DNA of 64,000 bases, taken from NCBI GenBank assembly GCA_017445755.1, contig JAFSSE010000041.1, positions 124,001-188,000 of the forward strand, written 5' to 3'. The DNA comes from Bacteroidales bacterium. Lineage in GTDB: Bacteria; Bacteroidota; Bacteroidia; Bacteroidales; UBA932. The notes beneath the pieces were generated by a model, which saw only the letters and a program-made list of their open reading frames with translations, did no database searches and was not told where the DNA came from. Positions 1 through 64,000 of this stretch are shown piece after piece (the stretch's first letter is position 1; every line of letters begins with the position of its first letter). Made by a program: the position numbers and the translations under genes.

Positions 1-412
1 AGATAAGGAGGTAGTCGATAGTTTTGTTCCCGGTCCACTCCATGCACTTTCCGATATAGTCCGCGATGTATTTTCCGGGCCGGAAGGAAGGGTCGGTCAT
101 GGGGTCCCAGCGGGCGCGGATTCCGCTGTTGGTTGTGGAACCGACCTTCCCGGTCGAGACTATGTTCCCGGCGACGTCAATGAGCATCTGGGTCCCGTCC
201 GGCAGGATCAGGAAGGTGCATTCTCCGGTTGTTGTGTTGATGAAATGGATATCCAGCTCACCTTCCGTCCAGGCGGCGAGGGGAGAGCCGATTCCTTCCC
301 GGGTGCTTCCGCTTCCCGGGATGACTACAGGTCCGTTTCCGCTGTTGTCCTGGCAGCCCGAAAGGAGGAGGGTCAGGAGCAAAACAAGTAAGGTCATTCT
401 TTTTATCTGCAT
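1..412 (-). CDS. MBL-fold hydrolase lipoprotein, C-terminus outside window (fourth paralog of the operon)
   Basis: The visible 137 codons encode an SPII signal (LLSGC, Cys about residue 20), a low-complexity Gly/Pro/Ser linker, and then the N-terminal strand motifs shared with three other genes in this window: LDIHFINT, GECTFLILPDGT and MLIDVAGN. The metal-binding HxHxDH motif would lie beyond position 1, so activity cannot be judged. The start at 412 overlaps the stop of the upstream paralog (403-405) by 10 bp, which points to translational coupling; an inner ATG at 397 is an alternative. It is the last visible gene of the minus-strand operon. Membership in the ComEC/Rec2-like MBL hydrolases is inferred from similarity to the complete paralogs here. 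Confidence 0.85.
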   Translation of the reverse strand, partial: MQIKRMTLLVLLLTLLLSGCQDNSGNGPVVIPGSGSTREGIGSPLAAWTEGELDIHFINTTTGECTFLILPDGTQMLIDVAGNIVSTGKVGSTTNSGIRARWDPMTDPSFRPGKYIADYIGKCMEWTGNKTIDYLLI

Positions 413-1740
413 GCGTATGGTCCGAAGATACCCTTGACACGGTACTGCTGGTCCGTGTCATCAAGGGTGTAGATGGAATAAATCCGCCCCTCCGGCTGGA
501 CCCGGACGACAACGTGTCCGGAGGTTTCCTGGAAGCGGGACATATAACTTGCGAGCGTGACCTTGTTGTCATCGGTCATGTTCGTCGTGAAAACCTTGCA
601 GTTGGCAGAGGCGCTGAAAACCCTTCCGATGGTGGCCAGGTTCGGCTGCACGTTCCGCCAGACACCGACAATCATGAAATCGGGCGTAAGCGCCCCGAGG
701 AGGGTGTCGCTGTTGGTGTTGGCCGTGCCATGATGGCAGGCCTTCATGCCTTCCACATGACCCACGACCTTTGCAATCGGCGCTTCGATATCCTTGTACG
801 GATAGTTAGACCGGCCGTTATACTGGATGTCCCCTCCGGTAAACCAGTCGAACATTCCGTAGCTGAGATGGAGAACACAGCTGAGGGTGTTCTCATAGGG
901 AAGCCGGGCATCGTCTGAGGCCACGGCCTTGTAGCCCTGCAGCGTAGAGAGGGCGGGCATCGCAGTCAGCGAGCCGTTCCCGCTACCGGTCCACGTATAT
1001 CCGTTGGCCGCGAGATTCCTTACCTCGAAATCGTACTTGTCCTTTTCGTGGAGGAGGACTATCTGGTCATTCCTGCCGGCGGTGAAACGTTCGCTGACGG
1101 CACCGTAGGCGCTTTTCGCCCAGTTGATAAAATTGTAATAGTTGGTCATCGCCGTCGCGCTTGTCGGGTCCGAAGAGGGGAGGTCGTCCAGCGTGCCCCG
1201 GTCCAGTATTACGTCAAATGGAATGTTTCCCCCGACTTCCGTGATACCGGTCTTGAGGAATTTTCCGGAGGTGTGGGAGGGGAGCGAAGATTTGTATGAA
1301 CCCATGTGGTCGCCATGGAAATGGCTTACCATCATATAATTGATTCTTCCTTCCGCGACCTCAGGGAGGTATTTCCGGATATAGTCCGTGATGACCTGTC
1401 CGGAGGTGATACTGTCACTCGGCTTGGCGTCGGTCGGCGGTTTTTCGTCAGTCTTTGACAACAACGAGCCGGCGGCGTCGATAAGCATGGTCGTCCCGTC
1501 GGGGAGGATGTAAAAGAAACATTCTCCGCGGCCGCTGTTTATCGAATGGATATCCAGGCACCCCTCCTGCCAGGCGGGAAGGGGGTCACCAATAGTGACT
1601 TTGTTGAGGACGAAAGCGGTTTCTTCCCCTCCGCTTCCGTCGGTATGGGGAAGTTGTACGGGTCCGTTTCCGGAATCCTCCCGGCACGAGGCCAGGAGGA
1701 TCGGGAAAAGGAGAGTTAAAAGAATGCTAATTTTCTTCAT
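403..1740 (-). CDS. MBL-fold metallohydrolase lipoprotein (ComEC/Rec2-like MBL domain)
   Basis: This 445-residue protein has an SPII signal (LLASC, Cys 19), so it is probably a lipoprotein of the periplasm or cell surface. The MBL fold shows as ILPDGTTMLIDAAGS (about 78-92), the metal-binding HFHGDH (140-145), a GGD whose Asp is near 304, and a HHGT motif near 336-339. This layout is that of the MBL domain found in ComEC/Rec2-like proteins. The C-terminus, YTLDD then GPYACR, is shared with the paralogs at 9456 and 14180. The substrate is unknown. Its place after SusD in a sulfatase and glycosidase operon suggests hydrolysis of an ester, lactone, phosphate or amide on a glycan, but that is inference. 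Confidence 0.9.
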   Translation of the reverse strand: MKKISILLTLLFPILLASCREDSGNGPVQLPHTDGSGGEETAFVLNKVTIGDPLPAWQEGCLDIHSINSGRGECFFYILPDGTTMLIDAAGSLLSKTDEKPPTDAKPSDSITSGQVITDYIRKYLPEVAEGRINYMMVSHFHGDHMGSYKSSLPSHTSGKFLKTGITEVGGNIPFDVILDRGTLDDLPSSDPTSATAMTNYYNFINWAKSAYGAVSERFTAGRNDQIVLLHEKDKYDFEVRNLAANGYTWTGSGNGSLTAMPALSTLQGYKAVASDDARLPYENTLSCVLHLSYGMFDWFTGGDIQYNGRSNYPYKDIEAPIAKVVGHVEGMKACHHGTANTNSDTLLGALTPDFMIVGVWRNVQPNLATIGRVFSASANCKVFTTNMTDDNKVTLASYMSRFQETSGHVVVRVQPEGRIYSIYTLDDTDQQYRVKGIFGPYACR

Positions 1741-1749
1741 TTCAAACGA

Positions 1750-3477
1750 TTAATATCCGGGATTCTGGGTAAGGAGCGGGCAGATTGTCCTCTCGTTAAT
1801 CGGAATCGGATAGAGGTACTGACGCTTCGAAAAGCCCCTCTCGACCTCACGGGTGTACCAGCCGGGATAGGCCTCGATGCCGGACATATCGATGGAGGAG
1901 TCGGGCCTCATCGAGGGACGGAAGTCCTTCGGGAAGGGCCAGTAACCGGTAGCTTCATTTGCCTGGCTCTCAGCGATTGACGGAAGGCCATAGACATAGG
2001 TTCCGGGGCCGAGAACACTCTCGCAGCACCTCCAGCGGATGAGGTCGAACCACCTGCGGTTCTCCCAGCAGAGTTCGATGCGGCGCTCGTTACGGATAAT
2101 TTTCCTAAGGGCCGAAGGGGTCGTCTCCGTGATGGCCGGATACTTTGTGGTTTCGCTGACCGAGCACTTGTAGGCGCGGGCGCGGACCTGGTTGATGGCG
2201 TTGAAAAGTTCGGCGTCAATCTGTCCGAGTTCCAGTTTCGCCTCGGCGAACATCAGAAGGACATCCGCATAGCGCATGATCCTCTGGGGCGTATCGGTGA
2301 GACGGTCGTCAATCCACTCCTCGTCAACAAATTTTTTGAGGACGAAGCCGTTGTAGGAACAGTCCTTTGAAACCGGCTTGGTGTCGTTGTTCTTGACCAT
2401 GAGTCCGGTCGAGACCTGGAGGGTCGTAGCTGCGCTCGGACGGGGGTTGTAGATATAATCCATGAACTCCTCATCGAAGGGGGCTACAACCTCGCTGAGC
2501 CGGGGATCGCGGTTCTTGAAGATATCTGCCGGGTCGTACAGCGGGGACTCCCAGACCATCTTTCCGTCCGTGCAAGGGAAGGCGAAAATGAGGTCCCAGG
2601 CGGGCTGGGCGACGGAGGTGCCGCCGTTGTTGCGCGGATAGAAGGAACGGGTCGCGGCTTCATCGTAAGAGTGCACGCCGAGGTCGTTCGAAGTGTAGAG
2701 GGCGAAAATCGTCTCGTCGGAGACCTTGGTCGAGGACTTGAAGTACTCGCCGTAGTCCGGATGGAGCTTATAGACGCCGAGGTCCATACAGTTCTTCGCC
2801 GCCTCGGCGCAGGTCGCCCAGTCGTTCATCAGGAGGGCTGCCCTCGCCTTCATGGCATAGGCGGCACCCTTGGTTGCACGCTTGGTCTGGTTGCCGCTGT
2901 AGGAGACGGGAAGGTCCGCAGCGGCCTCGTCGAAGTCCTTGTAGATCTGCTTCAGAACGACCTCACGGTCGGTTCTTCCTAGCTCATAGGCCTCCTCGAG
3001 GGTGATATAGTCCGTATAGAAGGGGACGTCCCCGAAGTTTGCGATGAGGTACATGTAGAAGCACGCCCTGAGGAACTTTGCTTCCGCCGTGTACTGGGCA
3101 ATCTTCGCAGGGGTCAGGTCCTTGGCCTTGTCCATGCTGTAGAGGATGGTGTTGGCGCGGGCGACGCCCTTGAAGTGGTTGGTCCACTCACCGGCGCCCT
3201 GGCTCCAGGTACTGGAGATGGTTCCGCCAACCCAGTCGTAAAGCTGGGTTCTCTGGCTCCAGTCGTCAGTCCAGCGGTCGGTGTTGAAAAGACGGGTGCA
3301 CTCGTTTTTCCATAGGGCGGGACGGTAAAGTCCGTTGAGGGAGAGTTCAATCTCCTGGTCGGTCGAATACCAGTTCTCAGACGACCCTTCGGAAAGCGGG
3401 TTGAGATTCAGATCGACGCAGCCGGTCAGCACTGCTACCGCTGCAAATACAGAAATTATATGATTTTTCATTGTCAT
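1750..3477 (-). CDS. SusD-family outer-membrane glycan-binding lipoprotein (RagB/SusD)
   Basis: The 575-residue protein opens with an SPII signal (VLTGC) followed by a mature N-terminus typical of SusD proteins (LNLNPLSEGSSENW). Repeated TPR-like helices are visible, such as AEAKFLRACFYMYLIANFGD, as is the C-terminal region with IRNERRIELCWENRRWFDL, a classic SusD signature. It should form the lid on the SusC barrel at 4878-7958 and bind the target glycan at the cell surface. Unusually, a BACON lipoprotein gene lies between SusC and SusD. An alternative start is the third codon (3471). The family assignment is firm; the ligand is unknown. Confidence 0.96.
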   Translation of the reverse strand: MTMKNHIISVFAAVAVLTGCVDLNLNPLSEGSSENWYSTDQEIELSLNGLYRPALWKNECTRLFNTDRWTDDWSQRTQLYDWVGGTISSTWSQGAGEWTNHFKGVARANTILYSMDKAKDLTPAKIAQYTAEAKFLRACFYMYLIANFGDVPFYTDYITLEEAYELGRTDREVVLKQIYKDFDEAAADLPVSYSGNQTKRATKGAAYAMKARAALLMNDWATCAEAAKNCMDLGVYKLHPDYGEYFKSSTKVSDETIFALYTSNDLGVHSYDEAATRSFYPRNNGGTSVAQPAWDLIFAFPCTDGKMVWESPLYDPADIFKNRDPRLSEVVAPFDEEFMDYIYNPRPSAATTLQVSTGLMVKNNDTKPVSKDCSYNGFVLKKFVDEEWIDDRLTDTPQRIMRYADVLLMFAEAKLELGQIDAELFNAINQVRARAYKCSVSETTKYPAITETTPSALRKIIRNERRIELCWENRRWFDLIRWRCCESVLGPGTYVYGLPSIAESQANEATGYWPFPKDFRPSMRPDSSIDMSGIEAYPGWYTREVERGFSKRQYLYPIPINERTICPLLTQNPGY

Positions 3478-3488
3478 GATCGCCTTTA

Positions 3489-4865
3489 TTATTCAACAAC
3501 CATAATTTTCGGATTCTCCGGAACCTGCAGACTCAATTCATAATCTGTTACAGCTTCCAGGAATTTACCTGCAAAACGAAGGGCATCACCCTTGACAAGC
3601 TCGCTGCTTTCGGATCCGGCGCTGTTGACCTGGGAAGTGCAGGTGAAGCGGAAAGCGGCTTTTTCGGTATTCTTTGTCAGCGTGTAGGTTCTAATGATAA
3701 TAGCATTGACCTCGGTGGGATTCTCCAGGGTCTTGTCGCCGCTGGGATTGTACTGCAGCGTTACGCCTTCGAGCTCTTTCCATTCCTCCCCGTCCAGAAC
3801 CTCGCATTTCCAATCCCTCATAACGCCTGCACCGTTGGGGCGGAGGGCGAAATTGAGCTTGATTTTGGTTCCTGCCGCAAGCGGGGCGCCGCTCTCGGTA
3901 GGAGCGCTCCAGAGGATGTAATCATTTACCCAGGTGCCATAGATGCAGGGTTCTCCACGGGTACCTACGCGACGTTTATGTTTCTTGGTTGAGTAGGCGC
4001 TTTTGTCGCTTCCGTTGAAGTACTCAAGCTTTCCGTTACCGGAAACCTGGGAGTTGAAATAAGGATCGCCAACGTTACCGGGCTTGTTGTCGTCATCAAG
4101 CGAAACTTTTTCGATACCGCCTTGGCGGAGGTTTTCAATCTGAGCCGTTTCAAATTCCCACTCGGCAAGAACGGTTCCGGCGGCGGGTTTCACGGGATCG
4201 AGACCTGCGGCCTTGGCCTTCGCCTGGGTAATCGTGACAGTGTAGGACGTGACATAGGCGTCATCTTCCGTGGAGACGGTAAGGTTCGCGGTCACTTCGC
4301 TCTCGGTGTTGGTGTTGGCGGGGAAGGAAACGGTGACAGTACCGTTGCCGCTACCGGAAGCCGGGCTCGGAACGAAGGAAGCGTTATCGCTCTTTACAGT
4401 CCATGAAACATCGCCCGACACACTGAAGCTGGAGCTCGTCTTGTCGGCATCGACTGAAATCGAAGTCGGGGAGACAGAGAAGGTCTTTTTGACAACCTCT
4501 TTCTCGGTTCCCGCCTGCTGGATTTCAATTCGGGTCATGATAATGTCCCGCTCTGTGTCGACAATCGCGGCGCTGGTGTAGCGGAGGGTCGAAGCAGTGT
4601 TGGCCGAAGCGGTGAAGGTAAGGACGGAATCCGCCCTGGAGAAGGTCAGCCAGGGGTCTTTTTCCGGGATGCGGACGTCGAAGTCCATATTCGTGGAAAC
4701 GGTCGCAGTGACGGAACCGCCTTCCGCGGGGATAGCGGCTTCGGAAGAGAGCGTGACCTTTACCTGGTTACCCTCGTAATCGGAAAAATCTATCGAATTG
4801 TTCGAAGTCGGGGTGCATCCGAAAAGCACCGCGGCAGAGCATATGATATAAAATAACTTTTTCAT
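3489..4865 (-). CDS. BACON-domain surface lipoprotein, SusE/F-like position
   Basis: This is a 458-residue lipoprotein (signal ending VLFGC, Cys 17). Two BACON-type beta-sandwich modules follow, about residues 35-123 and 130-215. The second contains WTVKSDNASFVPSPASGSG, the usual BACON pattern. The remaining half (about 225-458) is rich in aromatic residues and looks like a carbohydrate-binding beta-sandwich: it opens with LAEWEFET and has many Trp, Tyr and Asn residues. BACON domains are mostly spacers or weak binders on Bacteroidota surface proteins, so this is probably a surface glycan-binding protein. Its position between SusC and SusD, rather than after SusD, is atypical. No catalytic motif is visible. 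Confidence 0.85.
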   Translation of the reverse strand: MKKLFYIICSAAVLFGCTPTSNNSIDFSDYEGNQVKVTLSSEAAIPAEGGSVTATVSTNMDFDVRIPEKDPWLTFSRADSVLTFTASANTASTLRYTSAAIVDTERDIIMTRIEIQQAGTEKEVVKKTFSVSPTSISVDADKTSSSFSVSGDVSWTVKSDNASFVPSPASGSGNGTVTVSFPANTNTESEVTANLTVSTEDDAYVTSYTVTITQAKAKAAGLDPVKPAAGTVLAEWEFETAQIENLRQGGIEKVSLDDDNKPGNVGDPYFNSQVSGNGKLEYFNGSDKSAYSTKKHKRRVGTRGEPCIYGTWVNDYILWSAPTESGAPLAAGTKIKLNFALRPNGAGVMRDWKCEVLDGEEWKELEGVTLQYNPSGDKTLENPTEVNAIIIRTYTLTKNTEKAAFRFTCTSQVNSAGSESSELVKGDALRFAGKFLEAVTDYELSLQVPENPKIMVVE

Positions 4866-4877
4866 ATCCGAGGTCGT

Positions 4878-7800
4878 TTAGAAGGTGATCTGAACGCCGC
4901 CGGTGAAGGTCTTCACCATATAGGCGCTGAGGTTCGTGTAAGCTTCCGGATCCCAGCCCTGAGGGAAGTTGCTGATGGAGATGGGATCGGTGGCGCTGGC
5001 ATAGACGCGGAGCCGCTGCATGTTCATCTTCTTGGTAAGCTTGGAAGGAACTGTGTAGCTGAGAGTTATGTTCTTCAGACGGAAGTATGCGCCGTTGAAG
5101 AGCCAGAAGTCGGTCGTCTGCTCGTAGTTGTTCTTCGCGGAGTTGGTAAGGGTGGCGCGAGGATATTTCGCGTTCGCATTCTGCTCCGGAGTCTTGAGCT
5201 CGCTGTAGTACCACTTGTCGTACTCGACCGGGAAGGTGTAGGCGTCGCCGTCGCGATAGACCATCGCCTGGCCCTTATATGCGAGGACGTATCCGACACC
5301 CTGGAAGATCATGGAAAGATCCCAGTTCTTCCATCCGAGGTTGATATTTCCACCATACTGGTAGTGGGGAACTGAGCTGCCGAGGACTACGCGGTCGTAT
5401 TCGGCGTTGATGATGCCGTCGGGCTCGCCGTTAGGGCCGCTGATATCCTCGTACTGGACATCACCCTTCTTTACGGTAGTGTAGAGCTTTGCCGCTTCGA
5501 GGAGCTGCTCGTCCGTCAGGAAGAGACCGGGGCTGCGGTAGCCGTACCAGGCGTTGTACTCGACGCCTTCCTTAATGATATTGCTGGAAAGGTCCTGATA
5601 TCCACCGAGGTTACCCATAATCGAGGTGTAGTCGGACATATTGAAGCTCAGGGCATAGGTGAAGTCACCCTTGCGGTCGTTCCAGCCGATCTGGAACTCC
5701 CAGCCGTTTGTATACATGTCACCGATATTGTCCTTCGGGTCGGAGTATCCGAGCACATCCGGAATCTTCCTGCTGAGGAGCATGCCGTAGGTGGTCTTGT
5801 GGTAGAGGTCACCGGTGAAGTTCAGGCGGTTCTTGAAGAGGTTTACATCGATACCGAGATCCCAGGTCTTGGTGGTTTCCCAGGTGATGGACTCAATGGC
5901 ATAATCGACCTGAGAGGCCGTCATTGCGGAGTAGATGGTTTCACCTGCCATCATCGGGGTCGAGCCGATGGAAATGGTGGACTGCCAGGGGTAGTTACCG
6001 ATACGCTCGTTACCGAGGGTACCATAGGAGAGGCGCAGCTTGAGGAAGTCCAGGGCGCTGCCCTTGAGGCCCGCCATGAAGGGTTCTTCAGTTGCTACCC
6101 AGCCGAAGGATGCGGAAGGGTAGATACCGGTCCGGTAGCCGGGGGCGAAGCGGGAGGAGGAATCTGCACGGAGGTTCCCCTGGAGGAGGTAACGTCCCTT
6201 GTAATCGTAGGTTAAACGGCCGAAGTAGGAGGAGTATGCATACTCGGAAGCGTTTCCTGTCGGGAAGTTGCTGCCATCGACGAGGTAATTCTTGTTCGCG
6301 AGGTTCATGTACGGATATCCTCCGAGTTCAATCTGGTCGCTGCCGGCGGTGAGGGACTCGCTGAAAGCGTAAAAGTCCTCGTAACCGAGGAGGGCTGTCA
6401 TGTGGTGGTCCTTTCCGAAGTCGGCCCTGTAGTTAAGCAGGAGCTGCTTTGTGATATCCTTCGAATCGGAACGGCTTTCAACCAACTTGTTATAGGTACA
6501 GCCGCTGAGCGGATTCTCGGAGAGGATGCCGGGCTGGCGGTAGTAGTATGCCTGCTGGACATAGTCCTTGGACTTGTTGGTCCTGAGGGAAGGGGCGAAG
6601 ACACCGGTAATCGTGAAGTTCTTGAAAGGAGTAATCACGAGGGAGGCCTTTCCGAAGAAGGCGTCATGCTCGGTGTGGACGAAACCGCCGGCGTGGAGGC
6701 GGGCATAGGTGTTCGTCCCGTTGTTACCGGGGCCCATAGTGCCGTCAGACCAGACCGCGACGTAAATCGGGTTGTACTTGAAGGCGGCCTGGACAGGGTT
6801 TACCTGGTTGTTGTTCGTGACCCGGTGGTTGAAGGACATGTCGAAGGACGCGGAGATAAAATTGTTGATCTTCACGTCATTGTTGATCCTCGAAGTATAG
6901 ATCTCATAGTTGCGGCCGTAGTAGAGGGCGTCCTCGTTGGAGTAGGAGAGCATCGCGCGGGACTTGATGTTCTTGTTACCGTAGCTGACGGAGAGGCGGT
7001 GCTTGTGCTGAGGGGCCCACTTTTTAATCATGAGGGCATCCCAGTCCGTAATCGGATAGGTGTCAGGGTCAATCGCGTTGTTTGCGAGATAGTTGTTGAC
7101 ATAGTCCTCAGGATACTGGAAGTACTCTTTCCCGGGAGTGTTTCCGGCATCGTTCCACTGGGCTTCGTTCTGGAGCTCCATGAAACGGACGACATCGACC
7201 TGCTTCGGGGCCGCTGTACGGCGGTTTATCGAGAAGGAGCCGTTGTAGTCGATGGAGAGATGGCCTTCCTTTGCACGCTTGGTGGTGATGAGGACGACAC
7301 CGGCCGCTGCACGGGCTCCGTAGATGGAAGCGGAGGCAGCGTCTTTCAGGACGGTGATGTTCTCAATTGCATCGACATCGACTTCAGCGAGCGAAGATAC
7401 CGGAACGCCGTCCGCAATAAGGAGCGGGTCGGAGTCGCCGATAGTCGTGACACCACGGACGCGAATGGTAGCGCTGGCGCCAGGGAGACCGCTTGTACGG
7501 GTTACCTGGACACCCGGCATCGAGCCCTGGAGGGCCTGGGCGAGGCCTGCGGACTGGATGGCGGAAATCTTGTTGCCGTCAACTGCGGCGACAGCACCGG
7601 TGAGGTCTTTCTTCTTCACGGTGCCGTAACCGATGACGACGACTTCGTCGAGAAGTTTGCTGTCTTCCTGGAGGATGACGTCGATGCGCTCACGATTTCC
7701 GACGGTCGTCTCGAAGGTCTCGTAGCCGACGAAGGAAATCTCCAGGACCGCTTTGGCGGAAGAGACGGTGAGCGTGTAGCGTCCGTCAACGTCGGTCGTG

Positions 7801-7958
7801 GTCCCGTTGAGGGTGCCTTTCTCGACGACTCCGGCGCCAATCACGGAGAGTCCGTCCTTGTCCAGGACGGTTCCCGTCACCTTGACGGGCTTCTGGGCCG
7901 AAAGGACCAGAGCTCCGAAAAGCAAGGCGGAGAGTGTTAGAATCAATTTTTTGGTCAT
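4878..7958 (-). CDS. SusC-family TonB-dependent outer-membrane transporter
   Basis: The ATG at 7958 is chosen because it opens a Sec signal peptide (MTKKLILTLSALLFGALVLS); an upstream ATG at 8042 in the same frame adds 28 residues that do not fit the family and would run into the preceding FAD oxidoreductase gene. The 1026-residue product has an N-terminal carboxypeptidase-regulatory-like domain, the SusC signature DEVVVIGYGT, a plug domain with NITVLKDAASASIYGARAA, and a long beta-barrel ending in an aromatic residue (GGVQITF), as outer-membrane barrels do. It imports oligosaccharides using TonB energy, with the SusD protein encoded at 1750-3477 as partner. The gene is inside the sulfatase/GH27/MBL operon. 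The sugar imported is not evident. Confidence 0.97.
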   Translation of the reverse strand: MTKKLILTLSALLFGALVLSAQKPVKVTGTVLDKDGLSVIGAGVVEKGTLNGTTTDVDGRYTLTVSSAKAVLEISFVGYETFETTVGNRERIDVILQEDSKLLDEVVVIGYGTVKKKDLTGAVAAVDGNKISAIQSAGLAQALQGSMPGVQVTRTSGLPGASATIRVRGVTTIGDSDPLLIADGVPVSSLAEVDVDAIENITVLKDAASASIYGARAAAGVVLITTKRAKEGHLSIDYNGSFSINRRTAAPKQVDVVRFMELQNEAQWNDAGNTPGKEYFQYPEDYVNNYLANNAIDPDTYPITDWDALMIKKWAPQHKHRLSVSYGNKNIKSRAMLSYSNEDALYYGRNYEIYTSRINNDVKINNFISASFDMSFNHRVTNNNQVNPVQAAFKYNPIYVAVWSDGTMGPGNNGTNTYARLHAGGFVHTEHDAFFGKASLVITPFKNFTITGVFAPSLRTNKSKDYVQQAYYYRQPGILSENPLSGCTYNKLVESRSDSKDITKQLLLNYRADFGKDHHMTALLGYEDFYAFSESLTAGSDQIELGGYPYMNLANKNYLVDGSNFPTGNASEYAYSSYFGRLTYDYKGRYLLQGNLRADSSSRFAPGYRTGIYPSASFGWVATEEPFMAGLKGSALDFLKLRLSYGTLGNERIGNYPWQSTISIGSTPMMAGETIYSAMTASQVDYAIESITWETTKTWDLGIDVNLFKNRLNFTGDLYHKTTYGMLLSRKIPDVLGYSDPKDNIGDMYTNGWEFQIGWNDRKGDFTYALSFNMSDYTSIMGNLGGYQDLSSNIIKEGVEYNAWYGYRSPGLFLTDEQLLEAAKLYTTVKKGDVQYEDISGPNGEPDGIINAEYDRVVLGSSVPHYQYGGNINLGWKNWDLSMIFQGVGYVLAYKGQAMVYRDGDAYTFPVEYDKWYYSELKTPEQNANAKYPRATLTNSAKNNYEQTTDFWLFNGAYFRLKNITLSYTVPSKLTKKMNMQRLRVYASATDPISISNFPQGWDPEAYTNLSAYMVKTFTGGVQITF

Positions 7959-7986
7959 AACTATTATTTTATGGTTATTATGTTGT

Positions 7987-9453
7987 TTATCCAAGGAAAG
8001 CCCTCTGGGCAAGCAGGCGGGAGCGGATCTCCGCGGGGTCAAGCTTCCGCGGGGAGGTCCCTCCGGCGGCGGAAAGGGCCGCGGCTATGCCGGCGGCGTG
8101 GCCCATGGCCATACATGGCGGCATGACCCGGACAGCCCCTGCAGCATCCGAGGATGCGGAAATTGCCCTTCCTGCAACGAGGAGGTTGTCGATTTCCAGG
8201 GGGAGGAGCGAACGGTAGGGAAGGCCGTACCACCTTCCGCCTTCGACCGTCCGGTATTCGGTCGTGTTGGCTCCGTTACGGCCGTGGACATCGACCGAAT
8301 TCGAAGCCACGAGGATGCTGTCTTCGGGGACTACGCCTCCGATGAGATCGTCCGCCGTAAGGACATATTCTCCCTTGACATGGCGGGACTCGCGGATTCC
8401 GACGGTGGAACCGGAGGACTTGATGGTCGCTTCTTCGCAGCCGGGGACATATTTATGGAAGAAATTCATCAGTTCCATGACCTGGCGCCGGCCTTCGATT
8501 TCCGCCGCAGTGAGCGATTCGGAGCTCGTTGCGTCAACGTTCGCGATACGGGTGCAGTTGACCGCCCACTCGTCTTTCTTTACGCCCCGGTAGATATTGA
8601 CGGATTTCCGGTTGATATCCCATTCTCCGGCCGCCTCCGCCTTCTCGACCCACCAGTGGAGGGCCCTGTAGCTTACGCCATCGACTTTCCGGAACTCATG
8701 GATATGGGCCATGACATCCGCCGTGAGGCGGTCGGTATCGACATTGTTGATATGGAAAAAGAGGGTTGCCGGCTGGACTTTTCCGATCTCAGGGTTACCG
8801 TAGTCGCAGGGGACCCCGCTTCGTGCGGCGAGGTCGCCGTCCCCGGTCGCGTCTATGAAAACCTTTCCGGAGATGCGTTCAATGCCGCTTCGGGTCAGGA
8901 CCCTGATGCCGCTGATCCTGCTTCCCCTGACAATGGGATCGACGAGGGAGGCATGGAAAAGGACCCTTACTCCCGCCTCGGCGCACATAGAGTCGAGGAC
9001 GAATTTCATAATTTCCGCATCAAAGGGCGTGCAGTGGTCATGACCCTTGGTTATCCAGGCGGAGAAAGGAGTCCCGGCGCGGACCTCCGAAGGGTGGATG
9101 GCCCCTCCGAGGGCGACCATCCGGTCCACGATTTCCGAGAAAAGTCCCCGGATGATCATGAGCTCTCCGGTCGTGTCATAGCAGGTCATAAATGGCGCGA
9201 CAAGGCCCCTTGTGGCCATGCCTCCAAGGCAGCCGCCCTGCTCGACGATCATAGTCGAGGCGCCGCTTCTTGCCGCCGCAATGGCTGCGCAGACGCCTGC
9301 GGGGCCTCCGCCGACAACTACAACGTCGGCCGAGGCGATTTCTTTTTCGCTTTTTCTCTCCGAAGAGCAGGAGGACAGTCCTCCGACGCTTGCGAGGGCA
9401 AGCCCTCCGGCTATGGCGCCGCCGCTGCCTTTAAGGAATTCTCTTCTTTTCAT
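7987..9453 (-). CDS. Tat-signal FAD-dependent oxidoreductase (PF12831-like)
   Basis: The start at 9453 gives a twin-arginine signal (MKRREFLKGSGGAIAGG) with a possible lipobox (LSSC, Cys 29), so the enzyme probably folds with FAD in the cytoplasm and is exported to the periplasm. The dinucleotide-binding motif GGGPAGVCAAIAAA begins near residue 48, and the C-terminal FAD motif reads LLVAGRAISASSDAAGAVRV. The overall pattern, including GGMATRGLVAPF and SGSTVGIRESRHVKGEY, matches the FAD_oxidored (PF12831) group. Reactions in this group are poorly characterised. Within the operon it sits 2 bp after an MBL gene and directly before SusC. An oxidative step on a glycan or a released sugar is an inference. 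Two cytosolic relatives lie at 18195 and 21294. Confidence 0.9.
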   Translation of the reverse strand: MKRREFLKGSGGAIAGGLALASVGGLSSCSSERKSEKEIASADVVVVGGGPAGVCAAIAAARSGASTMIVEQGGCLGGMATRGLVAPFMTCYDTTGELMIIRGLFSEIVDRMVALGGAIHPSEVRAGTPFSAWITKGHDHCTPFDAEIMKFVLDSMCAEAGVRVLFHASLVDPIVRGSRISGIRVLTRSGIERISGKVFIDATGDGDLAARSGVPCDYGNPEIGKVQPATLFFHINNVDTDRLTADVMAHIHEFRKVDGVSYRALHWWVEKAEAAGEWDINRKSVNIYRGVKKDEWAVNCTRIANVDATSSESLTAAEIEGRRQVMELMNFFHKYVPGCEEATIKSSGSTVGIRESRHVKGEYVLTADDLIGGVVPEDSILVASNSVDVHGRNGANTTEYRTVEGGRWYGLPYRSLLPLEIDNLLVAGRAISASSDAAGAVRVMPPCMAMGHAAGIAAALSAAGGTSPRKLDPAEIRSRLLAQRAFLG

Positions 9454-9455
9454 CT

Positions 9456-10685
9456 TTATTTTGATTTGAACGGTCCCCACTTTCCGGTAATCTTGTAGTC
9501 AAAACCACCGTCGTCGAGGGTATAAACCATATATGAGTCTCCGCCCGGGGCTACACGAATCATCACGTGGCCGCCCTTGGAGGCGATTTTGTCGATGTAA
9601 TCCGCTATGACCGGTTCGTTTTTCGGGGCGAGGTTGGTAAGGAAAACCTTTGCCTCGGGACTCGCCTTGTAGATACGGCCGAGGGTTTCCGGATTCGGCT
9701 GGACATCCCTCCACGTATTAGCGATGACTACGTTTGGCTTCAGAACGTCCAGGAGCTCCTGGCTGTTGGTCCCGGAGGTGCAGTGGTGGCTGGCCTTCAT
9801 GACATCGACCTCGCCGACAACTCGGGAAACGGGATGCTCAATATTGAGATAGTCGTAGTTATAGTCCGTAGTCCTCGGCTGCTTGTACTGGATATCGCCT
9901 CCGGAGAAGATGTCGAACTTTCCGTAGCTGAGAACAAAGACGCTGCTGAGGATATTCTCGGGAGGATAGGCGTTTTTGTTCCCCAGGGAATCCAGAAATG
10001 CCCTCGGAGGGATTTCGGTCTTTACTTCGTTCCCTTCCCCGGTCCATACATAGCCGCTCGCCGCGATATTCATGACCCTGAAGTCCGGGCACTCCTTTTT
10101 GAGTGGAACTATCTGATTGTCAACGCCCGGAGTGAACCATGAGCAATCGGTCCCGTTCTCGTTCTCGGACCATGAGACGAATTCCATGAAGTTCTGGATA
10201 TTCTCCTTCCTCGTTATATTGGGCGACCAGACCTTCTCGTAATCTCCCCTTGTAATGATGTGTCCGAAGAAGAGTTCCGAGCCGACCTCGCAGACGCCGC
10301 TGAGGCGGAAGCCGTCGGGATGCGTCGGGGTGTGCTTGTCGTAATCGCCCATATGGTCGGCATGAAAGTGGGAAATCAGCACGTAGTCAACGATATCCCC
10401 GGCCGTTTTCGGCTGGAAATGGCGGATATAGCGGATAATCACTTCCCCGTTGCTGACAGTGCTGTCCGGCCGTGGGGCGGTAGGCATGTATTTATGCTTT
10501 TTAAGGGTCGAGCCGGCGGCATCGACGAGCATCGTGGTCCCGTCCGGGAAAACGTAGTACATACACTCCCCGCGTCCGGTGTTGATGGCGTGGATGTCGA
10601 GATATCCTTCCTTCCACGGGCTAACCTTTCCCGAGGTGCAGGAGGCAAGAAGCGCGATTCCAAGTATTAGACAGATTCTTTTCAT
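9456..10685 (-). CDS. MBL-fold metallohydrolase lipoprotein (second complete paralog)
   Basis: The 409-residue product has a short SPII signal (LLASC, Cys 16). The MBL motifs are PDGTTMLVDAAGS (about 47-59), HFHADH (106-111), SGGD in the middle, and SHHCTSGTNS where the 403-1740 paralog has CHHGTANTNS. The conserved C-terminus YTLDDGG then WGPFKSK matches the family found only in this operon of the window. It lacks the long Gly/Pro linker after the lipobox seen in the paralog at 403-1740. Its ATG overlaps the TGA of the symporter gene by 4 bp, so the two are translationally coupled. Substrate unknown. Confidence 0.9.
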   Translation of the reverse strand: MKRICLILGIALLASCTSGKVSPWKEGYLDIHAINTGRGECMYYVFPDGTTMLVDAAGSTLKKHKYMPTAPRPDSTVSNGEVIIRYIRHFQPKTAGDIVDYVLISHFHADHMGDYDKHTPTHPDGFRLSGVCEVGSELFFGHIITRGDYEKVWSPNITRKENIQNFMEFVSWSENENGTDCSWFTPGVDNQIVPLKKECPDFRVMNIAASGYVWTGEGNEVKTEIPPRAFLDSLGNKNAYPPENILSSVFVLSYGKFDIFSGGDIQYKQPRTTDYNYDYLNIEHPVSRVVGEVDVMKASHHCTSGTNSQELLDVLKPNVVIANTWRDVQPNPETLGRIYKASPEAKVFLTNLAPKNEPVIADYIDKIASKGGHVMIRVAPGGDSYMVYTLDDGGFDYKITGKWGPFKSK

Positions 10686-12460
10686 TTAAACGATTTTTTC
10701 CGGTCAATTATCCTGTAGACAAGGTAGCTTCCGCATATGAGGAGGATTCCTCCGATGAAGCAAAGCACTATTCCCTTTACCGCAACGGTCTTCGGGTCTC
10801 CCGCAATCAAGAGGGCGATAAGGAGGACGGCAATGGCCGCGAGGGTTATGCAGAAGCAGGAAATTGCGGTATGGGAGTAGCTCTTCACCGCCTTTTTCAT
10901 CCTTTCGTCCGGTTCCTTCTCGGCGTCCGGGTCGGTATAGGAGGCGATGGTTTCATAGCCGGGGGCCGTAAGTCCCTTCGCTTTGGAAATGACCTCGAGG
11001 ATCGAAAGGAACAGGACCGGCAGCACACAGCCGGAAATGCTCTCCACGAGGGTCGGGGTGATTATTTTTGCGGGAAGGGCGAATTTCATGGTGAATCCGA
11101 GGACCCAGGTGAGGATCATGACCCCCATCAGCTGCTTCCCGGTCAGGCGCTTTGAGAAGAGCCCCCATATCGAAGGGATATAGAGCGGGCAGAGGACCAT
11201 GGTAAGTATCGTCACGACCACCTTCTCTGCCCCTCCGGCGAAGGGAATCAGCATCGCAACGGCGAGAATCGAGAGCCCGAAAACGAGGGTGAAGACCCTT
11301 CCGGCGCGGATTCTCTTCTTTTCATCGGCGTCTTTGTGGCGGGCTCCCCAGATTTCGTAGGTATAGACGTTCGCATAGACGTTGAGGGTTCCGGAGACGT
11401 TGCTCATGGTCGCCGAGAGCATCGCCGCGAGCATCATTCCGAGCATTCCCGTCATGAGGACCAGCTTGCTCATGTTCACATAGGCCCCCTCCCCGAGGGC
11501 GGTCATCGCCGCGGGGTCCGCTTCCATGCCCGGTCCCGGCACAATTACCCGGTAAACCATTGCCGGGAGGTACCAGATAAGCGGGGTGACAAGGTAGAGG
11601 AAGCCGACGAGATAGGCGCTCTTTTTGGCATCCTTGACTGTCGGAACGCTGATGTAACGCTGTACAAACGGGAAATCCCCGCCGATCATCGCGACGTTTA
11701 GGAAAATCCAGAGGAAGAGCCAGAGCCAGGTGTAGGTCTCCGATGTGCCCGAGAAGAAGCCCGGAATCGCCGAGGCCTCCGTCATGAAGGTCCCGAGTCC
11801 TCCAACCGCATGGAGCGAGAGCGGAATCATGAAAACTACGACGCTCAGGAGCACTCCGAACTGGATGACATCCGTCATTAGGACAGCGAGGAACCCTCCT
11901 GCAATGGTGTAGGTGAGGGTTATGGCTCCGAGAATCAGAAGGGCCCACCAGATGCTGAGGTTCCCCGCCGGAGCGTCGCCCGGGAGCCCCGTGGAGGCGA
12001 GGAAACTGCCTTCCGGGACGGAAACGAGGGCGCAGATTACGACGGCGACGGCGTAGAGCGCGACGGCCGTGTGGATACCCCTTCCGACGATGCCGGAGAT
12101 GGTGTAGAAATTGACCGTACTCTTTCCGAAGCGGATGGTCAGGAACTCTCCCGGGGATTTGATGCGGAGTTTCCGCCACTTCCCGGCTATCCATTTCCCG
12201 ACAATCAGCGAGGCGATTGTGAACATGTAAGCGACAACCGCTGCAACAAGCCCTGACTTGTATGCAACCCCGCCCCAGACTACGAAGGTCGAGGCGGAGA
12301 AAATGGTCATGTAGGTCGAAACTCCGGAGAGCCACCAGGAGGAATTCCTCCCGGCGATGAACATGTCTTCGGAGCTCTTTATGCGCCGGGACATGATCCA
12401 GCTGACCAGAATCAGCCCGGCAAAATAGAGCAGAAGTACCAGATAGTCAAGTGTTCCCAT
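10682..12460 (-). CDS. Sodium:solute symporter (SSS family)
   Basis: The 592-residue polytopic membrane protein has an N-terminus typical of the solute:sodium symporter family: a first hydrophobic helix, then SSEDMFIAGRNSSWWLSGVS. About 13-14 membrane helices alternate with short loops, including the family-like GGFLAVLMTDVIQFGVLL segment. It should use the sodium gradient to carry a small solute, probably a monosaccharide or a modified sugar acid, across the inner membrane. In this operon it lies between the GH27 enzyme and an MBL hydrolase, so it is a likely importer of the end product. The exact substrate cannot be read from sequence. Confidence 0.93.
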   Translation of the reverse strand: MGTLDYLVLLLYFAGLILVSWIMSRRIKSSEDMFIAGRNSSWWLSGVSTYMTIFSASTFVVWGGVAYKSGLVAAVVAYMFTIASLIVGKWIAGKWRKLRIKSPGEFLTIRFGKSTVNFYTISGIVGRGIHTAVALYAVAVVICALVSVPEGSFLASTGLPGDAPAGNLSIWWALLILGAITLTYTIAGGFLAVLMTDVIQFGVLLSVVVFMIPLSLHAVGGLGTFMTEASAIPGFFSGTSETYTWLWLFLWIFLNVAMIGGDFPFVQRYISVPTVKDAKKSAYLVGFLYLVTPLIWYLPAMVYRVIVPGPGMEADPAAMTALGEGAYVNMSKLVLMTGMLGMMLAAMLSATMSNVSGTLNVYANVYTYEIWGARHKDADEKKRIRAGRVFTLVFGLSILAVAMLIPFAGGAEKVVVTILTMVLCPLYIPSIWGLFSKRLTGKQLMGVMILTWVLGFTMKFALPAKIITPTLVESISGCVLPVLFLSILEVISKAKGLTAPGYETIASYTDPDAEKEPDERMKKAVKSYSHTAISCFCITLAAIAVLLIALLIAGDPKTVAVKGIVLCFIGGILLICGSYLVYRIIDRKKSFK

Positions 12461-12463
12461 ACT

Positions 12464-14167
12464 TTATCTCCATGCTCCTCCCAGCTTTTCCCCGGAATTT
12501 CCGGGATACATCTTGACGAGGACGACCCCGTGCGGGGCGACCGTCGTGCTCCACTTTTCGTGCTGGCCGACTTCGGCAACGTCCTGCTGACGCCACAGGT
12601 CGCGGATTTTCTGCTTTCCTAAAAGACCTATCTTGTGGGGGATAAGCTCCATTGTCTGAGGCGTTTCCGAGATATTGAAAAGTCCGATTGCGATACTTCC
12701 GTCCTCGAGCGGCTTGACGTAAGTGACCGTGTTGTCGTTATATTCGTGGCGGACGCCCTGGATTCCGAGCGGATCCTGGTTCACGTCGAGGACCTCGTTG
12801 TTGCAGAGGAGCGAGAGGGTGAAGGGATCCAGCATGGCCATATCGCAGCCGAGAAGCATCGGGGAAGCGAAAATCGCCCAGAGGGAGATGTGGGTGAACT
12901 GCTCGTCGGGGGTGAGGTTCGTCCAGTGGTCCTTCCGGCCCCAGCCGACCTTTCCGAGTACCAGCATGTCCGCATCCGGCCACTTCCCGGGTTCCCGGTA
13001 TCCGGCCCACTTGTCCTGGCCCTGGAAACCGATTGTTCCCATGCTCTCCCAGGTGTCGCGGATGTCCCCGGTGGTCCTCCAGCACTCGGCGTATTTTGCG
13101 AAGACCGGTCCCATGGCGACCCTCGCCTTGTTCGAGATACTATAGACAATATCCCTTCCAGTTGCGTCCAGGGCCTCTTTCATGTCCCTCATCCACCACT
13201 CGTCGTTGAGGTTCCAGTCGTACTTGAGGTAATCGACACCCCAGTCGGCCCACTGGCGGGCGTCCTGGGCGGCGAAGGAATATTTCCCGAAGGTCCGGAT
13301 ATCCTCCTTGCTGAGCTTGGAGCGGTCGAGGCGCATGTTCTCGTTGACGAGCCCTTCCTCTATCCACCAGTAGGTTCCGTCCTCCCTGTCGCAGGAAGAG
13401 CCGATATGGGAGGCGTAGGTCGAGCACCAGGGTCCGGAGTAGATTCCGAACTTGAGCCCGAGGGAATGGAGATAGTCCCCGAGTGCTTTCATGTCCGGGA
13501 ATTTGCGGTTCGGCTGGATGCCGTTGTATTTTCCGCCGCGGATTCCCTGCCAGCCGTCATCGATGTTGATATAGCTCCAGCCATAGTCGGCGAGCCCTTT
13601 TTCGACCATCGCCCGGGCCGAGAACTCGACGAGTTCCTGGCTGACGGTGTTTCCCCAGCAGTTCCATGAGTTCCACCCGAGGGGCGGGGTCAGGGCAATC
13701 TTGTCCCCAATCACGATGCGGAAGAGCTTCTCCGCGCTTCCAAGGGCGTTTTCCGCCTTCAGCGTCACGTTGTAAGTCCCCTTGTGGCGGACCTTGCCCG
13801 TGATGATTCCGGTGCTGCGGTCCAGCTTCAGCCCCTTCGGGAGCCCTTTGGCGGAGAAGGTCATCGGACGGTCTCCGGTCGCGGGAATCCGGTAGAGGAA
13901 ATCATGGCCGGGACGCGCCCCGTAGATCTTCGGTCCGTTGATGCGGGGAGTCGGGGGAGCGGGCGGGGTGAGTATGAACCGGCTGTAGTCCGGGGCCGTA
14001 ATCGTTGTCGTGTCAGTGCTGCTTTTTACCTTCAGCGGCTCCGAAGAGGAGACGCTTTCCGGCTTCGCTGCGGGGGTCTCCGGCAGGGCGGCGGGTTCTT
14101 TCGGGTCTGATTTCGTGCCGCAGGTAATTACGGCGCAGGCCGCTAGGGCAAAGAGGATTCTTTTCAT
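12464..14167 (-). CDS. GH27 alpha-galactosidase-like lipoprotein with N-terminal Ig-like domain
   Basis: The 567-residue lipoprotein (AVITC, Cys 16) has a Pro/Ser-rich linker, a putative Ig-like (He_PIG) module at about 75-155 with FSAKGLPKGLKLDRSTGIIT, and a GH27 (beta/alpha)8 catalytic domain from about 160. Diagnostic motifs are PPLGWNSWNCWG, NIDDGWQ, and YLKYDWN containing the expected nucleophile Asp 317. The motif TTGDIRDTW contains the expected acid/base near Asp 368. GH27 members are mainly retaining alpha-galactosidases, with some beta-L-arabinopyranosidases, so alpha-galactose removal is most likely. It is probably surface or periplasmic. It lies between the MBL gene at 14180 and the symporter gene, with gaps of 3-12 bp. 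Confidence 0.95.
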   Translation of the reverse strand: MKRILFALAACAVITCGTKSDPKEPAALPETPAAKPESVSSSEPLKVKSSTDTTTITAPDYSRFILTPPAPPTPRINGPKIYGARPGHDFLYRIPATGDRPMTFSAKGLPKGLKLDRSTGIITGKVRHKGTYNVTLKAENALGSAEKLFRIVIGDKIALTPPLGWNSWNCWGNTVSQELVEFSARAMVEKGLADYGWSYINIDDGWQGIRGGKYNGIQPNRKFPDMKALGDYLHSLGLKFGIYSGPWCSTYASHIGSSCDREDGTYWWIEEGLVNENMRLDRSKLSKEDIRTFGKYSFAAQDARQWADWGVDYLKYDWNLNDEWWMRDMKEALDATGRDIVYSISNKARVAMGPVFAKYAECWRTTGDIRDTWESMGTIGFQGQDKWAGYREPGKWPDADMLVLGKVGWGRKDHWTNLTPDEQFTHISLWAIFASPMLLGCDMAMLDPFTLSLLCNNEVLDVNQDPLGIQGVRHEYNDNTVTYVKPLEDGSIAIGLFNISETPQTMELIPHKIGLLGKQKIRDLWRQQDVAEVGQHEKWSTTVAPHGVVLVKMYPGNSGEKLGGAWR

Positions 14168-14179
14168 GTGGTTTTCAGG

Positions 14180-15454
14180 TTATGGTTTACAGGTGAACGG
14201 TCCGTGAATTGCCGCGACGCGGTATTTCGTGTCGCTGTCGTCGAGGATGAAAATCGTATAGGAAAAACCGCCGGGAGCAACCCGGACGACAATATGACCC
14301 TGCTTTGCAAGGAAGGTTTCAGGGTCAACCCCTTCGTCGGTGAGGTATTTACGTGTCGCTTCCGTGAAATTGGTGGTCATGAACTTAACCTCCGGGTTCG
14401 CCGCGAAAAAGCGCTTAACCGTCTCTGGGTTGGGGTGATTTTCCTTCCATGTTCCCGCGATTACGAAATCCGGGGTCAGGGCGGCGAGGAGCTCGGGGCT
14501 GTTAGTCGCGTTTGTCGCATGGTGGTCGGCCTTCATGCCTTCGACGTGGCCCATGACCTTCGAGATGGGCTCCTCGATATCGTTGTATTCATTGGTGGAC
14601 CGGCCCCGGTACTGGCAGTCTCCGCCGGTGTACCAGTCGAAGTTTCCGTACCTTAGGTGCAGGGCGACGCTGAGGATATTCTCGGGGGCGGCGTTCTTGG
14701 AGGGGCCGAATGAAAGGAGCTCTTCCGTCGAAGGAAGGCGGGTCACAGTGCCCTCAGCTCCGTCCCATACCCTTCCGCCGGCAGCCAGCATCCTGATATG
14801 GAAATCCTCCATTGGAGCATGCCGGAGGGCGATCTGGTCCAGCGCACCGGGGGTTACGACAACCCTTTCGGTGCCATATTTTTCCTTCGACCATTCGAGG
14901 AAGCGGAGGTAATTTCCGTACCGCAGCTTTGTCCTGTCGGAGAAAGAATTCTTTGAAGGAGGGTCCATTACGTCGCCCCGGTCCATGGCCGTCCGGATTT
15001 TTATCTTTGACCCGACCTCCGTTATGCCGGAAACGATAAAGCCGCCTTCGGGATGGACATCCATCCCTTCGATGACTATGCCCATATGGTCGCCATGGTA
15101 GTGGGTGATGATGGAATAATCGATTGTCCCGTCCGCGACCTTCGGCATGAAGTGGCGGATATACTCGGCGACAACCTCCCCTGAGGAAACGTCCTCTGAC
15201 GGCTTTGCAGGGCAGTAGCGGTGGCCATGGCTCTCTTCCTCGTCATCGAGGGGGTTCGCCCCGGAAGCGTCTATCAGGAGGGTCGTTCCGTCAGGAAGGA
15301 TATAGAAGAACGATTCTCCCCGCCCGGTGTTGATTGAATGGATTTCGAGGGTGCCCTCGGTCCATGAGTCCAGGGGTTTCCCTGCAACGGGACCTTTCTG
15401 GCAGCCGGTAAGGGCAGACAGAAAGGCCAGGAGGAAGATAAGAGCTGTTCTCAT
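14180..15454 (-). CDS. MBL-fold metallohydrolase lipoprotein (third complete paralog)
   Basis: The 424-residue lipoprotein (ALTGC, Cys 18) carries the family motifs LEIHSINTGRGESFFYILPD, LLIDASGA, HYHGDH (118-123), the GGD metal-ligand motif and DHHATNATNS. It ends in the shared tail ILDDSDTKYRV then GPFTCKP. Compared with its paralogs the first metal motif has Tyr for Phe (HYHGDH) and the HH motif is followed by Ala-Thr. These differences, repeated around the active site, suggest the paralogs act on different linkages. It follows the sulfatase by 3 bp and precedes the GH27 gene. Catalytic competence looks intact; the substrate is unknown. Confidence 0.9.
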   Translation of the reverse strand: MRTALIFLLAFLSALTGCQKGPVAGKPLDSWTEGTLEIHSINTGRGESFFYILPDGTTLLIDASGANPLDDEEESHGHRYCPAKPSEDVSSGEVVAEYIRHFMPKVADGTIDYSIITHYHGDHMGIVIEGMDVHPEGGFIVSGITEVGSKIKIRTAMDRGDVMDPPSKNSFSDRTKLRYGNYLRFLEWSKEKYGTERVVVTPGALDQIALRHAPMEDFHIRMLAAGGRVWDGAEGTVTRLPSTEELLSFGPSKNAAPENILSVALHLRYGNFDWYTGGDCQYRGRSTNEYNDIEEPISKVMGHVEGMKADHHATNATNSPELLAALTPDFVIAGTWKENHPNPETVKRFFAANPEVKFMTTNFTEATRKYLTDEGVDPETFLAKQGHIVVRVAPGGFSYTIFILDDSDTKYRVAAIHGPFTCKP

Positions 15455-15457
15455 AAC

Positions 15458-17032
15458 CTATTCAGGGAAGGTGATTTCCAGGACGAAATTCGGATGGTTG
15501 GCGTAGGTATCCTCGTGGGAATTCTTGATGTGTTCCCAGAACTCTTTGACGATTTCCGGATGTTCTGCCGCGACATTCTTTCCTTCGCGCGGGTCGGTTT
15601 CGAGATTATATAGCTCCATGTCTGTCGAGCCCTTCTTGACCTGCTTTACAAGTCCCTTCCACGGGCCCTTCCTGACGGCAAGCCAACCCTTCGCTCCGGG
15701 GAACTCCCAGTAGAGGAACTCGTGCTCCGGCTGCTTTTTGCCAAGAAGCGTCGGGACGAAGGAAATACCGTCATTCTCAGGAGCTTCCACTCCGGCAAGC
15801 TCGGCGAACGTCGGCATCAGGTCGGTGAACTGCCCGATATAGTTCGAGACCCTTCCGGTGGTATGGGCAAAGCCGGTATCCTCGGGGGCCTTTCCCTTGA
15901 GGCGGTCGCCCATGGCCACGATGAACGGCATGCGGATACCGCCCTCGTGGAGGGAGGACTTGCCCCAGCCCTTGCGGCACTTGAACGGGCCGCCGCTCTC
16001 GAAATACTCCATCGGGGAGTTTGAGTTGCAGGCGGGGCCGTTGTCGGAGGTCACGATAATCAGCGTATTGTCATAGATTCCGAGCTCCTTGAGTTTCTCG
16101 ACGAGCTTTCCGACCTGGGTGTCGATATGGGTAATCATAGCGGCATAGGCGGAATGGGGATAGAGAATCGGGTAGTACCACCCTCCGTCGGTAATCGGGG
16201 TCTTCTCCTCGCCGAGCTTGTTGACATAGTACATGACCTCCTCTTCCGGGGCCTGGACCGTCGAGTGGGGAACCGTCGTGGTCCACATCAGGAAGAACGG
16301 GTTCTTCGCATTCTTCTCGACGAACTGCTCCAGCTTGTCGTACATCAGGTCGCAGGAGTAGTCTTTCTGGTTGAATTTATCGTAACTCCTTATGTCATAA
16401 GGGTCTGCGTCGGGGTCAAGCCGCTGGTTCACAGGCATGTAGGCGTTCCTTGTGAGTACTCTCTTGTCGTTTTCCCAGAGATAGTCCGGGTAGTAGGAGT
16501 GGGCGAGCAGCTGGCAGTTGAAGCCGTAGAAATAGTCGAAGCCCATCTTGTTCGGCTCCGCTACCGATCCGGGGCCGCCAAGTCCCCATTTTCCGATCAT
16601 GGCGGTCGTGTAACCGGCCTTCTGCATCATTGTGCCGATGGTCTCGGTTCCTTCCGCAAGGGCCCACTGGCCTTCATAGGTGGAGTCTGCCCTCATCCTG
16701 GCGAAATACCAGTCCGGGAAACCCTCGAAATCGCGTTCCACCCTTTCCGCGTTGTGGCGGATCTGGCTGTGGCCGGTGTGTTTTCCGGTTATGATCGAGC
16801 AGCGCGACGGAGCGGAAATAGGGCAGGCGGTGTACATGTCCGTAAAGACGATGCCCCGCTCGGCGAGCGCGTCGATATTGGGCGTTTCTATAACTTTCTG
16901 GCCATAGCATCCGAGATCCCCGTATCCCAGGTCGTCAAACATGAGGTAGATGATGTTCGGTTTTTCCGGAAGTTTGTTGGCGCAACCCGTGAGTGCAATC
17001 AGCCCGAGGGCGGGTAACATTTTGGTTCTCAT
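15458..17032 (-). CDS. S1-family sulfatase lipoprotein, serine-type
   Basis: The start at 17032 is chosen because it gives an SPII signal (LIALTGC, Cys 17); upstream codons in the same frame would run through the promoter region. The 524-residue protein begins its catalytic domain with PNIIYLMFDDLGYGDLGCYG, providing metal-binding Asp residues. The sulfatase signature CPISAPSRCSIITGKHTGH follows: the residue to become formylglycine is Ser 73 in S-A-P-S-R, so an anSME-type maturase acting on Ser is required and none is encoded in this window. Formylglycine sulfatases remove sulfate esters from glycans. This is the first gene of the minus-strand operon, which marks the target as sulfated. The subfamily is not determined. 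Confidence 0.95.
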   Translation of the reverse strand: MRTKMLPALGLIALTGCANKLPEKPNIIYLMFDDLGYGDLGCYGQKVIETPNIDALAERGIVFTDMYTACPISAPSRCSIITGKHTGHSQIRHNAERVERDFEGFPDWYFARMRADSTYEGQWALAEGTETIGTMMQKAGYTTAMIGKWGLGGPGSVAEPNKMGFDYFYGFNCQLLAHSYYPDYLWENDKRVLTRNAYMPVNQRLDPDADPYDIRSYDKFNQKDYSCDLMYDKLEQFVEKNAKNPFFLMWTTTVPHSTVQAPEEEVMYYVNKLGEEKTPITDGGWYYPILYPHSAYAAMITHIDTQVGKLVEKLKELGIYDNTLIIVTSDNGPACNSNSPMEYFESGGPFKCRKGWGKSSLHEGGIRMPFIVAMGDRLKGKAPEDTGFAHTTGRVSNYIGQFTDLMPTFAELAGVEAPENDGISFVPTLLGKKQPEHEFLYWEFPGAKGWLAVRKGPWKGLVKQVKKGSTDMELYNLETDPREGKNVAAEHPEIVKEFWEHIKNSHEDTYANHPNFVLEITFPE

Positions 17033-17051
17033 TTTTATTGTGTTATTGCTC

Positions 17052-17059
17052 CAAAGATA
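17052..17059 (-). promoter_or_regulatory. Probable -7 element of the sulfatase/MBL/Sus operon promoter
   Basis: Read on the minus strand the sequence is TATCTTTG, an exact match to the Bacteroidota -7 consensus TAnnTTTG. It lies 20 bp upstream of the sulfatase ATG at 17032. No clear -33 TTTG is visible at the usual 19-21 bp distance, so the promoter may depend on an activator. Confidence 0.55.
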
Positions 17060-17103
17060 GCAAAAGTGTTTCAAAAAATTATTAGAAGTATTGGTTTTTT
17101 CAG

Positions 17104-17129
17104 CGTTTAAACGTATGCAAACGTTTCCA
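17104..17129. promoter_or_regulatory. LacI-type operator-like palindromes
   Basis: Two palindromes sit side by side: the perfect CGTTTAAACG at 17104-17113 and TGCAAACGTTTCCA at 17116-17129, which is centred on CpG with an AAACGTTT core. The second looks like operators of the LacI/PurR/CcpA family. Both lie between the divergent lacI-like gene and the sulfatase operon, just upstream of the lacI-like promoter. Binding by the regulator encoded at 17185 is inferred from position and shape. Confidence 0.6.
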
Positions 17130-17140
17130 AAACGGGATTT

Positions 17141-17172
17141 TTTGCAAAGATTCGGAAACATTGTTAATTTTG
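17141..17172 (+). promoter_or_regulatory. Bacteroidota-type promoter of the lacI-like gene
   Basis: TTTG at 17141-17144 and TAATTTTG at 17165-17172 are separated by 20 bp, matching the Bacteroidota TTTG / TAnnTTTG promoter. The start codon is 12 bp after the -7 element, so the leader would be very short. Confidence 0.7.
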
Positions 17173-17184
17173 AGGGCCGATATC

Positions 17185-18192
17185 ATGAGTAACGTCACTA
17201 TAAAAGACCTCGCCGCCGCCCTATCGCTTTCGGTGTCAACTGTTTCCCGGGCCCTGTCCGGGGACCGGAACGTCAGTGCCAGTACCCGGGAGAAAGTTTT
17301 GTCCGCGGCGGAGGAAATGGGCTACCGTAAGAACCCTGTCGCGGCCTCCCTGAAGGCCGGGAATACCCGGACCGTCGGGGTGGTCGTTCCGGAGATGTGG
17401 AGCGGCTATACGATCCAGATGATCCATGGGCTCCAGGAGGTGCTTTATCCCCTTGGCGTAAGGGTTATTATCGCCGACTCCGGAGAGGACCCCGCGAGGG
17501 AGGCGGAGAACATCCTGATGATGGAGCGGTTTATGGTTGACGGACTCGTCGTCGGGCTTTGCAGCTGCCTGGAAAACAAGGACTTATACAAACGCCTCCT
17601 GGCCCAGAAGACCCCTCTCGCTTTCTTTGGAAGGATACCCCACGGGCTGGAGGTTTCACAGGTTCTCGTGGACGATTACGCGAAGTCTTTTTTCATGGTC
17701 GAGAGGATGATTCGCTCGGGCCGCCGGCGCATTGTCCACCTCGAAGGCCCGGAGAGCATTTACAACTCCCTCGAGCGCTGCCGGGGATACCGTGACGCCC
17801 TCACAAAATATGGGCTCGACAGGGATTCTTCGCTCATTCGGCGGACCGGAATGTCCATCGAAGACGGGGCCAGGGCCATTGACTGCCTCCTGGAGGACAA
17901 GGTTTCCTTCGATGCGATATTCTCCTTTACCGAGAGGCCTGCGGTCGGTGCCATGAACCGCCTTCGGGAACTTGGTCTCCGGATACCCGAGGACATCGCG
18001 GTCTGCAGCTTCTCCGGTACGACTTATACGGACGTGGTCTATCCCCGGATGACTACTGTCGAGCCGCCGATGTATGCGATTGGAGAGACTGTGGCTCAGC
18101 TGCTTATGGAAAAAATCAAGGACCCTGATTCGGCTCCGAGGACGGTAGTTCTGAATGCCGAGATAAAGATGCAGGGCTCAACAGGATATTAG
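17185..18192 (+). CDS. LacI-family transcriptional regulator
   Basis: The ATG at 17185 is preferred over the in-frame TTG at 17161 because the family N-terminus starts here (MSNVTIKDLAAALSLSVSTV) and the -7 element overlaps the upstream codons. The 335-residue protein has an N-terminal helix-turn-helix (about 4-24), a hinge helix ending near PVAASLKAG, and a periplasmic-binding-like effector domain starting TRTVGVVVPEMWSG. It is divergent from the sulfatase operon and lies 2 bp ahead of a FAD oxidoreductase gene, so it likely controls both in response to a sugar or sugar derivative. LacI control of a Sus-type locus is less common than hybrid two-component or SusR control. The effector is unknown. 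Confidence 0.94.
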   Translation: MSNVTIKDLAAALSLSVSTVSRALSGDRNVSASTREKVLSAAEEMGYRKNPVAASLKAGNTRTVGVVVPEMWSGYTIQMIHGLQEVLYPLGVRVIIADSGEDPAREAENILMMERFMVDGLVVGLCSCLENKDLYKRLLAQKTPLAFFGRIPHGLEVSQVLVDDYAKSFFMVERMIRSGRRRIVHLEGPESIYNSLERCRGYRDALTKYGLDRDSSLIRRTGMSIEDGARAIDCLLEDKVSFDAIFSFTERPAVGAMNRLRELGLRIPEDIAVCSFSGTTYTDVVYPRMTTVEPPMYAIGETVAQLLMEKIKDPDSAPRTVVLNAEIKMQGSTGY

Positions 18193-18194
18193 TT

Positions 18195-19499
18195 ATGGAT
18201 AAGATTATCTATTCTTCGGAGGCGGAGGTAAGGGGCTCCTATGACGTCATTGTGGCGGGAGCCGGGGCCTCCGGTATCTGCGCCGCCGTCGCCGCTGCCC
18301 GGGAAGGGGCCAGGGTTGCCCTCGCAGAGCGTTACGGCGTTGTCGGCGGAAACCTTACGGCTGGCTTTGTGGGGCCGATTCTCGGCTCCGTCGGCTCCGG
18401 GACCATGCGCGATGAACTCGTTGATCTTCTGGAGGTTCCGGACAATGACTGGATTGGCGAGACGGGGAAGGCCCACAATGTCGAGAAGGCGAAGCTGACC
18501 CTCGAACGTTTTGTGGACAGCCCGAATATCGACGTCTTTCTCCAGAGCCAGGTCAGCCATGTCCTGAAGGAAGGGAACCGGGTCACGGGCGTCGTGCTTT
18601 CGACCGCCGAAGGCCCCGTCGCCCTGAAGGCCCCGGTCGTCATTGACGCTACCGGAGACGCCGTCGTCTCCTTCCTCGCCGGTGCCGAAATAGAAAAAGG
18701 CCGCGAGGACGGGCTCATGCAGCCGGTAACCCTCGAATTTACAATCGACGGAGTCGATGAAAATAAGGGACTTATCTGCATCGGGGACGTGGATAACGTA
18801 GAGTTGGGCGGGATGCGTTTTCTCGACTGGTGCCAGATCCAGGCAGACAAGGGCCTGATTCCCCAGAAAATCGCCGCCGTACGCCTCCATCCGACCGTTA
18901 TCCCCGGTCAGCGCCAGGTCAATACTACCCAGGTCAACGGGGTTGACATTACCCGTCCCGAGGGTATCTTCAAGGCGGACCTCGAGCTGAGGGAGCAGAT
19001 GTTCCTCCTCGAGAAATTCCTCCGCGAGAATCTTCCCGGCTATGAAAATATACGGATTACCGGAAGCGGGACGACTACCGGCGTCCGCGAGAGCCGCCGC
19101 GTGATGGGCGACTATGTCATCGACGCTGACGAACTCGCCGCCGGCTGCCGTTTCCCCGATGTAATTGTCCACAAGGCCCTTTTCATTGTGGATATCCACA
19201 ATCCCGCCGGCGCCGGCCAGGCCGAGGCGAAGATCCAGTACTGCCAGCCCTACGACCTCCCGTACCGCTGTTTCCTGCCGCGGGGACTCGAGGGGCTTCT
19301 CGTCACCGGACGCTGCATCAGCGGCACCCACCGCGCCCATGCCTCCTACCGCGTCATGTCCATCTGCATGGCCATGGGTGAGGCCGTCGGCGTCGCCGCC
19401 GCCCTCTCCGCCTCCCGCGGCGTGACTCCCCGCGACCTTCCGGTTACAGTCCTCCAGGACCGCCTCACCGCCAAAGGCGTCGATCTTTTCAGCAAATAA
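18195..19499 (+). CDS. Cytosolic FAD-dependent oxidoreductase (PF12831-like)
   Basis: The 434-residue protein has no signal peptide. A dinucleotide-binding motif appears near residues 16-30 (DVIVAGAGASGICAA), followed by VVGGNLTAGFVGPIL, SGTTTGVRESRRVMGDYV, and a C-terminal FAD motif GLLVTGRCISGTHRAHASYR. The same pattern occurs in the Tat-exported protein at 7987 and the protein at 21294. It is almost certainly co-transcribed with the lacI-like gene, since the gap is 2 bp. I infer it oxidises or reduces a sugar-derived product imported by the divergent operon. The group has few characterised members, so the reaction is open. A 20-bp piece of its 3' end recurs just after the stop. Confidence 0.9.
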   Translation: MDKIIYSSEAEVRGSYDVIVAGAGASGICAAVAAAREGARVALAERYGVVGGNLTAGFVGPILGSVGSGTMRDELVDLLEVPDNDWIGETGKAHNVEKAKLTLERFVDSPNIDVFLQSQVSHVLKEGNRVTGVVLSTAEGPVALKAPVVIDATGDAVVSFLAGAEIEKGREDGLMQPVTLEFTIDGVDENKGLICIGDVDNVELGGMRFLDWCQIQADKGLIPQKIAAVRLHPTVIPGQRQVNTTQVNGVDITRPEGIFKADLELREQMFLLEKFLRENLPGYENIRITGSGTTTGVRESRRVMGDYVIDADELAAGCRFPDVIVHKALFIVDIHNPAGAGQAEAKIQYCQPYDLPYRCFLPRGLEGLLVTGRCISGTHRAHASYRVMSICMAMGEAVGVAAALSASRGVTPRDLPVTVLQDRLTAKGVDLFSK

Positions 19500-19524
19500 C
19501 GGCTTGCCCAACCGTCGGCGCCTT

Positions 19525-19544
19525 GCCCTCTCCGCCTCCCGCGG
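19525..19544 (+). repeat. 20-bp duplicate of the 3' end of the preceding gene
   Basis: These 20 bases are identical to 19401-19420, inside the end of the FAD oxidoreductase gene. In both places a GTCGGCG lies a few bases upstream. This looks like a decayed local duplication of the gene's 3' end, now non-coding. Confidence 0.6.
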
Positions 19545-19590
19545 AATCACCCCTCGAGCCCTGCCTGTCGCCGCCAGCTTGCCCGGCGTC

Positions 19591-19690
19591 CTGCTTTGCC
19601 GGGTGCTTGCCTAGCCGACGCCCTTCTTTGCTGCTTGCTTTGCCGGGTGCTTGCCTAGCCGACACCCTTCTTTGCTGCCAGCTTTGCCGG
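19591..19690 (+). repeat. 44-bp tandem direct repeat, two copies plus a partial third
   Basis: Copy one is 19591-19634 and copy two 19635-19678. They differ at the first two bases and one internal G/A position. A partial third copy (CAGCTTTGCCGG) follows from 19679. Each unit contains GCTTTGCCGGGTGCTTGCC and then CTTCTTTGCTGC. The region lies between the FAD oxidoreductase gene and the tRNA promoter. A short ORF across it (19523-19726) is not convincing as a gene. Confidence 0.85.
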
Positions 19691-19713
19691 AAGCAGGTGC
19701 TAATGAATAAAAA

Positions 19714-19744
19714 TTTGCAAGGTTAGGTTTTTTTTGTACCTTTG
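19714..19744 (+). promoter_or_regulatory. Promoter of tRNA-Ser
   Basis: TTTG at 19714-19717 and TACCTTTG at 19737-19744 are separated by 19 bp, a textbook Bacteroidota promoter. It lies 41 bp upstream of the mature tRNA 5' end. Confidence 0.75.
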
Positions 19745-19785
19745 CAGTCCGCGCCCGGAGTGCGCGGCGTTTCAGACGAACTCCC

Positions 19786-19872
19786 GGAAGGGTGGGTGAG
19801 TGGCTGAAACCAGCAGTTTGCTAAACTGCCGTACGGGTAACCGTACCACGAGTTCGAATCTCGTCCCTTCCG
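19786..19872 (+). tRNA. tRNA-Ser(GCT)
   Basis: An 87-nt class II tRNA. The acceptor stem GGAAGGG pairs with CCCTTCC (19865-19871), followed by discriminator G. The anticodon loop TTGCTAA is closed by GCAGT/ACTGC, giving anticodon GCT, which reads AGC/AGU. A long variable arm with stem GTACGG/CCGTAC is typical of serine tRNAs, and the T arm carries GTTCGAATC. The CCA end is not encoded. Confidence 0.97.
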
Positions 19873-19876
19873 CAAC

Positions 19877-19927
19877 AAATGTGGCTGACTAATAAGTCGA
19901 GAGACTGATAGCCGGCCACATTTTTTT
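19877..19927 (+). terminator. Intrinsic terminator of tRNA-Ser
   Basis: AAATGTGGC (19877-19885) pairs with GCCACATTT (19915-19923), and the T-run continues to 19927. The loop contains a small inner hairpin (GACT/AGTC). Confidence 0.75.
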
Positions 19928-19948
19928 GTCTCTTGTGGTTAATCTGTT

Positions 19949-20054
19949 GTGGCGCGTAACTAATTGATATTTAGTAATTTAAACAAAACAACATACCGAA
20001 ATTAAGGTATGTCGTTTTGCATAAATCGCTGTATGGCAAGTAGTTATGCGCCAC
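19949..20054. repeat. 106-bp palindromic element, copy A (REP/MITE-like)
   Basis: The termini GTGGCGCGTAACTA and TAGTTATGCGCCAC are inverted repeats with one mismatch over 14 bp. Inside is a hairpin ACATACC (19991-19997) / GGTATGT (20006-20012), followed by a conserved CGTTTTGC. It ends 10 bp from the stop of the Y1 transposase gene. Copies B and C have the same length and align without gaps. Confidence 0.85.
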
Positions 20055-20063
20055 GGCTTCTGG

Positions 20064-21008
20064 TCACTTTTTCTTTAGAGAAACACGCAGAAAGGATTCG
20101 ATTTGCCTGCTCGGTGCACCTGTTTTTGACAACAGCATCTTAAAGACTTCCATCTTAGAATCAAGGTCTAAGGCAAGAACATCGTGAATATCACCCAGTT
20201 TAAGTTCCTTAATGCAAACAGACGCCATCTTGGCATAATACTCGTCTGATTTCCCGATGAATACTTCGTTGATGTCGTATTCACTTCCCGTAGAACTATG
20301 CATTGCCGTCAGCATGTTCTTATATCCGTCAAAATACCTGGCCGCTTCCTGATAGTCTATTGTGTTGTAAATGTTGATGATATAGTCGCACAGCTGTTCT
20401 TTTTCCTTTTTATTGAGATCGGCCGACAGCCGTTTCATTTGTACGTAGTTCATTGGAGCGCCCCTTTTGAACGTAGCTTTGACTTCGTCTATAGCACGTC
20501 TCATTTTTTTCGTTGCTTTGCTAAGAACCAGTTTTTCAGAGAAAGGATAGCTGTTTTCTGCGTATGAGAGAAAACTCCATCTGTAATTCTCGGCTTTCTT
20601 GGCCAGATGTCGCTCCGGTCCATTGTTGCCAACATAGATAAGGTTGGTTCGGACGGCTTTATCTCCATATTTTGGTGCACTTCCAAATGGGCGTTCGAAC
20701 AAAGATCCTTTGTGATGGCAAGTAATATTATGTCTGTATGCGAAGTTCTTTGAAAGATCACGCATGAACCCGGACAATTCCTTTGCGTTATGTGCGATAA
20801 CGGAAAGGTGGATGTGATCAGGCATCAGCGAAACCATCAGCAGCCTGACGTGATAATTTCGCGCTGTTACACATAAGGTGGTGAAGTACACAAGATAGTC
20901 GCTGATGCAGTAAAAGATAAGAAAACCGTTGACGGTCCTTTGGTAAACATGGTTCAACACACCGCGAGAAAAAGCACGTGAAGTTTTCTTGTTTATTGAA
21001 GTTTTCAT
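20064..21008 (-). CDS. REP-associated tyrosine transposase-like protein (Y1/HUH, IS200-related)
   Basis: This 314-residue protein carries the HUH metal-binding motif (MPDHIHLSV, His 65 and His 67). A likely catalytic Tyr is near residue 125 (NLIYVGNNGPER), in the place where Y1 transposases read YIHxNP, followed by NYRWSFLSY. These are hallmarks of single-strand DNA transposases of the IS200/RAYT group. The C-terminal half (about 160-314) is an extra helical region I do not recognise. The gene is visibly more AT-rich than its neighbours, which suggests acquisition. It is flanked on both sides by 106-bp palindromic elements, the arrangement known from REP-RAYT systems. No partner gene is evident. 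Confidence 0.88.
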   Translation of the reverse strand: MKTSINKKTSRAFSRGVLNHVYQRTVNGFLIFYCISDYLVYFTTLCVTARNYHVRLLMVSLMPDHIHLSVIAHNAKELSGFMRDLSKNFAYRHNITCHHKGSLFERPFGSAPKYGDKAVRTNLIYVGNNGPERHLAKKAENYRWSFLSYAENSYPFSEKLVLSKATKKMRRAIDEVKATFKRGAPMNYVQMKRLSADLNKKEKEQLCDYIINIYNTIDYQEAARYFDGYKNMLTAMHSSTGSEYDINEVFIGKSDEYYAKMASVCIKELKLGDIHDVLALDLDSKMEVFKMLLSKTGAPSRQIESFLRVSLKKK

Positions 21009-21107
21009 AAAGCTTAATTGAAGTTTCCATAAAGTTTATTGTTGCGAACTTAATGCTTTATGGCAAAAATTCCAAAAAATAGAGAGAATAATCGCGGCAA
21101 AAGACCC

Positions 21108-21213
21108 GTGGCGCGTAACTTAAAGACACTTAACTATTTGCGCGTAACGATGTGCCCATTTTCAGGCACGTTGTTTTGCGCAAAGCTCTGGATATAACGC
21201 ACTTGCGCGCCAC
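21108..21213. repeat. 106-bp palindromic element, copy B (REP/MITE-like)
   Basis: It starts GTGGCGCGTAACTT and ends CTTGCGCGCCAC, giving inverted termini. The inner hairpin GTGCC (21152-21156) / GGCAC (21165-21169) is at the same offset as in copy A, followed by TTGTTTTGC. It lies 99 bp upstream of the transposase start and about 50 bp before the -7 element of the next gene, in the same orientation as copy A. Confidence 0.85.
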
Positions 21214-21260
21214 GCCGCCGTACGCGGCCAGCAGTCACTTAAAATGTAATGAAAAATACC

Positions 21261-21268
21261 TATATTTG
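21261..21268 (+). promoter_or_regulatory. Probable -7 element for the FAD oxidoreductase/DUF456 genes
   Basis: TATATTTG matches TAnnTTTG exactly, 25 bp upstream of the ATG at 21294. No clear TTTG is visible 19-21 bp further up. Confidence 0.55.
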
Positions 21269-21293
21269 CGTACATAATTAAACAGCAACTCCT

Positions 21294-22664
21294 ATGAAAG
21301 AAATACTTGAGCCAGCAAGAAAAATTCCGGTGAGGGATGAAGTGGATGTCCTCGTAGTCGGAGGCGGCCCGGCCGGCCTTATGGCGGCCCAGGCGGCGGC
21401 CCTTGAAAAAGGGACCCGTGTCATGCTTATCGAGAATCGCGGTTCCCTCGGCGGGAACATGACCCAGGGGCTTCCCTTGCTCGGTTTTCTCGGAAGAAAA
21501 GGCAATGAAATAATAAAGGGCCTTCCCCTGCGTTTTGTAGAACGGCTCCGCGAAAGGGGACAGGCGACCCACCATCGCGCCTGCCCGCTCCATGTAAGCT
21601 TGACGATGATTGATCCGGAAGGGACCAAGCGCCTCGCGTGGGAGATCATGGAGGAGAGCGGCGTCAAGGTTCTCATGTACGTGATGTGCGTGGATGTCAT
21701 CAAGGAAGGCAGCCGGGTAAAAGGCGTCATAATCGAGTCGAAAAAGGGCCGGGAGGCGATTCTTGCGAAGGTCGTCGTCGACTGCAGCGGGGACGGGGAC
21801 GTCGCTTTCCGCGCCGGAGTCCCGATGTGCTATGGCAATGAAAACGGCATTGCGCAGCCCCCGACGCTGATGTTCTCCATGCGTGGTGTCGATTCGCGGA
21901 AGCTTCGGGACGCGGTGGCCGACCACCCGGATGTATATGATATCGACTTCATCCCGAACGAGTTCTTCCGCTCCGACGACAACTGCACCATGGTCGGTTT
22001 CCGGAACCAGGTCAGAGCGGCGCGCGAGGCCGGATACAACATCCCGGTCGAGCGGACGATTTTCATGACCGGAATGGCCCCGGACGAGTGGTGGGTCAAC
22101 ATGTCCCGGGTCAACGGGATAGACGCCACCGACCCGGAACAATATACCCGCGGTGAGGAAATATGTATCCGCCAGAATGAGGAGATAGCCCGTTACCTGA
22201 AAAACTATATTCCCGGCTTCGAAAACGCCTATGTTGACAGGGTGGCACCCTTCATGGGAATCAGGGAAAGCCGCCGTATAGTAGGGGAGTATGTGCTGAC
22301 GGAGGATGATATTTTCTCATGTGCGCGCTTCCCGGACGTCATCGGCGTCGCCTCATATCCGGTGGACCTCCATCACCCTGTGGGCGGAGACTGCACCCTG
22401 ATGTGGTGCCCCGACTGCTATGACATTCCTTACCGCTCCCTCGTTCCGAAGGAAGCGGACGGGCTTCTTTGCGCCGGAAGGAACATCTCGGCGACCCACC
22501 TTGCCCTCGCTTCGGTCAGGGTCATGGGCCCGGCCATGTGCCTCGGAGAGGCGGCCGGAAAGGCGGCGGCCCTCTGCGCCGCAAGCGGTGTGGAACCGCG
22601 TTATCTCGATGTGAAACGACTCCAGGAAGCCCTTCGGGAAGAAGGAGTCTATTTCAGACCTTAA
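21294..22664 (+). CDS. FAD-dependent oxidoreductase (PF12831-like), third paralog
   Basis: The 456-residue cytosolic protein has VDVLVVGGGPAGLMAAQAAA near residues 16-35, then RGSLGGNMTQGLP and a Cys-containing region (HRACPLHVSL). MGIRESRRIVGEYVLTEDDI and a C-terminal GLLCAGRNISATHLALASVR complete the FAD_oxidored pattern. It is more distant from the 18195 protein than the shared motifs suggest, with a longer N-terminal part. It lies 3 bp before a DUF456 membrane-protein gene and upstream of a SusC/SusD pair. A role in processing a compound imported by that pair is possible but unproven. Confidence 0.88.
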   Translation: MKEILEPARKIPVRDEVDVLVVGGGPAGLMAAQAAALEKGTRVMLIENRGSLGGNMTQGLPLLGFLGRKGNEIIKGLPLRFVERLRERGQATHHRACPLHVSLTMIDPEGTKRLAWEIMEESGVKVLMYVMCVDVIKEGSRVKGVIIESKKGREAILAKVVVDCSGDGDVAFRAGVPMCYGNENGIAQPPTLMFSMRGVDSRKLRDAVADHPDVYDIDFIPNEFFRSDDNCTMVGFRNQVRAAREAGYNIPVERTIFMTGMAPDEWWVNMSRVNGIDATDPEQYTRGEEICIRQNEEIARYLKNYIPGFENAYVDRVAPFMGIRESRRIVGEYVLTEDDIFSCARFPDVIGVASYPVDLHHPVGGDCTLMWCPDCYDIPYRSLVPKEADGLLCAGRNISATHLALASVRVMGPAMCLGEAAGKAAALCAASGVEPRYLDVKRLQEALREEGVYFRP

Positions 22665-22667
22665 AAT

Positions 22668-23162
22668 ATGGAGACATTCATCATTGTACTGGCCGTTTTG
22701 GCCGGAGTCATCGGAATCCTCGGGAGCGTGCTTCCCGGGCTTGCCGGGCCGCCAATCAGCTGGCTCGGCCTTCTTATTCTCTATCTCTGGGGCAGCGGAA
22801 CCAACGCCGTCGGTGAACCGGTATCGCTGACGCTTCTGCTTGTCCTTCTGGGAGTAGTCATTGTCGTAGGCCTTGTCAATTACATAGTTCCAGGGTATTT
22901 CACGAAGATGACCGGCGGAAGCAAATACGCCGGCTGGGGTGCCGTCATCGGTCTTTTCGTCGGTCTCATCTATCCTCCCGTCGGCATGATTGCCGGTTCC
23001 CTCATCGGGGCCTTCATCGCGGAATACTTTTTCGCAAAGAAAGGCGCCGCCGACTCCGTCAAGGCCTCCCTCGGGGCCTTCCTCGGCTTCCTTTTCAGCA
23101 CCGGCATCAATCTGATTCTCTCCGGAGTGATTTTCTATTACATTATCGTTTATCTGAAATAA
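22668..23162 (+). CDS. DUF456 family small membrane protein
   Basis: The 164-residue, very hydrophobic protein opens METFIIVLAVLAGVIGILGS and continues LPGLAGPPISWLGLL, the recognisable DUF456 N-terminus. About four or five membrane helices are expected, and Gly-rich stretches (GWGAVIGLFVGLIYPPVGM) recur. Function of the family is unknown. The 3-bp gap to the FAD oxidoreductase suggests one transcript. An antisense ORF of 276 residues covers it but shows no protein family features. Confidence 0.85.
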   Translation: METFIIVLAVLAGVIGILGSVLPGLAGPPISWLGLLILYLWGSGTNAVGEPVSLTLLLVLLGVVIVVGLVNYIVPGYFTKMTGGSKYAGWGAVIGLFVGLIYPPVGMIAGSLIGAFIAEYFFAKKGAADSVKASLGAFLGFLFSTGINLILSGVIFYYIIVYLK

Positions 23163-23288
23163 TCCGCCTGTTTTTTTCGCCAACCTACTCGTAAGAGGGC
23201 AGGTTGAAATTAATAAAAAAACTTAATAATCAAGGCCTGACTTTGTAAAAAAATAATAGGTAAAAGTTATTATTTGTGAAAAATAATA

Positions 23289-23296
23289 TATATTTG
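23289..23296 (+). promoter_or_regulatory. Probable -7 element for the second SusC/SusD pair
   Basis: TATATTTG matches TAnnTTTG, 74 bp upstream of the SusC start at 23371. The 23163-23370 gap is strongly AT-rich. It also holds an imperfect inverted repeat CAACCT (23181-23186) / AGGTTG (23201-23206), too weak to call a terminator. Confidence 0.55.
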
Positions 23297-23370
23297 TACG
23301 CTGAAGTTTTAGACCCATTTGCTTTGAAATTACATAAGCTAAAACATGTTATTAATTAAAACCAACATCT

Positions 23371-26300
23371 ATGAATTTTAAAAAGATTCTAGCGGCATGT
23401 GTACTGACGGCCCTTCTCGGAGGGACGGCCGGTACGTATGCGTACGCCGTATCATCGAATGATTCGGCGTTGCAGCAGCAGAACGTCCGCGCGAGCGGCG
23501 TTGTAGTTGATGCCCAGGGTCAGCCGGTTCCCGGAGCGAGCGTCATCGTCAAGGGAACGACAAGCGGAACGATGACCGACCCCCAGGGACGGTTCGCGTT
23601 CTCCGTCAGGAGCGGTTCCACCCTCGAGATTTCATGCATCGGCTATGCAACAACGACAGTCGCTGCCGGTGAAAACATCCGTGTCACACTGAGTGATGAC
23701 GCCGAGTTCCTCGACGAGGTCGTGGTCGTCGGTTTCGGTACCCAGAAGAAAGCCAACCTCACCGGCGCCGTTACGGCTGTCGATGTGGAAAAGACTTTCG
23801 GAAGCAAACCGATTTCGAATGTTTCCAAGGGCCTCCAGGGTGTTGTCCCCGGACTTACGATTACCTACACATCCAACGACCTCGGGGAAAGCCCGACAAT
23901 GAAAATCCGTGGTAGCGGTACGGTCAATGGAAATAACGCCCCGCTCATTCTCCTTGACGGTGTGGAGATTCCCGACCTTTCTTTCGTGAACCCGGACAAC
24001 ATCAAGAGCATTTCCGTCCTGAAGGATGCGGCCTCCGCCTCCATCTATGGTACCCGCGCCGCCTTCGGTGTTATCCTTATCACCTCCAAGGATGGAGCCA
24101 GCGTCAAGGATCACGCGACGGTAACTTACTCCAACAACTTCTCCTGGAACCAGCCGATCGGCCTTCCGAAGTATATCACGACGAAGGATGGAATCCTCGC
24201 ACAGCTCGAGGAAGGTATCCTCGCCCAGAAGAATACTGACGGTACCGACATCGAGGCCTTCGGTATGTATTACAACAAGATGGGAGACAAGATTGCCGAA
24301 TGGTTTGACAACTATTCTTCCAATCTCAGCAACCCCGTTTACACCTATGGTCAGGACTGGGAGATTGTCGGCGGAACTCCTTATTATTACAGGGTTACCG
24401 ATCCGAACAAGGAACTGTTCAAGACCGCCTTCCAGAAGAGCCACAATATCGGCGTATCCGGTAACTCCGGCAACACCCGCTACAACGTCTCCCTCGGCTA
24501 CAGCAAGGAGGAATCCACCCTTCGTTACGCCCAGGACAACTACGTAGAGCGTTATAACGCAAATATTTCCACCAACACCCAGGTGTTCAAGTGGCTGAAT
24601 ATCGGAACGAAGGTCATGTATGTCGAGAAAGAGCACAGCTATCCTTACGGATATGAGGCGTCCAACTCGACCATGGGCCTCCTCTACTACACCATGCGTT
24701 TCCCGACGTTCTTCCCCTTCGGTATCTCTGACGGTGCCAAGCTTGCCGACGGAACGTACTATGACGCCCGCACCCAGGCGGCTGAAGGACTGTGGTTCCG
24801 CCATGGTAACGCCTATGTCGCAAATGAGTCGAACTGCGTCTCCAAGGACCAGTATCTGACAATTGGTGGCAATGTTACTATCAACATCGCTCCCGGACTT
24901 ACCTTCTACGCAGATTACACCCGCGGACAGTACAATTACCTCAACCAGACTATCCGCCAGCCGTATTACGTCGCCAACTGGAGCTTCCCTTCCCGCGCCG
25001 CCGTTACGACCAACAACTTCTCCAGAAGGACCTATGTCAACCGGGTAACCAATACGATGAATGCGTATTTCGACTACCTGTACAGCATCAACGACGAGCA
25101 TAATTTCGCCTTCAAGGTCGGTGCGAACGCTGAAGACCTCAGGTACAACTATCTGTACATGAGCGCAAACGGTGTCCAGAATCCCGACATGCCTACGATG
25201 AACCTTACGGACGACGCCGGTGGCAAGGCCACTGTCAGCGAAGCGCTCCGTGACAGGGCTTCCCTCGGTTTCTTCGGCAGAGTAAATTACAATTATAAGG
25301 AGAAATATCTCGCGGAATTCAATGTCCGTTACGACGGTTCCTCGACCTTTGCCCCCGGCAAGCGTTGGGCCCTGTTCTCCTCCGGTTCGGTAGGTTACAA
25401 ACTTTCCGAGGAGGAATACTGGGACGCCATCCGTCCTTATGTACCGGTATTCAAGGTCCGCGCATCCTACGGTTCCGTAGGTAACCAGGCGCTGGGCTCC
25501 GCCTATGCGGCCAACAAGCAGTTCTACCCCTATATCGCCCTCCTGTCCTCGTCGACGTCTTCCTGGATCGGAACTGATCTGAACCAGGCCAAGACCGTTG
25601 CGACTCCGGAACTTGTCAACGCAGGTATGACCTGGGAGAGGGTCCGTACTCTTGACTTCGGTTTCGACGCTTCCCTCCTCAACAAGGAACTCAATGTCAG
25701 CTTCGACTGGTTCCAGAGGAACAATATCGGTATGCTCGTTCCCGGAAATGCCCTTGTCGGTTATATCGGCGCAGGCGCTCCGCTTGAGAATGGCGGTGAC
25801 ATGAGGACCCGCGGTTGGGAATTTGAACTGAATTACACCCACTCCTTCAACAAGGACTTCGCGGTCTATGGAACCTTCACGCTCTCCGATGCCAAGTCTG
25901 TGATTACCAAGTGGAACACTGACACCAACGTTCTTACCGGATGGTATAAGGGCAAGGAAGTCGGTGAAATCTGGGGTCTTGTGACCGACCGTTACTGGAC
26001 TTCTGCCGACAACGCGGCTGATATCGCAGCCCTCCAGAGTGGAATTGCCATGGGCTCATTCACCTATGGTCCTGGTGACATCAAGTACAAGGATCTGGAC
26101 GGAGACGGCGTCATCAGCGGTGGTGCCGGAAAGATTGATGATCATGGAGACCTTGTCCGCATCGGTAACGACCTCCCGAGATATGAGTATGCCCTGCGCC
26201 TTGGAGCCATGTTCAAGGGCTTCGACGCGGAAATTCTCTTCCAGGGCGTCGGCAAGCGCGACATGTGGTCCTATTCCTCTCTCTTCACGACCCATACTGC

Positions 26301-26730
26301 AGGTGCCCAGATGAACATCTTCGAGTATCAGCTGGACTATTGGACCGAAACCAACCAGGACGCCGCTTATCCCCGGCCGTTCATCAACAACTCGGTCACT
26401 TCCGCAATCCAGGGTCTCCCGAACGCCGGTAACAACAACTTCTATCCCCAGACGAAATACCTTGCGAACCTCGCATATCTCCGTATCAAGAACCTCACTC
26501 TCGGATATACCGTTCCGCAGAACCTGACCCGGAAGATTGCGGTCGAAAAGGCCCGCGTCTATGCGAGTGTCCAGAACCTTCTCACATTTGACCACATTAA
26601 CGGTGTCATGGATCCTGAATGTACCGGTGGTTGGTCTTCTACGTATTATGATGGTATCGACCGCGCTTATGCAGGACGTGCCATGCCGTTCAACCGCCAG
26701 TGGTCGCTCGGTCTTCAGATTACCTTTTAA
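23371..26730 (+). CDS. SusC-family TonB-dependent outer-membrane transporter
   Basis: The 1119-residue protein starts with a Sec signal (MNFKKILAACVLTALLGG). The carboxypeptidase-regulatory-like domain is at about 43-110, with ASGVVVDAQGQPVPGASV. Then come DEVVVVGFGT, the plug with IRGSGTVNGNNAPLILLDGV and SVLKDAASASIYGTRAA, and a 22-strand-type barrel ending SLGLQITF. It pairs with the SusD at 26748. No glycoside hydrolase, lyase or sulfatase gene adjoins this pair. Upstream are FAD oxidoreductase and DUF456 genes, so the substrate may be a small glycan processed elsewhere. Confidence 0.97.
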   Translation: MNFKKILAACVLTALLGGTAGTYAYAVSSNDSALQQQNVRASGVVVDAQGQPVPGASVIVKGTTSGTMTDPQGRFAFSVRSGSTLEISCIGYATTTVAAGENIRVTLSDDAEFLDEVVVVGFGTQKKANLTGAVTAVDVEKTFGSKPISNVSKGLQGVVPGLTITYTSNDLGESPTMKIRGSGTVNGNNAPLILLDGVEIPDLSFVNPDNIKSISVLKDAASASIYGTRAAFGVILITSKDGASVKDHATVTYSNNFSWNQPIGLPKYITTKDGILAQLEEGILAQKNTDGTDIEAFGMYYNKMGDKIAEWFDNYSSNLSNPVYTYGQDWEIVGGTPYYYRVTDPNKELFKTAFQKSHNIGVSGNSGNTRYNVSLGYSKEESTLRYAQDNYVERYNANISTNTQVFKWLNIGTKVMYVEKEHSYPYGYEASNSTMGLLYYTMRFPTFFPFGISDGAKLADGTYYDARTQAAEGLWFRHGNAYVANESNCVSKDQYLTIGGNVTINIAPGLTFYADYTRGQYNYLNQTIRQPYYVANWSFPSRAAVTTNNFSRRTYVNRVTNTMNAYFDYLYSINDEHNFAFKVGANAEDLRYNYLYMSANGVQNPDMPTMNLTDDAGGKATVSEALRDRASLGFFGRVNYNYKEKYLAEFNVRYDGSSTFAPGKRWALFSSGSVGYKLSEEEYWDAIRPYVPVFKVRASYGSVGNQALGSAYAANKQFYPYIALLSSSTSSWIGTDLNQAKTVATPELVNAGMTWERVRTLDFGFDASLLNKELNVSFDWFQRNNIGMLVPGNALVGYIGAGAPLENGGDMRTRGWEFELNYTHSFNKDFAVYGTFTLSDAKSVITKWNTDTNVLTGWYKGKEVGEIWGLVTDRYWTSADNAADIAALQSGIAMGSFTYGPGDIKYKDLDGDGVISGGAGKIDDHGDLVRIGNDLPRYEYALRLGAMFKGFDAEILFQGVGKRDMWSYSSLFTTHTAGAQMNIFEYQLDYWTETNQDAAYPRPFINNSVTSAIQGLPNAGNNNFYPQTKYLANLAYLRIKNLTLGYTVPQNLTRKIAVEKARVYASVQNLLTFDHINGVMDPECTGGWSSTYYDGIDRAYAGRAMPFNRQWSLGLQITF

Positions 26731-26747
26731 CCAACCGAGATAGCATT

Positions 26748-28568
26748 ATGAAAAATAGAATATTTGCAATGATCCTGACTGCTGCTGCAGTCTTCGGATT
26801 CACTTCCTGCTCGGATTATCTTGAAAGGACGCCCCTTGACAGCAATTCGGATGCGACCAACTGGAGTTCCGAAGCCTCCCTCGAGACGTATTCCTGGAAC
26901 CTGTATTCTGATCTTTCCCAGTTCTCTTACGGATCTGGCTGGACCAGGGGACAGTATCATGCGGAAGGTCTCAGTGACGATTACTGCCCGGACTCCTTTG
27001 TCGAATTCACAAAGAATGTCCCGACTTCTTCCGGAAGCTGGACAAGCCCTTATACCTGTATCCGCAAGGCCAACATCCTTTATAACAGGGTGTCCCGCGT
27101 TCCCGATCTTTCGGAGGCCGCGGCCGGCCACTGGAAAGGTGTTGCCTGCTTCTTCCGTGCCCTCTTCCACTTCCAGCTTCTCAAGACCTATGGCGACATC
27201 GTCTGGGTAGATGACGAGCTTACCGACCTGACAAACGAAGGCGTCGTGAAGAAGAGCCGTGACACGCGTGTTACCGTATCCAGGAAAATCATTGCTGACC
27301 TGGAGTATGCTGCAGCGAATCTTTATCCCCTTGGCAAGGCAGGTACAAACACTGTAAACCAGGATGTCGCCAACGCCCTTCTTTCCAGAGTCGCCCTTTA
27401 TGAGGCCGCATGGGAGAAGTATCACAACGTGAGCGGCGGTGATCCCACAGCCCTTTATACAACTGCCAAAAATGCCGCAAAGGCCGTTATGGACAGCGGA
27501 AACTACGAAATCGGTACGGATTATCGCGCCCCGTTCGTTTCTCTCGACCTTGCTGCAAACAAGGAAGTTCTTCTGTATAAGATTTATACCATTGCCAATG
27601 TAAACGGCGGTAAGGTTACTGCCGGACACAGCGCAGCCGGTTGGAGCGATTCTTCCACCCCGACCTGGGGACTTACGAAGAGCGCCATGGAGAACTATGC
27701 TTACATCACCGGTCTGCCTTGGCATATGAACCCTCTCCGCGACGACAAGACAATTGCCGGTATTTTCACTGGCAGGGACAAGCGTCTCGCCGCTACTGTC
27801 TATTCCACGGATCTGTATCTTACCGGTGTCGCCGGTGATGACGGTATTGTTTCGACTACCGGATTCTGGACCTGGAAGTTCGTCCCGCTTGACAAGAGGA
27901 CTGAGATGAAGGGTAACGGCACATGGAATGGTCCTTCCAACGATACTGACGGCCCGATTTTCCTCTATGCTGAAGTTCTGGAGAACTATGCTGAGGCCTG
28001 CGCCGAGCTCGGCAGCATGACCCAGGCCGACATGGATGCTTCGATCAATGTGCTTCGTGAAAAGCACGGCGGCCTTCCGAAACTCACCGTTTCCGGAACC
28101 GGCTGCTCCGTCGGAGGTGTTGCAATCACCAAGGACGCCAATGACCCTGCTGCAAATGTCCTGCTCCAGGAAGTTCGCCGTGACCGCAGAAGCGAGCTCA
28201 TGTGCGACGGCTTCCGTCACGATGACCTTATGCGCTGGGCACTTGGTGAGAAGCTCGACTTTGCGAAGAACCCGGATGGTTACAAGGGTGTTTCCAAGGC
28301 GGCCCTCCAGGCCTATGCCCTCGCTTCCGGCAAGACCCTCGCTGACTGGAACGGTGCCCATACGGCTGAGAATCCCGGTATTGAGTGGGCTAATTTCTGG
28401 ACCACGGACGGCTACAAGGCAGCTTTCTTCACGGACGCTGTCGCAGCGAACGCCCTTCAGACCGGCGCCCGCGTCAACCGTGTCTGGGATGACAAGTACT
28501 ATCTTGAGCCGATTCCTTCAGGCCAGATCACCCTTGACGAGAACCTCGGCCAGAACCCTGGCTGGTAG
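26748..28568 (+). CDS. SusD-family outer-membrane lipoprotein
   Basis: The ATG at 26748 gives an SPII signal (FGFTSC) followed by the SusD-like DYLERTPLDSNSD. In-frame codons from 26700 overlap the SusC end and are not needed. The 606-residue protein has TPR-like helices early (HWKGVACFFRALFHFQLLKT) and the late SusD motif EVRRDRRSELMCDGFRHDDL. It ends with the usual PIPSGQITLDENLGQNPGW. It should be the substrate-binding lid for the SusC at 23371. Two bases upstream of a possible RBS are unremarkable, as usual in this phylum. Confidence 0.96.
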   Translation: MKNRIFAMILTAAAVFGFTSCSDYLERTPLDSNSDATNWSSEASLETYSWNLYSDLSQFSYGSGWTRGQYHAEGLSDDYCPDSFVEFTKNVPTSSGSWTSPYTCIRKANILYNRVSRVPDLSEAAAGHWKGVACFFRALFHFQLLKTYGDIVWVDDELTDLTNEGVVKKSRDTRVTVSRKIIADLEYAAANLYPLGKAGTNTVNQDVANALLSRVALYEAAWEKYHNVSGGDPTALYTTAKNAAKAVMDSGNYEIGTDYRAPFVSLDLAANKEVLLYKIYTIANVNGGKVTAGHSAAGWSDSSTPTWGLTKSAMENYAYITGLPWHMNPLRDDKTIAGIFTGRDKRLAATVYSTDLYLTGVAGDDGIVSTTGFWTWKFVPLDKRTEMKGNGTWNGPSNDTDGPIFLYAEVLENYAEACAELGSMTQADMDASINVLREKHGGLPKLTVSGTGCSVGGVAITKDANDPAANVLLQEVRRDRRSELMCDGFRHDDLMRWALGEKLDFAKNPDGYKGVSKAALQAYALASGKTLADWNGAHTAENPGIEWANFWTTDGYKAAFFTDAVAANALQTGARVNRVWDDKYYLEPIPSGQITLDENLGQNPGW

Positions 28569-28590
28569 TCGTCAAAGCTCATAACAAATT

Positions 28591-28623
28591 GAGGATGACT
28601 TCAAAGGTCATCCTCTTTTTTTT
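28591..28623 (+). terminator. Intrinsic terminator after the second SusD gene
   Basis: GAGGATGAC (28591-28599) pairs with GTCATCCTC (28607-28615), followed by eight T residues. It separates the SusD gene from the convergent mannose-1-phosphate guanylyltransferase-like gene. Confidence 0.85.
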
Positions 28624-28645
28624 GTATTGATTGGTCCGGGCCGGG

Positions 28646-29728
28646 CTACCGGTACTTCTCAAACTCCGGCATGGCGATGCGGGAGGTGATTTCCTTGATG
28701 GAGCGGGCGTCGCGGGGGCAGATAAGGAGGACGTCGTTGGTGTCAACGACGAGATAGTCACGGAGCCCGCTGAGGGCGATGAGTTTTCCTTCCCTGGACG
28801 TTGCTACGATAGTCCCCCGGGTGTTCTCAAGGAGGGCCTTGCCGGCATAGGCCAGGTTGCCGTCCTCATCCTTCCCGCCGAAGGCGAAGAAACGGTCCCA
28901 GTCGCCGATATCACTCCAGCCGAACCGGGCGGGGTAGAGCCAGGCGATGTCCGTCTTTTCGAGGACTCCGTAGTCGAGGGAGAGCTTCGGGCAGTCGGCA
29001 TAGGCCTTCTCGATGAAGGCGGCTTCGTCCGGGGTGCCGATGTGCTCCTCCCAGCCCGCAAAGAGGCGGGTCACTTCAGGAACATGCTTCTCCAGCTCGC
29101 GCCGGACAGTCTTTGCGGACCAGATGTAAATACCTGAGTTCCAATAGAATTCTCCGCTTCGGAGGAAGACTTTTGCAAGCTCCTCGCTCGGCTTTTCGGT
29201 AAAGGTCTTGACCTTTATCGGCCTGGTCTCGTCGAGGTGGCGTCCGCCGGTCACCTGGATGTAACCGAAATCCGCCGAAGGGGATTCCGGGACGATCCCG
29301 ATGGTCATGAGGACATCTTCCCGGGCGGCATGGTCCATGGCCGCGAGGACGACTTCGCGGAATTTCTCCTGCTCGGAAATGACATGGTCGGAAGGGGTCG
29401 CGACGATGACGGCGTCGGGGTTCCGTTTGAGAATCGTATAGACCGCATAGGTCATACAGGGGGCCGTCTGGCGGCTGTAGGGTTCCAAAAGAAGGTTTTC
29501 CTTCGGGAGCTCTGGGAGAATCGCTTCGGCGCCCTCCTTGTACCTTTCGAGGGTTACGACGAGGATGTTTTCCTTCGGGACAACGGCCGCGAAGCGGTCA
29601 TAGGTCGTTCTGAGGAGCGGCGGTCCTCCGAGAGCGAGGAACTCCTTGGGCATATTTTCCCGGGACACGGGCCAGAACTGGGAGCTCGAGCCGCCGGCCA
29701 TAATGACACAATAGTGATTGTTATTCAT
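28646..29728 (-). CDS. manC: Mannose-1-phosphate guanylyltransferase-like nucleotidyltransferase
   Basis: The 360-residue protein resembles the single-domain GDP-mannose pyrophosphorylases, which make GDP-mannose from GTP and mannose-1-phosphate. Supporting motifs are LLLEPYSRQTAPC, VIVATPSDHVI (metal-binding Asp), FTEKP, and FYWNSGIYIWSA. The nucleotide-binding signature is unusual: CVIMAGGSSSQFWPVSR, where relatives normally have a Gly and an Arg (GGxGxRxWPxSR). Both are replaced here, by Ser and Gln. It overlaps the YraN gene by 4 bp and ends the smpB-cdaA-mutS2 operon. The name is tentative because of the altered signature. A sugar nucleotidyltransferase of related specificity remains possible. 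Confidence 0.8.
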   Translation of the reverse strand: MNNNHYCVIMAGGSSSQFWPVSRENMPKEFLALGGPPLLRTTYDRFAAVVPKENILVVTLERYKEGAEAILPELPKENLLLEPYSRQTAPCMTYAVYTILKRNPDAVIVATPSDHVISEQEKFREVVLAAMDHAAREDVLMTIGIVPESPSADFGYIQVTGGRHLDETRPIKVKTFTEKPSEELAKVFLRSGEFYWNSGIYIWSAKTVRRELEKHVPEVTRLFAGWEEHIGTPDEAAFIEKAYADCPKLSLDYGVLEKTDIAWLYPARFGWSDIGDWDRFFAFGGKDEDGNLAYAGKALLENTRGTIVATSREGKLIALSGLRDYLVVDTNDVLLICPRDARSIKEITSRIAMPEFEKYR

Positions 29729-30114
29729 AGCGTATGTTTAAAATATGTGGGTATCCATGCCTGCGGGAAATACTTCACCTCGGTCTTTTCACCGTCGAAA
29801 ACCACGGCAACGACGTCGAAGAATATTTCCCTGTTTCCGCCGAGCTTGGCTTCGTGGAGATACTTAAGGGCGGCAGTGGTTATGTTCCTCTGCTTGGGGG
29901 CCCTGACGTTCTCCTCCGGAGCGGCCTCGACTGGTGCCGTCCGGCTCTTTACCTCTACAAAATGTACACCAGAACCGTCGAGTGTTATGAGGTCAATTTC
30001 ACAGTGGCCACCCCTCCAGTTCCGCTGGAGGACAGTGTGACCCTGGCGCTGGAGATAATCCGCGGCAACCTGCTCTCCAAGGGCGCCCAGCGCCTTTTTT
30101 CCCTTTGTTATCAT
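29725..30114 (-). CDS. YraN/UPF0102 family endonuclease-like protein
   Basis: The 129-residue protein matches UPF0102. It has GALGEQVAADYLQRQGHTVL at the start, then the PD-(D/E)xK-like core NWRGGHCEIDLI and VHFVEVKSR (Glu, Asp, Glu-x-Lys). Members resemble Holliday-junction resolvase-type nucleases, but their role is not established. Both ends overlap neighbours by 4 bp (ATGA type), so it is translated in a coupled chain with mutS2 and the guanylyltransferase gene. Confidence 0.92.
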   Translation of the reverse strand: MITKGKKALGALGEQVAADYLQRQGHTVLQRNWRGGHCEIDLITLDGSGVHFVEVKSRTAPVEAAPEENVRAPKQRNITTAALKYLHEAKLGGNREIFFDVVAVVFDGEKTEVKYFPQAWIPTYFKHTL

Positions 30115-32636
30115 CGGAAAGAAATTACCGTTACACCGCTGCCTCCGAGCTGGATCCGCTCGTCTGAGACCCCGGTAACCCCGCGGACGGTCCGGGCGTA
30201 TTTCTGGATTTCCTCGCGGAGGGCGCCCGTGCCCTTACCGTGGAGGATGCGGACCGACGGGACATCCAGCACAATGGCGTCGTCAAGGTACCGCATGACA
30301 ATTTCAAGGGCTTCCGAAACCCTCAGCCCCCGGACATCGATTTCCGTCTTGAAATCGAGCTTCCTTTCGGAAAGGGAGGAGTCGTATTTCTGCCTCGGCT
30401 TTTCGGACGAGCGGACGGCGGAGCGGTATTCATTGGAAGTCACCCGCTCGACCCTTTCGGTGGGGAGTTTGGTCGTTATGTCCCCGACAATTACCGAGAC
30501 GCTCTTGGAAGAGACCTTGCTGACCTCACCGACCATTCCGTTATCCTTTATCCGGACTTTCTCCCCGACCTTGAGCGGGGCTGAGCGGAACACGGCGAGC
30601 CGTTCGGCCTCCCGCTCCTCTTCCTCGAGCTTTTCCTGAGCGGAAGCGCCGGCGCGGCGGGCCCTGCGGACCTTTTCGCGCTCCTTTCGCTCTTCGAGCT
30701 GTTTCATTTTTTTGTCGAGATAGGCCTCCCGGTTCTTCCGGTCGGTCTCCTTCTTTTCGAGGAAAGCGCTCATGAAGCCCTGAAGTTCTTTCCGGGCATC
30801 CTGGGTGGCCTCTTTTTCGGCCTGAGTCTCCCGAATTGTGCGGATTGTGTTCTCGACCTGGCGGTTGGCGCTCCGGATGATTTCCTCGGCCTCCTGCCGC
30901 GCTTCGGCGAGGATATTCTCGCGAAGCTGCTTTATATCAGAGAGTTCCTTATGGTATTTTTCGGTAACGGCTTCGAGGGTCTTGTCGGTTGCACGGATTT
31001 TCTGGAGCTTCTCGTCCAGGGCGCGGCGGTTCCGCTCGATTTTCCTCAGGTTCCTCTCGATTCCGACATATTCCTCGCCGGCCCTCTGTTCGGCGTCATG
31101 GACAATCTGCTCCGGAAGGCCCATCTTCCTTGCGAGTTCGAAGGCAAAAGAGTTCCCCGGCAGCCCGATTTCCAGGTTGAACAGGGGAGCGATGCCCTTC
31201 TGGTCGAACTGCATGGCGCCGTTCACGACCCCCGTTTCAGCTCCGGCGGCGTAGAGCTTGAGGTTGGTATAGTGGGTCGTAATTACTCCCCATGCCCCCC
31301 TGCGGTCCAGCTCGGAGAGGATCGCCTCGGCAATCGCCCCGCCCGCGGCCGGCTCGGTTCCGGAGCCGAACTCGTCGATAAGGACGAGGGTCTTCGCGTC
31401 GGCCTCGGCGAGGACGGATTTCATGTCCGCGAGGAAGGAGCTGTAGGTCGAGAGGTCATTGTCGATGGACTGATCATCCCCGATAGAGACCATAATCCTG
31501 TCGAAGACAGGCAGTTCCGAGGTCTCCGAAGTCGGTATGCTCATGCCCCACTGGAACATGTACTGGAGGAGTCCCGCAGTCTTGAGGCAGACGGATTTTC
31601 CGCCCGCGTTCGGCCCCGAAATCAGGAGAATCCGTTTCGCCGGGGTCAGGGTTATGGTGAGGGGGACTATCTCCTTCTGCTCCTTCCGGAGGGCCTTTTC
31701 GAGGATGGGGTGACGGGCCTTCCGGAGCTGCATGGACCCGTCCTCCGAGAGGATGGGCATCCCCGCCCTCATCTCGAGAGCCAGCCGCGCCTTTGCGAGG
31801 AGGAAGTCAATCTCTCCGGTAAAAGCCGCTGCGTCAAGTAGTTCCGGGACATATGGGCGGACGAAGTCCGAGAATACATGGAGTATCCTTGAAATCTCCC
31901 TGGTTTCGGCAAAGCGGAGTTCGCTTATTTCATTTCCGAGTTCGACAATCTCGGCCGGTTCTATGAAGGTGGTCTTCCCGGAGGCGGATTCGTCATGGAT
32001 AAAACCGGGGAGGAGGCGTTTTTTAGCGCTCGAAACCGGAAGCAGCATCTTCCCGTCCCGGACAACTACGCCGGCGTCCGCTTCCGCGAGCCCGTCCTGC
32101 TGCGCCTTCTTAAGGAGGATTCCCATTCGCTTAGATATGGATGCCTCCTTTGTGCGGATGTCTTTCCGGATGGAGTAGAGTTCCTCTGAAGCCGTATCCT
32201 TAACCTCGCCATGGCGGTCGAGGATAAGGTCAATCCGCCTCTGGACCTCCGGGAAGGTCATAAGCGATGAGGCGGCCTTCTTGAGCCGGGGGTAAACCCC
32301 GTCCTTTGAGTTTTCGAAGAAGCGGGAGATTTTCCGCACTGTATCGATAAGGGTCCTCAGTTTCCCGAGGGAAAGGAGGTCAATCGAGCCCTTTTCCCCA
32401 AGGGGTTCGAGGAAGCCGATACAGTCGATATAGCCGCTTGTCGGGAACTGGTCCTCGAACATGAGGATGAGCCGCATCTCGTCGGTCAGGGCGAGGCGTT
32501 CCATGATTTCCTTTCCGGAGGTTGAAAATTCCTCTTCAGCGACCCTCGCGGCGGCATAATCCGTCGAGCAGCGGTCCCCGACCGCCTTCCGGATCCTCGA
32601 GAATCCAAGTTTTTCTTCCAGCCGTGAGTCGATCAT
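30111..32636 (-). CDS. mutS2: MutS2 family endonuclease/ATPase
   Basis: The 841-residue protein lacks the MutS mismatch-recognition domain and has core helices then the ABC-type ATPase. Walker A is GPNAGGKS (about 341-348), followed by the MutS-like IGDDQSIDNDLSTYSSF, Walker B LVLIDEFGSGTEP and TTHYTNLK. A long Glu/Lys/Arg-rich coiled coil (about 520-660) follows, then a KOW-like stretch, and a C-terminal Smr nuclease domain with ILHGKGTGALREEI. MutS2 proteins act on branched DNA, suppress recombination, and also rescue collided ribosomes. The latter fits its place in one operon with smpB. Confidence 0.97.
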   Translation of the reverse strand: MIDSRLEEKLGFSRIRKAVGDRCSTDYAAARVAEEEFSTSGKEIMERLALTDEMRLILMFEDQFPTSGYIDCIGFLEPLGEKGSIDLLSLGKLRTLIDTVRKISRFFENSKDGVYPRLKKAASSLMTFPEVQRRIDLILDRHGEVKDTASEELYSIRKDIRTKEASISKRMGILLKKAQQDGLAEADAGVVVRDGKMLLPVSSAKKRLLPGFIHDESASGKTTFIEPAEIVELGNEISELRFAETREISRILHVFSDFVRPYVPELLDAAAFTGEIDFLLAKARLALEMRAGMPILSEDGSMQLRKARHPILEKALRKEQKEIVPLTITLTPAKRILLISGPNAGGKSVCLKTAGLLQYMFQWGMSIPTSETSELPVFDRIMVSIGDDQSIDNDLSTYSSFLADMKSVLAEADAKTLVLIDEFGSGTEPAAGGAIAEAILSELDRRGAWGVITTHYTNLKLYAAGAETGVVNGAMQFDQKGIAPLFNLEIGLPGNSFAFELARKMGLPEQIVHDAEQRAGEEYVGIERNLRKIERNRRALDEKLQKIRATDKTLEAVTEKYHKELSDIKQLRENILAEARQEAEEIIRSANRQVENTIRTIRETQAEKEATQDARKELQGFMSAFLEKKETDRKNREAYLDKKMKQLEERKEREKVRRARRAGASAQEKLEEEEREAERLAVFRSAPLKVGEKVRIKDNGMVGEVSKVSSKSVSVIVGDITTKLPTERVERVTSNEYRSAVRSSEKPRQKYDSSLSERKLDFKTEIDVRGLRVSEALEIVMRYLDDAIVLDVPSVRILHGKGTGALREEIQKYARTVRGVTGVSDERIQLGGSGVTVISFR

Positions 32637-32637
32637 A

Positions 32638-33447
32638 CTAGGAAAGGGAAGCTCCGAGTTTCAGTTTAAGGGCATTGATACTCTCAATCTTCGTGGCGAC
32701 ACCTCCGCTTACGAAGGTTATTCCGCCGGTCTCTTCGGAGACCACGATTACGTCGGCGTCGGTTTCCTCCGAGAGTCCGATGGCCGCCTTGTGGCGCATG
32801 CCCATCCATGCCGGGAGGTCCGTCCTCTGGGTTATCGGGAGGGTGCATCGGGCCGCGATGATGCGGTTCCCGCCGAGAATCACGGCCCCGTCATGGAGCG
32901 GAGAATTCTTGAAGAAGAGATTGAGTATGAGTCGGGTGCTGATTTCCGCATCAACGCGGTCCCCGGTCGAGACAATATAGTCAAGGGAGTCCTTGCGGTG
33001 GATAACGATGAGGGCGCCGGTCCGCTGCTCTGACATGGTCCTGCAGGCATCCGCGAGCTCGGCGACGGCCTCCGTGCCAATCGCATCCTCCCTCGTTCCT
33101 AATATCCTTGCGAAGAGGGCGCCGGTTTTCTTCGTGATACCCGAGCGGGCGCCGATCCGGTAGAGGAAGCGCCTGATTTCGGGCTGGAAAATGATCAGGA
33201 TGGCGATTACACCGACGTCGAGGAGGGTGTTCATGATAACCGTCGTCATCTTCATCCCGAGGGCCGAGACAATCGCCTGGACGAGCAGGAGAAAGACCAG
33301 CACGAGGAAGATATTCATCGCGGAGGAATCCCGTATCAGCCGGATTATGAAGTAGATAATCAGGGCGACCATAATGATGTCGAGGATATCCACCAGCGTC
33401 AGCTGGAGGATCCCGAACAGAGTCACCAGAATGCTTATTCCTGCCAT
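32638..33447 (-). CDS. CdaA-type diadenylate cyclase (c-di-AMP synthase)
   Basis: The 269-residue protein has three N-terminal membrane helices (about 12-35, 43-63 and 68-88) and a DAC domain. The catalytic motifs are DGA (186-188, in SPLHDGAVI) and RHK (218-220), where most family members have RHR. It should condense two ATP to c-di-AMP, a second messenger for potassium, turgor and wall homeostasis, at the cytoplasmic membrane. The Lys for Arg change is conservative. It lies 1 bp upstream of mutS2 and 3 bp downstream of smpB in the same operon. Confidence 0.95.
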   Translation of the reverse strand: MAGISILVTLFGILQLTLVDILDIIMVALIIYFIIRLIRDSSAMNIFLVLVFLLLVQAIVSALGMKMTTVIMNTLLDVGVIAILIIFQPEIRRFLYRIGARSGITKKTGALFARILGTREDAIGTEAVAELADACRTMSEQRTGALIVIHRKDSLDYIVSTGDRVDAEISTRLILNLFFKNSPLHDGAVILGGNRIIAARCTLPITQRTDLPAWMGMRHKAAIGLSEETDADVIVVSEETGGITFVSGGVATKIESINALKLKLGASLS

Positions 33448-33450
33448 ATC

Positions 33451-33906
33451 CTAATATCCGTCACGTTCCATTTCCCGCCTCGTGTCCCTTTCCTTGATGC
33501 TTTCCCTCTTGTCGTATTCCCGCTTGCCTTTTGCGAGGGCTATGACCAGCTTTGCATAGCCGTTTTCGGCGATAAACAGCTTCACGGCGACGATTGTCGT
33601 GCCCTTGTTCTTTTCCTCGGCCCTGAGGTGGCGGAGCTCCCGGCGGTTTAAGAGGAGCTTCCGGTCCCGGAGGGGTTCATGCTGCCCCCAGGAACCCCAG
33701 GCGTAGAGGGCGACGTTCATCCCCCTGACATAGAGTTCGTTCCCGGAAAAGAAGCAGTAGGCGTCCTGGAGGGAACATTTTCCCGCACGGATGGATTTTA
33801 TTTCCGTCCCGACGAGCCGGATTCCCGCAGTGTACGTCTCCAGGAAGGTGTAGTCGAAAGACGCCCTCCTGTTCGAAATCTGGACCGTATGCTTTTTCTT
33901 TTCCAT
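33451..33906 (-). CDS. smpB: SsrA-binding protein SmpB
   Basis: The start at 33906 gives a 151-residue protein of normal length; an in-frame ATG at 33942 would extend into the promoter. Recognisable SmpB features are [10 protein letters not shown], the RNA-binding core [18 protein letters not shown], and the basic C-terminal tail ([18 protein letters not shown]). SmpB binds tmRNA and delivers it to stalled ribosomes for trans-translation. First gene of the operon with the diadenylate cyclase, mutS2, YraN and manC-like genes, divergent from metK. Confidence 0.97.
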
Positions 33907-33917
33907 GAGCCGTTCTG

Positions 33918-33925
33918 CAAAGATA
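33918..33925 (-). promoter_or_regulatory. Probable -7 element of the smpB operon
   Basis: Read on the minus strand it is TATCTTTG, an exact TAnnTTTG match 12 bp before the smpB ATG. A well-spaced -33 is not clear. Confidence 0.5.
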
Positions 33926-33936
33926 CGACAAATCCC

Positions 33937-33966
33937 TTGCAAATGGAAAAAAAATACGTACCTTTG
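33937..33966 (+). promoter_or_regulatory. Promoter of metK
   Basis: TTG at 33937-33939 and TACCTTTG at 33959-33966 are 19 bp apart, matching the Bacteroidota promoter. The metK ATG is at 34024. Confidence 0.65.
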
Positions 33967-34023
33967 TGTCCCTTAGACGTGGACAGATTTGACTGCTTGC
34001 AACCACGCGAAAAAATGCTAAAA

Positions 34024-35286
34024 ATGAAAAAAACTTATCTCTTTACGTCCGAATCGGTGTCCGAGGGGCACCCGGACAAAGTGGCGGATCAGATTTCAGA
34101 CGCCATCCTCGACGAATTTCTCCGTAAAGACCCGGAATCCCGCGTGGCCTGCGAAACCCTCTGTTCGACAGGGATGGTCGTAGTTGTCGGCGAGGTGACC
34201 TCCGAGGCGTATGTTGACGTCCAGGGCATCGCCCGCCGCGTAATCCGTGAAATCGGCTATGACAAAGCCGATTACATGTTCGAGGCCGCCTCCTGCGGCA
34301 TCCTTTCCGCCCTCCATGAACAGAGTCCCGACATCGGCCGCGGCGTAACCCGCGAGACCCCCCTCGACCAGGGGGCGGGGGACCAGGGCATGATGTTCGG
34401 CTATGCCTGCCGTGACACGGAGGATTATATGCCCCTGCCGCTCTATCTGAGCCACCTGACGCTGCGCCTTCTGGCTGCGATCCGCCGTGACGAGAACTCC
34501 CCCATGCCCTATCTCCGCCCGGACGCAAAGGCCCAATTTACAGTTGAATACGACGCGGAAACGAACCGTCCCCTGAGGGTCCATACGATCGTCCTTTCGA
34601 CCCAGCACGACGAGTTCGATACCGATGAGGCGATGCACTCCAGGATAGAGGCGGATGTCAGGAACATCCTTCTCCCGAAGGTCCGCGCCCTCCTCCCTCC
34701 GGAGACCGCCGTCCTCCTCGGCGACGATGTGATTCTCCATGTCAACCCTACCGGAAAATTCGTGATCGGAGGCCCTGCCGGGGATACCGGGCTCACGGGC
34801 CGGAAAATTATCGTCGATACCTACGGTGGCAAGGGAGCCCATGGCGGCGGCGCATTTTCCGGGAAGGACCCATCGAAAGTTGACCGCAGCGCGGCCTATG
34901 CCGCAAGGTGGGTCGCGAAGAACATGGTCGCCGCCGGCGTCGCCGACGAGATGCTGGTCCAGATTTCATACGCAATCGGCATCTCCCGCCCGGTCAGCAT
35001 CTATGTAAACTCATACGGCACCGCCCGTCCCGGAATTAGCGACAGCGAAATTGCGGAAAAGATGGGGGAACTCTTCGACCTCCGGCCCGCGGCCATTATC
35101 CGGAAATTCGGGCTGAAAAATCCGATTTACGAGCCGACCGCCGCCTATGGCCATGTCGGACGGAAACCCTACACCGCCCCGGTGGAAGTTGAAAGAAACG
35201 GGAAGAAGGAAACAGTCCCGGTCCGCTTCTTCGCATGGGAGGACCTCGACGCGGTTGAAACGATCCGCACGGCGTTCAAACTATAG
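34024..35286 (+). CDS. metK: S-adenosylmethionine synthetase
   Basis: The 420-residue protein begins [20 protein letters not shown], the standard MetK N-terminus with the GHPDK ATP/metal motif. A second in-frame ATG at 34015 is possible, while the long upstream open frame to 33679 is non-family sequence crossing the promoter. Other motifs are the [14 protein letters not shown] loop, and [20 protein letters not shown], the phosphate-binding loop. It makes SAM from methionine and ATP in the cytoplasm. It stands alone, divergent from smpB. Confidence 0.98.
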
Positions 35287-35319
35287 TAAAAAAAATTTCG
35301 AAAAGTCAGAGATTTATAG

Positions 35320-35327
35320 TAACTTCG
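35320..35327 (+). promoter_or_regulatory. Possible -7 element for the Oar-like receptor gene
   Basis: TAACTTCG differs from TAnnTTTG at one position. A TTTC lies 20 bp upstream. It is 39 bp before the start at 35367. Weak match. Confidence 0.35.
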
Positions 35328-35366
35328 CCTCGGAAAAGAATTATCATTCTTAACTAATCAATATTT

Positions 35367-38300
35367 ATGATCAAAACATTCAAACGTTTGGCACTCGCAA
35401 TCATTACATTGTTTGCGGGTATTGTATCCTATGCCCAGGTGACTACGTCCGCCATTAACGGCCGTGTCGTCGACGCACAGGGCGCTCCTCTCGAAGGCGT
35501 GGCGGTCATCGCAAGCCACCTTCCTTCGGGTACCGTCTACGGCGCCATCACCAATTCCGATGGCCGTTATACCATCCAGGGTATGCGTAGCGGCGGCCCC
35601 TACAAGGTTGAAGTTTCCTGCCTCGGCTATCAGAGTGTCGAGTACACGGACATCACCCTGAAGCTCGCAGAAAGCTATGGCCTCAACGCCCAGCTGAGCG
35701 ACGCCAGCGAATTCCTCTCCGAAGCGAAGGTAATCGCCGCCCCGACCTCGAAGTTCGCCCTCGAGGAGAAGACCGGTGCGACGACCAACATCTCCAACGC
35801 GGACATTCTCACCCTTCCTTCGACGAGCCGCAGCATTACGGATATCGCTAAACTTTCCCCTTACGGCGGAAATGGAATGAACATCGCAGGTGGTGACGGC
35901 CGTAGCGCCAACTTCACCGTTGACGGTGCAAACTTCAACAACAACTTCGGTCTTTCTTCGACCCTCCCTGGCGGCGGTATGCCGATCTCCATGGACGCTA
36001 TCGAGGAAGTTCAGATCGTGGTTTCCCCGTTTGATGTCCGCCAGTCCAACTTCATCGGCGGCGGTGTCAACGCCATCACCAAGTCCGGTACCAACACCGT
36101 GAAGGGAACCGCCTATGTTTATCACCAGAACGGCAAGCTCCGCGGAACCTATGTCGATGGTGACGAGGTTACCCAGGACCGCGATGAGAAGGAAACTGTT
36201 TACGGTGCGACCGTCGGCTTCCCGATCCTGAAGAACAAACTCTTCTTCTTCGGAAGCTTCGAGTACACCTCGAACCCTACCATGCCTAACTACTGGCGTC
36301 CCTCCACGAACGGTGTGGCCGACAAGGATGCATACATCTCCCGTACGACCGTTGCCGACATGCAGAGAGTCTCCGACTTCCTGAAGAACACCTATGGCTA
36401 CGACACGGGCGGCTGGTCCAACTACGGAAAGACCGAGAGCAACCTCAAGCTCCTCGCCCGTATCGACTGGAACATCAGCCAGAAGCACCACCTCGCCTTC
36501 CGTTACAACTTTACGACGAACTCCTACTGGGTTGGAACGAACGGCTCTTCCGCCGACTTCAACGACCCGACCGGAATCAAGGGTACCCGTATGAGCTACA
36601 ACCGTCTCTCCCAGTACTCGATGGCCTTCGTCAATTCGATGTACTCGATGGAGAACAACGTCCACTCCTTCTCGTTCGACCTCAACAGCCGCCTCGGAGA
36701 CAACCTCTCCAACCAGCTCCTCGTTACCTGGTCCAACATTGAGGATGTCCGTGGTTCCGACTCCGACAAGTTCCCCTTCATCGACATCCTGAACGGTTAC
36801 ACCGGTTCCATCGCCGGCGGAGACCTCAAGCAGACCCTCGAGCCGTACATGGCTGCCGGTTATGAGCTCTTCACCTGGTACAACGGTGTCCACAACCGCG
36901 TTCTCAACGCCAAGGACGATATCACCTACTACGCAGGCGCCCACAAGCTTACCGCAGGTGCCAGCTTCGAGTATCAGTTCGCTGACAACGCTTACATGAG
37001 GGAAGGTACCGGATACTACCGCTTCCGCAGCGTTGACGACCTCCTGAACGGTGCAGCTCCTGAAACCGTCGCCCTTACCTATGGTTACGGCGGCAACGAG
37101 ACTCCTTCCGCACGTATCCGCTTCACTCAGGTCGGTCTCTATGGCCAGGATGAGTGGGATGTCAACGACAAACTGAAAGTGACTGCCGGTGTTCGTTTCG
37201 ACACGATTCTCTACAACAACGCCGACCTGATGACGAATAACGCCATCTATGCGGTTGACTTCGGCGGAAAGAAGCTCGATACCGGCAAGTGGCCTGCGAC
37301 CAATGTCCAGGTTTCCCCCCGTATCGGTTTTACCTATGACATCTTCGGTGACAAGTCGCTGAAGGTCCGCGGCGGTACCGGTCTCTTCGCCGGCCGTCTC
37401 CCGCTCGTTTACATGACGAACATGCCTTCGAACGCCGCCATGTTCCAGCATCTGTCCGTTATGACGACCCAGTACAACACCGACGGAACCATTGCCGCCC
37501 GCAACCCGAACCTCGACGCCTTTGCGGCGAGCGCCAACGGTGGCAAGTTCCCGACCGCTACTGCTGACATCCTCGCGAAGCTCAACAAGCTCGATCCGGC
37601 CAACAACCCGACCGACATCACTCCTAAGGACGGCGCCCTCCAGTCGACCGTCAACGGTGTGGACCCGAACTTCAAGATGCCTCAGGTATGGAAGACTTCC
37701 CTCGCCCTCGACATGCGTCTCCCTACCTCCTTCCCGTTCAGCATGACCGCCGAAGGAACCTTCAACAAGACCATCAACGGTACTCTTATCGCCAACTGGA
37801 ACAATACGGACAACACTACCTGGCCGACCTGGTCCGGTCCTGACAACCGTCACGTATATGGCACCTACAGCAACTACACCAAGTATCCTTGCTATGTGCT
37901 GACCAATACCAACAAGGGTTACGGTTGGATCTTCGTCCTCTCCGCCAGCGCAGAGCCGGTCAAGAACCTCAAGATCAACGCATCCTATACCCATACCGAG
38001 CAGTATGAGGTTACCGGTATGCCTGGTAACAACGCCGAGTCCGTGTTCACCGGTCTCCCGACCGTCGACGGCCCGAACTTCGCCGTTCTCCACGGTTCCC
38101 AGTATGTCCGTCCTGACCGCCTCATGGCCTCCGTTTCCTATCGTCTCCCGATCGGAACCACGCTCAGCGTCTTCTATCAGGGCTACACTCCTACCGGAAA
38201 CAGCTACCTCTATTCCAACGATGTCAATGGCGACGGTGTAAAGCAGGATCTTATCTATATCCCTGCCACCAAGGACGAAATCAAGTGGACCTCCGCTGCC

Positions 38301-38702
38301 GAAGCTGACAAGTTCTGGAACTTCCTCGAGCAGGATTCCTACCTCTCGACCCACAAGGGCCAGTATGCCGAGTCATACGCCGTCCACGCTCCGATGGTCC
38401 ACTATGTTGACCTCAGGGCTACCCAGGACTTCAAGATCCGCATCGGAAAGAGCGTCAATACACTCCAGCTCAGCTGCGACCTCATGAATGTTGGCAACCT
38501 CCTGAACAACAGCTGGGGCGCTATCAACATCTTCGACGAGAGCGTCAACGAAGGCCAGATCCTTACCATGGATCACCTTGAGAACGGCGAGCCCGTCTTC
38601 AAGACCAATTTCAAGGGTGACTCCCCCAAGACCTGGAACCACTCCCACTCCGTTGGCTCGCTGTGGTATCTCCAGCTTGGTCTCAAGTATATGTTTAATT
38701 AA
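35367..38702 (+). CDS. Oar-like TonB-dependent outer-membrane receptor with carboxypeptidase-regulatory domain
   Basis: The 1111-residue protein has a Sec signal (ending SYAQ, about residue 23) and a CarboxypepD_reg-like beta-sandwich at about 26-110, with INGRVVDAQGAPLEGVAV. The plug region contains GGDGRSANFTVDGANFNNNF and QIVVSPFDVRQSNFIGGGVN, characteristic of the OmpA-related/Oar group rather than SusC. The rest is a large barrel ending LQLGLKYMFN. Such receptors move large or unusual substrates, and some work with secreted proteins. It lies 14 bp upstream of a giant lipoprotein gene, its probable surface partner. Substrate unknown. Confidence 0.93.
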   Translation: MIKTFKRLALAIITLFAGIVSYAQVTTSAINGRVVDAQGAPLEGVAVIASHLPSGTVYGAITNSDGRYTIQGMRSGGPYKVEVSCLGYQSVEYTDITLKLAESYGLNAQLSDASEFLSEAKVIAAPTSKFALEEKTGATTNISNADILTLPSTSRSITDIAKLSPYGGNGMNIAGGDGRSANFTVDGANFNNNFGLSSTLPGGGMPISMDAIEEVQIVVSPFDVRQSNFIGGGVNAITKSGTNTVKGTAYVYHQNGKLRGTYVDGDEVTQDRDEKETVYGATVGFPILKNKLFFFGSFEYTSNPTMPNYWRPSTNGVADKDAYISRTTVADMQRVSDFLKNTYGYDTGGWSNYGKTESNLKLLARIDWNISQKHHLAFRYNFTTNSYWVGTNGSSADFNDPTGIKGTRMSYNRLSQYSMAFVNSMYSMENNVHSFSFDLNSRLGDNLSNQLLVTWSNIEDVRGSDSDKFPFIDILNGYTGSIAGGDLKQTLEPYMAAGYELFTWYNGVHNRVLNAKDDITYYAGAHKLTAGASFEYQFADNAYMREGTGYYRFRSVDDLLNGAAPETVALTYGYGGNETPSARIRFTQVGLYGQDEWDVNDKLKVTAGVRFDTILYNNADLMTNNAIYAVDFGGKKLDTGKWPATNVQVSPRIGFTYDIFGDKSLKVRGGTGLFAGRLPLVYMTNMPSNAAMFQHLSVMTTQYNTDGTIAARNPNLDAFAASANGGKFPTATADILAKLNKLDPANNPTDITPKDGALQSTVNGVDPNFKMPQVWKTSLALDMRLPTSFPFSMTAEGTFNKTINGTLIANWNNTDNTTWPTWSGPDNRHVYGTYSNYTKYPCYVLTNTNKGYGWIFVLSASAEPVKNLKINASYTHTEQYEVTGMPGNNAESVFTGLPTVDGPNFAVLHGSQYVRPDRLMASVSYRLPIGTTLSVFYQGYTPTGNSYLYSNDVNGDGVKQDLIYIPATKDEIKWTSAAEADKFWNFLEQDSYLSTHKGQYAESYAVHAPMVHYVDLRATQDFKIRIGKSVNTLQLSCDLMNVGNLLNNSWGAINIFDESVNEGQILTMDHLENGEPVFKTNFKGDSPKTWNHSHSVGSLWYLQLGLKYMFN

Positions 38703-38716
38703 TCACATAACCTGGC

Positions 38717-41700
38717 ATGAAACTTAACAGAATCATCCTCGGTATCTTCGCCGGCGCAGCCCTTCTCTGGGGCTGTCAGCCGGACAATGCCGTAAATGCG
38801 GGTGACGGTGTCATCACTGTCGACCCTTCAATCGTTGAGGCCGCCAGCGCCGGCGAGACCCTTACCCTTTCGGTAACGTCTTCCGAGGCCTGGACAGCCA
38901 AGAGTGAATCCGACTGGGTCACTATTTCTCCTGCAAGCGGAGCGGCTTCCGCATCTACCGTAAAAGTATCCGTAACCGTTGGGAAGAATCCCAATGAGAA
39001 GGCCCGTTCGGCTGAGATTACCTTTACCGCCGGTGCTTCCAAGAAGATTGTCTCCATTACCCAGAAAGCAGGCGGTATCGAATACGGTACGCTTGAAAAT
39101 CCTTATACCGTCGCAAAGGTTGTCGAATTCTGCGGCGACCTCGCTGACAAGACCCCGACCTCCGCGTCGTACTATGTAAAGGGTATCGTAAGCCAGGTTG
39201 TCGAGGAGTTCGGCACCCAGTATGGTAACGGTACCTTCTGGATTTCCGATGACGGATCCAGGGACGGTGCCCAGTTCGAGGCATACCGTATCCTCTACCT
39301 CGAGAATGAGAAATGGGCCCAGAAGCACGTTGACGCCAAGGCGAAGAATGTCGCCGTCGGTGATGTCGTCGTGATCTACGGTCCTGTCCAGAACTACGGC
39401 GGTACCCCTGAGACCGCTTCCGGCGCCTACCTCTATTCCATCGAGGAGGGAACCGCTCCGATTCTTTCATGCTCCAACGCCGAGCAGACTGTCGTCGCTT
39501 CCACGACCGAGGTGAAATTCACCATCACCCCCGCCAATGTCTCTGCTTGGACCGCAAAGGCGAAGGAGACCTATGACTGGGTCACCGACTTTACGAAGAG
39601 CGGTGAAGGTGAGTCCGACCTTACGGTCACCATCCAGCCGAATACCGGCACCGAGGCACGTACCGCTGTCTTTGTAGTCTCCGCTGAAGGTGCTGCCGAC
39701 ATCGAGGTCTCCCTGACCCAGGCCGCCCCGGCTGTCGCTACTACGGTTGCAGAGCTCGTCGCCCTCATTACCTCGACCGACAGCAAGAATCCTTCCGTCT
39801 ATGAGGCCAACATCCCGGAGACCGCTCCGATTGTCGTTTCCTATGTAAATGGCGGCAACGTCCATATGGAAGACGCTACCGGCGGTATCCTCTTATACAA
39901 GACCGACTCCGGCCTTGCCGCAGGCGACAAGATTTCAGGCAAGCTCTCAGGTACCGGTTATATCTTCAACGGCCTTCCCGAGATTACCGCATTGGGTGAT
40001 GCATATGTAAAGACCGCAGGTACCGATATCCCCGAGACCGTCGTTACCATCTCCGCCCTACTTACCGATTTCGATAAGTACATGAGCCGCCGCGTCAAAC
40101 TCGAGAACGTCACTGTGACGAAGGTTGTCGATGACGCCAACCGTACCGGCGAAGTCGCCCAGGGCGATGACAAGATCGCGGTCTATGCGGGTCTCAAGAA
40201 CTCCGGGCTCACCCTTGCCGAAGGCGCCACTGGCGACCTCATCTGCTTCCCTCATCCTTACAAGGACAGCAAGCAGGTCTACTTCTGGGACAACGCCGAC
40301 TTCTCCGGCGGAGCTACCAAGCTCACGACCATCAAGTCTGCTGACGACTGGGCCAAGTTCGCCGCAGCCGCAGCCGAGTATACCGCTGAAGAGACCGTCA
40401 CCCTTGCCGCTGACATTACCGTCACCGCACCGGTCGATACTCTCTTCTGCAACTTCGACGGTGGTAACCACACCGTTACCTACGCATTCACCGCCGGAGA
40501 AAACGACGGACTCAAGGATGCTTCAGGTAGTGTAATCGAAGGCAATGAGAAGAAAGCGAACCTCGGTCTTTTCCGCGTCGTAAAGAACGTCAAGGTCAGT
40601 AATGTAAAGACCGCCGGTTCCATTGCGTTCGCCCCCGCAGCCGGTTCCGGTACGTACCATATAGGCGGTATCGCCGGTATGGCTCGTGCGGGAGTTACCC
40701 TTGAGAACTGCGTGAACGGCGTCGACATCCTCGCCACTACAAAGGTTACCCACCACGAAGGCGGTATCATCGGTTACACCGAGCCCGCCGACGGCGCTCC
40801 GGTTAAAATCAGCGGCTGTACCAACAACGGTAAAGTCGAAATGGTTATTGACGGAGCTTCAAATGCTTCCCAGATCGGCGGTATTGTGGGCCATATCCAA
40901 CTCAGCGCCGATGTTCTCTCCTGCGTCAACAACGGAATTGTCAACTATACAGGTACCGGTACCCCCCGTATCGGCGGTGTGGTCGGCTATGCCAATTTCC
41001 CGACGGACATCAAGTTTGTCGACTGTATTAATAACGGAGCTGTTTCCTCGCTTGCCGTCGGAACATCTACGTCCACTTCTTATAGCTATGCAGGAGGTAT
41101 TTCCGGGTACTACGGAACCTCAACCGCAGATGGATATGCCGGAAGCGGCACCGTAGTTTATACCAACTGCGTCAACAACGGCGATATTACCATTGACTGC
41201 GGAACCGCTTCCACCAAATTCCGTAACCGCGCCGGCGGTATTGCCTCCCTGATTTCCTGCGGAACCGGAACGGCGACTCTGACCGGCTGCGAAAACAATG
41301 GTAAGATAAGTATCCTGAACGCCAAGGGTAACGGTGGCCACGCAGGTGGTATTGCGGGTTATGTTGAGTCCACATCAACAGCTACATTCGACTCCTGCAC
41401 CAACGACGCTACGATTATCAATGAAACAGGCAATTATGCCAACAGCAGCACCGCGGCGATTCTCGGATCCCTTGCGGCCAATGCCAACGATGCAACTCAC
41501 TCAGCTGTCAACTCCACGTTCAAGAATGTCAAGGTTACGGCTAACACTGTAATCAGCTCGACGACCGCCGGAGCAACTTCAAAGCTTGGCATCATCCTCG
41601 CTCCTCAGGTTGCAATCACAACCGATATGACCGGTGAAGTAGCCGCCTGCAAGATTATCCGCGGCGCAACTACGACCGAAATTACGGCTGAGAACTATCA

Positions 41701-43318
41701 GGATTACCTCGTTCAGGTCAAGGGCACAGCCAGCACCGCCGGCGTCACCTTCGCAGGTGCCTCCGAGCCGGCCGGCATCAAGACGGCAGCAGAGCTCCTC
41801 GCCTACCTTGCCAATCCGACTGAGGATCAGGTAATTGGAAAGGACATCGATATGACCGGTGTAACCGTCGTTCCCGCGACTGATTTCACCTTCACTCTCG
41901 ATGGCCAGAACCATTCTATCAAGGGGCTCAGCGGTTCCCAGCCGCTCTTCCTCAAGAACAGCGGTACCATTAAGAACATCGTTACCGAAGGCGCACTTAC
42001 CCCTTCAGACAAAGAATTCGCCGTTATCGCCAAGGAGAACGCCGGAACCATCGAGAACGTAGTCAACAAGGCCACTGTCACCTATTCAATCGGGGCGGCT
42101 GAGGACTATATCCTTATGGCAGGTATCGCAGCCAAGACCTCTGGTACGATCAAAGACTGCGTCAACGAAGGTGCTGTCACTATCACTTCCACGAGCTCTG
42201 TCAAGGGTGTCGGTCTCGGCGGTATCGTGGCTTATCAGGATGCCGCGGTTTCCGGCTGCGTCAATAAGGGTGACATTTCCCTTTCCGCAGTGAACGTCTC
42301 CGCGAAGTCTACGGTTTATGACGCCTCAGGTGTCCTTCCCAATATCGGAGGTGTTGCCGGTTTGGGCGGAAAGACCGGATTTGCTCTTACGGACTGCGAG
42401 AACTACGGAAAGGTCAGCTACTCCCTGTCCGGAGCGGATGTCGACCTTACAGCCAACCTCAACCGCAACCAGATTGGTGGCGTTGTCGGTGGTCCTGTAG
42501 GCCCTGTAACCGGCTGCAAGAACTTCGGCGAGGTCAACGTTTCCCTCAAGCACAGTACTCCCGGTACAGGGCTCGGCAAAGAGATGATTGTCAATGTCGG
42601 CGGTATCGGCGGCGGCGACTATCTGTTTACCAGCACTAGCGGAACCTTCGCCAATACGAGCTACACGAACTGCGTCAATGAGGGTAATGTTACTGTAGAC
42701 AGCGACGCCTCCGCTTCCAACTCTGCCATCGGCGGTATCGTCGGATGGCCTGGCCAGGAGAAAGCCATTACCGACATTAAGACCAGCGGATGCACCAATA
42801 AGGGTACTATTACCGGACGGGGTGCAATGAAGTGCCGTCTTGGCGGTATCCAGGGCGGAACCGGCGTTATCGAGAACTGTGTAAACGAGGGTAATATCGT
42901 CCTCGAGTCCGGCAATGTCGCTTCCGCAATCGGCTCTGTCGCCGGTTTCCATTCCCAGGGTCACGCCCTCACCGGCAGTAAGGCCGGCGGAAAGGTCGAG
43001 GCCAAGGTTGAACTCACAGGCGGATGCGGCGGCCTGATCGGCAACATCGGAAATGCCGCCCATACGACCGGCGAGGGCTGCGAGGTTAATGCAGAAATCG
43101 TCATGGCAACGCCGGATGCGACGACAACCGGTCTTGTTGTAGGAAAGTTCAACGGTAATACCAAGGCAATCACGCTCGGAACGGCTGAGAGCCCCATCAA
43201 GGTCTCCGGATCCGTCAACGGAACTGCCGTAACTGCTGATAATTACGCCAGCTACCTTTATGGTTCTGCTAATTACACCGCCGGAACCCACGTTATCAAC
43301 GCTGTCTTCGGCAATTAG
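38717..43318 (+). CDS. Giant multidomain surface lipoprotein (BACON, OB-like, GLUG-like repeats)
   Basis: The 1533-residue lipoprotein (LLWGC, Cys 20) shows, in order: a BACON module (about 33-118), an OB-like module like those at 43707 (about 120-246, YYVKGIVSQV then VAVGDVVVIYGPVQNYGG), a second BACON module (to about 335), another OB-like region (about 340-525), and then roughly 1000 residues of repeats. The repeats follow the pattern GGI(V/A)G, a short spacer, then C-x-N-x-G-x-(I/V), like the GLUG motif, and should form a beta-helix or solenoid stalk. No catalytic residues are recognisable. With the Oar-like receptor just upstream it probably forms a surface binding and uptake or adhesion unit. 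Confidence 0.88.
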   Translation: MKLNRIILGIFAGAALLWGCQPDNAVNAGDGVITVDPSIVEAASAGETLTLSVTSSEAWTAKSESDWVTISPASGAASASTVKVSVTVGKNPNEKARSAEITFTAGASKKIVSITQKAGGIEYGTLENPYTVAKVVEFCGDLADKTPTSASYYVKGIVSQVVEEFGTQYGNGTFWISDDGSRDGAQFEAYRILYLENEKWAQKHVDAKAKNVAVGDVVVIYGPVQNYGGTPETASGAYLYSIEEGTAPILSCSNAEQTVVASTTEVKFTITPANVSAWTAKAKETYDWVTDFTKSGEGESDLTVTIQPNTGTEARTAVFVVSAEGAADIEVSLTQAAPAVATTVAELVALITSTDSKNPSVYEANIPETAPIVVSYVNGGNVHMEDATGGILLYKTDSGLAAGDKISGKLSGTGYIFNGLPEITALGDAYVKTAGTDIPETVVTISALLTDFDKYMSRRVKLENVTVTKVVDDANRTGEVAQGDDKIAVYAGLKNSGLTLAEGATGDLICFPHPYKDSKQVYFWDNADFSGGATKLTTIKSADDWAKFAAAAAEYTAEETVTLAADITVTAPVDTLFCNFDGGNHTVTYAFTAGENDGLKDASGSVIEGNEKKANLGLFRVVKNVKVSNVKTAGSIAFAPAAGSGTYHIGGIAGMARAGVTLENCVNGVDILATTKVTHHEGGIIGYTEPADGAPVKISGCTNNGKVEMVIDGASNASQIGGIVGHIQLSADVLSCVNNGIVNYTGTGTPRIGGVVGYANFPTDIKFVDCINNGAVSSLAVGTSTSTSYSYAGGISGYYGTSTADGYAGSGTVVYTNCVNNGDITIDCGTASTKFRNRAGGIASLISCGTGTATLTGCENNGKISILNAKGNGGHAGGIAGYVESTSTATFDSCTNDATIINETGNYANSSTAAILGSLAANANDATHSAVNSTFKNVKVTANTVISSTTAGATSKLGIILAPQVAITTDMTGEVAACKIIRGATTTEITAENYQDYLVQVKGTASTAGVTFAGASEPAGIKTAAELLAYLANPTEDQVIGKDIDMTGVTVVPATDFTFTLDGQNHSIKGLSGSQPLFLKNSGTIKNIVTEGALTPSDKEFAVIAKENAGTIENVVNKATVTYSIGAAEDYILMAGIAAKTSGTIKDCVNEGAVTITSTSSVKGVGLGGIVAYQDAAVSGCVNKGDISLSAVNVSAKSTVYDASGVLPNIGGVAGLGGKTGFALTDCENYGKVSYSLSGADVDLTANLNRNQIGGVVGGPVGPVTGCKNFGEVNVSLKHSTPGTGLGKEMIVNVGGIGGGDYLFTSTSGTFANTSYTNCVNEGNVTVDSDASASNSAIGGIVGWPGQEKAITDIKTSGCTNKGTITGRGAMKCRLGGIQGGTGVIENCVNEGNIVLESGNVASAIGSVAGFHSQGHALTGSKAGGKVEAKVELTGGCGGLIGNIGNAAHTTGEGCEVNAEIVMATPDATTTGLVVGKFNGNTKAITLGTAESPIKVSGSVNGTAVTADNYASYLYGSANYTAGTHVINAVFGN

Positions 43319-43341
43319 TACTTCACTGTAAAGTTTTTTAA

Positions 43342-43368
43342 GGGTGGCCGATTCGGTCACCCTTTTTT
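43342..43368 (+). terminator. Intrinsic terminator after the giant lipoprotein gene
   Basis: GGGTGGCC (43342-43349) pairs with GGTCACCC (43355-43362) with one G-T pair and a 5-nt loop, followed by six T residues. Confidence 0.85.
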
Positions 43369-43419
43369 GACGTTTCGTGATCAAGGACGGATGCTTGTTG
43401 TCCAGTCCTCCTAAATGTC

Positions 43420-43525
43420 GTGGCGCGGAACAAATTATTACACAACAAATTACGCAAGATGACATACTGATTTTCAGGTACGTCGTTTATGATAAAAAGT
43501 TGACCATAAGGCACTTTCGCGCCAC
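43420..43525. repeat. 106-bp palindromic element, copy C (REP/MITE-like), solitary
   Basis: It begins GTGGCGCGGAACAA and ends CTTTCGCGCCAC. It aligns without gaps to copies A and B, with the inner hairpin at the same offset (ACATACT at 43462, GGTACGT at 43477) and CGTTT after it. No transposase gene is nearby; the copy lies between the terminator and the next operon. The rest of 43526-43643 shows no recognisable feature. Confidence 0.85.
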
Positions 43526-43643
43526 GGGTTTTCATTCAAACTAAACAATACTTATATTGAACCTTGAACTGAGGGACTGAGGGCAGAGGACAAACTTTTT
43601 TCAGCACTATACGGTAGGGGTTAAAAATTTCTAAAAATATTGG

Positions 43644-43651
43644 TATATTTG
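43644..43651 (+). promoter_or_regulatory. Probable -7 element of the OB-module/nuclease operon
   Basis: TATATTTG matches TAnnTTTG exactly, 55 bp upstream of the ATG at 43707. No clear -33 TTTG is present. Confidence 0.55.
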
Positions 43652-43706
43652 CATGATATGGGACAGAATTGACGAAGAGAAGATAACAAAAATAATATCA
43701 AATAAA

Positions 43707-45641
43707 ATGAAAACAAGAAGTTTGCTGCTGATGGCCCTGACGCTGGTGCTGAGCGTCTCCTGCGACCTCCTGTCGCAAAACGAAGAAGACTTCGGGGAAG
43801 CCGATATCCAGGTGAATCCGACGACCCTCTCCTTCGACCAGGGAGTTTCTTCAAGGACAGTTACAATCCTTGCGACCCGCCCCTGGCAGGCGGAATTCAG
43901 CGAAAGCTGGATTGCGGTTGATCCCGCCAAGGGCCCTGCATCCCTGTCAGGACAGGAAATTACCATTACAGTCCTCGAGAACAAATCCGTCGAGCGCACG
44001 GGGAAGGTCGTCTTCAACGCCGGTATTGTCAGCGCATCGCTGACCCTTACCCAGCCGGGCGACGGAAGCCAGGGAAACGGCTCCGCGGAGAGTCCCTATA
44101 CGGTAAATGCCGCCATGGAGATTATCTCAGGGATGAATTCGTCCGAAAGCAAGACCGTCTATGTCAAGGGTAAGGTTTCGAAACTTGGAGAGTTCGGCGG
44201 ATCCTACGGGAACTATACCTACTATATTTCCGACACTGACTCGACAAGGACCAACCTCGAGGTGTACCGCGGGTATGGACTCAATAAGGCGAAATTCACC
44301 TCGGCTGACGACCTGAAACTCGGAGACGAAGTCGTAGTCTACGGAGATGTCGTAAACTTCAAGGGGAACACTCCCGAATTCACTTCCGGAAGCCAGCTCG
44401 TTTATCTCAACGGGCAGACGGCGCCCATCGTCGAAGAGACTCCTGGAACGCCCGAAGGCGCGGGAACTGCCGAGAGCCCCTTCAATGTAGCCGCAGCAAT
44501 CGCCAAGTGCCAGGAAATCGGAACGACCGCATCGACGGACAAGTACTATGTCAAGGGCATCGTGACCGGCTCAAACGGCATCGACGCGTCCTGGGGCAAT
44601 GCAACCTTCTATATCAAGGATGCGAACGCCACCGCGACCTTCTATATCTATCGCTGCTTCTCCTTCGACGGGGCTCAGTTTACGACAAACGATGTCTTCA
44701 AGGAAGGTGACGAGGTCGTCGTCTGCGGTCCTCTCGTAAACTATCAGGGCAACACTCCCGAGATGACTACCGGCGGATTTCTCGTCACGGTCAACGGTGC
44801 CGGAGCTCCCGAGCCCGTGGTCGGTACGCCGGAGGGCAGCGGAACGGCAGAGAGCCCCTTCAATGTCTCCGCGGCAATCGCAAAGGCAAAGGAGACCGGC
44901 GAAACCGAGACTACGGATTCCTACTATGTCAAGGGAACGATTAAGGGCAGCATTGACCTCAGCGCGACGAACGGCAATGTTTCCTTCAATATTACCGACG
45001 GGGGAGAAACGACGGCTGTGTTCAGGATCTTCCGCGCGGTCGGCTTCGGCGGCGCCGCCATGGTCGGTGATGAAATCATCAAGGAAGGCGACGAGGTCGT
45101 AATCTGCGGAAAGATTGTCAATTATCAGGGTAAGACCCCCGAAACGGCCCAGGGTGCATCTTTCGTCTCGATTAACGGGAAGACCGAATTCGAGAGGAAG
45201 GAAACCGAGCCGGTTACGGGAGATGCCGCTGAGTTCGCGAGTAATATTTCCTTCTCGGCCGGGACCAATGCCTATACCGAGAAAGCGACAGTGAACGGAA
45301 TTGCCGACGTAGTTGTATATAAGCTCGGAAAGAGCTCGGCTGCCGGCGAGGCGACCGTAACGATTCCTGCAGGAACGAAGTCCATCTCCTTCTATGGAGT
45401 CTCCTGGAAGGCCAAGGAAGCGACCCTGGATATCAAGATTGGCGGATCTTCGGTCTATACCCAGGCGCTTGCCGCCAACGAAGGCGCCTCCAACAACTCC
45501 CCGTATACTCTGACGGTAACCTCTTCCGACAAGTACACGTACGCTTTTGACACCGCGCTCACCGAAGCGGTTACGGCGACAGTGACGACCACTGGGACCA
45601 ATACCCGTGTCATCCTCTTCGGCATTCAGGCCGCCAAGTAG
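43707..45641 (+). CDS. Surface lipoprotein with BACON module and three tandem OB-like modules
   Basis: The ATG at 43707 gives an SPII signal (LSVSC); in-frame codons from 43653 have no such role. The 644-residue product has a BACON-type domain (about 28-125) and then three copies of a module of about 115-125 residues. Each opens with (G/S)AESP(F/Y)(T/N)V and contains YVKG, YYI or FYI and then GDEVVV(Y/C)G followed by VNYQGNTPE. Similar modules are found in DUF5689-type and YhcR-type nucleic-acid-binding OB folds. A C-terminal beta-sandwich (about 510-644) follows. First gene of an operon with two nuclease-like proteins and a TonB receptor. Nucleic-acid binding is inferred. Confidence 0.85.
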   Translation: MKTRSLLLMALTLVLSVSCDLLSQNEEDFGEADIQVNPTTLSFDQGVSSRTVTILATRPWQAEFSESWIAVDPAKGPASLSGQEITITVLENKSVERTGKVVFNAGIVSASLTLTQPGDGSQGNGSAESPYTVNAAMEIISGMNSSESKTVYVKGKVSKLGEFGGSYGNYTYYISDTDSTRTNLEVYRGYGLNKAKFTSADDLKLGDEVVVYGDVVNFKGNTPEFTSGSQLVYLNGQTAPIVEETPGTPEGAGTAESPFNVAAAIAKCQEIGTTASTDKYYVKGIVTGSNGIDASWGNATFYIKDANATATFYIYRCFSFDGAQFTTNDVFKEGDEVVVCGPLVNYQGNTPEMTTGGFLVTVNGAGAPEPVVGTPEGSGTAESPFNVSAAIAKAKETGETETTDSYYVKGTIKGSIDLSATNGNVSFNITDGGETTAVFRIFRAVGFGGAAMVGDEIIKEGDEVVICGKIVNYQGKTPETAQGASFVSINGKTEFERKETEPVTGDAAEFASNISFSAGTNAYTEKATVNGIADVVVYKLGKSSAAGEATVTIPAGTKSISFYGVSWKAKEATLDIKIGGSSVYTQALAANEGASNNSPYTLTVTSSDKYTYAFDTALTEAVTATVTTTGTNTRVILFGIQAAK

Positions 45642-45642
45642 T

Positions 45643-46809
45643 ATGAAACGCCATCTCAGCTTGCTGTTTTCCCTCTTTATCGGGGCCGTTCTCTCCGGCG
45701 GGTGCTTTGCACCTTCCGGGGATGCGGAGACGGTAGAGTTGTCCTCTCCGGGAGGATACTCACTTTCCCAAAAGGGTGGAAGCATGTTCCTTTCCGTCTC
45801 GTCGAACGCCAGCTGGACCCTTGAAATCGTCTTCGAGGGCGAGGATGAGGGCTGGGCGGAGATTACCCCTTCCTCCGGCACCGGAGACAAGTCGAGCATA
45901 GTCCTCTCCTGGAAGACCAACAATTCTGACAGCGAGCGCTCGTTCCGTGTTGTCGCTTCGACAAAGTCGGTTACCCCCACGGAAGGAGTCCTGTTTACCC
46001 AGGTCGGCCCTTCCCGGCCGGTAAACCATGACGGCACATCGACGAAGGCCGGATGGCTGGAGCTCCCTGAAACGAAGGATGGAGACGGGTTGGATTTCTT
46101 TGTCCATGACATGCCCCTCGGCGGCCAGACGGTCCGGAATTACTCCTTCTACTGGGACTATGACGCCCTTGTGGCCCACTGGGTAGCGTATCCGCTGAAC
46201 AAGGGGCTTTACGGGAGCGGTACCCGTTCGGATGCATGGGCCCTCGACCCGCTGATTCCCGAGGCGGGACAGCCGGTCCTTTTCAAGGGCTTCCAGGAGA
46301 GCGGTACATATGCCCGCGGCCACCAGCTTCCTTCGGCCCACCGGCTGAACTACCAGGCCAATATCCAGACCTTCTACGGGACGAACATGACCCCGCAGCG
46401 TCATACCTTCAACGAAGGGATCTGGGCAACCCTGGAGGCGAGGGTCAAGGACTGGAGCTCCTCCTGCGATACTCTCTACTGCGTCACCGGCTGCGACCTC
46501 AAAGGCAGTACGCAGTACGCCCATGACAACTACGGCTCGCCGGTTGCGATTCCGACGGCCTACTGGAAGGCCTGTCTCCGTTACAGCAGCGCCGGAACCG
46601 TCGGCTTCAACGGCTACTCCGCCTGCGCCTTCTACCTCAAGCACGACTACAGCGGAAGTTCGCTGACTTCCTCTATGGCCATTTCCATCGACGAACTTGA
46701 AGAAATCCTCGGAATAGACCTCTTTGTGAACCTCCCCTCGAAAGTCGGCGCCGAAACGGCTGCGAAGATAGAAAGCCAGAATCCGTCTTCGGTTTCCCTC
46801 TGGTGGTGA
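45643..46809 (+). CDS. DNA/RNA non-specific endonuclease lipoprotein (NUC1 family) with BACON module
   Basis: The ATG at 45643 follows the previous stop by 1 bp and gives an SPII signal (SGGC, Cys 21). The 388-residue protein has a BACON-like domain (about 30-122) and a NUC1 nuclease domain. The DRGH motif appears as YARGHQLPSAHR (Arg 225, His 227 as general base), with Ala in place of the usual Asp. The metal-binding Asn is present in TNMTPQ (Asn 248), and a matching helix follows (GIWATLEARVKDW). It should cut DNA and RNA outside the cytoplasm, anchored in a membrane. Co-transcribed with an OB-module lipoprotein, an EEP nuclease or phosphatase and a TonB receptor. Confidence 0.92.
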   Translation: MKRHLSLLFSLFIGAVLSGGCFAPSGDAETVELSSPGGYSLSQKGGSMFLSVSSNASWTLEIVFEGEDEGWAEITPSSGTGDKSSIVLSWKTNNSDSERSFRVVASTKSVTPTEGVLFTQVGPSRPVNHDGTSTKAGWLELPETKDGDGLDFFVHDMPLGGQTVRNYSFYWDYDALVAHWVAYPLNKGLYGSGTRSDAWALDPLIPEAGQPVLFKGFQESGTYARGHQLPSAHRLNYQANIQTFYGTNMTPQRHTFNEGIWATLEARVKDWSSSCDTLYCVTGCDLKGSTQYAHDNYGSPVAIPTAYWKACLRYSSAGTVGFNGYSACAFYLKHDYSGSSLTSSMAISIDELEEILGIDLFVNLPSKVGAETAAKIESQNPSSVSLWW

Positions 46810-46833
46810 TTCTTTGAAAACAAACCCTGACAA

Positions 46834-47910
46834 ATGAAACGAATACTAACCGCACTCCTCGCCCTTCTGTTTCTTTCCGCCCCCTTCTCGGATGCGGAGA
46901 AGCGGACTTACGTGATCGGGTTCTACAATCTTGAGAACCTGTTCGATACCTACCACGACGACGGGAAGAACGACTACGAGTACCTCCCGGACGGAGCAAA
47001 CCAGTGGACAGAGGCGAAATATCGGAAGAAACTCCGGAACATGGCCCATGTCATCGCCGAGATGAAAAAGGACAACGGTCGCTGGCATACCGTTCTCGGT
47101 GTCAGCGAGATTGAGAACCGCCATGTCCTCGAAGACCTCGTAATGGAATCGGAAATCGCCGAAGCGAACTACCAGATTGTCCATTATGACGGTCCGGACC
47201 GCCGAGGTGTCGATGTCGCCCTCTTATACAAGCCCGACCAGATGACCCTTGTCGAGAGCGAGTCCATCCCCTTCGACTTCAATTCCAGCAAAATCCGCTT
47301 CGATATGACGAAGGAGGATATGGATTATTTCCGCACCCGCGACATCCTGATGGTCCATGGCATCATCGACGGCGAGCACTTCGCCTTCTATGTCTGCCAC
47401 CTTCCCTCCCGCCTCGGCGGCAAGGGGCAGGACCTCCGCGCCCGCGGCGGGGAAATCATCTATGAGCACTCGATGAAGATGATGAAAAAGTACCCCGGAA
47501 TCAAGTGCGTGGTCATGGGCGACATGAACGACAACCCGACGGACGAATCCATGGCCGTCTATCTCCGCGGCAGGGAAAAACTCTCCCAGGTCGGCCCGGA
47601 GGACTATTTCTCGCCTTTTCTGTCCATGCTGAAGGCGGGCTACGGCTCCCTTGCGTACAGGGGCGAATGGAACATCTACGACTGCATCCTTGTGAATTAC
47701 GCCCTCGCCCACCCGGACAAGGGGACCTTCCAGATCATGCCGATTATAAAGAAGAAAAAGCATAAATACTACGGCCGCATATTCTCGAAACCCTTCATGA
47801 CCAACCAGTCCGGCCAGTATAAGGACACCCCTTTCAGGACCTTCTCCAACGGGGCCTTCGTCGGGGGCTATTCTGACCATTATCCTACGTATATTGTTAT
47901 CAGTAAATAA
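46834..47910 (+). CDS. Exported endonuclease/exonuclease/phosphatase (EEP) family protein
   Basis: The 358-residue protein has a Sec signal without a lipobox (MKRILTALLALLFLSAPFSDA). The EEP metal-dependent catalytic set is visible: GFYNLENLFD (Asn), GVSEIENRHV (Glu), DRRGVDVALLY, HLPSR, GDMNDNPTDES (Asp, Asn) and a C-terminal SDHYPTYIV (Asp, His). Family members are DNases, nucleases or phosphodiesterases acting on nucleic acids, lipids or inositol phosphates. Next to a NUC1 endonuclease, an exported exonuclease or nucleotide phosphatase is the best guess. Its stop abuts the next ATG, so translation is coupled. Confidence 0.92.
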   Translation: MKRILTALLALLFLSAPFSDAEKRTYVIGFYNLENLFDTYHDDGKNDYEYLPDGANQWTEAKYRKKLRNMAHVIAEMKKDNGRWHTVLGVSEIENRHVLEDLVMESEIAEANYQIVHYDGPDRRGVDVALLYKPDQMTLVESESIPFDFNSSKIRFDMTKEDMDYFRTRDILMVHGIIDGEHFAFYVCHLPSRLGGKGQDLRARGGEIIYEHSMKMMKKYPGIKCVVMGDMNDNPTDESMAVYLRGREKLSQVGPEDYFSPFLSMLKAGYGSLAYRGEWNIYDCILVNYALAHPDKGTFQIMPIIKKKKHKYYGRIFSKPFMTNQSGQYKDTPFRTFSNGAFVGGYSDHYPTYIVISK

Positions 47911-50883
47911 ATGAAAGCGAGATTATTCCTTCTTTCTCTTCTCGTAGCTTTCGCCGCTGTTCCCCGGATTTCGGCCCAGGAACTTACCGGCGGGGTCAAG
48001 GGAACGGTCATAAACCGCACCGACCGCACGGCGGTGGAGAACGCCCGTCTGGTACTTTACCAGGGGGCGACCGAGGTTGCAGAGGTACGTTCTTCCTCAG
48101 ACGGCAGCTTCTATATCCCCCGGCTTGACAACGGGATGTATACTCTCTCGATTTATTCCGAAGAGTTTCTCGAAACCCAGGTCCAGGTAACCGTCAACGA
48201 CGGATATGTCAAGAACATGTTCAACATCGGCCTCACCCCGGCACGGAAAGTTTCCGAGGTCGTTGATGAAAGCTTGGCGGAGTTCGACATGGACGACAGC
48301 GGGTATAACGACAACCCGACCGTCCTTTTCGGCTCCAATGACGTGTTCTCCAACATCGTCGGCTACAACTTCTCCTCCGTACGTTTCCGCCAGAGGGGTT
48401 ATCTCGGTGAATCCCAGGATGTTCTCCTTGCCGGAGTAAAGATGAACGACGCTATTACGGGCTACTCTCCCTTCAGCTTGTGGAGCGGACTTAACGAGGC
48501 GATGCGTTCCAAGGATGCGACCCTCGGAAACGACGCCCTGGATTACGGGCTGGGCGGTTACAACGGCATCACCAATATTTACGGGAACGCCTCTTCTGTC
48601 CGTAAGGGACTCAGGGGAAGCGTCTTGACCAACAGCGCCCTCTACCGGCTCCGCCTCATGGCTTCCTATGCGACGGGTGTCATGGACAACGGCTGGTCCT
48701 TCGCGGCCAACGTCTCCGCCCGACTCGGCGGAAACGACTGGATAGACGGTGTTTACTACCGCTCCTTCGCATACTACCTCGCCGCGGACAAGCAGCTTGA
48801 CGAGAAGAACCGTATCGGCTTTGTCTTCTTTGCCACCCCCGGGCAGCGCGGCGCCCAGAACGCCTCGACCCAGGAGGTATATGACCTCATCGGAGACAAC
48901 ATGTATAACTCCAACTGGGGTTATCAGAACGGGGTTGTCCGTAACGCCCGCGTCCGCAAGACCAATGAGCCGGTCGCGATTCTCCGCTACGACTATACCC
49001 CTACGGACAATTTCCAGGCGGGAGCGACCCTCCTCTACCGCTTCGGCAAGAACGGCTACACCGCCCTCGACTGGTATGATTCCGCAGATCCCCGTCCGGA
49101 TTACTACCGCAATCTCCCGAGCTACTTCAACATGGACAACGACGACCTCAACCGGAGCAATTACACCAAGGCCGGCTGGGCCCGCGAGGCATGGACCCAC
49201 CCGTCCCTCTACCCGGACATCGTCCATGTCAACTGGGACCGCCTCTATACGGTCAACTCGATGAACTATGACACCTATGGCTCGACGAGCGGAAACCGCT
49301 CCAAATATGTCCAGGAGGAGCGTCATGTTGACCAGAGGGACCTTAATTTCGCGGCCAATTTCAAGTGGCGCCCCAACGCCGAAACAATCATAACTGGCGG
49401 TGCCAACGCGAAAATCAACCGTACCGAGAACTATAAGATCATCGCCGACCTCCTCGGAGGCGACTACTATGTCAATATCGACAACTTTGCCGACCGCGAC
49501 TACGGTTCCACTCCTGCGAAGGTCCAGAATGACCTCGACTACTATATGGCCAACGGCTCGGCTGAGGTCCTCCATGTAGGCGACAAGTACGGTTACGACT
49601 ATCTTGCACAGATCCGCAAAGGTGAGGTATGGGCGAACGGAGTTTTCTCCCGCGGAAACCTTTCCACCACCGTCGGCGCCCGCCTCGGAGTCGAGAGCTT
49701 CTGGAGGGAAGGCCTGATGAGGAAGGGACTTTTCCCGGGTGTGGATGACAACGGGAACGCCTTTGTGGTGGACGGGGTCGCCCTGGATGTCGCAAAGGAC
49801 CATAACGGAGAGGTCATTACCTCCTACGGGAAGTCCAAGGTCGCTACCTTTGTGACCGGCGCCTTCAAACTCGGACTCAACTACGTCCTCGGCGGAAACC
49901 AGAGGGTTTACGCCAATGCCGGCTGGTTCCGCGACGCCCCGAAGTTCAACCAGGTTTTCCTCTCCCCGAGGACCCGGAACTCCATGATGGACGAGCTTAA
50001 GCCGGTAAGGACTGCCGCCTACGATATCAACTGGCAGTTCACGGGAGGCGGTTACAACGCCCGCGTAACGGCTTACTACACGTCGATAAAGGACCAGTCC
50101 AAGGTCATGAGCGCCTATGACGACCTCCAGAACGCCTTCTCGAACTTCGCCCTCACGGGAATCGACGAGCGCCATGTCGGCGTGGAGGTCGGCGTCAAGG
50201 TTCCGACCCCCGTCCCGTCCCTCTTCGTCCAGGGAGCCCTCAGCGCAGGTCGCTATGTCTATACGTCCAATCCGTATATGACTCAGACGGTTGACAACAG
50301 CGCCGACCTCGTTATCGACAACGCCCTCGTTCCCTACTGGAAGGAGACCCCGGTTTACGTGAAGGACGCTTCCGGGAACTACCAGACGAACGCCTCCGGT
50401 GAGTTTACGAAGAAGGTGTCCGGCTTCCAGGAGCACTATGTCCCTTCGACCCCTCAGCTGGCTGCGAGCATCGGCCTTTCCTACAACTGGAACTACTGGT
50501 TCATCGACGCCGACATCCAGTATTTTGCCGAGTCATACCTCGACATGAACCCGCTCTACCGCACCGACTATGCCGTTGCGGGACCGGACGGAATAGTCTC
50601 GCCGGTTGAGGTCGAGTACATGACCTCCCAGGAGAAGTTCGATCCCGCCTGCCTCCTCAACCTCTCGGTCGGCAAGTCCTGGTACATCCAGCGGAAGTAC
50701 CAGCTCGGCTTCTCGCTCAACGCACGGAACCTCCTCAACAACACCTCGGTGAAGACCGGTGGTTATGAGCAGACCCGTATCGTTGACAATACCGTCAATA
50801 AGGAACGTTACTATCGGTTTGACCCGAAGTATTTCTATATGAGCGGTTTCAATTATATGTTGAACATCTATTTCAGATTCTAG
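47911..50883 (+). CDS. TonB-dependent outer-membrane receptor with carboxypeptidase-regulatory domain
   Basis: The 990-residue protein has a Sec signal (cleaved near SAQ, about residue 24) and a regulatory-like beta-sandwich (about 28-110) with GGVKGTVINRTDRTAVENAR. The plug-like region contains VLFGSNDVFSNIVGYNFSSV and VLLAGVKMNDAITGY, and the barrel ends MLNIYFRF. It is not a SusC protein: the DEVVV signature is absent and no SusD follows. Its operon mates are nuclease-like lipoproteins and OB-module proteins, so the imported substrate may be oligonucleotides, nucleotides or phosphate-containing fragments. That assignment is inference. Confidence 0.93.
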   Translation: MKARLFLLSLLVAFAAVPRISAQELTGGVKGTVINRTDRTAVENARLVLYQGATEVAEVRSSSDGSFYIPRLDNGMYTLSIYSEEFLETQVQVTVNDGYVKNMFNIGLTPARKVSEVVDESLAEFDMDDSGYNDNPTVLFGSNDVFSNIVGYNFSSVRFRQRGYLGESQDVLLAGVKMNDAITGYSPFSLWSGLNEAMRSKDATLGNDALDYGLGGYNGITNIYGNASSVRKGLRGSVLTNSALYRLRLMASYATGVMDNGWSFAANVSARLGGNDWIDGVYYRSFAYYLAADKQLDEKNRIGFVFFATPGQRGAQNASTQEVYDLIGDNMYNSNWGYQNGVVRNARVRKTNEPVAILRYDYTPTDNFQAGATLLYRFGKNGYTALDWYDSADPRPDYYRNLPSYFNMDNDDLNRSNYTKAGWAREAWTHPSLYPDIVHVNWDRLYTVNSMNYDTYGSTSGNRSKYVQEERHVDQRDLNFAANFKWRPNAETIITGGANAKINRTENYKIIADLLGGDYYVNIDNFADRDYGSTPAKVQNDLDYYMANGSAEVLHVGDKYGYDYLAQIRKGEVWANGVFSRGNLSTTVGARLGVESFWREGLMRKGLFPGVDDNGNAFVVDGVALDVAKDHNGEVITSYGKSKVATFVTGAFKLGLNYVLGGNQRVYANAGWFRDAPKFNQVFLSPRTRNSMMDELKPVRTAAYDINWQFTGGGYNARVTAYYTSIKDQSKVMSAYDDLQNAFSNFALTGIDERHVGVEVGVKVPTPVPSLFVQGALSAGRYVYTSNPYMTQTVDNSADLVIDNALVPYWKETPVYVKDASGNYQTNASGEFTKKVSGFQEHYVPSTPQLAASIGLSYNWNYWFIDADIQYFAESYLDMNPLYRTDYAVAGPDGIVSPVEVEYMTSQEKFDPACLLNLSVGKSWYIQRKYQLGFSLNARNLLNNTSVKTGGYEQTRIVDNTVNKERYYRFDPKYFYMSGFNYMLNIYFRF

Positions 50884-50887
50884 GGCC

Positions 50888-51967
50888 ATGAGAAAGTTCT
50901 TTTTTGCATCCATCGCCGCCCTTGTGGCGCTTGTCTCCTGCGAAGAGTGGGAGCCGGTAATGACCCTTTCATACGATGAGCCCGAGGCCTTTGTTCCGGT
51001 TGACATGGATGACCAGGTCAACATGTCCATCGCGGAGCTGAAGGCCAAATACCCCGGCCATGGAACCCCTCTCGAGATTACCGAGAACTGGATTATCAAG
51101 GGCCAGGTCATTTCCTCGGACAAGTCCGGCAACGTCTACCGCGAGCTCTATATCCAGGATGCGACCGGCGGAATCGACGTGAAGGTCGGGAAGTCCTCTA
51201 TGTACAACGACTATAAGGAAGGCCAGTGGATCTACGTCAAGTGCCGCGACCTCACCCTCGGCGAGTATGGCTACAAGAGCGGGAATTACGGCGGGGACGG
51301 CATGCTCCAGCTGGGCATGGCCGATCCGACCGGCTCCTATGAAACGGCCTACATCGACGTGCAGCTCCTGATTGACCGCCATATTTTCCGCGGCAAGGTC
51401 GACACCCCCGTCACCCCGACGGTCCTCACCGAGAACCAGGTTTCCGACAGCCGCTATGACGGCACCCTCGTGACGCTCAAGGGGCTGAAATTCGCCGATG
51501 AGCAGTTCGCCCTCGTCTATGTCTCTTCCGCCCTTGACACCAAGGCCGCCAACAACCGCGTTTTCCTCTCCGACAAGAACTGGGGCATCACCACCTGGGC
51601 CTTCTCGAAGAACAAGTTCCTCGAGTATATCAACTCCGGAATCTGGGATACCGCCACCGTCGGCAGCGGAAATGAGAATTACGGGGCCATCACCGGCAAG
51701 GCGACGGCCATCGAAGGCAAGGACGCCGTCCATACCTATAAGGAACTGATGATTGCAAACGCCGCCGCGAACTCCGTCAGCCAGTACTTCAAGATGGGTT
51801 CCACGGAGATTCAAATCCGCACGAGCGGCTACTCACGCTTCTCCGACACCGAAATCGACCCTGCAATCCTCTCCGGAGCGAAGACCATCGACGTAACCGG
51901 TATCCTGACCCGCTACCAGGGCGCCGCACAGTTCACCCTCCTGGACCTCGACGGGGTGGTGTATTGA
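50888..51967 (+). CDS. DUF5689-like OB-fold lipoprotein
   Basis: The 359-residue lipoprotein (LVSC, Cys about 18) has a DUF5689-type arrangement: a leader region with MSIAELKAKYPGHG, then the first OB-like part WIIKGQVISSDKSGNVYREL followed by QDATGGIDVKVG and GQWIYVKCRDL. A second OB-like part follows with NQVSDSRYDGTLVTLKGLKF. The C-terminal GAKTIDVTGILTRYQGAAQF resembles a third. The family is common next to TonB receptors and nucleases in Bacteroidota, and its role is not established. The gene ends the plus-strand operon 4 bp after the receptor gene. It probably acts as surface partner of that receptor. Confidence 0.88.
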   Translation: MRKFFFASIAALVALVSCEEWEPVMTLSYDEPEAFVPVDMDDQVNMSIAELKAKYPGHGTPLEITENWIIKGQVISSDKSGNVYRELYIQDATGGIDVKVGKSSMYNDYKEGQWIYVKCRDLTLGEYGYKSGNYGGDGMLQLGMADPTGSYETAYIDVQLLIDRHIFRGKVDTPVTPTVLTENQVSDSRYDGTLVTLKGLKFADEQFALVYVSSALDTKAANNRVFLSDKNWGITTWAFSKNKFLEYINSGIWDTATVGSGNENYGAITGKATAIEGKDAVHTYKELMIANAAANSVSQYFKMGSTEIQIRTSGYSRFSDTEIDPAILSGAKTIDVTGILTRYQGAAQFTLLDLDGVVY

Positions 51968-51996
51968 TAATCATTGAATAAAAGAAGAGGGTGGCC

Positions 51997-52110
51997 AATA
52001 AGGTCTCTGGTGCTACTGAACGTACACGTTTTTGACCTATTTTGTGCACGTCAAGTACCATTAGAACGTTTTCATGGGCACCGCTGCTGGCGGAAGGGCA
52101 AAAATAAGGT
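51997..52110. repeat. Possible small palindromic insertion with 8-bp direct repeats
   Basis: AATAAGGT occurs at 51997-52004 and 52103-52110, exactly 106 bp apart. Between them lies a small imperfect palindrome: GGTGC at 52009 pairs with GCACC ending at 52082, extended by TGAA/TTCA matches. Inside it is a hairpin ACGTACAC (52020-52027) / GTGCACGT (52044-52051). The second direct repeat is the first arm of the terminator hairpin. It could be an inserted element with target duplication. It is not the same sequence as the 106-bp REP-like copies. Confidence 0.4.
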
Positions 52111-52130
52111 GACCAGGCGGTCACCTTATT
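52103..52130. terminator. Bidirectional intrinsic terminator
   Basis: A perfect 12-bp stem AATAAGGTGACC (52103-52114) / GGTCACCTTATT (52119-52130) with a 4-nt loop lies between two convergent operons. It is followed by TCTTT on the plus side and preceded by AAAA, which reads as T on the minus side. Confidence 0.85.
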
Positions 52131-52132
52131 CT

Positions 52133-54901
52133 TTACTCTGCAAGGAACTTCACGTTGTCGGCATTCCAGGTCGAGGCGGAGACGCCGGAGGCGAAGGAAA
52201 CGCTTAGGGGGAGGTAGTTCTCCGCTGTTGCCGTAACGGCGTCGCTGCCGTCGGCGGCCTTTCCGATGGAGCCCCGGACCGCGCAGTTCGCGAAGCTGGA
52301 TTCAGTGGTGGCAGAGGTAATCTGGCCGACCAGGAGGCCACGGCCTCCGTCAGGTCCGGCCACGCGACCGGTGTTCCTGGCTCCGTCGAGAGGGAAGCAG
52401 CGCATGAGCCCTACTACACCTCCTACTGCGCTCCCGTCCTGGGAAGAGACGATCGTGCCGTTATTGATGCAGTCCTTGATAAGGGCGTCGGTTGCGACAG
52501 TGGCGCTGCAGTAGGCCATGATTCCGCCGACCCGGGTCCCGGTAATCGTCGTTTCCGCTGCATTGGCGGACCAGTTGACCGTTATGTTTCCGTTGTTCGT
52601 GCAGTTTTCAATGCGGGAGTGGAAGCCGCTGCTGATAATGCCGGCGACGCGGTGGAGCTTGGCATTGATCTCCGCATTGTTCGTACAGCCGGAGATTAGG
52701 ACGGTCATGCAGGAGGAAACGTTCTCAACGGCGCAGACGATGCCTGCAGCCATCGCGGTATTAGTGTTCGAGTATTTCGATCCGACATCGTTGAGGATCT
52801 TTCCGTCGAAGGTGCAGTCCTTTACTACGGAGGCGTCGGCTTCAGTCGCGGCCATGGTTCCGACAATACCTCCTATGGCCACATGACGGGCGGCGGTTGA
52901 TGTCGCCGAACCGGAGAATTCGGCGTATACCTTGACGTTTTCAACCTTTGTGTTGAGGGCATAGGCGACAACCGTTCCTATGCTTATGTTTCCGGAACTG
53001 ATGCCGCTGCTGTTGAACTTGAGAGTTACATCCTCGAAGTTGACATTCCGGATGACCGCGTCCTTTGTCGCCCCGAAAAAGCCCATCACATTTACGTCGT
53101 TCGAGGAAATCACAAAGTCGAGACCGGTTATGGTATGGCCCTGGCCGTCGAATACCCCTGAGAAGGCGATGGCTGGAGTGACTATGGAATTGTAGTTGAC
53201 GCCGGTCGCGGAGCCGATAGGAGTCCACGAGCCGTTCTGGACTTCGATGTCATCGAGGAGGACAACCTCGCCTGCGGCATTCTTATAGGAGGAGATGTCC
53301 CCGCCCTGATTTACGAGTGCGGCGAAGGAAATGAGCTGCGCAGCGGTGCGGATACCGTTTTCACCGGAGACAATCTCGACGTCACTGCTTCCGCCGCCGA
53401 GCGAGATCCCCGCTCCCGGGACTACGGAAGATGCGTCCGGATTGCGGTACTGCTGTATCTTTCCGAGAACCGTCTCTTCAGCGATGTCGCGGAGTTTCTT
53501 TGCGGTAGCTGCGTCAATGCCGCAGTCCGGAACGTTAGCGTCAAAAGCGGTCCCGTAGAGTGTGAGGTAGTTGACGCAGGCCTTCAGGTAGGCCCCGTTG
53601 GGACCGGGATGCTTCGAATCGGTATGGAACATGGACCCGATTCCGGCTTTCCGGGCAGCCGTAAAGGCCTCTCCGATAGGGGATATCCAGCAGTCGTTCT
53701 CGTCTGCTACCAGAAGGCAGCCGCCCTGGAGGGCGGTGTCGAAGTTCTCGTAATTTTCGAGTCCGGCATAGTTGGTGCTTCCGCTATAGGCCCATGTCTG
53801 CTCAAGAACCGGCACCACGGAGGGCGCCCCCCTCTTTATTCTTGCGAGAATAGTCTTTGTGTCTGACATGACGGCCGCGTTCGTCTTCGTATCCATGTAA
53901 TAATCGGCGTGCCGCGTCGACATGTCCTGGAGCAGGCAGAGGTCATACCCGCCTTCGTCAATCGCAGCGAGGGTACGCTCCCGGGTCATGTGTTCCCCGA
54001 AGTCCTGGCCGCCCTTGAGGTGGGTCCTCATCCGGAGGTCATGGCCCTCGGCCCTCGCAATCCTCTTCAGGAGGAAATCGGTCTCATAGTAATACGAGAA
54101 TGAGTTTCCGAGGACGAGCATCTTCTTGGTGTCGGTAACCGGAATCCCCTGGAAAACATTGACCTCAAGAGCTCTCCACCGGCTGTTTACAAAGCTGATT
54201 GCAGCGGTCGAAGGGGAGAGCGACCCGCCGCCACCATTGAATTTTCCGACGGCCCTCATCCTCATCTTCAGGTCCTCTCCCGCGAGCCCCTTTTCAAGGG
54301 TAAAGCTCTGGGTGAAGGTGGTATATTCGTATGCGCTGAAGTATTTTACATAGAAGGAGTACTTCAGGGAAGGATCCTCTTTGGCCGCTACGAGGTCTTC
54401 TTCGACGCTCTTCCACTGCCCGTCTTCGAAGTATTCGAAAATCCAGTACTTCGGGGCGGTGTTGGCGGTTGCCATGAGCGTTGTCATGAAGGAGACCGTG
54501 CTCCCTTCGGCAACGGTGAGGGAAGGGTAGGTGACGCAGATGCAGTCTCCTTCTGAGAGGTTCGATACGGATACCCTGCTGTCGGTTACCGACCGGGCCG
54601 GCTCAGTGCTGCCGCCTTTTTCAGTGCTGATATAGGCCTTGCCCTTGCCGTCTTCGGTGAGGGCGTAGAAGCGGTTGCTTCCGGTCCATGATGACGCCCC
54701 GGAGGAGGCGAGGGAAGAGGTGATATCCCACCTTGCGGTCAGCTGCATCGGGGTGGCCGAAACTACCGGCGGCTGAGGAGGGTCGGGATTAACTATGGGA
54801 TCCGGATCCGTTTTTTCTTCCTGAGTGATATCCGGTTTGGAACACGCCTGGAAAAAGCAGGCCGCAATAGCTGCCACTAGGAGTAAATACTTGGTTTTCA
54901 T
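52133..54901 (-). CDS. DUF4886 lipoprotein fused to GLUG-like repeats
   Basis: The start at 54901 gives an SPII signal (FFQAC); an in-frame ATG at 54922 is an alternative. The 922-residue protein has a Pro-rich linker, a beta-rich N-terminal domain (about 50-255), a DUF4886 SGNH-hydrolase-like domain (about 260-490), and about 430 residues of GLUG-like repeats. The DUF4886 domain has KKMLVLGNSFSYYYETDFLL, the Ser block, LCLLQDMSTR, and HPGPNGAYLKAC, the likely catalytic His. The repeats have GGIVGT or GGIMAY then C-x-N-x-G. The DUF4886 domain may be an esterase or deacetylase acting on glycans. The repeats resemble those of the 38717 protein. It ends the minus-strand operon. Confidence 0.85.
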   Translation of the reverse strand: MKTKYLLLVAAIAACFFQACSKPDITQEEKTDPDPIVNPDPPQPPVVSATPMQLTARWDITSSLASSGASSWTGSNRFYALTEDGKGKAYISTEKGGSTEPARSVTDSRVSVSNLSEGDCICVTYPSLTVAEGSTVSFMTTLMATANTAPKYWIFEYFEDGQWKSVEEDLVAAKEDPSLKYSFYVKYFSAYEYTTFTQSFTLEKGLAGEDLKMRMRAVGKFNGGGGSLSPSTAAISFVNSRWRALEVNVFQGIPVTDTKKMLVLGNSFSYYYETDFLLKRIARAEGHDLRMRTHLKGGQDFGEHMTRERTLAAIDEGGYDLCLLQDMSTRHADYYMDTKTNAAVMSDTKTILARIKRGAPSVVPVLEQTWAYSGSTNYAGLENYENFDTALQGGCLLVADENDCWISPIGEAFTAARKAGIGSMFHTDSKHPGPNGAYLKACVNYLTLYGTAFDANVPDCGIDAATAKKLRDIAEETVLGKIQQYRNPDASSVVPGAGISLGGGSSDVEIVSGENGIRTAAQLISFAALVNQGGDISSYKNAAGEVVLLDDIEVQNGSWTPIGSATGVNYNSIVTPAIAFSGVFDGQGHTITGLDFVISSNDVNVMGFFGATKDAVIRNVNFEDVTLKFNSSGISSGNISIGTVVAYALNTKVENVKVYAEFSGSATSTAARHVAIGGIVGTMAATEADASVVKDCTFDGKILNDVGSKYSNTNTAMAAGIVCAVENVSSCMTVLISGCTNNAEINAKLHRVAGIISSGFHSRIENCTNNGNITVNWSANAAETTITGTRVGGIMAYCSATVATDALIKDCINNGTIVSSQDGSAVGGVVGLMRCFPLDGARNTGRVAGPDGGRGLLVGQITSATTESSFANCAVRGSIGKAADGSDAVTATAENYLPLSVSFASGVSASTWNADNVKFLAE

Positions 54902-54923
54902 GTTATTATTATGGTTAATCATA

Positions 54924-56948
54924 TTATATCAGTCCACGTCCCCGGAGCAGCGCTGCCGGGTCGGGGTCGGCGCCCCTCCATGAACGGAACAGCGTCATCG
55001 GCTCTTCGCTTCCGCCTCTTTCGAGGAAGGTTTTCCGGAAGGATGATGCAGTTTCGGCGTTATAAAGCCCGTCCTCCTGGAATTTCTCGAAGGCGTCCCT
55101 GTCGAGGACCTCCGACCATAGGTAGCTGTAGTATCCGGCGCTGTATCCGCTGTTGAAGATATGGTTGAAGTAGGTCGTCCGGTAACGGGGGATAATCTCG
55201 TCGATAAGCCCCATTTCCCTGCAGACCTTCTCTTCAAAGGCGCGGATATCCTCAGCCGAGCGGAATTTCCCGAGTTCCTCGAGGGTCAGCTCGTGCCACT
55301 TCATGTCGAGGATTGAGGCCGCGCAGAGTTCTCCGGTCATGAATCCCTGGTTGAACTTGAGGGCGTTTCCGATCTTCTCGACAAGGGCCGCGGGAATAGT
55401 CTCCCCGGTCTTATAGTGGTGGGCGTACTGTGAGAGTATTTCCGGCTCGACGGCCCAGTGTTCGTTGAACTGGGAGAACATCTCGACGAAGTCCCTCGTC
55501 ACATTGGTCCCGCTTACATCGGGGTAGCGGCACTTGGTAAGGAAGCCGTGGAGTGCATGGCCGAACTCATGGAAGGCGGTCTGGAGCTCATCCACAGTCA
55601 GCATAGAAGGAGTGTCCTCCGTAGGCGGCGGGAAGTTGCAGACGTTGACGATGACAGGCCGGATATCGACACCGTCCGCACCAACCTCCTGCTCGCGGAA
55701 ATTGTTCATCCAAGCTCCGCCCCTCTTGGTCTCCCTGGAGAAATAATCGGCATAGAAGATCCCGAGGAGAGTGCCGTCGGCGTCCGTGAGCCGGTACGCC
55801 TTTACGACCGGATTGTAAACCTCCACCTCCGGGGCTTCCTCCACATTGATGCCGTACAGCTTATGGGCGGCGTAGAAAACGCCCTTCCGGACGCTGTCAA
55901 TCTGGAAATAGGGCTTCGTCTGCTCCTCGTCGAGGTCGAATTTTTCCTTCCTGACCTTCTCGGCATAGTACCACCAGTCCCAAGGGGCTATCTTAGTCCC
56001 CTCCGGAAGGAGTCCTTCGGCGATTTCGCGGTCCATAACCTTCTGCATGTCATATATTTCCTCTTTCGCCTTCTTCATGGAGGCCTCCATGATGGGCGCG
56101 AGGAAGCCGTCAACCGTTTCCGGGTTCCCTGCCATTTTGTTGGCGAGGAGGTACTCCGCGGACGTGGAGTAACCGAGAAGGCGGGCCTGTTCGGTACGAA
56201 GGGTCATAATTTCGAGGACGACGGAATTGTTGTCATACTCATTGCCCCGGTTGCAGCGGGAAGAGTATGCCTTGAAGGCCTTTTCGCGCTTTGCCCTGTC
56301 CGGTTCCGACGCCATGAAGGAGGGATAGGCGGAGACGGTAATCCCGATTTCCTCCTTGAAGGCGTTGTTCTCCGCCAGGAGGTTGTTCCCGAATTTCTGG
56401 CTTAGGGCGGCGAGGCGGCCGTTGATTTCGGAGAAGCGCGCCTTCCCGGCCTCGTCGAGGGCGACACCATTCCGGACGAAGCGGTCATAGAGTTTTTTCG
56501 TTACCATCTGCTGCTCCCTGTCGAGCCCCTCAGATGCCTCATAGACGGTTTTCACGCGTTTGAAAAATTTTTCATTCATGAAAATCTCATCATCGGCGGC
56601 CGTCGTCAGCGCGGTAATCTGTTCCTCAATTTCCTGTATCTTCGGGGTTGAATCCGACTCCGAGAGGTTGTAGAAGACCCCTGTAACCTTCGCGAGAAGC
56701 TTTCCGGACCGCTCATACGCGGCAACGGTATTCTCGAAAGTCGGCTCCTCCACAGAGGCCAGAATCGCGTCGATTTCCTCTTTTTGCTGTCTGATTCCTT
56801 CCTTTACCGCAGGAAGGAACATTCCTTCCGTGATCTTTGAAAACGGGGCCGTTCCGTAAGGTGTTTCCCACTCCTGAAGAAACACATTTTTCTCTCCACA
56901 TGCTGTCATCATCATTACTGCTGTAAATAGTACAAGTGTCCTTTTCAT
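54924..56948 (-). CDS. dcp: M3-family metallopeptidase, peptidyl-dipeptidase Dcp-like
   Basis: The 674-residue protein has a lipoprotein-like signal (MTACG, Cys about 17), a helical N-terminal region, and the M3 zinc motif HEFGHALHG with His 460, Glu 461 and His 464. NEHWAVEPEIL supplies the third ligand region. Length and motifs match the oligopeptidase A/Dcp group, which releases dipeptides from peptide C-termini. A lipid-anchored form would act in the periplasm. It lies between two DUF4886 genes in the operon, with gaps of 7 to 22 bp. Confidence 0.94.
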   Translation of the reverse strand: MKRTLVLFTAVMMMTACGEKNVFLQEWETPYGTAPFSKITEGMFLPAVKEGIRQQKEEIDAILASVEEPTFENTVAAYERSGKLLAKVTGVFYNLSESDSTPKIQEIEEQITALTTAADDEIFMNEKFFKRVKTVYEASEGLDREQQMVTKKLYDRFVRNGVALDEAGKARFSEINGRLAALSQKFGNNLLAENNAFKEEIGITVSAYPSFMASEPDRAKREKAFKAYSSRCNRGNEYDNNSVVLEIMTLRTEQARLLGYSTSAEYLLANKMAGNPETVDGFLAPIMEASMKKAKEEIYDMQKVMDREIAEGLLPEGTKIAPWDWWYYAEKVRKEKFDLDEEQTKPYFQIDSVRKGVFYAAHKLYGINVEEAPEVEVYNPVVKAYRLTDADGTLLGIFYADYFSRETKRGGAWMNNFREQEVGADGVDIRPVIVNVCNFPPPTEDTPSMLTVDELQTAFHEFGHALHGFLTKCRYPDVSGTNVTRDFVEMFSQFNEHWAVEPEILSQYAHHYKTGETIPAALVEKIGNALKFNQGFMTGELCAASILDMKWHELTLEELGKFRSAEDIRAFEEKVCREMGLIDEIIPRYRTTYFNHIFNSGYSAGYYSYLWSEVLDRDAFEKFQEDGLYNAETASSFRKTFLERGGSEEPMTLFRSWRGADPDPAALLRGRGLI

Positions 56949-56955
56949 ACAATCG

Positions 56956-57840
56956 CTATTTTTCTTCTCTGACGGTGCGGATCGCTATTCCTTGGAGCTT
57001 CCTCGCCATCTTCGGGGTTATTTCGTATTCGGTTCCCTGCATGCGGAAGGCGTTGCCTTTCACCGACTTTCCGAATACAGGGCGGATCAGGGCTTCGAAC
57101 CATGTACACGCCGCCAGATAGCGGGTGTAGCCCTTGTTCAGGTGGTAGCCGTCGCGGAGCAGGTCTTTCCCGTCCGCGAGTCCGCGGGTCCAGCGGGCGT
57201 TCTGGACGGCCGTACCTGTCGGTATCATGACAGGGATGTTGTATTCTTTCCGGACCCTGTTCGAACACTCCACGATACCGCGGTACATGATCATCTGGTT
57301 GTTCCCATAGCGCGGGAAATCCTTGTGTTTAGAGCTTCTGGCATAGGCCCATGTCCTGTTCCAGACGATTGTGGCTTCGGGGTTCGGGCAGTGGGCCCGG
57401 ATGATTTTTATCAGTTCTCCCGCCCACGGGACGAAATGGGAGTAGTCTCCGGAGTACCCTGAGCGCTCATGGATTGTCACGATGTCCCATGGCTCATCCT
57501 CGAGACCGGTCAGAATCCCGGTTTTTGTGGAAACGGTCGTCCATTTGTTGTCCACGGTCTTCTGGTAACGGTAATTCTCGGTCCTGTTCTGATACTCCCT
57601 GCAGTGGCGCTCCAGGGAGCAGCCGCCGATATAGAGCCGTGCGATAGTGACATTGTGGATGTCCGCCGCCTCGAGAAGGTCCGGCAGCCACTGGGTGGAA
57701 TCATCGCCGTAGCTGTTCGCGATTACCAGAATGCGGAGGGAGTCGGGATTCTGGGGCAGGGGATAATTTACCGGCTGCGCGGAAGACAGGACCGTAAAAA
57801 CGGCGGCGGCAGCCGCGAGTATAAACCTTTTAACCATCAT
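56956..57840 (-). CDS. DUF4886 SGNH-hydrolase-like exported protein
   Basis: The 294-residue protein has a Sec signal (ending LSSAQ). Block I of an SGNH-like fold reads LRILVIANSYGDDSTQWLPD with the putative catalytic Ser. A Gly and an Asn-like block follow (YIGGCSLERH), then TIHERSGYSGDY, and a final DGYHLNKGYTRYLAACTWFE holding the putative Asp-x-x-His. This matches DUF4886. Such enzymes may deacylate glycans, though none is assigned here. It follows the GH3 gene by 8 bp, so it may remove acyl groups before or after GH3 action. Confidence 0.87.
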   Translation of the reverse strand: MMVKRFILAAAAAVFTVLSSAQPVNYPLPQNPDSLRILVIANSYGDDSTQWLPDLLEAADIHNVTIARLYIGGCSLERHCREYQNRTENYRYQKTVDNKWTTVSTKTGILTGLEDEPWDIVTIHERSGYSGDYSHFVPWAGELIKIIRAHCPNPEATIVWNRTWAYARSSKHKDFPRYGNNQMIMYRGIVECSNRVRKEYNIPVMIPTGTAVQNARWTRGLADGKDLLRDGYHLNKGYTRYLAACTWFEALIRPVFGKSVKGNAFRMQGTEYEITPKMARKLQGIAIRTVREEK

Positions 57841-57848
57841 GTGTGTTT

Positions 57849-60086
57849 TTATATCCGAATTCTTTTTCTGATTCCCCGGTCGGAGGCGTTCCTGGCGGCG
57901 GACAGGGTATAGCGTCCTTTTTCCGTCACCCAGGTCGCGGAGTCCTCGTCATAGGAAGCGAGAGAGCCGCTCGGGAGGAGTATGGTGACCGTCTCGGAAC
58001 AGCCGGGATCGAGGAGCGAAGTCTTTGCAAAACCCTTCAGCTCACGCTTCGGCTTTTCCATGTCTTTGCCGGGGGCGGAGACATAAAGCTCAACCACATC
58101 CTTCCCGGCCATCTTTCCGGTATTCTTTACTGTGAGGGTAACTTCCCATCCGTCAGATGTTTCCTTGACTTTCATCCCGCTCCAGCGGAAGGAAGTGTAG
58201 CTCAGTCCGAAACCGAAGGGCCAGGCGATTTTCTTTTTCGCGAAGGTATTGAACCAGCGGTATCCGACAAAGATATCTTCTTTGTACTCAGTATAGTCGA
58301 TATCCTTGACACTCATGTCTTTCCGGTTATTCTCCAGCCGGCGGTAGAAGGAATAGTTGAAGGGCTTGTCGGCATAGATGAGGGGGAAGTTCGGAGCCGA
58401 CGGCTCGTCCTCATACCTCATCGAAAGGGTCATTGGAAGGCGTCCGGAAGGGTTTACCGCTCCGGAAAGCACGGAGGCGACGGTATGGCCTCCCTCTTCA
58501 CCCGGCTGCCATGCGAGGACAATCGCGTCAGCGAGATCCCTCCATGAAGCCGTCTCTACGGCTCCGCCGATATTGAGGATGACGACAACCTTCTTGCCCT
58601 CCTTGTGGAAAGCGCTGGAAACGGCCTCCAGAAGCTCCCTTTCTCGGCTCTGGAGCATGTAGCTGTGGTAGAGGTCCCTGTCTTTTCCTTCCCCGAATAC
58701 CCGGCCGAAGGTGATGACCGCTTCGCCCGCCTCCTTGGCTGAAGAGGCGATTAGATCCATGGGAACAATCTCTATCGGACGCTCCCTGTCGATGACCCAG
58801 GAGTTGTTTCCGTCTATCATCCTGCAGCGCCAGTCCTCGTCCTTCATGTATTCGGTATAGAAGCCGTCGAGAGGGGCGTAAAGCTCATATCCCTCGTCCG
58901 AGAGTCCCTGCTTGAGGTCCACGACATACGGCCTGTGGACATCTCCGGAGCCGGTTCCGCCCGCAATGAAGCGGTATGAAGTTACCCCGAACAGGGCGAC
59001 GTTCCCCTTGTAGGGAAGGGCTTTCCGGTTCTTCAGGAGGATCACTCCTTCGTCGGCGGCCTTCCGGCAGACGGCCGCATGGGCCGTAAGATCCGGGTCA
59101 TTGGAATAGGCGTATCCCTTGTAGCGCGGGGACTTTACGATGAGTTTCAGAACACGGGCGACGCACTTGTCGAGGTCTGCCACCTCGAGCCGGCCTTCCT
59201 TGACGGCGTCGATGAGCTCGAAATAGCGCCGGTCAGAGCCGGACTGGACCATGTCGTTGCCGGCATGGACCTGGGCCGCGGTGTCATAGCCGCCGCCCCA
59301 GTCCGTCATCACGGTCCCTTCGAAGCCCCAGGTATCCCGCAGGATGGCTGTCAGAAGGTCCGGACTTTCGGAGGCATGGATCCCGTTGATGTAGTTGTAC
59401 GAGGTCATGATTGTCCATGGCTGGGCCTTCCGGACGGCGATTTCAAAGGGTTTGAGGTAGATTTCCCGCATCGCCCTTTCCGAGACCAGCGCGTCGTTGT
59501 GGAGCCGGTTCAGTTCCTGGTTGTTGAGGGCGAAGTGCTTGATGCAGGCCCCGACTCCATTGGACTGGATGCCGCTGACCATCGCAGCCGCCATCTCCCC
59601 GGCGAGCAGCGGATCCTCCGAATAATACTCGAAGTTCCTGCCGCATAGGGGGTTGCGGTGGATATTGATGCCAGGGCCGAGGAGGACGTCAACTCCGTAT
59701 TCGAGGACCTCGTTTCCCATCGCCCGGCCGACCTCTTCTACAAGGTCGGTGTTCCATGTCGATGAGAGCATGGTCCCGATAGGGAAGCCGGTGCAGTAAT
59801 AGGTTTTTTCATCTCCCTCGCGGGTCGGGTTGATCCTTAGTCCGGCAGGGCCGTCGGCGAGCACAATGAACGGAATCCCGAGCCGGGGGATGGCATGGGT
59901 GTTTCCGGCGCTTCCCTTGACGGGGTCGCAGTCCCGGCCGATGCCGTCGAAGGCGCGGGAAGCCCCTCCTACAACGATGGCGGCCTTTTCTTCGAGGGTC
60001 ATCATCGAGACGATTTCAGGAATATTGTCCTCCCGGAGTACGGGAGTGGCTGCCACGAGGGCTGCGCTGAGAAGGAGTGTCAGCAT
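57849..60086 (-). CDS. GH3 family glycoside hydrolase (beta-glucosidase-like)
   Basis: The start at 60086 gives a Sec signal (MLTLLLSAALVAA). Earlier in-frame codons fall inside the upstream manA gene and read as shadow sequence. The 745-residue protein has the GH3 catalytic barrel with PRLGIPFIVLADGPAGLR, CIKHFALNNQELNR (substrate-binding Lys-His), and TVMTDWGGGYD with the nucleophile Asp 262. The alpha/beta sandwich domain follows, and a C-terminal fibronectin-like domain with WPFGFGLSYTSFRWS. It should release beta-linked glucose or a related sugar in the periplasm. The start overlaps the manA stop (ATGCTGA). Confidence 0.95.
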   Translation of the reverse strand: MLTLLLSAALVAATPVLREDNIPEIVSMMTLEEKAAIVVGGASRAFDGIGRDCDPVKGSAGNTHAIPRLGIPFIVLADGPAGLRINPTREGDEKTYYCTGFPIGTMLSSTWNTDLVEEVGRAMGNEVLEYGVDVLLGPGINIHRNPLCGRNFEYYSEDPLLAGEMAAAMVSGIQSNGVGACIKHFALNNQELNRLHNDALVSERAMREIYLKPFEIAVRKAQPWTIMTSYNYINGIHASESPDLLTAILRDTWGFEGTVMTDWGGGYDTAAQVHAGNDMVQSGSDRRYFELIDAVKEGRLEVADLDKCVARVLKLIVKSPRYKGYAYSNDPDLTAHAAVCRKAADEGVILLKNRKALPYKGNVALFGVTSYRFIAGGTGSGDVHRPYVVDLKQGLSDEGYELYAPLDGFYTEYMKDEDWRCRMIDGNNSWVIDRERPIEIVPMDLIASSAKEAGEAVITFGRVFGEGKDRDLYHSYMLQSRERELLEAVSSAFHKEGKKVVVILNIGGAVETASWRDLADAIVLAWQPGEEGGHTVASVLSGAVNPSGRLPMTLSMRYEDEPSAPNFPLIYADKPFNYSFYRRLENNRKDMSVKDIDYTEYKEDIFVGYRWFNTFAKKKIAWPFGFGLSYTSFRWSGMKVKETSDGWEVTLTVKNTGKMAGKDVVELYVSAPGKDMEKPKRELKGFAKTSLLDPGCSETVTILLPSGSLASYDEDSATWVTEKGRYTLSAARNASDRGIRKRIRI

Positions 60087-61099
60087 ATGTAAGATGTTAT
60101 TAGTTTCATGGAACCCTGCGGGATGAAGTTCACCCCGAGGGAGGTTGCGGGAATGAGGACGGTCGTCCCCTCGCGGAGCATGACATGGTGCCCCTTGGTC
60201 GGGCCCCTCTTTCCGGTTTCCGGGTCGATGACGGGCTCGGAGTCGAGAAGAGTCCCGGCCCCTTCGACGCACATTACGGCGAGGAATGAATCGACAGCGG
60301 AAAGGTCCTTGCTTACCGGGGCGTCCAGGGTGTAGAGGGAAGTGGTGAAGTACGGGCAGTCGACAAGGACTACCTCTTTGTTCGGAACCTCCTGGTACTC
60401 AGTTCTGTACGAGGGATAGACGTGGTAGTCGATAGCGTCCTTGGCCTCTTCCGTATGGAGCTGGCGGGGCTTCCCGTCCAGTCCGAGGCGTCCGTAGTCG
60501 TAAATCCGGTAGGTGATGTCGGAGGTCTCCTGGATCTCGGTTATGAAACAGCCCTTGCAGATAGCATGGATACGCCCTGCAGGGAGGTGGAATACATCCC
60601 CCTTATGGGCCTCATGGCAGGCGAGGACCTCCGTGATCCGGTCCTCCCTGACGAGGCGGACATAGTCCTCGGGGCAAATTTCTTCCTTCAGTCCGCTGTA
60701 GATTTTCGCTCCGGGATCGGCATCAACGACATACCACATTTCGGTCTTTCCGCGGCACCCGTGGCGTTTCTCTGCGAGGGCGTCATCCGGATGGACCTGG
60801 ATGGAAAGATCCTTCAGGGCGTCGATGAATTTGATGAGAAGGGGGAACTCGTCGCCGAAGCGCTCGTAAACATGTTCCCCGACAAGAAGCCCCTTGTAGG
60901 TCCTGACCAGCTCCGGGAGGGTCTTTCCCTCGAGCGAACCCAGTGCAACTACGGATTCCCGTGTCGGATAAGCCGAGACCTCCCAGCTTTCGCCGATATG
61001 GTCTTCCGATGTTTCAATGCCCTTCCACGGGGCTATTTTTTCTCCACCCCAGACGAACTGTTTGAGGTTCGGGCGGAATGTAAGGGGGTACAGTGTCAT
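60080..61099 (-). CDS. manA: Mannose-6-phosphate isomerase, class I
   Basis: The start at 61099 (MTLYPLTFRPNLKQFVWGG) fits the family; an in-frame ATG at 61123 lies inside the dacB gene. The 339-residue cupin protein has the zinc-binding set: LSIQVHPDD (Gln, His), KTEMWYVVDA (Glu) and HLPAGRIHAICKG (His). It interconverts mannose-6-phosphate and fructose-6-phosphate in the cytoplasm. With the manC-like gene at 28646 it implies a mannose-to-GDP-mannose route in this genome. It is embedded in an envelope operon, between dacB and a GH3 gene. Confidence 0.96.
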   Translation of the reverse strand: MTLYPLTFRPNLKQFVWGGEKIAPWKGIETSEDHIGESWEVSAYPTRESVVALGSLEGKTLPELVRTYKGLLVGEHVYERFGDEFPLLIKFIDALKDLSIQVHPDDALAEKRHGCRGKTEMWYVVDADPGAKIYSGLKEEICPEDYVRLVREDRITEVLACHEAHKGDVFHLPAGRIHAICKGCFITEIQETSDITYRIYDYGRLGLDGKPRQLHTEEAKDAIDYHVYPSYRTEYQEVPNKEVVLVDCPYFTTSLYTLDAPVSKDLSAVDSFLAVMCVEGAGTLLDSEPVIDPETGKRGPTKGHHVMLREGTTVLIPATSLGVNFIPQGSMKLITSYIC

Positions 61100-61100
61100 C

Positions 61101-62615
61101 TTATTGTTCTGTGGTCTGGACAAGGGCCGTAATCAGCCCCATTATGGTTGATCGCACCGACTCTACCGGGGCGGTGCAGTTGTTTGTCATTATGGAAAAG
61201 ACGACGGGGGCGTCCTCCGAGCCCTCCGGAGGGAGGATGTACCCGCTGTAGCAGAGACCTCCGCCGATTGTGCCGCTCTTCATCCTTATCCGCTGCCGGG
61301 TCTCGGCCGGAAGATTCGGGAGCAGCCGTTTGAGCGTATCGTTGCCTCCCGGGTAGGGAAGGGCCCATGTGAGCGAAGGGAAGGCGGGGGATTTTTCCAT
61401 GGCCGTCAGATAACGGACGAGGGCCTCCGGCGAAACGTAATTGTGCCGGGAAAGGCCGCTTCCGTCCATGATGTCGATCATGGAAGAAAGCCCTGGAGAC
61501 AGGTCCTCAAGGACTTCCGCTTCGGCGACGCGGCAGCTGTCATAGACGGAAATCCCGGAAGAGCGCTCGCCCATGGCCCGAAGAATCGCTTCGGCGTAAA
61601 AGTTGTCGCTCCGGCCGAGGGTCTCCCTTGAAATCACATCGAGGGTCGGGGAGTAGGTCGTAATAATGATTTTCGGCTTCTCTGCGGCCTTTTCCCCGGA
61701 GGAGAAGTCGCGTCCGTCCCGGATTCGGCCGCTGCGGTCTATGTCGGCATAGCCGCCGCTTACTTCCCAGCCCGTGTCCTTCAGGTTCTTCCAGAAATAG
61801 TAAGCGCAGGTCAGGGCCCCGTACTTGTTTGCAAACCGCTCCGTTTTCGGCCTCCTGCCGATGGCGAAGGTCCCGCGGAGCTCGGCGAACGGGGAGAGGT
61901 CGGTGGTGTAGAGGTAGAGGGAATTTCCCGTTCCTTCCGGTCCGGTCACGCCTCTGTTTTCGAAGTGCAGCCATGGGGTTTCGGGATAGGTGATGTTGAC
62001 CGGGACGGGGTCTCCGGGAGCTGCCCCGGCGCGGACCTCGTATTCCTGGGCATTGGCATAGAAGGAAAGCGCAGAACCGCCTGGCGCATAATATGTTCCT
62101 ATGTCCTCATATTCCCATGATCCATGTTCCAGATATCCTTCGAACAGGCGTCCGTCGCCGATAATCCGTCCGTGGATGGCCCGGATTCCGGCCGCCTTGA
62201 CTGCGCTCTTCCACTTCCAGAAGAGGGCGTCCGTCTTCAGGACTACGGAGTCTGCCGTCGCAAGGGTCGGGTCGCCGCCGCCGATGATATAGAGGTCCCC
62301 TTCCAGGACACCGTCGACTATGGCCCCGCTGTATCCTATCGAGGTTTCGAACCGGAAGTCCTTACCGAGAGAGTGGAGGGCGCAGCCGGTCGTTATGAGC
62401 TTCATGTTTGAAGCAGGGTTGAGCTTGGTTTCACTCCTGTACTGCGCCAGAACGCGGCCTTTTCCGTCCACCGCTTTCATGCCCCACGCGGCAGTCCCGA
62501 GCGTTTCGCTTCGGGCGGCCCTGTCCACCGCCCTCTGAAGGGGCGACTGGGCGGATGAGAAAGATGAAAGCGAAACCGCGAGGACGGCTGAAAGGATGAG
62601 TTTACTTGCCTGCAT
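61101..62615 (-). CDS. dacB: D-Ala-D-Ala carboxypeptidase/endopeptidase, PBP4 type
   Basis: The 504-residue protein has a Sec signal (ending SSAQ) and the serine-peptidase S13 motifs: SxxK as PASNMKLITT (Ser 69, Lys 72), SxN as GRSDNFYAEA, and KTG as MKSGTIGGG. An inserted domain between the first two motifs matches PBP4/DacB. It trims or cleaves peptidoglycan stem peptides in the periplasm. Its start overlaps the serpin stop by 14 bp, so the two are translationally coupled. Confidence 0.96.
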   Translation of the reverse strand: MQASKLILSAVLAVSLSSFSSAQSPLQRAVDRAARSETLGTAAWGMKAVDGKGRVLAQYRSETKLNPASNMKLITTGCALHSLGKDFRFETSIGYSGAIVDGVLEGDLYIIGGGDPTLATADSVVLKTDALFWKWKSAVKAAGIRAIHGRIIGDGRLFEGYLEHGSWEYEDIGTYYAPGGSALSFYANAQEYEVRAGAAPGDPVPVNITYPETPWLHFENRGVTGPEGTGNSLYLYTTDLSPFAELRGTFAIGRRPKTERFANKYGALTCAYYFWKNLKDTGWEVSGGYADIDRSGRIRDGRDFSSGEKAAEKPKIIITTYSPTLDVISRETLGRSDNFYAEAILRAMGERSSGISVYDSCRVAEAEVLEDLSPGLSSMIDIMDGSGLSRHNYVSPEALVRYLTAMEKSPAFPSLTWALPYPGGNDTLKRLLPNLPAETRQRIRMKSGTIGGGLCYSGYILPPEGSEDAPVVFSIMTNNCTAPVESVRSTIMGLITALVQTTEQ

Positions 62616-63861
62616 ATTGTCCCATGAATAGAATTGCTCCGGTAGATACCTCCGAGATGGAGTAGAGGAACGGCCGGTCAGCCGTAAAGTAAATCTCGTT
62701 TCCGGGTCCTGCCGAAGTAAGTTTCATCTCGATGACCGTGACCGCAGCGGCCTCTGAACCATCCTCGTCGGTCTTTATCCGGGCCTTCTGGAAGACACGG
62801 CTGACGTGAAGGGGCCCTTCTGAGAGGTTCGAGAAATCCGCTGCCGTCGTGAACATGTCGGTCATTCCGAAGCTCCTCATGATATCGTTTAGTTCGAGAG
62901 TCGAGCTGGTTTCGAATTTCGGAAGGGACAGGATTACATTGGCCGTTGAGGCGGACGCGAGTTTCCGCCACGACCCCGCGTCAAGGGCTGCAGCGACATC
63001 GGTGCAGGTTTTTCCCTTGTCGGGAAGAACCACCGTCATCCGGAAGGCCCCGTTCCCGTAGGGGAGCGAGATTGCGCTGAAACCCTCTCCGGAGAAATAC
63101 CCCATGTCGCCCGACCGGTGCATCATGTCGACGCTCGTCTTCCCCCCGCTTTCGAGGGTGAAGTCCTGCTTCCGGGTGCTGCTCTTATCGAACTTGTCAA
63201 CCCATTTCCCCTTGAAGTAAATGGCGTTCATAAGGTAGGAGAAGGCGTCGCTGTCAACTTCGTCGAGGAGCGGGTTAATCATCCCGTTGGTCTGCTTCGA
63301 GGCCCATGAATTTATGGCCCTTAGGGCCGTGGCGTTATCCCTTCCGAAGTCATAGCCGCTCACCTCCGCTCCGTAATTGTCCTTCAGGGCGTTGGAGAAG
63401 GAGGGGAGGATGCCGCCGAAGACGGAGTCATAGGCGGTGTTATAGACAAAGCAGTTGGCGATGTTTATGGCGGTTGTCTTGTCAACGGAAAGGAGGGACG
63501 AGGAAAGAAGGTAGTAGTAATCGTTTATCTTTTCGATATCGTTTTCCTCGAAGCCCAGTGCGTCGCTGATCTGTTTTTGGGTATTTCCGGCGGCTCCGTT
63601 ATCGAGCATCGCGAGGGCGTACTGGACGCTCATGGGCGAGAAGATAACGCTTTTGTCGCTTTGGCAGACTGCCCTTAGAAGCTTGACGGAGAATTCGTTA
63701 CCTGTAGAGACCATGGCGCTTTGGGCCTTGGTCAGGACGATGTTTTCCCTCTCGTTGGTTTCATTTTCACCCTCGGTTGAGGCCACTGCGCAGGATAGGC
63801 ACATGGCGGCCAGGGCGGCGCTTGCCGCGAGGATTCCCATGGTGAATTTAAACGTTTTCAT
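62602..63861 (-). CDS. Serpin-family protease inhibitor lipoprotein
   Basis: The start at 63861 gives an SPII signal (MCLSC, Cys about 24); upstream in-frame codons lie in the galE frame region. The 419-residue protein has clear serpin motifs: VIFSPMSVQYALAMLDNGA, NAIYFKGKWVDKF, the hinge EDGSEAAAVTVIEM and the C-terminal DRPFLYSI. The hinge is intact (Glu, Ala-rich), as expected for an inhibitory serpin. The reactive loop after it contains no obvious single P1 residue I can assign with certainty. Bacterial serpins are thought to guard the surface against host or rival proteases. It overlaps both galE (14 bp) and dacB (14 bp). Confidence 0.94.
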   Translation of the reverse strand: MKTFKFTMGILAASAALAAMCLSCAVASTEGENETNERENIVLTKAQSAMVSTGNEFSVKLLRAVCQSDKSVIFSPMSVQYALAMLDNGAAGNTQKQISDALGFEENDIEKINDYYYLLSSSLLSVDKTTAINIANCFVYNTAYDSVFGGILPSFSNALKDNYGAEVSGYDFGRDNATALRAINSWASKQTNGMINPLLDEVDSDAFSYLMNAIYFKGKWVDKFDKSSTRKQDFTLESGGKTSVDMMHRSGDMGYFSGEGFSAISLPYGNGAFRMTVVLPDKGKTCTDVAAALDAGSWRKLASASTANVILSLPKFETSSTLELNDIMRSFGMTDMFTTAADFSNLSEGPLHVSRVFQKARIKTDEDGSEAAAVTVIEMKLTSAGPGNEIYFTADRPFLYSISEVSTGAILFMGQYAGK

Positions 63862-64000
63862 ATCCGGCAAGGTGTTTTTCCCATTTCCATGCGGCCTCGA
63901 GGGTCTCCTCGATGGTCCTGGTCGCTTTCCACCCCATCTCCGTGTTGGCAAGGGTCGGGTCCGCCCATATCGCGGTCACGTCCCCGGCGCGGCGGGGGGC
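63848..64000 (-). CDS. galE: UDP-glucose 4-epimerase-like protein, C-terminal 50 residues
   Basis: Only the last 50 residues are in the window. They read RRAGDVTAIWADPTLANTEM, then GWKATRTIEETL and WKWEKH before the stop at 63848-63850. The pattern R-x-G-D-v, A-D, GW and a final Trp-rich helix is the GalE C-terminus. GalE interconverts UDP-glucose and UDP-galactose in the cytoplasm. The stop overlaps the serpin start by 14 bp, so galE is the visible head of the envelope operon. An epimerase acting on another UDP-sugar cannot be excluded. Confidence 0.85.
   Translation of the reverse strand, partial: APRRAGDVTAIWADPTLANTEMGWKATRTIEETLEAAWKWEKHLAGYENV

What the first reader, a model, noticed from the sequence alone, without database searches (positions are those of the whole stretch)
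43707..51967. Candidate nucleic-acid capture and uptake system
Five tightly spaced plus-strand genes encode a lipoprotein with three tandem OB-like modules, a NUC1-type DNA/RNA endonuclease lipoprotein, an exported EEP-family protein, a TonB-dependent receptor that is not SusC, and a DUF5689-like OB lipoprotein. Together they fit a surface machine that binds DNA or RNA, cuts it, trims or dephosphorylates fragments and imports them through the outer membrane, a nucleic-acid parallel to a Sus system. The families are known; the role of the set is my inference.
Basis: partly seen in the sequence, partly recalled or inferred. Interest (0 to 1): 0.8.

Follow-up and report, generated by a model that had tools for sequence, protein, structure and literature searches.

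The report
Bacteroidota DNA-uptake operon with nucleases
A bacterium of the Bacteroidota carries a five-gene surface machine that looks built to catch, cut and pull in DNA, and its central gate belongs to the same family as one without which a duck bacterium cannot take up genes.

Summary
F-G is the same kind of pair, in the same order, as RA0C_RS04915/RS04920 of Riemerella anatipestifer, each essential for natural transformation in a species with no detected pilus homologs (PMC8459023). A named R. anatipestifer genome has the matching layout: ComEC, two genes, divergent EEP, F, G. In 121 selected loci G follows F in 113 of 120, and an EEP gene immediately precedes F in 82 of 116. NUC1 or Endonuclease I lies close to F-G in separate branches of the family tree. 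Nucleic acid as substrate is thus well supported, though untested at the bench. Its fate, food or transformation, is open: ComEC, DprA and HhH families are present, as in most bacteria checked, but ComEC is unusually short in this lineage. New variant of a known kind.

The parts
43340..43364 (+). Hairpin followed by a T-run after upstream gene B; likely intrinsic terminator separating A-B from C-G
   Evidence: sequence; a 45-base stretch folds at -18.2 kcal/mol; not listed by the pattern scan
43644..43651 (+). TATATTTG, a match to the Bacteroidetes -7 element TAnnTTTG (consensus recalled), 56 bases before the start of C
43707..45641 (+). Gene C: predicted lipoprotein, BACON domain plus three OB-like modules, 644 aa
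44079..44462 (+). OB-like module 1 of C
   Evidence: 58/129 identical to module 2
44463..44840 (+). OB-like module 2 of C
44841..45215 (+). OB-like module 3 of C
   Evidence: 61/113 identical to module 2
45643..46809 (+). Gene D: predicted lipoprotein with DNA/RNA non-specific endonuclease domain (aa 155-366), 388 aa; RGH at aa 225-227, NMTPQ at 248-252
46834..47910 (+). Gene E: exported EEP-family protein PF19580, 358 aa; YNLEN, EIEN, HLPS, GDMND and SDH motifs present
47911..50883 (+). Gene F: TonB-dependent receptor with N-terminal PF13620 domain, 990 aa; homolog of R. anatipestifer RA0C_RS04915
50888..51967 (+). Gene G: DUF5689 predicted lipoprotein with an OB-like fold, 359 aa; counterpart of R. 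anatipestifer RA0C_RS04920
52103..52130 (+). 12-pair hairpin with T-rich tail after G; likely terminator
35367..43318 (+). Neighbouring unit A-B: OMP_b-brl_4 receptor (A) and BACON lipoprotein (B) with one C-type OB module; membership in the system uncertain. An A-like receptor lies 187 bases before the C-like gene in same-genus locus L087

Best explanation
The operon encodes an outer-membrane nucleic-acid importer. Surface lipoproteins C and G (OB folds) hold DNA or RNA at the cell surface, D (NUC1) cuts it there, F (TonB-dependent receptor) draws it across the outer membrane, and E (EEP) works on it in the periplasm. F-G belongs to the same outer-membrane family as the pair that R. anatipestifer needs for natural transformation, EEP is its old partner, and C and D are additions in this branch of the order. 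Shown by computation: the families, the tight gene cluster, homology to the R. anatipestifer pair, conserved linkage. Inferred: surface and periplasmic locations, substrate, direction and order of steps, age of the EEP link. With a surface nuclease and a shortened ComEC in this lineage, feeding (phosphate, nucleosides) is somewhat more likely than transformation as the main use; both may hold.
Confidence: 0.68

Rival explanations
1. The operon serves natural transformation. C and G capture DNA, D acts as an entry nuclease (pneumococcal EndA is of the same Pfam family, from recall), F imports, E helps make single strands, and ComEC, DprA and an HhH protein do the rest.
For: F and G relatives are essential for transformation in R. 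anatipestifer (PMC8459023). ComEC-, DprA- and HhH-family genes were found in 9 of 9 genomes checked, own genome included.
Against: Those three families say little alone: they ring in 10, 11 and 11 of 14 control genomes, E. coli among them. ComEC of the own genome, its genus mate and one further genus is 356-373 aa, has no DUF4131 match and stops short in the Competence domain; 33 of 58 family genomes with a match have frames of at most 530 aa. A surface non-specific nuclease would shred donor DNA. My NUC1 profile found none within four genes of F in Riemerella-like L153; Endonuclease I was not sought there.
Confidence: 0.3
2. Feeding only: a nucleic-acid counterpart of a Sus system that yields nucleotides, nucleosides and phosphate.
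For: Surface nuclease and OB lipoproteins with a TonB-dependent receptor; Endonuclease I near F-G in other branches; 5'-nucleotidase-family proteins in 9 of 9 genomes, two matches in the own genome; Bacteroidota (Lutibacter) take carbon from DNA (PMC8289736, passages only).
Against: The 5'-nucleotidase family also rings in 10 of 14 control genomes; none of the five proteins matches a nucleoside transporter or catabolic family; the only tested relatives of F-G are transformation genes.
Confidence: 0.45
3. Defence or biofilm control: the nucleases clear extracellular DNA or phage DNA, and the receptor imports something else.
For: Surface nucleases could do this (inference; no call bears on it).
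Against: Does not explain the class-wide F-G pair or the R. anatipestifer phenotype. The PADLOC library was not searched.
Confidence: 0.07

Closest known systems
Riemerella anatipestifer RA0C_RS04915/RA0C_RS04920 (natural transformation pair, PMC8459023)
   Same: Outer-membrane protein with PF13620 followed directly by a DUF5689 protein; full-length homology of F; same family clade; EEP gene adjacent to F
   Different: Here EEP is co-directional and the operon adds a NUC1 nuclease lipoprotein and a triple-OB lipoprotein; ComEC lies on another contig; 27% identity in F
Sus-type polysaccharide utilization systems
   Same: TonB-dependent receptor with an N-terminal carboxypeptidase-regulatory-like domain next to a lipoprotein and a surface enzyme
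   Different: No SusD family member and no carbohydrate-active enzyme matched among the five proteins; F matches no Pfam Plug or barrel model; the enzymes are nuclease families
Pneumococcal EndA-type DNA entry nuclease (from recall)
   Same: Same Pfam family as D (PF01223, recalled)
   Different: D is a predicted lipoprotein of a Gram-negative; its best-scoring solved relatives are bacterial secreted nucleases such as the Serratia extracellular endonuclease

Membership tests
R. anatipestifer-type outer-membrane DNA-uptake pair | Receptor-like outer-membrane protein with N-terminal PF13620 and no Pfam barrel hit | tested here: met
   TonB-dependent receptor fold
R. anatipestifer-type outer-membrane DNA-uptake pair | DUF5689 protein directly downstream, same strand | tested here: met
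   113 of 120 loci
R. anatipestifer-type outer-membrane DNA-uptake pair | Common descent of F with the R. anatipestifer protein, apart from other family members | tested here: met
   39 F rows and one long-branch row (L157) on one side, SH-aLRT 100; the other 7 of 8 rows that I had set apart by low score on the other. Strain CCUG25054, not ATCC 11845, was compared
R. anatipestifer-type outer-membrane DNA-uptake pair | Required for DNA uptake or transformation | not testable with these tools
   needs gene removal
R. anatipestifer-type outer-membrane DNA-uptake pair | Downstream machinery (ComEC, DprA, HhH protein) in the genome | tested here: inconclusive
   all three families found but they are widespread, and ComEC is short without DUF4131; ComF, RecA and DUF1343 were not tested
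Sus-type system | SusC/SusD pair | tested here: not met
   no SusD, Plug or TonB_dep_Rec match among the five proteins at E<=0.1
Endonuclease_NS (PF01223) | Domain over the curated cut-off | tested here: met
   112.6 bits against 23
Endonuclease_NS (PF01223) | DRGH catalytic motif (recalled) | tested here: inconclusive
   ARGH at aa 224-227, NMTPQ present
EEP, Exo_endo_phos_3 (PF19580) | Domain over the curated cut-off, with the N/E/H/D-N/DH motif set (set recalled) | tested here: met
   296.2 bits against 27; motifs

The most novel reading that the evidence does not exclude
F-G is a class-wide, TonB-powered outer-membrane gate for DNA polymer in Bacteroidota, a pilus-free route unlike the pilus-based Gram-negative DNA-uptake channels. 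EEP is its ancestral nuclease partner, and lineages such as this one have turned the gate into a surface DNA-digesting and importing machine by adding NUC1, Endonuclease I and OB lipoproteins.
Probability: 0.4. Interest if true: 0.9.

Novelty: new variant of a known kind. Interest (0 to 1): 0.68.

Why it matters
How DNA crosses the outer membrane of Bacteroidota that lack a detectable uptake pilus is open: PMC8459023 calls its own model speculative and the step from double to single strands unknown. The linkage here names a candidate nuclease partner (EEP), shows the receptor well beyond Flavobacteriaceae (the paper says in one place that homologs are widespread in Bacteroidetes and in another that the receptor was found only in Flavobacteriaceae), and points to lineages where capture, cutting and import genes sit in one cluster that can be tested. 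It bears on gene transfer and on DNA as a nutrient in a phylum that is common in guts and in the sea.

Tried and rejected
Upstream genes where EEP is not the previous gene: of 34 such loci I looked at 16 (with two more, L100 and L117, that have no upstream gene), by size and first residues only; no nuclease was recognised, but none of these 16 was searched. In L108 the ORF picker had taken antisense ORFs; one search places a PF19580 gene divergently just upstream of F there, so 82 of 116 is a lower bound. A link between the NUC1 operon and short ComEC was considered and dropped: G230 and G238 have the operon and ComEC ORFs of 731 and 701 aa. A PDB sequence search found nothing for E at E<=0.01. 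For C it found only the BACON-containing N-terminal part of a glycoside hydrolase chain. Paper searches: DUF5689 is in one paper of the held library; nothing in the listings pointed to this operon (listings and abstract starts only); one search was a side search for two R. anatipestifer gene names and one for pneumococcal EndA, both listings only. bioRxiv and most subscription papers are not held.

Selection of loci: the 121 are the window, 40 picked (mostly stronger hits, with three weak ones, L072-L074, taken on purpose), 60 of the stronger hits, and 20 chosen partly for small genome size. They are not a random sample and many are related. Of the 81 downstream genes listed, 33 were scanned with Pfam, eight of these again singly. 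The eight rows called paralogs were set apart by me because of low profile score or as second copies.

Full report
Anatomy. A hairpin and T-run at 43340-43364 follow the upstream unit A-B, a TAnnTTTG element stands at 43644 (consensus recalled), and a 12-pair hairpin at 52103-52130 follows G. In that scan terminator-like sites were no more frequent than in shuffles (7 against a mean of 9.2). C-G is probably one transcript; this was not measured. It shares its class with Riemerella-like G345, hence Bacteroidota.

DUF5689 appears in one paper of the held library: PMC8459023, of which I read the abstract, Results and Discussion and saw passages of the Introduction. In R. anatipestifer ATCC 11845, markerless deletion of RA0C_RS04915 (PF13620, predicted outer membrane) or of its neighbour RA0C_RS04920 (DUF5689) takes natural transformation below detection; no pilus homologs were detected in the genome. 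The paper says homologs of both are widely distributed in Bacteroidetes, and also that the RS04915 homolog was found only in Flavobacteriaceae. PMC8383284 (abstract and one section) reports that tonBA and tonBB mutants transform less; tonBB, but not tonBA, also lost iron acquisition, which its authors take as the cause for tonBB.

Test of that link. From an unnamed Riemerella-like genome (L153, G345) I found the named R. anatipestifer CCUG25054 locus L167 (F 93% identical). L167 reads ComEC, 145-aa protein, carboxyl transferase, EEP, then F and G on the other strand, which fits tags RS04895, 04900, 04905, 04910, 04915, 04920; strain ATCC 11845 itself was not fetched. The DUF5017 match that the paper reports for RS04920 did not appear for L167 G at E<=0.01. 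Window F aligns with L153 F over its whole length at 27% (E 1e-90), G at 30% over 149 aa (3e-14), E at 29% (7e-58). In a tree of 47 rows, 39 F proteins, window and R. anatipestifer among them, lie with SH-aLRT 100 apart from 7 of 8 rows that I had set apart as lower-scoring or second copies; the eighth, L157, has an end branch of 2.81 and sits inside.

Distribution. Matches at E<=0.001 occur in 102 of 296 genomes of the phylum sample: 51 in the window's class, 51 outside it, the latter weak (best 5.5e-16) and probably paralogs. They occur in 201 of 295 genomes of the order sample, weak ones included, and in 118 of 120 of the family of G281, searched with that family's own F. So the family is class-wide on this evidence.

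Neighbourhoods. In 121 selected loci, G is the next gene on the same strand in 113 of 120 that have a next gene; the seven exceptions are L037, L073, L074, L133, L134, L150 and L157. EEP is the previous gene in 82 of 116: 76 divergent and 6 co-directional, the six being the window and L035, L036, L087, L088, L089. NUC1 lies within four genes in 10 of 121, each confirmed as PF01223. Endonuclease I stands two or three genes after F in L092, L094 and L140 and directly before F in L130; among 33 downstream genes scanned, 3 matched Endonuclease I and 3 Endonuclease_NS. In the tree, eight NUC1 loci form one clade (SH-aLRT 100), L129 and L130 lie in a neighbouring one, and the Endonuclease I loci L092, L094, L130 and L140 lie on different branches, the last two in one larger clade. 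All 51 G proteins scanned match DUF5689. In L035 a divergent EEP remains upstream of the C-like gene in addition to the co-directional one, and it groups with F-adjacent divergent EEPs; the co-directional E proteins form one clade (SH-aLRT 95). That suggests, but does not show, that C, D and E came in between an old divergent EEP and F-G.

How rare the parts are. The own genome (2.18 Mb, 83% complete) has two PF19580, two PF01223 and four DUF5689 stretches in three proteins; one protein of each family is in this operon. Each of the six genomes of the operon lineage has one to three NUC1 matches and one lies in the operon. The families are not common in the 14 control genomes: 2 (DUF5689, one of them Bacillus subtilis), 4 (PF01223) and 2 (PF19580) ring.

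Against specificity. Two other DUF5689 proteins of the own genome stand next to a SusC/SusD pair, so DUF5689 is not a DNA marker by itself.

Feeding or transformation. ComEC, DprA and HhH families were found in 9 of 9 genomes checked, but also in 10, 11 and 11 of 14 controls. ComEC of the own genome (356 aa), its genus mate G417 (373) and G534 (365) has no DUF4131 match and ends near position 232-237 of the 270 of the Competence model, while R. anatipestifer L167 and Porphyromonas-like G596 (its kind is my guess) keep DUF4131. In the family, 33 of 58 genomes with a match have frames of at most 530 aa, 22 of 650 aa or more, two lie between and one is a fragment (my count; contig ends and stops may shorten some). 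G230 and G238 have the operon with long ComEC, so the two traits do not track. 5'-nucleotidase-family proteins are in 9 of 9 and in 10 of 14 controls. Bacteroidota feeding on DNA is documented for Lutibacter (PMC8289736, passages). I therefore give nucleic-acid import good odds and leave the fate open, leaning to feeding.

Judgement. The parts are known families and the core pair has one experimental precedent, so this is a new variant of a known kind. What is new, as far as the held library shows, is the reach of the receptor family, its EEP partner, and the operon that adds a surface nuclease and an OB-repeat binder.

Noticed in passing
L231 (G000:C29), L232, L233; family survey: ComEC of the window's lineage is reduced to 356-373 aa, without a DUF4131 match; the family falls into short (33 of 58 at most 530 aa) and long (22 of 58 at least 650 aa) classes.
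   Followed up: partly
L234 (G631:C1:1123000-1130000): ComEC is split into two ORFs by an inserted 387-aa ORF that looks like a transposase (by eye; not searched).
   Followed up: no
L245 (G000:C12:46000-60000): A SusC/SusD pair followed by two large BACON plus DUF5689 proteins (815 and 829 aa).
   Followed up: partly
window 38717-43318: 1533-aa lipoprotein B carries BACON, one C-type OB module (from 39086; 50/127 identical to module 1 of C) and GLUG-like repeats (repeats by eye), directly after an OMP_b-brl_4 receptor (A).
   Followed up: partly
window 52133-54922, minus strand: 929-aa protein with a DUF4886 match (32.1 bits, cut-off 26.7) and GLUG-like repeats (by eye).
   Followed up: no
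L130:8125-9600 and 9837-10694: Endonuclease I directly upstream of F and a divergent NUC1 gene beyond it: both nuclease families at one locus.
   Followed up: partly
control genomes: The DUF5689 model also rings above its cut-off in Bacillus subtilis, far outside Bacteroidota.
   Followed up: no
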